From: a virus
Virus record (IMG/VR): IMGVR_UViG_3300046003_002228
Span: 1 to 25,202 of that record
Strand: one strand, 5' to 3'
Length of the DNA stretch: 25,202 bases
In this document: piece after piece, positions 1 through 25,202 of the stretch
Layout of the letters: every line of letters starts with the position of its first letter
How positions within the stretch are numbered: position 1 is the first letter of the stretch
Notes under the pieces: model-generated
Told to the model about the DNA's origin: nothing
The model's input: only the letters and a program-made list of their open reading frames with translations
Database searches by the model: none
Made by a program: the position numbers and the translations under genes

Positions 1-2
1 AA

Positions 3-737
3 TCAAACCCAGGTTTTAACGACATTGTCGACTCTGAAGATTTTGAGTCTTCGGTGCTTAGAACACCAGAAGCAGAATTTCGAACTAAGCGAACTAACTG
101 CTTTGTTTCAACAGCTACTGCTTGGCTCCCTACCGGAAGCTGGGACGCATTGGTTGACAAGGACAGAGTGCCAATGCAAGGTGAAGACGTCATTCTCGCA
201 TTCGATGGAGCCTTTTCTAACGACTCTACAGCACTAATTGCGTGGCTTGTAGGTTCTGAAAAACCACATTTAATGGTTGTAGGACTATGGGAAAGACCAC
301 TTGATGCGGATCAAGCGTGGCATGTGCCTGTTGCAGAGGTCGAAAAGACTATTATTGACACTTGCAGAGACGGTAGATTTAACGTAAAAGAGATTGTTTT
401 CGATCCTGCACGATGGAATAGAACCTTTATGGTACTAGATGAAGATGGTTTACCGTGCGTTTCGTATCCAAACTCAGCAGAACGTATGGTTCCTGCTACA
501 CAAAAGTTCTATGAAGCTGTAGTCAATCAGTCATTTACACATGATGGCGATGAACGTCTTGCACGACATGTGGCTAACTGCGTGACAAAACAATCTTCAC
601 GTGGAGTCATGGTTGCTAAGGCTTCATCTAGAAGAAAAGTAGATGCTGCTGTTGCTTCCATTTTTGGTTATGACCGAGCAACACAACCTCCTGCACCTAA
701 AGAACCAGTTGCAAAATATTTCTCAATACAAGTATGA
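3..737 (+). CDS. terL: Terminase large subunit, C-terminal part (5' end outside window)
   Basis: This is the DNA-packaging motor subunit that cuts the concatemer; only the RNase H-like nuclease half is present because the frame is open to the left edge. The three acidic positions expected of this nuclease fold are visible: Asp in FDGAFSND (codon at 204), Asp in VFDPARW (codon at 402) and Asp in RRKVDAAVA (codon at 642). The stretch before the nuclease (TPEAEFRTKRTNCF ... WLP) looks like the usual linker from the ATPase domain, whose Walker motifs must lie upstream. The GTG at 54 is internal and is not a real start. Assignment rests on family pattern recognition and on the position at the head of a structural cluster. 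No small terminase subunit was found beside it. Confidence 0.9.
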   Translation, partial: SNPGFNDIVDSEDFESSVLRTPEAEFRTKRTNCFVSTATAWLPTGSWDALVDKDRVPMQGEDVILAFDGAFSNDSTALIAWLVGSEKPHLMVVGLWERPLDADQAWHVPVAEVEKTIIDTCRDGRFNVKEIVFDPARWNRTFMVLDEDGLPCVSYPNSAERMVPATQKFYEAVVNQSFTHDGDERLARHVANCVTKQSSRGVMVAKASSRRKVDAAVASIFGYDRATQPPAPKEPVAKYFSIQV

Positions 738-745
738 GGAGCATC

Positions 746-886
746 ATGAAAAAACTTGATTTTGCTTTATTAACAGAATTGGCAGGAGTAATTCTTGTCG
801 CCATTGGGGTTGGCATGTTCTCAGTTCCTCTTGCCCTTATAACGGTAGGCGGATTTCTTATTTGGGCTACAGAAAAGGCTAATTGA
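746..886 (+). CDS. Small two-helix membrane protein (46 aa)
   Basis: This 46-residue ORF begins MKKLDFALL, 9 nt after the terminase stop, with a GAGGAG-like ribosome site at about 736-741. Almost all of it is hydrophobic: one segment at about residues 8-24 and another at about 27-41, ending in the polar tail ATEKAN. It is therefore very probably an inner-membrane protein with two short helices. Its stop overlaps the next ATG by one base (TGATG), so the two are translationally coupled. No function can be assigned. It lies far from the lysis cassette, which argues mildly against a holin role. Confidence 0.6.
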   Translation: MKKLDFALLTELAGVILVAIGVGMFSVPLALITVGGFLIWATEKAN

Positions 887-1233
887 TGACCGCTGGTATT
901 TACAATACAACCATTGATCAAGGTTCTATATGGTCAGTTGTACTAGTTTACACTGATTCTAACGACGCACCTGTCAATTTAACTGGCTATACCGCGGCCA
1001 TGCAACTACGTCAGAACTATAATTCTACTACTGCTGACCTTACTTTAACTACAGCAAACGGTGGTATTACTATTGTTGGTGCTACTGGTACTATTACAAT
1101 CACAGCAACAGCTACTCAAACAGGTCTGCTTGATTCAGGTTTTTATGTTTATGATTTAGAATTAACTTCAGGTTCTAACATTTCTCGTCTTATCCAAGGT
1201 CAATTAACAGTTGCAGAGCAGGTGACACGATAA
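886..1233 (+). CDS. Conserved phage structural-type protein upstream of fibre
   Basis: The protein is 115 aa from the ATG at 886; the TTG at 883 is an alternative that overlaps the upstream stop more deeply. It starts [16 protein letters not shown] and has the pattern of a widespread small phage protein: an N-terminal strand, then [11 protein letters not shown], then [19 protein letters not shown] near the C-terminus, ending in a VAEQVTR-like tail. The alternating Thr/Val content suggests a beta-sandwich. Relatives I recall typically sit directly before collagen-like or fibre genes, as here (TAATG overlap with the next gene), so it is plausibly a fibre-attachment or head/tail decoration protein. 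That role is inference. Confidence 0.6.
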
Positions 1234-2882
1234 TGGCAGCCAATAAAGTCACCGTAAACGAAACTAATAACACAGTTGAAATTACAGCACCAGGTCCTCA
1301 AGGCGCACAAGGACCTACTGGTCCTACAGGTTCTATCGGTGCAACAGGTCCAACAGGATCTACTGGACCTACAGGTTCTCAAGGCATTCAAGGTGTTACC
1401 GGTCCTACAGGAGCGCAAGGAATCCAAGGCGTTACAGGGCCAACTGGACCTCAAGGTGTAACCGGTCCTACTGGACCGCAAGGAGTTACAGGACCGACAG
1501 GCCCTACAGGAGCTCAAGGCGTTCAGGGCGAAACCGGTCCGACAGGACCACAAGGAATTCAAGGTCCAACCGGTCCGACAGGACCTCAAGGAATACAGGG
1601 TGAAACTGGACCAACGGGACCGACCGGTGCACAAGGTATTCAGGGAGTTACTGGACCAACTGGTCCGCAAGGTATTCAAGGTTTTACTGGTCCAACTGGC
1701 TCTACAGGAGCGGCATCTACAGTAACAGGTCCGACAGGATCTACTGGCCCTCAAGGAATTCAAGGCGTTCAAGGTATTCAAGGAATTGAAGGACCAACTG
1801 GTCCATTAGGTCCTACAGGATCTACAGGACCAACTGGAGCAGCCTCGACTGTGACAGGTCCAACAGGAGCATCAGGACCAACAGGTCCGCAAGGTGTTTC
1901 TGGACCTACAGGACCAACTGGATCTGCTGGAACAGATGGCGATCGCTATCACACTACATCTACAACTTCTTTAACTATTGCTCCAAACGGTCAAATAACT
2001 CTTACTACAGTTGATCTTTATCTTGATTACTCAACAGCTCAAAGTGTAATTATTGCGTACGATATAAATAATCATATGCATGGTGAAGTTGTTTCGTATA
2101 ATCCAGCAACTGGAAGTCTTGTAGTTGATCTTAAAAGCAAAACAGGATCAGGCACATATGCTTCTTGGGAAATAAATCTTGCTGGCGCAGTGGGTATTCA
2201 AGGCGCAACTGGAGCAACAGGTCCAACTGGTGCAACAGGAATTCAAGGATCAACAGGTCCAACTGGAGCAATCGGTGCAACTGGTCCTACTGGTTCAACT
2301 GGTTTAACTGGAGATACTGGACCTACAGGTGCACAAGGCATTCAAGGAATCCAAGGTGTGCAAGGAATTCAAGGCGTAACAGGTCCGACAGGTCCGCAAG
2401 GACAAACTGGACCGACAGGTGCTCAGGGAATTCAAGGAGAAGTTGGTTCAACTGGACCAACTGGTCCCCAAGGAATCCAAGGATCAACTGGGCCAACAGG
2501 TCCGCAGGGAAACCAAGGTGTCCAAGGAGTAACTGGACCAACAGGACCTCAAGGAATTGAAGGCGTGACTGGTCCCACCGGTCCTCAGGGCATTCAAGGA
2601 ATTCAAGGAGTCACCGGTCCGACCGGTCCACAAGGAATAGAAGGTCCGACAGGACCGACCGGAGCAACTGGCGCAGCATCAACGGTTACTGGACCAACTG
2701 GCTCAACAGGACCAACCGGATCAACAGGTCCAACAGGTGCGACAGATCCAATTGTAAATTACATAAGCGGTGGGGCAAATGCTTCTGGAATTACAGGAGA
2801 TGTTATTTATAATTCGGGATTATCAAATGCAAATAGTTGGACGTACACCATCGACGCCGGTGGATCAACTACAACCTTCTAA
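1233..2882 (+). CDS. Collagen-like tail fibre protein 1 (549 aa)
   Basis: Residues 1-20 ([16 protein letters not shown]) resemble the start of phage collagen-like fibres. Residues 21 to about 233 are Gly-X-Y triplets dominated by GPTGPTG, GPQGIQG and GVTGPTG. A non-collagen domain follows at about 235-320, then a second collagen block at about 321-504, and a short C-terminal domain (505-549) with repeated Gly/Ser/Thr. The [10 protein letters not shown] motif recurs and also occurs in the next fibre. Such triplets form a trimeric triple helix, so the product is probably a flexible fibre ending in a receptor-binding or trimerisation tip. Thr in the Y position is typical of bacterial collagens that cannot hydroxylate Pro, and these threonines could be O-glycosylation targets. 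Anti-frame ORFs across the gene are repeat artefacts. Confidence 0.88.
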
Positions 2883-2903
2883 CAAAGAGAGAAAGAAGCC
2901 ACT

Positions 2904-3584
2904 ATGACAGCAAGACTCCAAAACCGCCGAGACACGGCAGCAAACTGGACAGCAAATAATCCAACACTTGCTCAGGGTGAACTTGGTCTTGAAACAGATA
3001 CCGCTAAGTTTAAGATGGGTGATGGCACTACTGCCTGGAATTCACTTGCATATGCCTATGCAGCTGGAGCAACAGGTCCAACCGGTCCTACCGGTCCAAC
3101 TGGCGCAGCTTCCACTGTTACCGGTCCGACTGGTGCGGAAGGTGCAACAGGTCCAACTGGCGCAGCTTCAACAGTAACAGGTCCAACCGGTCCTACCGGT
3201 CCAACTGGTTCCGCATCCACGGTTACCGGTCCTACCGGTCCAACTGGCGCAACAGGCCCAACTGGTGCCACAGGCCCTGGCCTTTTGGTTGGTTTCAGCC
3301 CACAAACAGGCAACTACACTCTTGCAATCGGAGATCTTAATGAACTGGTCACAGTTAATGCGGCCGCTACCGTTACAGTTCCACCTTCAGTGTTTGCTGC
3401 CAATGACCAAATCCACGTTCAACAAATCGCCGCTGGCCAGATTACTTTTGCGCAAGGCGCAGGTGTTACGATTACATCAACTGGTGCAACTGCATCTGCT
3501 CCTAAAACAAGGGCACAATATTCAGCTTGTACTGTGATTTGTACAGCTTCAAACACATTTACTATCGTAGGAGATATTGCATAA
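2904..3584 (+). CDS. Collagen-like fibre protein 2 with Mtd-type N-terminal domain (226 aa)
   Basis: Residues 5 to about 50 ([20 protein letters not shown], then a [17 protein letters not shown] block) match the repeat-like domain found at the start of many phage fibres and of the major tropism determinant N-terminal family. Collagen triplets run from about 55 to 125, again with [10 protein letters not shown] modules. The C-terminal 100 residues are a beta-rich globular domain starting [15 protein letters not shown], of the kind found at fibre tips. AAGAGAG-like spacing before the ATG is modest (CAAAGAGAGAAAG). The protein is probably a second fibre or a partner of fibre 1. Shared collagen cassettes suggest duplication or recombination between the two genes. 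Confidence 0.82.
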
Positions 3585-3585
3585 C

Positions 3586-5298
3586 ATGCCTATTATCGGG
3601 ATTATTGCTAGTCAAAACTATCCTAGAGTCTTAAATGTTGACTACTTAGTTGTAGCTGGCGGCGGCGCTGGTTCTTATGCTACACAAGGCGGTGGTTCAG
3701 GCGGCGGTGGTGCTGGTGGTTTGCGTTCAACCGTTACTGCAAGTGGTGGAACTCCAGGAACAGTAGAAACAGCTGTTAATTTGGCTAATGCTTCTTCTTA
3801 TATTGTTACAGTTGGTGCTGGTGGTAGCGCAGTTACTGGTTCATTCCCTACAAGTGGCACTAACTCATCAATTAGTGGAGTTGGTATCACTACAATTACA
3901 TCAATAGGTGGCGGTGCTTCAGCTATTGCTGGAACTGTAAATGCAGTATCAGGCGGTTCTGGTGGCGGCGGTGCTTATCAGAGCAGTGGTGGTAGCGGAA
4001 CTCCCAATCAAGGTTTTGGTGGCGGTAATGGTTCACCTTCGGGCAGTCCATTCCCTGGCGCTGGCGGCGGTGGTGCTGGTGGAACAGGTACCAATGGCGC
4101 AGGAAGCACAGGAGGCAGTGGCGGTAACGGAGTTGCAACACTTATTTCAGGCCCATCTGCAACTTATGCAGGTGGCGGTGGTGGCGGTTGGCGTTCTGGC
4201 GGTTCTGGTGGAACTGGCGGTAGTGGTGGTGGTGGTAATGGTGGAGAAGCTTCTGGCAATCCTGGTGGCACAAATACCGGTGGTGGTGGTGGTGGGGCTG
4301 CTGATTCTAATGGCGGCGGTAATGGTGGTTCAGGTGTTGTTGTGGTGCGTTATGCAGGTACAACCCAAAAAGCTTATGGGGGAAGTGTAACTACATATGG
4401 CGGAAATACAATCCATACATTTACTCAATCAGGCATTTTTTATACAAACAATATTGGAAGTCCAAAGGCAACTGGTGGTGATATTTCAACCGACGGTGTT
4501 TATTGGATTCACACATTTAGATTGTCAGGTTCATTTATTCCTAATCAGACAGTTGCTTCAGAAGTATTATGCGTTGCCGGTGGTGGCGGTTGTAATGCTG
4601 CTTCTGGTGCTTCTGGTGGATCAGGTGGCGGTGGCCTTCTTGATGGTTCAAAAACTTTTACAGCAAGAACTTACACCGTAGTTGTAGGCGCAGGTGGTAC
4701 AGGTTCAACTGCTACAAATACTGACAATTACACTCGTGGTATTGATTCAAGTATTGCGGGTTCAGACATTACTACTATTGTTGCTAACGGTGGCGGAGTT
4801 GGTTCGCGCAATGGCGTAACTGGCCTAAACGGTGGTTCAGGTGGCGGTGCTGGTGGGTATGTAAACAATGGTTCTAACCGACCAAATACAGCCGCCACGC
4901 AAGGAAATGTAAGCGGATTAACTGGCTATGGTTTTACTGGTGGTTCCGCTTCTCCCTCAGACGTTGGTGCCTATGGTGGTTCGGGCGGTGGTGGAGCAGG
5001 TGGTCTTGGTCAAAACTGCACAAACAGTGTTGGTGGAAACGGTGGCATCGGCTATCTCTCTTCTATTAGTGGTTCTTCTACTTATTATGCTGGCGGCGGT
5101 GCAGGCGGTTTTGAAAATGCCAATACTGTTGGCGCTATTGGTGGTGCTGGTGGTGGAGGCAATGGAGCAACCAATTTAACTAGTGCACAACGTGGCGCAC
5201 CAAATACTGGTGGTGGCGCAGGCGGTTCGTGTGGTACTTTCACATCGCCAAATGTTTCTGGTGGTTCAGGCATAGTAATAATCAGGTATCCAATCTAA
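3586..5298 (+). CDS. Glycine-rich phage adhesin / fibre tip protein (570 aa)
   Basis: The ATG at 3586 follows the upstream stop by one base; a TTG at 3577 would add three residues and sits very close to an AGGAG at 3569. After a short N-terminus come two long glycine-rich modules. The first (about 18-258) opens VDYLVVAGGGAG and closes GVVVVRYAG; the second (about 325-570) opens SEVLCVAGGGGC and closes GIVIIRYPI. Each has many runs of three to six Gly with small residues. This is the pattern of the glycine-rich domain of phage adhesins, whose runs can stack as polyglycine II helices (T4-like gp38 adhesins are the structural precedent). I infer a receptor-binding tip. The internal linker (YGGNTIHTFTQSG, VYWIHTFRLSG) contains two related beta motifs. 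Confidence 0.75.
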   Translation: MPIIGIIASQNYPRVLNVDYLVVAGGGAGSYATQGGGSGGGGAGGLRSTVTASGGTPGTVETAVNLANASSYIVTVGAGGSAVTGSFPTSGTNSSISGVGITTITSIGGGASAIAGTVNAVSGGSGGGGAYQSSGGSGTPNQGFGGGNGSPSGSPFPGAGGGGAGGTGTNGAGSTGGSGGNGVATLISGPSATYAGGGGGGWRSGGSGGTGGSGGGGNGGEASGNPGGTNTGGGGGGAADSNGGGNGGSGVVVVRYAGTTQKAYGGSVTTYGGNTIHTFTQSGIFYTNNIGSPKATGGDISTDGVYWIHTFRLSGSFIPNQTVASEVLCVAGGGGCNAASGASGGSGGGGLLDGSKTFTARTYTVVVGAGGTGSTATNTDNYTRGIDSSIAGSDITTIVANGGGVGSRNGVTGLNGGSGGGAGGYVNNGSNRPNTAATQGNVSGLTGYGFTGGSASPSDVGAYGGSGGGGAGGLGQNCTNSVGGNGGIGYLSSISGSSTYYAGGGAGGFENANTVGAIGGAGGGGNGATNLTSAQRGAPNTGGGAGGSCGTFTSPNVSGGSGIVIIRYPI

Positions 5299-5310
5299 CA
5301 AGGGGGCAAC

Positions 5311-5511
5311 ATGAAAGACAACGTTACAAAGATCAAAGAAACCAAAACAACACAGTGTTTTAGCTATGAAGTTACAATGTTGGTGCACATAATCGCAGAC
5401 GACGAAAAAGATGCTAGAGCACAACTTGACGAAAAAGGCGGGATAGTCACAAAGCGAGAAGTTAAGTTATTAAACAGCGCCGTTCTTTATGGCGAAAAGG
5501 AGAAAAACTAA
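5311..5511 (+). CDS. Small hypothetical protein (66 aa)
   Basis: The start is well supported by AAGGGGG at 5300-5306. The product is polar and charged, with a predicted strand-helix-strand feel (CFSYEVTMLVHIIADDEKDARAQLDEKGG). I do not recognise a family. The stop TAA overlaps the next ATG by one base (TAATG at 5509-5513), which ties it to the following gene. It may be a chaperone or accessory factor for the preceding adhesin, by position only. The 15 nt AATCTAACAAGGGGG that contains the upstream stop and this ribosome site recurs identically before the tail assembly chaperone gene. Confidence 0.6.
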   Translation: MKDNVTKIKETKTTQCFSYEVTMLVHIIADDEKDARAQLDEKGGIVTKREVKLLNSAVLYGEKEKN

Positions 5512-5846
5512 TGGGTCACTACGCAAAAGTTGAAGAAGGAATCGTTACGCAAGTAATTGTGGCTGATGGTCCTGATTGGTGCGAGCAAAACCTTGGTGGT
5601 GAATGGGTGCAAACCTCTTATAACACTTTCGGTGGCGTACACTCAGGTGGCAAGTTTCCAATCCACAAGAACTATGCTGGGATTGGTTACACATTTGATG
5701 GAATAGGTTTCGCAGCGCCACAACCATTTGCTTCTTGGACAAAGAACGCAGAAACGTACCTTTGGGAAGCCCCAACCGCGATGCCAACAGAGGGCGGTCC
5801 CTACAAGTGGGACGAAGACACACTTTCTTGGATTGAATTAGACTAA
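5511..5846 (+). CDS. Conserved phage protein, fibre-region type (111 aa)
   Basis: The sequence starts MGHYAKVEEGIVTQVIVAD and contains WVQTSYNTFGGVHSGG, KNYAGIGYTFD, and a C-terminal WEAPTAMPTEGGPYKWDEDT motif. This arrangement is familiar from small proteins in cyanophages, pelagiphages and other environmental tailed phages, where they lie near structural or fibre genes. Family versions are usually somewhat longer between the QVIVA and QTSYN motifs. The C-terminal PxPxxGxxYxWxE pattern resembles the tail of fibre-associated proteins. Function is unknown; a virion-associated or fibre-assembly role is inferred from neighbours. It is coupled to the preceding gene by a one-base overlap. Confidence 0.7.
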   Translation: MGHYAKVEEGIVTQVIVADGPDWCEQNLGGEWVQTSYNTFGGVHSGGKFPIHKNYAGIGYTFDGIGFAAPQPFASWTKNAETYLWEAPTAMPTEGGPYKWDEDTLSWIELD

Positions 5847-5866
5847 TACACAAGGTCGGGGGACCA

Positions 5867-6928
5867 ATGAAGATCGCAGTTTACACAATCGCACTCAACG
5901 AACAAGCCTTTGTCGAACGCTGGTACAAAAGTGCAAAAGAGGCCGATTATCTTCTTATTGCCGATACAGGATCAACTGACCTAACAGTTAAATATGCCAA
6001 AAATCTAGGCATAAACGTGATCCAAATAGGTATTAAGCCGTGGCGTTTTGACGATGCAAGAAATGCAGCTTTAGCAGCTCTTCCTCTTGACATAGATTAC
6101 TGCATAGCTTTAGATATGGATGAAGAACTTCAAGTTGGCTGGCGCAAAGAACTAGAATCTTTAGAATCCAGAATTACTAGACCAAGATACAAATACACTT
6201 GGTCATGGAATCCAGATGGATCACCTGGTTTAACTTATGGCGGAGATAAGATCCATTCTAGAAAAAACTACAGATGGAAACATCCTGTACATGAAGTTTT
6301 AACTTGCACGACTAATGAAGTGCAAGAATGGACAAAGTTAGAAATACATCATCATCCAGATGATACTAAATCTAGAGGTCAATACTTTGAGTTACTCGCT
6401 CAGTCTGTAATAGAAGATCCATCAGATGATCGAAATTGTTTTTATAACGCTCGAGAACTATTCTTTCACAATAAGTGGACAGAAGCAATTAAAGAGTTCA
6501 AGCGTCATTTAAGTCTTCCTAAAGCTCAGTGGAAACCTGAGCGAGCAGCATCAATGAGATACCTGGCTAAAATGGAAGAGTTTGAAAGAGAATCTTGGTT
6601 ACTAAAAGCAATTGCAGAATCTCCTAATAGTCGAGAACCTAGAGTTGATCTTGCTCAGCATTACTACTCAAAAAGCATGTGGCTAGATTGTTACGCAAAT
6701 GCTCATGCCGCTCTACGAATTGTAGAACAACCGCTTGAGTATCTTGTAGAATCAGATGCTTGGGGATATTTGCCTCATGATCTTGTAGCGATCGCATGTT
6801 ACAATATGGACAAATTAGACGAAGCAATAGAACATGGCAAGAAAGCTGTCGAACTAGCACCTTGGATTGATAGACTTAAAGAAAATCTAACTTTTTATAA
6901 AGAAGTACCCACCATGAAAGGCAACTAA
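5867..6928 (+). CDS. Family 2 glycosyltransferase with C-terminal TPR-like helices (353 aa)
   Basis: The N-terminal GT-A fold is clear: TIALNEQAFVERW (residues 7-19, with the NE that starts GT2 nucleotide-sugar sites), ADTGSTDLT (32-40), WRFDDARNAAL (59-69) and the metal-binding ALDMDEEL (81-88, a DxD-type motif). From about residue 200 the protein is all helical with repeated A/L/Y spacing (KWTEAIKEFKRHL, LDCYANAHAAL, DEAIEHGKKAVEL), as in TPR repeats that bind protein acceptors. Ribosome site is CGGGGGA at 5856-5862. Its place between fibre genes and portal suggests that it modifies virion proteins in the host cytoplasm. Sugar donor and acceptor cannot be read from sequence. Its stop abuts the portal start directly. 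Confidence 0.85.
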   Translation: MKIAVYTIALNEQAFVERWYKSAKEADYLLIADTGSTDLTVKYAKNLGINVIQIGIKPWRFDDARNAALAALPLDIDYCIALDMDEELQVGWRKELESLESRITRPRYKYTWSWNPDGSPGLTYGGDKIHSRKNYRWKHPVHEVLTCTTNEVQEWTKLEIHHHPDDTKSRGQYFELLAQSVIEDPSDDRNCFYNARELFFHNKWTEAIKEFKRHLSLPKAQWKPERAASMRYLAKMEEFERESWLLKAIAESPNSREPRVDLAQHYYSKSMWLDCYANAHAALRIVEQPLEYLVESDAWGYLPHDLVAIACYNMDKLDEAIEHGKKAVELAPWIDRLKENLTFYKEVPTMKGN

Positions 6929-8374
6929 ATGAGTCTATCGAATAGACTGCGTAAATCAGGAGAAAAAAGATACAACAATCAGTATCTTGAACCTTTTTTA
7001 CCTGGTCGTAATTTATATGCAACTCCAGCCGGTGTAGAAGTAAACTCTGATAGTGCAATTCGTATGTCAACTGTTTATGCTTGCGTAAGACTACTAGGTG
7101 ACACTATTAGTTCTTTGCCACTTTCCGCTTATGTCCGTCGTGGACGTTCTAGAATAAATTACGCATCAGTTTACGGTGAAATGCCTGCATGGATTAACAA
7201 ACCAAATCCTGATTCAACTCGTTTAGAGTTTTATGAGCAAGTAATTTCTTCTCTAAACCTTCATGGTAATGCATTCATTTTAACCGTACGTGACGAAATT
7301 GGCGACGTTCAAGAGCTTTATTGCATAAACCCACTGCAGGTTCGTATTCGTCGTCCTGATCCAATGGGTGAAATTGAATACATAGTTACTATAGGACAAA
7401 ATGCTCAAGATCCTGTAAATCAATTTTATGATAATGCACAGCCATTTGACCCATCTTCAGTTAAAACTATGGTTCTAACAAAAAATGAAATCTTGCATAT
7501 ACCTATGTTTAGACTACCTGGACAACTACTTGGACTTGGTCCTATTGCAGCAGCTCGCATTACTTTAGGTTCTGCTATGGCCGCGGAAGTTTATGCAGCA
7601 AGTTATTTTGGAAATGCAGCAAATCCTGGTGGAGTTATTGAATCTCCAGGTGAAATGACTGAAGAACAAGCTGCTGATATTGCTCGTAACTGGAATATGT
7701 CGCACACAGGACCTTATCGTGCGGGAAAACTTGGCATTTTAACTAGCGGTGCAACATTTAAGCCACTTACTCTAAATGCTGCAGATGCACAACTTCTAGA
7801 AGTACGTCGATTTGGTGTAGAAGAAATTGCTAGACTATTCCGTGTACCTGTATCTTTACTTGGTCACCCTGTTGCAGGAGCAATGTCATTTGCATCTGTT
7901 GAAGCTCAGAACTTATCATTTGTCCAACACTCTTTAAGACCTTTACTTGAAAGACTAGAACAAGCACTATCACCATTGCTTCCTGAGTCAGATGGATTTA
8001 TTAAGTTTAATCTAGACGCTTTGCTACGTGGAACAACATTAGAACGCTATGATGCCTATACAAAAGGTCTGCGTGAAGGTTTCTTAAGTCTAAATGATGT
8101 CCGTTATGTAGAAGATCTTGCACCTCTTGGAGAGTCTGGAGATCAATACCGTGTTCCGTTACAAAATATTGATGCAGCAGATGCAAAAGATGTTGGCTTA
8201 AACCTACGCGCCGATATTGCAGCCAAGTTAATTCAAGTAGGTTTTGATCCAAAATCAGTAATTGATGCTGTTGGTTTACCTGAAATGAATCACACAGGTT
8301 TGCCTTCAAATCAATTGCAACCAATTTCAACAATAGATCCAATAGATCCTAAAGCAGCATACGAGGTGGAGTAG
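6929..8374 (+). CDS. Portal protein, HK97 family (481 aa)
   Basis: Twelve copies of the portal form the DNA channel at one vertex of the capsid. Family hallmarks are present: SAIRMSTVYACVRLLGDTIS near residue 42, NKPNPDSTRLEFYEQVISSL, GNAFI, HIPMFRLPGQLLGLGPIAAA, and the EEIARLFRVPVSLLG block followed by AMSFASVEAQNLSFVQHSLRP, where the SxE-xxNLxFxxxxLxP pattern is diagnostic. Length is typical of the family. It is followed immediately by protease and capsid genes, the canonical order. The ATG directly abuts the glycosyltransferase stop without an intergenic spacer. Confidence 0.95.
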   Translation: MSLSNRLRKSGEKRYNNQYLEPFLPGRNLYATPAGVEVNSDSAIRMSTVYACVRLLGDTISSLPLSAYVRRGRSRINYASVYGEMPAWINKPNPDSTRLEFYEQVISSLNLHGNAFILTVRDEIGDVQELYCINPLQVRIRRPDPMGEIEYIVTIGQNAQDPVNQFYDNAQPFDPSSVKTMVLTKNEILHIPMFRLPGQLLGLGPIAAARITLGSAMAAEVYAASYFGNAANPGGVIESPGEMTEEQAADIARNWNMSHTGPYRAGKLGILTSGATFKPLTLNAADAQLLEVRRFGVEEIARLFRVPVSLLGHPVAGAMSFASVEAQNLSFVQHSLRPLLERLEQALSPLLPESDGFIKFNLDALLRGTTLERYDAYTKGLREGFLSLNDVRYVEDLAPLGESGDQYRVPLQNIDAADAKDVGLNLRADIAAKLIQVGFDPKSVIDAVGLPEMNHTGLPSNQLQPISTIDPIDPKAAYEVE

Positions 8375-8406
8375 TGTTGAATGAAGAGAAAGACTCAAGG
8401 AGCAAA

Positions 8407-9186
8407 ATGAAAAAAATCGAACGACGCACATATACTGTGCAAGATGTTGAAACTCGGGCAGATGACGATGGAAAGCTACGCTTGTCAGGATATGCAGCAA
8501 AGTTTGATAGTCCTAGCGTCCCACTACCATTCGTTGAAACAATTGCTCAAGGTGCATTTAGAAAAACATTAACAGAAATACCTGATGTCCGATTACTAGT
8601 TAATCATGAAGGACTTCCATTAGCTCGTACTAAAAATGGTACAATGACGCTAATTGAAGATGACATTGGATTAAGATTTGATGCTGAATTAGCAGATACT
8701 CAAGAAGCAAGAGATCTACATGCTCTTATTGCTAGAGGCGACGTAGATCAGATGAGTTTTGCGTTCCGTGTAATTAGACAAAAGTGGAATGAAGACCGCA
8801 CTATGCGTGTTTTGACTGAAGTATCATTAGCCGATGGAGATGTCTCAGTAGTTACTTATCCAGCTTATCCAGCAACATCAGTTGAAGCCCGTGAACATCT
8901 AAAAAATGCTATTGATGCTGTCAAAGAAGGACGAGAAATATCTGGAGATTCTTTACTAGTTCTAAAAAGCATTTTTGAAGATCTAAGTGAAGGCCATGAC
9001 TATGTAATGAAGTCAGTAGAACTAATGGCTCAATTACTAGGAAATCAAGAAGTAGTTGCAGCAGACGATATGGAAGATTCTGATTACATGGAAGATGAAG
9101 AAGACAAAGACTTAATTGAAGAGGTTTCTGTACCAAGATCTATATCTCTTCGTCTAGCAAAAGCAATAGTAAACAACACAAAATAA
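8407..9186 (+). CDS. Prohead maturation protease, HK97 gp4-like (259 aa)
   Basis: This serine protease trims capsid delta domains during head maturation. Visible motifs are LSGYAAKFDS (about 27-36), FVETIAQGAF, LLVNHEG with the catalytic His (about 67), and DVDQMSFAF with the catalytic Ser (about 117). The C-terminal third is charged and ends with an acidic tract (DDMEDSDYMEDEEDKD) that could serve scaffolding. I chose ATG 8407 because AAGGAG lies at 8397-8402 and the protein then begins MKKIERRTY, as in relatives. A GTG at 8374, overlapping the portal stop, would add 11 residues and remains possible. Confidence 0.93.
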   Translation: MKKIERRTYTVQDVETRADDDGKLRLSGYAAKFDSPSVPLPFVETIAQGAFRKTLTEIPDVRLLVNHEGLPLARTKNGTMTLIEDDIGLRFDAELADTQEARDLHALIARGDVDQMSFAFRVIRQKWNEDRTMRVLTEVSLADGDVSVVTYPAYPATSVEAREHLKNAIDAVKEGREISGDSLLVLKSIFEDLSEGHDYVMKSVELMAQLLGNQEVVAADDMEDSDYMEDEEDKDLIEEVSVPRSISLRLAKAIVNNTK

Positions 9187-9300
9187 TATTCTGTTAGCAA
9201 ATAGTTAACAGATACCGAAGTCGGAGCGAGACTCACACCCCAAAAGCGCCGTGATGCTTATCGCCACCACCTCGATTAAACTCATAAGGAGCAGAATACA
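9187..9300 (+). other. Untranslated leader before the capsid gene
   Basis: This 114-nt gap is unusually long for this window. It holds a weak 6-bp inverted repeat (CTGTTA at 9191-9196, TAACAG at 9206-9211), a GC-richer stretch, and a good ribosome site TAAGGAG just before the capsid ATG. The 13 nt AGCGCCGTGATGC occurs here (9245-9257) and again inside the capsid gene (9326-9338), 81 nt apart and in the same reading frame. No convincing promoter was found. It may set the high expression of the capsid gene through RNA structure. Confidence 0.4.
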
Positions 9301-10644
9301 ATGTCATACCTTGACAAAGTAATCGAGCGCCGTGATGCAGTTAAAACAGAAATGGACGCAGTTCTTGAGGCAGTTGCCGCAGAGAACCGTACAGATCTAA
9401 CTGCAGAGGAGACCGAGAAGGTTGACGCTCTTGTAGAAGAGTCACGTTCACTCGATACAAAAATCGAAAAACTAAAGACACAAGCTGATGCAGACGCTAA
9501 GGCTGCAGAAGTACGTGCAGCAGTTGCACCAGTTGCAACTCCAGCAGGTGGCACACGCGTCATCTCTGAACCTCGCACTTATTCAGTAAACTCTGATGCT
9601 TCATTCGTAAAAGATGCATATAACGCATCATTTAAGAATGATTTCAGTGCAAACGAGCGTCTTGCTCGTCACATGAAAGAAGAAGCAATTGAGCGTCGCG
9701 ATGTTGGAACAGCTGCGTTTGAAGGTTTGGTTGTACCACAATACCTTACAGATCTAGCTGCACCACTTGCACGTGCTGGTCGTCCATTTTTGGATGCTGC
9801 AACAAACAAGCACGTACTACCTGCAAGCGGAATGACATTAAACATCAGCCGCATGACAACAGGTACATCAACTGCAGTTCAAGCAACAGAAAACTCTGCT
9901 GTTTCAGAAACTGATGCTGATGATACACTACTCACTATTAACGTGCGTACAATTGCAGGACAGCAAGACATATCTCGCCAAGCAATCGAGCGCGGTACAG
10001 GAATTGATACATTTATTCTTGCAGACCTAATTCGTTCATGGCACACAACACTTGACAATCAATGCATCAATGGTGCTGGTACATCTGGCACAATTCTTGG
10101 TCTTGATGGTTCAGGTGGAAATGCAATCACTTATACATCAACAGCTCCTACAGTTCAACTTCTGTATCCAAAGCTTGCTGATGCAGTACAGCAAATCCAA
10201 ACAAACGCGTTTCAGAATCCAACACATTGGGTCATGCACCCACGCCGCCTAGCTTATCTATTAGCTGCAGTTGATTCACAAAACCGTCCTTTGGTAGTTC
10301 CAAACGCAAGCGGACCAGTAAACACAATGGCAGCAGGCGCAGGAGCTTCATCATACGGTAACTCAGGTTACTCATTGATGGGTCTACCAATTGTTACTGA
10401 TGCAAGCGTTGGAACAACTTTCGGCGCAGCAACAAATCAGGACAAAATCTATTGCGTTGCAGCACCTGAAATGCACCTTTGGGAGCAGACAGGATCACCA
10501 TTTGCGCTTAACTTTGATGCAACTGGTGCAAGCACATTGACAATTAAGTCTGTTGTCTATGGCTATGCAGCGTTTTCAGCAGGTCGTTACCCTCTAGCTG
10601 CCTCGATTATCTCAGGCACAGGTTTGGTAGCACCAACATTCTAA
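9301..10644 (+). CDS. Major capsid protein, HK97 fold (447 aa)
   Basis: Residues 1 to about 75 are a charged helical, coiled-coil delta domain (MSYLDKVIERRDAVKTEMDA onward) that acts as internal scaffold and is normally removed by the protease encoded just upstream. The mature shell domain follows, with VGTAAFEGLVVPQYLTDLAA, a central QDISRQAIERG, GTSGTILGL, HWVMHPRRLAYLLAA and LMGLPIVTDASV, all standard HK97-capsid landmarks. Length, order after portal and protease, and strong ribosome site TAAGGAG agree. The cleavage point is probably between residues 80 and 115 but cannot be fixed from sequence alone. Confidence 0.95.
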   Translation: MSYLDKVIERRDAVKTEMDAVLEAVAAENRTDLTAEETEKVDALVEESRSLDTKIEKLKTQADADAKAAEVRAAVAPVATPAGGTRVISEPRTYSVNSDASFVKDAYNASFKNDFSANERLARHMKEEAIERRDVGTAAFEGLVVPQYLTDLAAPLARAGRPFLDAATNKHVLPASGMTLNISRMTTGTSTAVQATENSAVSETDADDTLLTINVRTIAGQQDISRQAIERGTGIDTFILADLIRSWHTTLDNQCINGAGTSGTILGLDGSGGNAITYTSTAPTVQLLYPKLADAVQQIQTNAFQNPTHWVMHPRRLAYLLAAVDSQNRPLVVPNASGPVNTMAAGAGASSYGNSGYSLMGLPIVTDASVGTTFGAATNQDKIYCVAAPEMHLWEQTGSPFALNFDATGASTLTIKSVVYGYAAFSAGRYPLAASIISGTGLVAPTF

Positions 10645-10662
10645 GCAAAGCTTAGAACAATA

Positions 10663-10718
10663 GTGTAGAGCCGGTAAGACTCCCCCGACTTATCGGCTCT
10701 ACACCTTTAAACGGGGGA
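10663..10718 (+). promoter_or_regulatory. Strong hairpin after capsid gene with loop complementary to next ribosome site
   Basis: The arms GTGTAGAGCCGGTAAG (10663-10678) and CTTATCGGCTCTACAC (10689-10704) pair over 16 bp with one G-U, closing a 10-nt loop. The loop contains TCCCCCG (10681-10687), the exact complement of CGGGGGA (10712-10718), the Shine-Dalgarno region of the following gene. Only three T residues follow the stem, so this is not a textbook intrinsic terminator. It could limit read-through from the capsid gene, protect the capsid mRNA 3' end, or hide the downstream ribosome site. Confidence 0.7.
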
Positions 10719-10722
10719 AAGC

Positions 10723-11418
10723 ATGAAATCAGCACATACAGTTTCAATTGGAGCATGTGATCCAGGTACAGTTAATGCTGCTTGGGCGTATACAATGCTG
10801 CAACTTGCACAAGCAAGAAGTTCAAGATTAGGTCCATTTATAAGAATCGAAGGATCTGGTTTATTAAGTAAATTACGTAATCGTGTAGTTGCAACCTTTT
10901 TAGATCATACAAAATCTGATTGGTTGTTAATGATAGATACCGATGAGCAGTTAAGTGTCCAAGCATTTGATAAGTTAATTGAAACTGCTCATGATAAAGA
11001 TAGACCAGTTGTAGCAGGACTTTATTTTGCAGCTTGGGACGCAAATGAAAACCTATATCCTGTTCCTGTTCCATTGATTTTTAATGATACTAATAAAGGC
11101 TTTGCGCCTATAAATGACTACAAACGTAATGCGGTTTTTGAGATTGATGCTGCCGGTACTGGTTGCATATTAGTCCATCGTAGTGTACTTGAGAAAATGC
11201 GCGAAACAGCAGATCCAAACCAAGGCACGAACTGGTGTTGGTTTTGGGATGGACCTATAAATGGTGAATGGATAAGTGAAGACTTACTATTCTGCCGTAA
11301 AATCAAGCATTTAGGTTTCCCTATTTATGCCAATACAGGTGCCATATTGCCGCATCAGAAAAGATACTGGTTACATGAAGGCCATCATACTGAACGGCAA
11401 AGTAATGAAAATATTTAA
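10723..11418 (+). CDS. Second GT-A type glycosyltransferase (231 aa)
   Basis: The N-terminus MKSAHTVSIGACDPGTVNAA leads into a GT-A core. LLMIDTDEQLSV (about residues 67-78) carries the DxD metal site; VVAGLYFAAW, AAGTGCILVHRSVLEKM and SEDLLFCRKIKHLGFPIYAN follow, the last being the acidic catalytic-loop region typical of phage and viral GT2-like enzymes that end with a His-rich tail (GHHTERQ). It lacks the helical extension of the gene at 5867, so the two are different enzymes rather than a recent duplication. Ribosome site is CGGGGGA, adjacent to the hairpin described above. It likely glycosylates capsid or tail proteins; the acceptor is unknown. Confidence 0.8.
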   Translation: MKSAHTVSIGACDPGTVNAAWAYTMLQLAQARSSRLGPFIRIEGSGLLSKLRNRVVATFLDHTKSDWLLMIDTDEQLSVQAFDKLIETAHDKDRPVVAGLYFAAWDANENLYPVPVPLIFNDTNKGFAPINDYKRNAVFEIDAAGTGCILVHRSVLEKMRETADPNQGTNWCWFWDGPINGEWISEDLLFCRKIKHLGFPIYANTGAILPHQKRYWLHEGHHTERQSNENI

Positions 11419-11563
11419 GAAAAAACAAACAGCAACAGCTTTGCCCGATTTAGAACGAGCAATGCAGCCTAAATTAGAGAAAAGGATAACGCATGGCACT
11501 AACAAACGCCTATTGCACCCTATCGGATGTAAAGAATGCTCTTGCAATCGAAGACATCAATGA
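11405..11563 (+). CDS. Possible small ORF between glycosyltransferase and connector genes (52 aa)
   Basis: An ATG at 11405 overlaps the end of the glycosyltransferase by 14 nt and would give MKIFKKKQTATALPDLERAM and on to a Cys-containing tail. It fills the 74-nt gap before the connector gene but then overlaps that gene by 71 nt in another frame, which is unusual here. The first half has a plausible basic composition; the overlapping part may be meaningless. Equally, 11419-11492 may simply be untranslated. I see no family. Confidence 0.2.
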   Translation: MKIFKKKQTATALPDLERAMQPKLEKRITHGTNKRLLHPIGCKECSCNRRHQ

Positions 11564-12101
11564 TGATCTAGCTATAGAAGCTGCAATTGTTTCTGCTTGT
11601 AGAATGATTGATGATTATACAGGTAGATTTTTTTACAAAGATGGAACTTCTGCGGCTCCTGTGATTCGTTATTACACGCCAAATGACTGGTGGATCTGTA
11701 ATACAGATGATATTGTTTCTATTAGTGAAATTGCAACAGATGATAATTTTAACCGTAGTTATACAACTGTTTGGTCTGCAACAGATTATATGGTGGAGCC
11801 AATAAATAATCCACGTAGAGGTTGGCCATTTACTCGCATCTTAGCCGTAGATCGTTATCTTTTTCCTCGTTTATATCCGCAAACTGTACGTATTACAGGA
11901 GTATGGGGATGGTCTGCTGTACCCGCAGAAATCAATTTAGCTGCTCGTCTACAAGCTTCTAGACTGTTTATTAGAAAACAATCTCCATTTGGAGTTGCCG
12001 GTTCTGTTGATATGGGAACTGTAAGACTAACTTCTAGATTAGATCCTGATGTTGAAGCGTTAATTCGTCCACTTAAAAAGTTGAGTGGAGTTGCATACTA
12101 A
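11493..12101 (+). CDS. Head-tail connector (adaptor), gp6/gp15-like (202 aa)
   Basis: The start MALTNAYCTLSDVKNAL and the following helix-rich region (AIEAAIVSACRMIDDYTGRFFY) match the adaptor proteins that form the ring under the portal in HK97- and SPP1-type phages. A central beta insert carries YTPNDWWICNTDDIVSISEI, and WGWSAVPAEINLAARLQASRLFIRKQSP near the C-terminus is the typical final helical pair. Ribosome site is AAAGGA at about 11480. The TAATG overlap with the next gene couples it to the tail-terminator-like gene, the expected order. Confidence 0.85.
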   Translation: MALTNAYCTLSDVKNALAIEDINDDLAIEAAIVSACRMIDDYTGRFFYKDGTSAAPVIRYYTPNDWWICNTDDIVSISEIATDDNFNRSYTTVWSATDYMVEPINNPRRGWPFTRILAVDRYLFPRLYPQTVRITGVWGWSAVPAEINLAARLQASRLFIRKQSPFGVAGSVDMGTVRLTSRLDPDVEALIRPLKKLSGVAY

Positions 12102-12508
12102 TGCTACCAAGCAAAGTCCGCGAAGGATTAAAAAACAATTTACAAGAAATAGATGGACTTAGAGTTTATGATTTAGTCCCTGATGTAATTGTTCCACCAT
12201 GTGCAATAATTGGTCAATTAGATCTTACATTCGATCTTAACAATGCTCGCGGTTTAGATCAAGCAAATGTAGATGTAATGGTTATTGTCCAGAGATTCTC
12301 TGAAAGAACAGGCCAAGACAAGCTCGATAAATATCTTTCTGGTTCAGGAGATTATTCAATAAAAGCAGCAATTGAATCAGATCGTACTCTCGGTGGAGAA
12401 GTCGATACGCTTAGAGTTACTGCGGCTCAATCAGGAGTTTATCAAGCTGCTGATGTTGAATATTTATCATACCGATACCAAGTAACCATATATGGAGATG
12501 GAGCATAA
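12101..12508 (+). CDS. Tail terminator / tail completion-like protein (135 aa)
   Basis: The protein starts MLPSKVREGLKNNLQEIDGLRVYD and contains VPPCAIIGQLDLTFDLN, VDVMVIVQRFSERTGQDKL, a small loop YLSGSGDYSIKAAIESDRTL, and a C-terminal strand pair ending YRYQVTIYG. This layout is that of the small alpha/beta ring proteins that cap siphovirus tails or join head and tail. It follows the connector and precedes the tail tube genes, as expected. I cannot distinguish a true tail terminator from a head-completion protein. Overlaps both neighbours by one base. Confidence 0.65.
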   Translation: MLPSKVREGLKNNLQEIDGLRVYDLVPDVIVPPCAIIGQLDLTFDLNNARGLDQANVDVMVIVQRFSERTGQDKLDKYLSGSGDYSIKAAIESDRTLGGEVDTLRVTAAQSGVYQAADVEYLSYRYQVTIYGDGA

Positions 12509-12684
12509 TGTCATATACAATAAAATCCGATAATTTTGTATTCGGAGACAAGAAAAAAGGTGACCAAGTCACTGAAAAAGAATTGCTTGATGCAGGTTGC
12601 AACCCAGAAGCGCTAGTTAAGGGTGAACATCTATCAAGTAATATACCAACCAAACCAGCAATAGAAAAAGGAGCGGACGAATAA
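12508..12684 (+). CDS. Small hypothetical protein before tail tube genes (58 aa)
   Basis: The ORF starts MSYTIKSDNFVFGDKKKGDQ and ends with a Lys/Glu-rich tail (KPAIEKGADE). TAATG overlaps at both ends (12506-12510 and 12682-12686) embed it firmly in the head-tail operon, which is the best argument that it is real. The segment VTEKELLDAGCNPEALVKGEHL looks like a short helix-turn-helix fold, and small proteins with similar motifs occur beside tail genes in other actinophages. Function unknown. Confidence 0.65.
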   Translation: MSYTIKSDNFVFGDKKKGDQVTEKELLDAGCNPEALVKGEHLSSNIPTKPAIEKGADE

Positions 12685-13091
12685 TGGCCCGTTTAGTTCT
12701 TACCAACGCATATATCACTATAAATGCAGTCAATCTTTCTGACCACATTGCAAGTGTTACTTTAACAACAAATGACGATGTTGTAGAAACAACTGCATTT
12801 GGTTCAACCGCACGTACACGTATTGGTGGACTTGGTGATAATTCAGTAGCAATTGAATTCCATCAGGATTATGCAACAAGCAATGTTGAAGCAACAATTT
12901 ATCCACTACTTGGAGCTACAACAGCAGTTGTAGTTAAGCCAAATGGTGCGACAACAGCAGCTGATAATCCATCTTATACATTCACGGCTTTAGTTTCAGA
13001 GTGGACTCCATTAAATGGAGCAGTTGGAGAATTAGCAACTGCATCTGTAACCTGGCCAATTAGCGGCGAAGTAACTAAGGCGGTTTCATAA
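12684..13091 (+). CDS. Tail tube protein, copy 1 (135 aa)
   Basis: The product is a compact beta-rich protein starting MARLVLTNAYITINAVNL with DVVETTAFGSTARTRIGGL, VAIEFHQDY and a C-terminal FTALVSEWTPLNGAVGELAT. The VETTAFG/tR motif plus the W-P-L-N-G and VTWPISG ending is typical of short actinophage tail tube subunits whose hexamer rings stack around the tape measure. The next gene is a close paralogue. Expression is coupled with both neighbours by TAATG overlaps. Confidence 0.82.
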   Translation: MARLVLTNAYITINAVNLSDHIASVTLTTNDDVVETTAFGSTARTRIGGLGDNSVAIEFHQDYATSNVEATIYPLLGATTAVVVKPNGATTAADNPSYTFTALVSEWTPLNGAVGELATASVTWPISGEVTKAVS

Positions 13092-13480
13092 TGGCACGTA
13101 TTGTATTAACTAACGTAGCAGTTACTTTCGGAACAACAGATATTTCATCTTATGTTACTTCTGTGACATTAGGATCTACTTATGATGTTGTAGAAACCAC
13201 AGCTTTTGGCAATACCGCACGCACACGTGTGGCTGGACTTGCTGATAACAGCGTTGCTCTTGAGTTTAATCAAGACTACGCTGCAAGCGCATTAGAAGCA
13301 ACAATCTACCCAACACTTGGTACTGGAGTCTCAATGACTGTGCGCCCGGTTGCTGGTACATCACCTGCATATAGTTTTACAGCTTTAGTTTCAGAATGGA
13401 CACCACTAAATGGTGCCGTTGGTGAACTTGCAACTGCATCAGTAACTTGGCCAATCAGTGGTACAATCACCAAATCTTAA
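13091..13480 (+). CDS. Tail tube protein, copy 2 (129 aa)
   Basis: This is a tandem paralogue of the preceding gene: the last block (FTALVSEWTPLNGAVGELAT followed by ASVTWPISG) is identical in both, and YDVVETTAFGNTARTR differs little from its counterpart. The first 30 residues and the central loop (TGVSMTVRPVAGTSPAYS) are more divergent. One copy may form the tube and the other a specialised ring at one end or a decoration, or both may mix. Which is the major subunit cannot be read from sequence. Confidence 0.82.
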   Translation: MARIVLTNVAVTFGTTDISSYVTSVTLGSTYDVVETTAFGNTARTRVAGLADNSVALEFNQDYAASALEATIYPTLGTGVSMTVRPVAGTSPAYSFTALVSEWTPLNGAVGELATASVTWPISGTITKS

Positions 13481-13498
13481 TCTAACAAGGGGGAAATC

Positions 13499-13777
13499 AT
13501 GGACGGTCTTGGAATCAAAGTAAAAACAACAGATGGTAATCAGATAACTTACAAACTAACTCCTCGTGTCATAGTTGCATTCGAGCAACAATATGGCAAG
13601 GGAATGCCTAAACTGCTTGGTGAAGAACAAAAAGTCGAGCATATTTATTGGTTAGCATGGAAGTGTATGCAATCTAACGGAGTTATTGTAAAACCATTTG
13701 GTCCAGAATTCTTAGATACAATTGTATCGGCTGAATTGGACTCAGATGATTCTTTCGGATCCACCGAGACAGCTTAA
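13499..13777 (+). CDS. Tail assembly chaperone, short (gpG-like) form (92 aa)
   Basis: The protein sits between tail tube and tape measure, where siphoviruses encode the chaperone that coats the tape measure protein. It starts MDGLGIKVKTTDGNQITYKL and contains TPRVIVAFEQQYGKGMPKL and HIYWLAWKCMQSNG, matching the small helical G-type chaperones of actinophages. It ends with an acidic SDDSFGSTETA. Ribosome site is AAGGGGG at 13487-13493. Termination at 13775-13777 occurs inside a stem-loop; a -1 shift just before gives the longer form. Confidence 0.82.
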   Translation: MDGLGIKVKTTDGNQITYKLTPRVIVAFEQQYGKGMPKLLGEEQKVEHIYWLAWKCMQSNGVIVKPFGPEFLDTIVSAELDSDDSFGSTETA

Positions 13778-13899
13778 CGTATAACGTAGCAGCTATCTCG
13801 GTGGAAACTGGTATTTCACCAATAGATCTAATAGATGCGCCTGAAGGCATACTTGAGGCTATTACTATTTATCTTAAAGAGCGAGCAAAAGGTAAATAA
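13499..13899 (+). CDS. Tail assembly chaperone, -1 frameshift (gpGT-like) form (about 133 aa)
   Basis: The long form is read as join(13499..13756, 13756..13899) if the shift happens at TTC 13754-13756. The -1 frame is open from 13750 to the TAA at 13897-13899, lacks its own good start, and encodes RDSLTYNVAAISVETGISPI and IDAPEGILEAITIYLKERAK, which looks like the T domain of G/GT chaperones. In known phages a small share of ribosomes shift to make the fusion, and the G:GT ratio matters for tail assembly. Only Phe-tRNA re-pairing from TTC to TTT keeps cognate pairing near here. The exact slip site is inferred. Confidence 0.75.
13753..13804 (+). promoter_or_regulatory. Programmed -1 frameshift signal with downstream stem-loop
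   Basis: The slip candidate is TTTC at 13753-13756, followed by a 4-nt spacer GGAT and then a long stem-loop. The outer stem pairs CCACCGAGA (13761-13769) with TCTCGGTGG (13796-13804), 9 perfect bp. Beyond a C/A mismatch, AGCT pairs with AGCT (13771-13774 / 13791-13794) and an inner ACGT/ACGT pair caps the structure. The zero-frame stop lies inside the stem. This placement matches stimulatory structures of bacterial frameshift sites. It is not a classic X XXY YYZ heptamer, so efficiency may be low. Confidence 0.7.
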
Positions 13900-14457
13900 G
13901 TGGAAGACGATACAAGAATCATTTTGACCGGTATAGAACCAACTATTAAAGCTCTGAAAGAGTTTGATAAAAAAGCTGTCGCTAAGTTTAACAAAATAGT
14001 CAATACTGAATTAAATAATGCTGAAGGTGCTGCTCATCGTTTAGTAGATAGCATTCAGAGTAGAACAACCAATACTCCAATGCGTAATTGGAGACCAACA
14101 GCAGCTGTAAGTGGACGAACTTGGGGTGGTTCTGGTTGGCCTGCTTGGGATCAGTCAACAATTAAAGCAGGAATTACTGTTTCTAAAGCACAAAGACGTA
14201 CTCGTAAAGATTACACAACAAGTGCTGGTGCTTTGTTAAATACATCTGATGCTGGTAAAGTATTTGAACTTTCAGGACGTAATAAAAAAAGTGGATCGTT
14301 TATTGAAAGACTTAATTGGTTTGGTAAAGCTTCTCGTCTTGTCTGGAAAGTTGTAGATAAAGAAAGACCACGTATTGAAAAAGTAGTAGCAAAAGCTTTA
14401 GAAGACGCAAAACGTGAATTACAAACTCATCTTGATTCAGCGGGAAAGGTAAAATAA
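13900..14457 (+). CDS. HK97 gp10-like minor tail / tail completion protein (185 aa)
   Basis: Translation starts with GTG at 13900 immediately after the chaperone frameshift ORF stop. The N-terminal helical part (TGIEPTIKALKEFDKKAVAK, then NAEGAAHRLVDSIQSR) and the C-terminal basic helix (RIEKVVAKALEDAKRELQTH) with a central Trp-rich beta region (NWRPTAAVSGRTWGGSGWPAW) resemble HK97 gp10 family proteins. Those usually lie before the tail tube gene; here the gene comes after the chaperone, so the role could differ. One base separates it from the tape measure gene. Confidence 0.5.
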   Translation: MEDDTRIILTGIEPTIKALKEFDKKAVAKFNKIVNTELNNAEGAAHRLVDSIQSRTTNTPMRNWRPTAAVSGRTWGGSGWPAWDQSTIKAGITVSKAQRRTRKDYTTSAGALLNTSDAGKVFELSGRNKKSGSFIERLNWFGKASRLVWKVVDKERPRIEKVVAKALEDAKRELQTHLDSAGKVK

Positions 14458-14458
14458 C

Positions 14459-16024
14459 ATGGCAGTTGGTGCGGTAGTTGCCCGTATTCTTACCCAATAC
14501 TCTGATAAAGGCACAAAATCAGCAATAAAAGATATTGGCAAGATGGAAAAAAAGTTTAACGACTTTGCCAACAAGACCGCAAAAGTTTTTGGTGTAGCCA
14601 CTTTAGCCGCAGCAGCATTTGCAGCAAAAATTGGAAAAGACGCTGTCCGTGGTGCAATGGAAGATCAAAAGCAACAGACAGCACTAGCAACAGCTTTACG
14701 TAATGTTACCGGAGCAACTGATGGTGCAATTGCTGCAACTCAATTATACTTAGACAAACTTGAGTTAATGGTTGGCGTTGATAATAAAGAATTGATTCCA
14801 TCTCTTCAGATTTTAACTCAAGCTACTAGAGATGTAACACAAGCGCAAACACTTCAAGCATTAGCTTTAGATGTTTCTGCTGCGACTGGCAAGGACTTAC
14901 AAGCAGTTTCTATTGCACTTGCAAAAGCTGTTGGTGGAAATGTTACAGCTTTAACTCGACTGGGTGTTCCACTTGATGCAGATGCAGTTAAAGCCAAAGA
15001 CTTGACCGCTATTCTGAAATCACTTGGTGATACTTTTGGTGGTCAAGCAAATGAAAGAGCTAAAACTTTTGAGTTCCAGTTAGTCCGATTGCAACTTGCA
15101 TTTAATCAGATTTTAGATCAAATTGGTTATGCACTAATTCCTTTCTTAGAAAAACTAGCTGGCGTTATTAGAGATAAAGTACTTCCGGCACTTTCTGCTT
15201 GGATTGAACAAAATGGTGCAAAACTTGCTGGAGCCTTTAAGACGGCAATTGCCTACGGTGTTGCTTTCTTCCAACTTACTTTTGATCTTTTTAGTTTTGT
15301 AGCACGTAATGCAAAAGTATTTGCAACTCTAGGCGCAATAATTGTTGCTGCTTTTTTTGGTGGCAAAGTTGCAGCTGCTACAACTGCTCTTATCGGTGGT
15401 ATTAAAGCAATTATTACTGTCATGAAAGCTTTACGTACAGTCTCTCTAGCATCTGCTGCCGCTACTGCTCTTGCTACAGGTGGAGTTTCGGCAGCCGCTG
15501 GTGCCGCAGCATTTGGTGTTGCTTTAGTTGGTATGGGTCTTGCTGCAAAGAAGTTTAATAGCGATTCTGATAAAGCAACAGATGCACTTGGTAAGTTTGG
15601 CGTAGATCTTAAAGGTCTTAGTGTTGAAGCAGATGATTACACTAAGGGTCTAGATAAAATTACATCAGCAACAAATAAAGTAACTGCAGCAACTAAAGGC
15701 GAAGTACAAGCAACTGAATTGTTACTTAAACTACGCAATAAATTCGGATTAAAAGGACTTAAAGAAACTGATCCAATTACTCTTGAAGCAATTAGGAAAA
15801 ATCAAATTAAGCAAGCAAAACTTGGTATTTCCAGTCCAACGATCTCATTGCTAGCATCTGCTGGACATGGAAACATTGCTAAAAATACAACAATGAACGG
15901 TGGAAACATCACGGTAAACGTGGCCGGTTCTGTTGTTTCACAAGGTGATCTTGTAAATGGTATTAAGAATGGTCTTGCAACTCTTATGCGCCGACGTGGT
16001 GGCAGTCAGTTTGCGGTGCTATAA
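14459..16024 (+). CDS. Tape measure protein (521 aa)
   Basis: The product follows the chaperone and is long, helical and Ala-rich. The N-terminal region (IKDIGKMEKKFNDFANKTAK) is an amphipathic helix, followed by a conserved-looking domain with ALRNVTGATDGAIAATQLYL and AATGKDLQAVSIALAKAVGG, a motif pattern typical of short phage tape measures. Two hydrophobic segments lie at about 285-320 and 325-365 (LGAIIVAAFFGG; VSAAAGAAAFGVALVGMGLA), expected for a protein that inserts into the host membrane. The C-terminus has a small beta piece (ITVNVAGSVVSQGDLV). At about 0.15 nm per residue, tail length would be near 78 nm. Predicted antisense ORFs are shadows. Confidence 0.87.
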   Translation: MAVGAVVARILTQYSDKGTKSAIKDIGKMEKKFNDFANKTAKVFGVATLAAAAFAAKIGKDAVRGAMEDQKQQTALATALRNVTGATDGAIAATQLYLDKLELMVGVDNKELIPSLQILTQATRDVTQAQTLQALALDVSAATGKDLQAVSIALAKAVGGNVTALTRLGVPLDADAVKAKDLTAILKSLGDTFGGQANERAKTFEFQLVRLQLAFNQILDQIGYALIPFLEKLAGVIRDKVLPALSAWIEQNGAKLAGAFKTAIAYGVAFFQLTFDLFSFVARNAKVFATLGAIIVAAFFGGKVAAATTALIGGIKAIITVMKALRTVSLASAAATALATGGVSAAAGAAAFGVALVGMGLAAKKFNSDSDKATDALGKFGVDLKGLSVEADDYTKGLDKITSATNKVTAATKGEVQATELLLKLRNKFGLKGLKETDPITLEAIRKNQIKQAKLGISSPTISLLASAGHGNIAKNTTMNGGNITVNVAGSVVSQGDLVNGIKNGLATLMRRRGGSQFAVL

Positions 16025-17112
16025 TGCCAGCGAATGCACCTTCACTTACAGTTTCATTTAGTAATGGTGGAGCTTTTACAGCTGTCAGTGCTGATCTTTT
16101 GTTATCTGTTGAGATCCGTCGAGGTAGGCAATATCAAAATGACTTTTTAGAAGCTGGAACTGCTGATGTTGTACTTAACAATCAGTCAGGTGCTTTTGAT
16201 CCAAGCAACACATCAAGTCCATGGTATGGAATTTTAATTGCGGGAATGCAAGTAAGAATCCAAGGCAATTCTACAACAATTTATACAGGCTATTTAGAGA
16301 ACAATGAAGTAAATCAAGGTATTTATCCTACCGTGTCATTAACATTTGTTGATGGTCTTGCACAGATTGCCAAGGCAATTGCACCAGCATTAGCAACTAG
16401 TAATTTTTCAGAAGCTGCTTCTGCAAGAGCAACTAGAGCACTTGATCTTGCTGAATGGACTGGTGGACGTAGTCTTACTGGAACAACAGTTATGCAAAAA
16501 ACAAAACAAAACATGAGTTGTCTTGAAATGTTAGAACAATGCGCTAATTGTGTAGGCGGAAGATTTTATGTAAGTCGATCAGGAGTTGCAACTCTTGTTC
16601 CATTATCCGATAAGTTTAGCCGTCCAACTAGATTATTATTTAGCGACCAAGGCGATGCCAATAGTGTTGGCTACGATGGAATTATTACTAATCCTGGAAC
16701 TGATTATGTTTACAATGAGGCAATAGTATTTAGAGGTCCAAAGAAAGCTCAAAAGACAGCAAAGTTTACATCTAGTGTTTCTACATATGGACTAAAGTCT
16801 AAAAAACTAGATGCACCTATCTTAAATGAAACTAGTGCTGCAAATCTTGCTTTATATGCTGCTAGAAAAGATGCTGATGCTGTTGTATTGGCAGAACAAA
16901 TAGATTTTACAGCAATCGGTATTGGCGCACTTGCAACCGACATGCTCGAGACTGAATTAAATGATCTTGTCCAAGTAAAGCGTTTAACTTATGATGGACG
17001 AAATATTACAATTAACTGTGTTGTAGAAGGATTAGCTCATTCAATAACAGCAGATAATTGGAGAGTTAGTTACTTCACATCTGTAGTTGATCCTTATACG
17101 ATTACGATTTAG
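16024..17112 (+). CDS. Minor tail protein, hub/baseplate-like (362 aa)
   Basis: The protein directly follows the tape measure (TAATG overlap), where distal-tail and hub proteins are encoded. The N-terminal domain (SADLLLSVEIRRGRQYQNDF, EAGTADVVLNNQSGAFDPSN) is a beta-sandwich seen in actinophage minor tail proteins, with the recurrent 'LEAGTA-V-LxNxxGxFDP' pattern. The central region (MSCLEMLEQCANCVGGRFYV) with SGVATLVPLSDKF resembles the hub-domain repeat of gp27-like proteins, and the C-terminal part is again beta-rich. It probably combines distal tail and hub functions. The lack of a separate Dit gene supports this, as inference. Confidence 0.7.
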   Translation: MPANAPSLTVSFSNGGAFTAVSADLLLSVEIRRGRQYQNDFLEAGTADVVLNNQSGAFDPSNTSSPWYGILIAGMQVRIQGNSTTIYTGYLENNEVNQGIYPTVSLTFVDGLAQIAKAIAPALATSNFSEAASARATRALDLAEWTGGRSLTGTTVMQKTKQNMSCLEMLEQCANCVGGRFYVSRSGVATLVPLSDKFSRPTRLLFSDQGDANSVGYDGIITNPGTDYVYNEAIVFRGPKKAQKTAKFTSSVSTYGLKSKKLDAPILNETSAANLALYAARKDADAVVLAEQIDFTAIGIGALATDMLETELNDLVQVKRLTYDGRNITINCVVEGLAHSITADNWRVSYFTSVVDPYTITI

Positions 17113-17120
17113 GGGAAATA

Positions 17121-18755
17121 ATGCCACTTTGTCCGCAAATCACAATTACACCAATTACAGTTACCTCAACAGGCATGACTCAAACTTCTATCATTCCTAT
17201 TGTTGCTGCGACCACAGAAGAAATAGATGAACTTCAAGTTGAAATCGATACAATTGAAGTATCTGTTAATGGCAAAAATCATATTTACCGACAAGCAACT
17301 GCTCCAGACGGAACCGCATTTCCTTTAACTGAAGGCGATGTTTGGTTTGATACAGACGATGGTAATAAGCAATACTATTGGACTGGAACTGCATGGGTAT
17401 CTGTTCAAGATCTTGGAATTGCTGCAGCAGAAACAGCGGCAGCAGCAGCAGCATCTGCGGCAGCAGCGGCGTCATCTGCAGCTGCATCTGCAACTTCAGC
17501 AGCAGCGGCAGCATCTGCAGCAGCAACAGCTGCACAAACAACTGCAGATGGAAAAAATAAAGTTTATCGTCAAGCAACAGCACCAGCAGGAACTCATTCA
17601 GTTGGAGATCTTTGGTTTGATTCTAGTGCGGACAACAAACCAAATAGATGGACTGGTTCTGCTTGGGAAGCTTACGGTTTTGGAAATCTTGCTGTAGGAA
17701 ACTTAGATGCAGCGGCTATTTCAACTGGAACATTAAATGCGGATCGTATTGCTGCCGCTTCTATTACTGGAGCAAAAATAGTTGCTGGAACTATTGAAGC
17801 TGTAAACATTGCTGCAGGAACAATTACTGGAGCAAAACTTGCAGTAGGAACCATTGAGGCAGTTTCAATTGCTGCAGGAACAATTACTGGTGCAAAAATT
17901 GCTGGTTCAACAATTACCGCTAGCAATATTGCAACCGCAACAATTACTGCTGATCAAATTGCAGGCGGAACAATTACGGCAGCAGAAATTGCTGCAGATA
18001 CTATTACCGCAGCAGAAATTGCAGCAGGATCAATTACAGTTGACCGCTTAACCGCAGGTACTTTAACCGCGTTTACACTCAGAACTTCATCTGGTGCACG
18101 TCGAGTAACAGTTTCTGCTTCAACTAACTCAATTTCATTTACTGAATCTAGTTCAACTGTTGGTCACATTGGACCAGCTTCTACTAGTGGTATTGTCATG
18201 CACTACGGTTCAACATTTGATCCTTCAGTAACAACATATCCTAATGCTTATGTATCTTCTGGTGATGCTCGTATTGCTTTTAGTTCTAGTAAATATGTCC
18301 AAGTTAGTACAACTGGCGTTGTTATGAACGGAAATGTTTATACACTAGATGCTTTTTATAATCAAGATCCTTCAACAAGCGCAAACGCAGCCAATACTCG
18401 TATGGATACAGATGGTCGTACAAGACGAAGTACTGCTTCTAGTGCTCGTTTCAAAGAAAGCATAGTTGATCTTTCAACAGTTACTGATCTAAACCCAAGT
18501 GGTTTATTAAGTTTACCAATTAGAGCTTTCAAGTTTAAGTCCGATTATTTAGATGTCACCGATAATAGATCAGGAATTCTTGTACCTGGACTAATTGCAG
18601 AAGAAGTTGCTGAACACTATCCAATTGCTGCAGATCGTGGTGCTGATGGATTAGTCGAGAACTGGAATGAGCGTTTTGTAATTCCAGGTATGTTGGCTTT
18701 GATTCAAGATCTAAACACACGTATCAAAACACTTGAGGGGAACGCAAATGGATGA
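17121..18755 (+). CDS. Tail fibre with C-terminal S74-type self-cleaving chaperone domain (544 aa)
   Basis: Residues 53-96 and 145-186 are two copies of a small module (IYRQATAP ... GDVWFDTDD ... YYWTGTAWVSV), each ending in a Trp motif. They flank an Ala-rich coiled coil (100-140). From about 200 to 315 come regular repeats of the type ITGAKIAAGTI/ITAAEIAADTI, a beta-helical shaft. The C-terminal about 105 residues (from SSARFKESI at 440) match the intramolecular chaperone auto-processing domain (peptidase S74), with the Ser and Lys of S-x-R-x-K expected to drive trimerisation-linked self-cleavage near residue 440. IPGMLALIQDLNTRIKTLEG forms the final coiled coil. Ribosome site AGGGGAA precedes the ATG. 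Confidence 0.88.
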   Translation: MPLCPQITITPITVTSTGMTQTSIIPIVAATTEEIDELQVEIDTIEVSVNGKNHIYRQATAPDGTAFPLTEGDVWFDTDDGNKQYYWTGTAWVSVQDLGIAAAETAAAAAASAAAAASSAAASATSAAAAASAAATAAQTTADGKNKVYRQATAPAGTHSVGDLWFDSSADNKPNRWTGSAWEAYGFGNLAVGNLDAAAISTGTLNADRIAAASITGAKIVAGTIEAVNIAAGTITGAKLAVGTIEAVSIAAGTITGAKIAGSTITASNIATATITADQIAGGTITAAEIAADTITAAEIAAGSITVDRLTAGTLTAFTLRTSSGARRVTVSASTNSISFTESSSTVGHIGPASTSGIVMHYGSTFDPSVTTYPNAYVSSGDARIAFSSSKYVQVSTTGVVMNGNVYTLDAFYNQDPSTSANAANTRMDTDGRTRRSTASSARFKESIVDLSTVTDLNPSGLLSLPIRAFKFKSDYLDVTDNRSGILVPGLIAEEVAEHYPIAADRGADGLVENWNERFVIPGMLALIQDLNTRIKTLEGNANG

Positions 18756-18894
18756 CGCAACAGAACTAGACATCAATGTTGTTATTGCTGTACTAAGAGA
18801 GCAGATTGGTCTGCTAGCTCTGGACAAAGCAATGTTGACGGCTAGAGTGGGGGATCTCGAAGCAAAACTCAAGGAGAAGAATGACTGTGAATGA
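18748..18894 (+). CDS. Small coiled-coil protein (48 aa)
   Basis: The ORF begins MDDATELDINVVIAVLREQI and runs into heptad-like LLALDKAML and VGDLEAKLKEKN. Its ATG overlaps the end of the fibre gene by 8 nt and has GAGGGGAA in front. It is soluble by appearance and without a hydrophobic anchor. It may be a lysis accessory or a fibre assembly factor by position; no family recognised. Confidence 0.55.
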   Translation: MDDATELDINVVIAVLREQIGLLALDKAMLTARVGDLEAKLKEKNDCE

Positions 18895-19108
18895 CTGGGC
18901 TGCTTTAATACTTGCGGTCATATCGATACTAGGTTCGTTTGTAATTGCCATACGTTGGCTGGTTAAACACTTCTTAAATGAATTAAAACCAAACGGTGGA
19001 TCTAGTCTAAAAGACTCTGTTACGAGATTAGAAACTCAAATGGAATTAGTAATAACAATGTTAACTAATAAGGGGAAAAATGAAAAACCTAAAACAAATA
19101 GCAGATAG
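18881..19108 (+). CDS. Membrane-anchored coiled-coil protein, holin-like (75 aa)
   Basis: One transmembrane helix at about residues 6-26 (WAALILAVISILGSFVIAIR) is followed by a basic stretch (WLVKHFLNELKPNGG) and a helical segment SLKDSVTRLETQMELVITML. The NGGSSLKDSV turn after the membrane helix resembles membrane proteins encoded in lysis modules of actinophages. It overlaps the endolysin start by 29 nt and the previous ORF by 14 nt. It may act as a holin or as a holin regulator. Confidence 0.6.
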   Translation: MTVNDWAALILAVISILGSFVIAIRWLVKHFLNELKPNGGSSLKDSVTRLETQMELVITMLTNKGKNEKPKTNSR

Positions 19109-19547
19109 TTATATAGGTTATATCGAAGGCAAGAACAACGATACAGTTTTTGGCAAATGGTATGGACTTAATAACCAACCTTGGTGCGCAATGGCAGCAT
19201 CAAAAGTTTATCATCAAGCAGGTTTAATAAGCAAAGTTGCACCAAAAAGCAAACCAAAAGGCTATGCTTCTTGTGATGAATGGCTTAAGTATTTAACAAA
19301 AAGCAATCAGTTAATACCAATTGGCCAAGCAAAACGTGGAGATCTTGTATTCTTCCAGTTTGACGCAGATGCTCAACCAGATCATGTAGGAATTGTCCAA
19401 TGGCATAATACAACCTTAAAATACGTAAATGTATGGGAAGGTAACACGTCGGACAATAAAACTGGTAGCCAATCCAATGGTGACGGGTTCTATCTAAAAC
19501 GCAGAAAATACGATACAATTATGGCAATTGCACGTCCAAAGAACTAA
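19080..19547 (+). CDS. CHAP-domain endolysin (155 aa)
   Basis: This is a single-domain peptidoglycan amidase/endopeptidase. The catalytic Cys lies in NQPWCAMAAS (Cys36), the His in QPDHVGIVQW (His102), and an acidic third residue is likely in VNVWEGNTS (Glu120). RGDLVFFQF before the His is the usual CHAP beta strand. No cell-wall-binding repeat is visible, so the enzyme is shorter than most endolysins. It lies between two small membrane proteins, and AAGGGGAA precedes the ATG. It has no signal peptide, so export needs a holin. Confidence 0.88.
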   Translation: MKNLKQIADSYIGYIEGKNNDTVFGKWYGLNNQPWCAMAASKVYHQAGLISKVAPKSKPKGYASCDEWLKYLTKSNQLIPIGQAKRGDLVFFQFDADAQPDHVGIVQWHNTTLKYVNVWEGNTSDNKTGSQSNGDGFYLKRRKYDTIMAIARPKN

Positions 19548-19556
19548 AGGAGTGTT

Positions 19557-19751
19557 ATGAAACTTAAGCCAAAGCACAAAGCAGCAATTAAATCTTATTT
19601 AAGAGCAGTTGCAGCATCTGGTATTACCGTAATTCTTGCAATCGCAGCAGATATGCGCCCTGAATATGCAGTATTACTTGGATCCATTATTGCTCCAATT
19701 GTTAAGTCAATTGATCCAAACGAAAAAGAATACGGATTAGGAAGTAAGTAA
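19557..19751 (+). CDS. Candidate holin, small membrane protein (64 aa)
   Basis: A basic N-terminus (MKLKPKHKAAIKSYLRAVAA) leads into two hydrophobic stretches (SGITVILAIAADM and YAVLLGSIIAPIVKSI), then the charged tail DPNEKEYGLGSK. Size, charge distribution and position 9 nt after the endolysin fit a two-helix holin. AAAGGAG precedes the ATG. The stop overlaps the next start (TAATGATG). Together with the membrane protein at 18881 there are two candidates; this one has the more classical holin make-up. Confidence 0.65.
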   Translation: MKLKPKHKAAIKSYLRAVAASGITVILAIAADMRPEYAVLLGSIIAPIVKSIDPNEKEYGLGSK

Positions 19752-20002
19752 TGATGAGCTCGGGGGACTTATCAAAAGCTATAAATGATCTTTTGAACGA
19801 ACAAAGTAAACCACTCTGCGTGGTTGGCAAAATTAAATCTCAACTATTGCCATCTGATTCAGATGCTTTAGAAAACTTAATCCAATCTAAAGTTACTATT
19901 CTGCAAATTGTTAATTTACTCAGAGCGCATGGTTTTCAACTAGGAAATACTGTACTTACAGTCCATCGAAAAAAACAATGCCCGTGTTTTAGGACCCCAT
20001 GA
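19751..20002 (+). CDS. Small HTH protein with C-terminal Cys pair (83 aa)
   Basis: The central region (LPSDSDALENLIQSKVTILQ, then IVNLLRAHGFQLGNTVLTVH) has the helix-turn-helix layout of a family common in actinophages, in which 'xLxxxGFxxxxxTLxxHR' is followed by a C-x-C end, here CPCF. It may bind DNA as a regulator or terminase small-subunit-like factor; the second idea fits because no small terminase was found beside the large one. Start could also be ATG 19754. The following gene overlaps by 4 nt (ATGA). Confidence 0.6.
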   Translation: MMSSGDLSKAINDLLNEQSKPLCVVGKIKSQLLPSDSDALENLIQSKVTILQIVNLLRAHGFQLGNTVLTVHRKKQCPCFRTP

Positions 20003-21048
20003 CTTTATCTGACGACGCCAAGAAACTGCAACTAGAAGTAGACGAATCAGTTTCAGAACTTCGTCAGACTCTTGTACGGACACAAAAAGAATTGTCCAAA
20101 GCAAAACAACGGACAGAAGAATTAGTAGAAGCTACGATTCAAGCATGTAAAGATGCAACTTTGGCTTTAGGACCAATGAAGCCAATTGAAGGTCCAAAGA
20201 TAGATAAACGCCGCAAAAGAGCAGAAGTTGCTTTATGGCATCTTACTGATTGGCAAGGAGCAAAAGTAACTCCTAGTTATAACTCAGAAATCATGAGAAC
20301 TAGAGTTATGGACTTTACAACTAAAGCAACAAAAATTACTGAAATACAAAGACAAGATCATCCAGTCAATGATGCAGTAATTTGCTTTGGCGGAGATATG
20401 GTCGAAGGTCTTTTTAACTATCCTGCTCAATTGTGGGAAATAGATCTTAGTTTATATGACCAATACATAACAGTTAGCCGTTTAATAGTAGATGTAGTAC
20501 GACAAGCATTAGCAGTTTACCAACATGTAACCGTTATTGCAGAATGGGGAAATCATGGCCGAATCGGAAACAAAAGAGCGGACGTACCGAAGTCTGATAA
20601 TTTTGACCGTATGTGTTATGAGCTTGCTCGTCAGTTATTATGTTCTGAAGAAGCGACTGCTAAAAGACTGACATGGGATCCACGCCATGGTGTTGAAGAT
20701 ATTCAGCGCATTGAGATCGGCAATTATCGAGCTCTTCTTATGCATGGCGATGAAGTTGGTAGATCTGGTTTTGCTTCTCCGGCCGGATGGCAAGCAGCAG
20801 GAAACAGATGGAAAGCTGGAGCTTACGACTGGAACTTTCAAGACATATACTTGGGTCATTACCATCGTCATGCACAAGAACCGTTATCAGATGGTCTTGG
20901 ATCAGTATACTGGACCGGTTCAACTGAGTCCGATAACCGCTACGCGCGCGACTCTATGGCCGCCTCAGGTGTTCCTTCTCAAAGACTCCACTTCATTGAT
21001 CCCGAACGAGGTCGTGTCACTGCTTGTTATCAAGTTTGGCTAGACTAA
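19999..21048 (+). CDS. Calcineurin-like metallophosphoesterase (349 aa)
   Basis: After a coiled-coil N-terminus (residues 7-50) the complete metal-site motif series is present: WHLTDWQGAK (80-89, His81 and Asp84), GGDMVEG (131-137), GNHGR (184-188), MHGDEV (248-253) and GHYHRH (286-291). The order and spacing are those of Mre11/exonuclease-type and related phosphoesterases, with two metal ions. In phages such proteins are often annotated as DNA exonuclease or phosphoesterase; substrate unknown. It overlaps both neighbours by a few bases, so it belongs to the same transcription unit. Confidence 0.8.
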   Translation: MTLSDDAKKLQLEVDESVSELRQTLVRTQKELSKAKQRTEELVEATIQACKDATLALGPMKPIEGPKIDKRRKRAEVALWHLTDWQGAKVTPSYNSEIMRTRVMDFTTKATKITEIQRQDHPVNDAVICFGGDMVEGLFNYPAQLWEIDLSLYDQYITVSRLIVDVVRQALAVYQHVTVIAEWGNHGRIGNKRADVPKSDNFDRMCYELARQLLCSEEATAKRLTWDPRHGVEDIQRIEIGNYRALLMHGDEVGRSGFASPAGWQAAGNRWKAGAYDWNFQDIYLGHYHRHAQEPLSDGLGSVYWTGSTESDNRYARDSMAASGVPSQRLHFIDPERGRVTACYQVWLD

Positions 21049-21314
21049 TGAATCGCAAAGAGATCTTAGACGAAGCAACACGTTTAATTTATAACGATAG
21101 GCAAGCAGATTATGGAACTCCACAAGAGAACCATGACCGCATTGCAAAGCTTTGGAGTGTAGTTTTAGGCATTACCGTAGAACCTTGGCAAGTTGCATTA
21201 TGTATGAATCAAGTCAAAGTTGCTCGATTAGTCCAATCACCTGAGAAATTAGATGGTTGGGTAGATGGTGCAGCTTATATGGCTATTGGTGGAGAACTGG
21301 CTACGGAGGAATAA
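21048..21314 (+). CDS. DUF6378-type conserved phage protein (88 aa)
   Basis: The sequence ILDEATRLIYNDRQADYGTP, ENHDRIAKLWSVVLG, VALCMNQVKVARL and WVDGAAYMAIGGELA fits the DUF6378 family, small helical proteins in many phages. An acid/His/Lys-rich arrangement suggests a nucleotide-binding or MazG-like all-alpha fold, which I cannot prove. Start is ATG 21048, overlapping the upstream stop by one base; an earlier in-frame start at 21024 would intrude into the phosphoesterase gene. The next gene starts on the stop codon (TAATG). Confidence 0.75.
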   Translation: MNRKEILDEATRLIYNDRQADYGTPQENHDRIAKLWSVVLGITVEPWQVALCMNQVKVARLVQSPEKLDGWVDGAAYMAIGGELATEE

Positions 21315-21910
21315 TGACAACACTCATTGCATATCAACATGATGACTATTGCATCATTGCTGCAGATACGCAAACAACTGGTTATGACATGAGAGCTGAT
21401 TGTTCTCCTATGGGCAAAATTGCTGAAAATGGCAAATACTTAGTTTCTGCTGCCGGTTTAGTCCGAGGCATGAATCTAATCCAACATGCTTTTAATCCAC
21501 CAGCACCTCCAAGATCAAAGAATCTCGACAAGTTCATGGTGACTCAGTTTGTGCCAAACCTACGCAAAACTTTTGGAATCTCAGGTTATGACATTAAATC
21601 TGAAGGCTTTCCATCATCGTTTGAGAATGATTTTATAGTTGCAGTCCAAGGAACTTTGTACTTTATAGATGAAGTATATGGATTAGAAAAGACAAAAGAT
21701 AAAGTTTATTGCACAGGAACAGGTGCAGCAATTGCTCTAGGAGCTGCTCATGCATTAGGAATTGATGAAGCAGATGAATATGAAGATGCAATTGAGATAT
21801 TAGAACAAGCGGTCAAAATAGCAATCCGATTCGATATCAATAGTGGTGGACAAGTACAAGTAGCGTTACAAACAAAAGCTGGAAAGAATCACATTGCATT
21901 CTTAGATTAA
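21314..21910 (+). CDS. Proteasome/HslV-like Ntn hydrolase (198 aa)
   Basis: The ORF begins MTTLIAYQHDDYCIIAADTQ, which matches the start of HslV-type subunits after removal of Met: Thr2 as nucleophile, Asp18 in AADTQ, and Lys35 in GKIAENG in the catalytic positions, then LVSAAGL. The remaining beta-alpha-alpha-beta layout ends with IRFDINSGGQVQVALQTK, and GTGAAIALGAAHALG is a proteasome-like helix segment. No propeptide is needed because Met removal exposes Thr. The ATG at 21314 was chosen over an earlier in-frame start at 21257 for this reason. No ATPase partner (HslU/ClpX-like) is visible. It may process phage or host proteins or interact with the host proteasome. Confidence 0.8.
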   Translation: MTTLIAYQHDDYCIIAADTQTTGYDMRADCSPMGKIAENGKYLVSAAGLVRGMNLIQHAFNPPAPPRSKNLDKFMVTQFVPNLRKTFGISGYDIKSEGFPSSFENDFIVAVQGTLYFIDEVYGLEKTKDKVYCTGTGAAIALGAAHALGIDEADEYEDAIEILEQAVKIAIRFDINSGGQVQVALQTKAGKNHIAFLD

Positions 21911-21925
21911 AATAGCAAAAAAGAA

Positions 21926-21958
21926 GCCCCTGCCTTTCGGCAGGGGCCTTTTTCTTTT
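21926..21958. terminator. Bidirectional intrinsic terminator
   Basis: GCCCCTGCC (21926-21934) pairs with GGCAGGGGC (21939-21947) around a TTTC loop. CTTTTTCTTTTT follows on the plus strand. On the minus strand the same stem is followed by TTCTTTTTT. It lies between convergent genes, ending the plus-strand structural/lysis unit and the minus-strand DUF932 unit. Confidence 0.93.
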
Positions 21959-21962
21959 TGTC

Positions 21963-22931
21963 TTAGCGAACCATCTCCAAGACTCGATCTGAGAGAGATG
22001 TTCCTTGATTCATCATGAATCGCTCACCAGCCGCAAAATCATTAGCTGAACGAGTTGTGCGGGTCCATTGTTCGTACTCTGTAAAAGCATTAACAATTCC
22101 CCATGCAGTTCCTTTGATGTTCTCCTGAGTTGGTCCGTTCCAGATACCTAGAAGAGTTTGTTGACGTTCACGTACATTGTTCTGCTGACGCTCAGTCATG
22201 TTGTTTTCATCTAGTGGAAGAAGATCTTTGACAATTGACCAGAAGTCAGAGTTAGCAACTTTCTTCTCAAGAAGAGCAGAAGATAGAAGATTGAACTCTT
22301 GATTTGACTTAAGAACAACTCCTAGAGTCTCACGAACATCTTCGATCTTTACACTCATACGAGCTGAATGGCGGAAAGAGATAGAAGAAGCATTTGTCCA
22401 ACGTGTCATTCCGTTTGTGCAGATCAAGCGAAGATACTTGATTTCAAAGCGAAGTGAATCTGTTCCATCGTGAGTGTTTGAAGCAACTAAGAATGATTCG
22501 ATTGGATCGATATTCTTAAGAGTAAGATCTAAAGTGTCTGGAAGCTTTGCAGCCATAAAGATCTTCTTGCCACCGCGTAGTTCACCAGCTGACTGGTAAA
22601 TTGCACCGGCTTCGTACATAACAGAATCCACAATGTTGACAATATCGTTATTCTGGACAATTGTATATGTAGGAGAAGTGATACCTAGAACAGAAGCTGA
22701 TCCGTCCTTGTTAACACGAGTTGTAGCAACTTTGTCTTCGAGTTTGACGACTGTCACACCGTCATTGTTAATTGCTGTAGTTGAAAGTGGAGTGTGTTGA
22801 ACTTCCCAATCAAGATTTGCATTCTCAAGAACTTGAGCTGCAGAGATTTGCTCGTCACTTGAATTTACCCATGTTGCTGTGCTGATCCATGGTGCCTTGC
22901 GACGTGCTGCGTTTTGGATTTGTACTGACAT
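21963..22931 (-). CDS. DUF932-family phage/plasmid-type protein (322 aa)
   Basis: The product matches the DUF932 pattern: LENANLDWEVQHTPLSTTAI, VLGITSPTYTIVQNNDIVNI, GGKKIFMAAKLP, FLVASNTHDGTDSLRF and LRLICTNGMTRWTNASSISF (the CTNG-W motif typical of the family), then RQQTLLGIWNGPTQENIKGTAWGIVNAFTEYEQWTRTTR. Role is unknown in general; these are common in phages and plasmids. The ATG at 22931 was chosen because GCCAGGAGG lies just upstream; the frame is open for 40 more codons through a ribozyme-like element that is probably untranslated. It terminates beside the bidirectional terminator. Confidence 0.85.
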   Translation of the reverse strand: MSVQIQNAARRKAPWISTATWVNSSDEQISAAQVLENANLDWEVQHTPLSTTAINNDGVTVVKLEDKVATTRVNKDGSASVLGITSPTYTIVQNNDIVNIVDSVMYEAGAIYQSAGELRGGKKIFMAAKLPDTLDLTLKNIDPIESFLVASNTHDGTDSLRFEIKYLRLICTNGMTRWTNASSISFRHSARMSVKIEDVRETLGVVLKSNQEFNLLSSALLEKKVANSDFWSIVKDLLPLDENNMTERQQNNVRERQQTLLGIWNGPTQENIKGTAWGIVNAFTEYEQWTRTTRSANDFAAGERFMMNQGTSLSDRVLEMVR

Positions 22932-22958
22932 TTTTTCCTCCTGGCGATTTATTCTGAT

Positions 22959-23013
22959 GGACTCATCAGCAGTGTCATTTAACACTGGACACTCCTTGCG
23001 GAGTGTTTCGTCC
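22959..23013 (-). ncRNA. Type II hammerhead ribozyme candidate
   Basis: Read on the minus strand from 23013: GGAC (stem II 3' strand), GAA (conserved core), ACACTCC-GCAA-GGAGTGT (stem III with GNRA loop, A-U closing pair), C (cleavage nucleotide, 22988), CAGTGT-TAAATG-ACACTG (stem I), CTGATGA (conserved core), GTCC (stem II 5' strand). All conserved core bases of the hammerhead are present and each stem is perfectly complementary (4, 7 and 6 bp). The order is the circular permutation called type II, known mainly from bacteria and phages. It starts on the base right after the TAA of the 61-aa gene and ends before the ribosome site of DUF932. No loop-loop tertiary contact is obvious. In vitro activity is untested. 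Confidence 0.87.
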
Positions 23014-23199
23014 TTATCTGTATCCTGCAGCGTGAAGTGCACGGAAAACATTGTTTACACGATCAGCTGTAATCTTTGAACGATCTTCAGATTCAAACAT
23101 TTCTGAAAGTGTTTCAATATTTTGTAGTAAACAATCAAGTTGTGAGATTTGTTGTGCATCGAATGTAACTGTGATTGTAGTTCCAATTGCTATTCCCAT
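23014..23199 (-). CDS. Small hypothetical protein (61 aa) upstream of DUF932 gene
   Basis: The protein reads MGIAIGTTITVTFDAQQISQ, then helical LDCLLQNIETLSEMFES and DRVNNVFRALHAAGYR. A GCCAGGAGG ribosome site lies just upstream and the ORF is close to the DUF932 gene, so they probably share one transcript. The pattern beta strand plus two helices is unclassified. The TAA stop abuts the ribozyme-like element directly. Confidence 0.7.
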   Translation of the reverse strand: MGIAIGTTITVTFDAQQISQLDCLLQNIETLSEMFESEDRSKITADRVNNVFRALHAAGYR

Positions 23200-23205
23200 T
23201 TGGAT

Positions 23206-23245
23206 CCTCCTGGCGGTTTATGGCAACCGGTTGGTTGCTCATAGG
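23206..23245 (-). promoter_or_regulatory. Minus-strand 5' leader: hairpin plus extended ribosome box
   Basis: On the minus strand CCTATGAGCAACC (23245-23233) is followed by an AACC loop and GGTTGCCAT, giving a 9-bp stem (ATG+GCAACC against GGTTGC+CAT) with one bulged A. Then comes AACCGCCAGGAGG (23218-23206), 6 nt before the ATG. A -10-like TATTGA or TTGAAT lies at about 23256-23249, placing a likely transcript start on the A that opens the hairpin. The same two-part layout occurs on the opposite arm. Confidence 0.5.
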
Positions 23246-23299
23246 TACATTCAATACTGTCCACCAGTGTTTGTACACTTCATTGAATAAGATCTTATG

Positions 23300-23319
23300 G
23301 GAACCTTTTGGAACCTTTT
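23300..23319. repeat. Tandem 10-bp repeat GGAACCTTTT x2
   Basis: Two adjacent copies of GGAACCTTTT, followed by GGA. One helical turn spacing would put both copies on the same DNA face, fitting a protein-binding site. Confidence 0.8.
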
Positions 23320-23381
23320 GGAGTCGGTTTAGTCCAGATCGAGCGGCCAGGTTTGTCCCAGGACCACGGACATATTGATCC

Positions 23382-23397
23382 GAGTATATTTATACTC
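23382..23397. promoter_or_regulatory. 16-bp palindrome, candidate operator
   Basis: GAGTATA (23382-23388), TT, TATACTC (23391-23397) form a perfect inverted repeat. This is the size and symmetry of a dimeric repressor site, within the divergent control region. ATATTGATCC just before it (23372-23381) recurs at the plus-strand promoter (23537-23546). Confidence 0.55.
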
Positions 23398-23415
23398 ACC
23401 ACAAATGGACCCGCG

Positions 23416-23434
23416 TCCTGGTGGATCCTGGTGG
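23416..23434. repeat. Tandem TCCTGGTGG repeats
   Basis: TCCTGGTGG occurs at 23416-23424 and 23426-23434, a 10-bp period like the repeat at 23300. It may be another protein-binding array. Confidence 0.7.
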
Positions 23435-23462
23435 CTCTGGCTAACTTATGTGTTACCGGCCA

Positions 23463-23474
23463 GAACAGATGTTC
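23463..23474. promoter_or_regulatory. LexA-like (SOS) box
   Basis: GAACAGATGTTC is a GAAC-N4-GTTC palindrome, the core of LexA sites in Gram-positive bacteria including actinobacteria (consensus CGAACNNNNGTTCG). The flanking bases are A and T rather than C and G, and the symmetry extends one base each side (AGAAC, GTTCT). Location about 60 bp upstream of the plus-strand -10 suggests a possible link to the host SOS response. Confidence 0.45.
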
Positions 23475-23530
23475 TAGTAAATAAGATCTTTTAGAAACAT
23501 TTCCACAAATGGTGGATATATGTCCACAAT

Positions 23531-23578
23531 CAGTGTATATTGATCCTATGAGCAACCGCTCATACTAACCGCCAGGAG
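23531..23578 (+). promoter_or_regulatory. Plus-strand promoter, 5' hairpin and extended ribosome box
   Basis: CAGTGTATATTGATCC (23531-23546) contains a -10-like TATATT (23536-23541) and is 14/16 identical to the element at 24455. The -35 is weak (TGGATA at about 23513). A likely start is A23548, which opens the hairpin ATGAGC-AACC-GCTCAT (23548-23563, 6 bp). AACCGCCAGGAG follows at 23567-23578, 6 nt before the ATG. CCTATGAGCAACC (23545-23557) is identical to the minus-strand leader. Confidence 0.55.
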
Positions 23579-23584
23579 AAGAAA

Positions 23585-24124
23585 ATGCGTACAAATACAA
23601 AAACTGCAGTAACTGAAGTTGCATTAGTAGATCTAGATAGAACTTATCGTGGAAATACTGGTTGTGCTTGTGGATGTGGTGGAGAATACTACGACATCAA
23701 TGATGCGCAAAATGAAGCTGAAGTAAATCGTAGAATTAAATATGTTCTACGTGGAATTCGTGAAGGTAAAGCAGAATTCTTTGGTAACGGAGTTGAAGTT
23801 GCTAATCCTTCATATACAAAAGTTACACGTTTATATTTCAAAGATGGAATTGACTACGATATAAATCGTGACGGAACTTTTGAACGCACTGAAGAAGGTC
23901 CACGTGTTATGGACAAGTTGTCACAAGCTCAAATTGCTTGGACATATCGCACTGGACTTCCAACAGATCACATGATTACAAAAATTGTTTACAACTATGC
24001 TGAAGGATCTTCTTCGCTTGAAGAATATTCTGAGTTTTATTCACGATGGACTCCATATCAAAAAGACATGGCAGATAAATTGGTTCTTTCAATTGCTGCT
24101 TCAGTAGAACGGAACATGAACTAA
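23585..24124 (+). CDS. Hypothetical protein, first gene of the plus-strand control-region unit (179 aa)
   Basis: The protein starts MRTNTKTAVTEVALVDLDRT and has a small Cys/Gly knuckle NTGCACGCGGEYYD (about 24-37), then a helical and aromatic-rich body with KVTRLYFKDGIDYDINRDGT and YSEFYSRWTPYQKDMADKL. I recognise no family. The Cys cluster CACGCG could bind a metal. It has the strong ribosome box of this region and is the first gene after the divergent promoter, so it may be expressed early. The stop overlaps the next ATG. Confidence 0.7.
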   Translation: MRTNTKTAVTEVALVDLDRTYRGNTGCACGCGGEYYDINDAQNEAEVNRRIKYVLRGIREGKAEFFGNGVEVANPSYTKVTRLYFKDGIDYDINRDGTFERTEEGPRVMDKLSQAQIAWTYRTGLPTDHMITKIVYNYAEGSSSLEEYSEFYSRWTPYQKDMADKLVLSIAASVERNMN

Positions 24125-24297
24125 TGACTCACTTGACTAAAGAATGGGCAACTCAGTTTGCTGCAAAACTTCGTTCAGATTATCCTGAACTATCTAGCGT
24201 CAATGAAATTATTGACCGCGCAAAAGCTGATGGACGTTTCGAATCAGAAATTGAAATGCTTGCAGTATGGGGCAGACTAATGAGAGGATCCGAATAA
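24124..24297 (+). CDS. Small helical hypothetical protein (57 aa)
   Basis: Reads MTHLTKEWATQFAAKLRSDY with VNEIIDRAKADGRF and MLAVWGRLMRGSE. It begins and ends with TAATG overlaps (24122-24126 and 24295-24299), which supports it as real. All-helical; no family recognised. Confidence 0.65.
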   Translation: MTHLTKEWATQFAAKLRSDYPELSSVNEIIDRAKADGRFESEIEMLAVWGRLMRGSE

Positions 24298-24464
24298 TGA
24301 AAACTTGCGAATGCTTAACTTGTCCGATGTGTGGACGCGATAGTAAGTATTTACAAAATCGTTGGTATCAATATGACAACGGTCAGCGTTTCATTGCATA
24401 TGTATGCAAGAAATGTGCCGAATTGCACGACAAACTAGCGGATCAAAAAGTCCGCAGTGTATAA
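24297..24464 (+). CDS. Small zinc-ribbon-like protein (55 aa)
   Basis: Two Cys pairs are visible: CLTCPMCGRD at about residues 6-15 (C-x-x-C-x-x-C) and VCKKCAELHD near residue 36-45. This is a typical zinc-ribbon layout with a central aromatic strand (WYQYDNGQRFIAYV). The start at 24297 overlaps the previous stop by one base; an earlier ATG at 24267 would overlap the neighbour by 31 nt and is unlikely. The gene's end overlaps the next promoter-like element. Confidence 0.65.
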   Translation: MKTCECLTCPMCGRDSKYLQNRWYQYDNGQRFIAYVCKKCAELHDKLADQKVRSV

Positions 24465-24470
24465 TGGTCC
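24455..24470 (+). promoter_or_regulatory. Promoter-like element before the 141-aa protein
   Basis: CAGTGTATAATGGTCC contains a consensus -10, TATAAT (24460-24465), and is nearly identical to the element at 23531. No good -35 hexamer is seen 17 bp upstream. A start near 24472 would give a short leader with ACTAACCGCCAGGAGG directly before the ATG at 24497. Confidence 0.55.
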
Positions 24471-24479
24471 AGTACCACT

Positions 24480-24492
24480 AACCGCCAGGAGG
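24480..24492 (+). promoter_or_regulatory. Extended ribosome-binding box AACCGCCAGGAGG
   Basis: The 13-nt box ends 4 nt before ATG 24497 and equals the boxes at 23206-23218 (minus) and 23567-23578 (plus, without the last G). A shorter version, CGCCAGGAGG, precedes DUF932 at 22937-22946 (minus). The CCGCC upstream of the Shine-Dalgarno core is not needed for 16S pairing, so the conservation implies another function. Confidence 0.7.
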
Positions 24493-24496
24493 AAAA

Positions 24497-24922
24497 ATGG
24501 AAGTTCAATTTAACGATGGTGGACGAGCTGCAGCGGGTTATAAAGGATCTGCTTCAGACTGTGTCGTCCGTGCCATCTGCATTGCTACAGATCGGCCGTA
24601 TCAAGAAATCTATGACTATGTAAATAAGTATGTAGGTTTTGAACGTAAGTCAAAAAAGCGCACAAAGTCATCTAGTCGTACTGGTATCAGAAACAATACA
24701 ACTAAAAAGATCATGAAAGATCTTGGCTTTGAATGGACACCAACTATGACTATTGGTTCAGGTTGCAAAGTCCATCTCAAAGCAGATGAGTTACCTAATG
24801 GACGAATCATCGCCAATGTCTCAAAACATGTTGTGGCGGTAATTGACGGTGTCATATACGACACTCATGATCCGTCAAGAAATGAAACTAGATGTGTCTA
24901 TGGATATTGGAGATTGCCATGA
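24497..24922 (+). CDS. Papain-like cysteine-peptidase-type phage protein (141 aa)
   Basis: Visible landmarks are GSASDCVVRAICIATDRPYQ (Cys22 in DCVVRA, the usual catalytic-Cys helix), a Lys/Ser-rich loop (KSKKRTKSSSR), ELPNGRIIANVSKHVVAVID (His110 in KHVVAV) and GVIYDTHDPSR (Asp122, the likely third residue), ending CVYGYWRLP. The C-H-D order fits the papain-like fold shared by C39-type peptidases and related phage proteins. No substrate is known; an early role in host takeover or protein processing is conceivable. The next gene's ATG overlaps its stop (ATGA). Confidence 0.7.
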   Translation: MEVQFNDGGRAAAGYKGSASDCVVRAICIATDRPYQEIYDYVNKYVGFERKSKKRTKSSSRTGIRNNTTKKIMKDLGFEWTPTMTIGSGCKVHLKADELPNGRIIANVSKHVVAVIDGVIYDTHDPSRNETRCVYGYWRLP

Positions 24923-25077
24923 CCGTAAAAACAGGAAGATTAAAGTGTGCCGCATGTGGATCTGATGTCATGGTTTCCAGTAGAGCATACAGTGGAATGC
25001 CGCGATGGGTTTGTGTTGTTCCGATATGCATAAACTCTGAGATTGCTTGGGATTTGGATGAATCCAATGACTTGTAA
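24919..25077 (+). CDS. Small Cys-rich protein (52 aa)
   Basis: Starts MTVKTGRLKCAACGSDVMVS and contains two more Cys in WVCVVPICINSE. The CAAC pair plus C-x5-C suggests a metal-binding ribbon. It overlaps the previous stop (ATGA) and the next ORF by 11 nt. Family unknown. Confidence 0.6.
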   Translation: MTVKTGRLKCAACGSDVMVSSRAYSGMPRWVCVVPICINSEIAWDLDESNDL

Positions 25078-25183
25078 TCTATGCTACGGCAAAGGATATA
25101 TCTACCATTCCCATCATGAAGAATATGATGTGGAAGTCTGTTCTTGTCAACAAACTAAGGAGACTAATAATGAAACTAACTAA
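25067..25183 (+). CDS. Mini DnaJ-type zinc-finger protein (38 aa)
   Basis: The 38-residue ORF MTCNLCYGKGYIYHSHHEEY contains C-x-x-C-x-G-x-G, the first half of a DnaJ-type zinc finger, and a second CxC (VCSC). Similar tiny proteins are frequent in phages. It overlaps the genes on both sides. No stand-alone function known. Confidence 0.55.
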   Translation: MTCNLCYGKGYIYHSHHEEYDVEVCSCQQTKETNNETN

Positions 25184-25202
25184 GCGTGGCAAACGAGTTC
25201 TC
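25170..25202 (+). CDS. Start of a gene truncated by the window edge
   Basis: ATG at 25170, 7 nt after AAGGAG (25157-25162), gives MKLTKRGKRVL and then the window ends. The basic start resembles small phage membrane proteins, but 11 residues are too few to classify. Confidence 0.45.
   Translation, partial: MKLTKRGKRVL

Follow-up and report, generated by a model that had tools for sequence, protein, structure and literature searches.

A conserved hairpin in the capsid mRNA 3′ UTR of a phage clade exposes a C-rich loop that may pair with G-rich ribosome sites

In phage T7 the terminator T-phi, which has a U tract and a free loop, lies behind gene 10. Hairpins of another kind, with C-rich loops, act on G-runs at the ribosome sites of bacterial genes. 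Mutating both loops of the B11/6C RNA of M. abscessus abolishes repression of a six-G leader (PMC10470900). There is also mutational evidence that the C-rich loop of sX13 acts on G-run ribosome sites, and the authors of that study note the same principle for RepG (HPnc5490), with the loop core UCCCCCU, and for the targets of Staphylococcus RNAIII (PMC3771888). The 3′ UTR of an mRNA can also contain a regulatory RNA or give rise to one by cleavage (PMC7398697), and PreS of lambda is cited in PMC12197685 as a phage-encoded sRNA.

The locus described here resembles each of these in part. It lies in a 25.2-kb virus record, of which all 25,202 nucleotides were analysed and are called the window. 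Its hairpin, like T-phi, stands directly behind the major capsid gene, a placement that would separate capsid expression from the genes downstream; unlike that U-tract terminator with its free loop, it has no U tract and its loop is fixed as C5GA. With 6C/B11 (RF01066) it shares a C-rich apical loop on a strong stem and a pairing, predicted in the phage, with G-runs at ribosome sites. However, the host sRNA 6C stands alone and has two C-rich hairpins, whereas the phage has one, in the capsid 3′ UTR, and its loop ends in a fixed GA. The phage UCCCCCG is close to the UCCCC(C) loops that sX13 (Xanthomonas) and RepG (Helicobacter) direct at G-runs near start codons, but those RNAs are stand-alone host sRNAs of unrelated bacteria, neither from phage nor in a capsid 3′ UTR. 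Like the 3′UTR-derived and phage sRNAs, the hairpin is a putative regulatory RNA within an mRNA 3′ UTR and is phage-encoded; the described examples are mostly Hfq-dependent and from Proteobacteria, whereas release of an RNA from the capsid mRNA is putative. Judged by its sequence, the element would join an antisense-like action of a C-rich loop to the placement of a post-capsid terminator, outside the 6C family. The combination of a C-rich loop in a phage capsid 3′ UTR with fixed G5 targets was not found described in the literature searched.

The window has a siphophage-like late gene order: the terminase end, fibre-like genes, the glycosyltransferase gene GT1, portal, protease, major capsid protein (MCP), the putative glycosyltransferase gene GT2, adaptor, tail terminator, two major-tail paralogues, a putative tail-assembly chaperone, tape measure and endolysin (Table 1). 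The two major tail protein (MTP) genes are adjacent (12684-13480), and each query finds the leader of the other. Collagen-like GPTG-repeat proteins, probably fibres, are encoded at 1233-2882 and 2904-3584. The putative chaperone has no PHROG or Pfam match; it is so named because of its position, a -1 frame that stays open beyond the stop to 13899, and a strong hairpin at 13760-13805, a possible stimulator of programmed -1 frameshifting.

Table 1. Positions of the post-capsid hairpin, the G-rich ribosome sites and the associated genes in the window
Feature	Position	Strand	Details
GGGGG ribosome site, putative target 4	5302-5306	+	66-aa ORF starts at 5311
GTCGGGGGA, ribosome site of the pre-portal glycosyltransferase, putative target 2	5855-5863	+	9-nt loop complement
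GT1, glycosyltransferase gene	5867-6928	+	phrog_13126 E 6.8e-113; PF00535
Major capsid protein gene (HK97 type)	9301-10644	+	Pfam PF05065 E 1.2e-15, phrog_2263 E 1.2e-53; hairpin in 3′ UTR
Hairpin 5′ arm	10663-10678	+	16 nt; begins 18 nt past the capsid stop codon
Apical loop ACUCCCCCGA (= ACTCCCCCGA)	10679-10688	+	Core CCCCCGA at 10682-10688
Hairpin 3′ arm	10689-10704	+	No U tract after it
CGGGGGA, ribosome site of the next gene, putative target 1	10712-10718	+	7-nt loop complement
GT2, putative glycosyltransferase gene	10723-11418	+	phrog_34859 E 1.6e-31; Pfam PF00535 below cut-off only
GGGGGA, ribosome site of the putative chaperone, putative target 3	13489-13494	+	
Putative tail-assembly chaperone gene	13499-13777	+	Position between major tail and tape-measure genes; frames

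The hairpin, at 10663-10704 on the + strand, consists of a 16-bp stem (15 Watson-Crick pairs and one G-U) and a 10-nt apical loop, and it exposes a C-run on a strong stem as C-rich-loop antisense regulators do. Its folding energy of -25.9 kcal/mol (z = -7.8) was equalled by none of 200 shuffles, and folded together with its flanks it has a z of -5.3. An earlier note on this DNA had counted the stem among the strongest in the window. This is borne out, with a single comparable short-range inverted repeat, the bidirectional terminator at 21908-21965. That terminator has U tracts, lies between convergent genes and is the only classical strong one within the scanned 6000-25202. The same note had described the loop as a perfect complement of the ribosome site before the glycosyltransferase gene, across a 7-nt linker. 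Both descriptions are correct: TCCCCCG (10681-10687) is the exact 7-nt complement of CGGGGGA, which ends four bases upstream of the GT2 ATG, and the linker occupies 10705-10711. CCCCC occurs once in the whole window, within this loop; GGGGG occurs seven times on the + strand, four of them ribosome sites.

Several simple assignments were tried and rejected. There is no U-rich tract directly 3′ of the stem, where the tail reads CTTTAAACGG, and the terminator scan makes no call there, which speaks against a classical intrinsic terminator. The corresponding tails in relatives include CCCATAA, TTCTAAAC and CCACAAC. Stop-codon readthrough or frameshifting at the capsid end is contradicted by an in-frame TAG inside the 5′ arm, and by the relatives, among which both the stop codon and its distance to the stem vary. 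Rfam returned no match at gathering scores, and its permissive matches are those of chance. Membership of the 6C family was rejected in that the RF01066 covariance model has no match in the window, nor does it appear among the permissive matches; instead of two C-rich hairpins there is one, with the single CCCCC of the window and one match to our own hairpin model per long contig.

We evaluated the conservation of the hairpin by searching viral contigs with the capsid and glycosyltransferase sequences, which gave 201 loci with a readable 3′ flank and an MCP 71-100% identical. All 201 carry a hairpin with a C5-C6 GA loop, 15-43 nt past the capsid stop. Among the 42 distinct versions, 98.2% of stem cells are paired, against 30-47% in slid-partner controls; changes on both sides are seen at all 16 stem pairs, and double changes number 161, compared with 31 on average in shuffles. 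All 42 have the same loop core, CCCCCGA. The sole departure came from a later chaperone-based search, in which three loci (L458, L460, L468) have CCCCCAA. Since these keep C5 while the G becomes A, C5 is the stricter part of the loop. Wobble cells in the stem comprise 51 G-U and 2 A-C, and therefore selection acts on the + strand RNA; the same counts disfavour a function of the DNA or of the minus strand. Within a phage clade, the 3′ UTR of the major capsid mRNA thus contains a conserved RNA element, the hairpin. Its stem is conserved in shape only, and five or six C and then GA are exposed at its tip.

With a covariance model of the hairpin, every long contig yields a single match, invariably behind the capsid gene. 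In a control scan of viral contigs with the 14-mer GACTCCCCCGACTT, the hairpin was present wherever the family capsid gene was present, and also in two contigs truncated at the capsid end; in all others the 14-mer occurred without a matching hairpin. The idea that other phages carry the loop was dropped, as contigs with the 14-mer and no family capsid gene do not form the hairpin. Searching 296 Actinomycetota genomes for a host-encoded copy with the hairpin model gave two weak matches only, G+C-rich and in non-phage gene contexts. Queries with capsid, glycosyltransferase and chaperone revealed no loss of the loop inside the clade and no chaperone without the hairpin. Because no lineage of the clade has lost the loop, the link between loop and targets consists of two separate invariances and one contrast with distant clades, and the co-occurrence of loop and G5 sites may reflect a single evolutionary event.

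The second invariance concerns the ribosome sites. Leaders were counted by orthologue, as distinct leaders among all those collected. A GGGGG ribosome site is present in 68/68 leaders of GT2 and in 63/64 of the putative tail-assembly chaperone. It is absent from those of MTP (0/132), MCP (0/40), adaptor (0/51), tail terminator (0/88) and portal (0/29), 0/340 in total; the capsid and major tail protein genes have GGAG-type sites. G-runs at the ribosome sites of a specific gene set are what C-rich-loop antisense regulators act on. Long contigs have several further G5 sites before lysis, fibre and small genes, and G5 sites persist in contigs whose next gene has lost its own (G001, G005). The G5 run can also work as an ordinary strong ribosome site.

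Two glycosyltransferases that are unrelated to each other (phrog_13126 and phrog_3408) alternate among relatives in the slot before the portal gene, and each is preceded by the leader GGTCGGGGGACCAATG (5855-5866 in the window). The unrelated proteins share this leader in L219, L223, L237, L239, L240 and L244, as if it were kept, or served as an exchange point. Many G5 sites, including that at 5854-5865 and those of about 30 of the 68 GT2 leaders, sit in a small palindromic hairpin of at least 4 pairs with GGGG at its tip, for example GGTC-GGGG-GACC or GATTC-GGGG-GAATC, a geometry that would suit loop-loop contact.

We compared the computed energies of the two possible partners of these sites. 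Unconstrained duplexes with the loop, which ignore the strain within a closed 10-nt loop, reach -16.2 (GT1), -15.5 (GT2) and -13.4 kcal/mol (chaperone), and those with the anti-Shine-Dalgarno reach -8.6, -8.6 and -10.3 kcal/mol, respectively. In these unconstrained computations the G5 sites therefore pair better with the loop than with the anti-Shine-Dalgarno. The GT1 site is the strongest complement of the loop in the window. The second strongest is CTCGGGGGACTT (19751-19775; -16.1 kcal/mol), which lies within an 83-aa ORF without a family match, 10-20 nt past its start.

The exact 7-nt complement 8 nt away, together with the G5 run of every GT2 leader, would fit a cis-only pseudoknot, in which the loop pairs solely with the ribosome site immediately downstream. 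We consider this very improbable. The loop is unchanged in six loci (L024, L025, L039, L045, L057, L079) where the next gene is a head-tail adaptor without a G-run site, and in L024, L039 and L045, whose stems diverged meanwhile, it had time to drift. Among relatives, 5 to 16 nt separate the stem from G5, and the pseudoknot geometry is therefore not conserved; judging from A-form geometry, short spacers would span the full 16-bp stem only if it melts. Outside the C5/G5 core the flanks do not covary: the C-run is preceded by CA, TG or CT in the loops CACCCCCCGA, TGCCCCCGA and CTCCCCCGA, and GGGGGA is the facing site in every case. Measured against H-type pseudoknots, the locus has a loop complementary to a downstream segment, but in relatives neither that complementarity nor the geometry is conserved. 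Equally conserved G5 sites also lie 3 kb downstream and 5 kb upstream.

The earlier note had proposed that the loop pairs with the ribosome site, as a pseudoknot or in trans. The general proposal gains from the strong selection on the loop and from the G-run in all GT2 leaders, and loses its narrow cis form to the variable spacer, the flanks and the loci in which the adaptor comes next. Since G5 sites are also retained by other genes, above all those of the putative chaperone and the pre-portal glycosyltransferase, pairing with several sites, in trans or over a long range, is the better fit. That note had regarded a stem kept without covariation of loop and ribosome site as evidence against its proposal; such a pattern is found in part, and bears on the cis form only.

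We further considered whether the hairpin is only a 3′-end device of the capsid mRNA, acting as a U-less terminator or attenuator, or as a block to 3′ exonucleases, that raises capsid over the downstream genes, with its loop kept for RNA polymerase, an RNase or an RNA-binding protein. Distant relatives lend this some weight. A strong, nearly perfect post-capsid hairpin occurs in 62/77 of them (~80%; MCP 35-45% identical to that of the window), usually 5-15 nt past the capsid stop, mostly without a U tract and with different, unrelated loops. Mycobacteriophages and some actinobacterial prophages also have post-capsid hairpins, and the position appears ancient and general. Since the distant relatives share the position and not the loop, what is general is a hairpin behind the capsid gene, and the C5GA loop is special to this clade. 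In the relatives without that loop, GGGGG was read in 1/55 next-gene leaders. Among the distant actinophages L494-L573 another loop form, NCGACUCC, recurs; it contains CUCC, the complement of GGAG ribosome sites.

As the whole account, a 3′-end device nevertheless seems unlikely. Besides the missing U tract and terminator call, the loops of terminators and stabilisers normally vary freely, whereas here the loop alone is fixed and every stem pair changes; the fixed set of G5 ribosome sites would also be left unexplained. A protein that reads the CCCCCGA loop would be expected to leave the same loop conservation as antisense pairing. The suggestion in the earlier note that the hairpin might simply cap the capsid mRNA agrees with the stem, which is general in distant relatives, and is at odds with the near-invariant loop. 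The two roles are compatible, and a function of the stem as U-less terminator or stabiliser may well coexist with an antisense loop.

The host of the clade is probably an aquatic member of the Actinomycetota, an inference drawn from the distant capsid relatives. The capsid query of the window matched only mycobacteriophages in the phage collection, and isolated phages of Nanopelagicales have been reported (PMC10202952). In such a host the loop might instead act on the host, mimicking 6C-type regulators at G-rich host ribosome sites or sponging a host RNA or protein. The host 6C RNAs that we found in Actinomycetota have similar C-rich apical loops on stems of 12-16 bp, and RNAs with C-rich loops have broad target sets. 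We regard action on the host as rather improbable, as the phage's own G5 sites already form a fixed target set and the phage has no 6C match.

These data allow us to propose a model in which the hairpin in the capsid 3′ UTR is an antisense element whose C-rich loop acts on several of the phage's own ribosome sites, a proposal to which we give about an even chance. It builds on what was observed, namely the RNA structure with its strand and position, a C5 core that does not vary, and G5 sites that are fixed for particular genes; from these we infer pairing in the cell, repression, and the capsid mRNA, or a fragment of it, as the actor. During late expression the capsid message would probably be the commonest phage RNA and so present many copies of the loop. 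The loop would base-pair, in cis or between molecules, with the GGGGG sites of GT2, GT1, the putative tail-assembly chaperone and some lysis and small genes. By competing with ribosomes, this pairing would lower translation of the targets relative to the capsid and major tail proteins, and the abundant capsid message would probably in this way also brake genes with all-G ribosome sites. The acting molecule could be the whole capsid mRNA or a processed 3′ fragment, and the antisense C-rich loop would have been added onto an older post-capsid hairpin. More tentatively, the capsid mRNA could be a trans regulator whose C5 loop titrates a G5 regulon comprising both glycosyltransferases, the chaperone, lysis and small genes.

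The hairpin would add a new family to the structured RNAs of abundant aquatic phages. That most distant relatives also have a hairpin behind the capsid gene suggests that different loops were placed on a control point that is old. If the antisense model is correct, the commonest message of the phage would bear an antisense tip against a few rare ones, which would allow a phage with one long late operon to make its proteins in very different amounts with no need of separate promoters. The output of low-copy and late-acting proteins would then depend on how much capsid message there is, in a 6C-like stoichiometry circuit built into the mRNA of a structural gene. The phage would also have its own equivalent of the C-rich-loop sRNAs found in Actinomycetota, with a ready loop and a ready set of targets.
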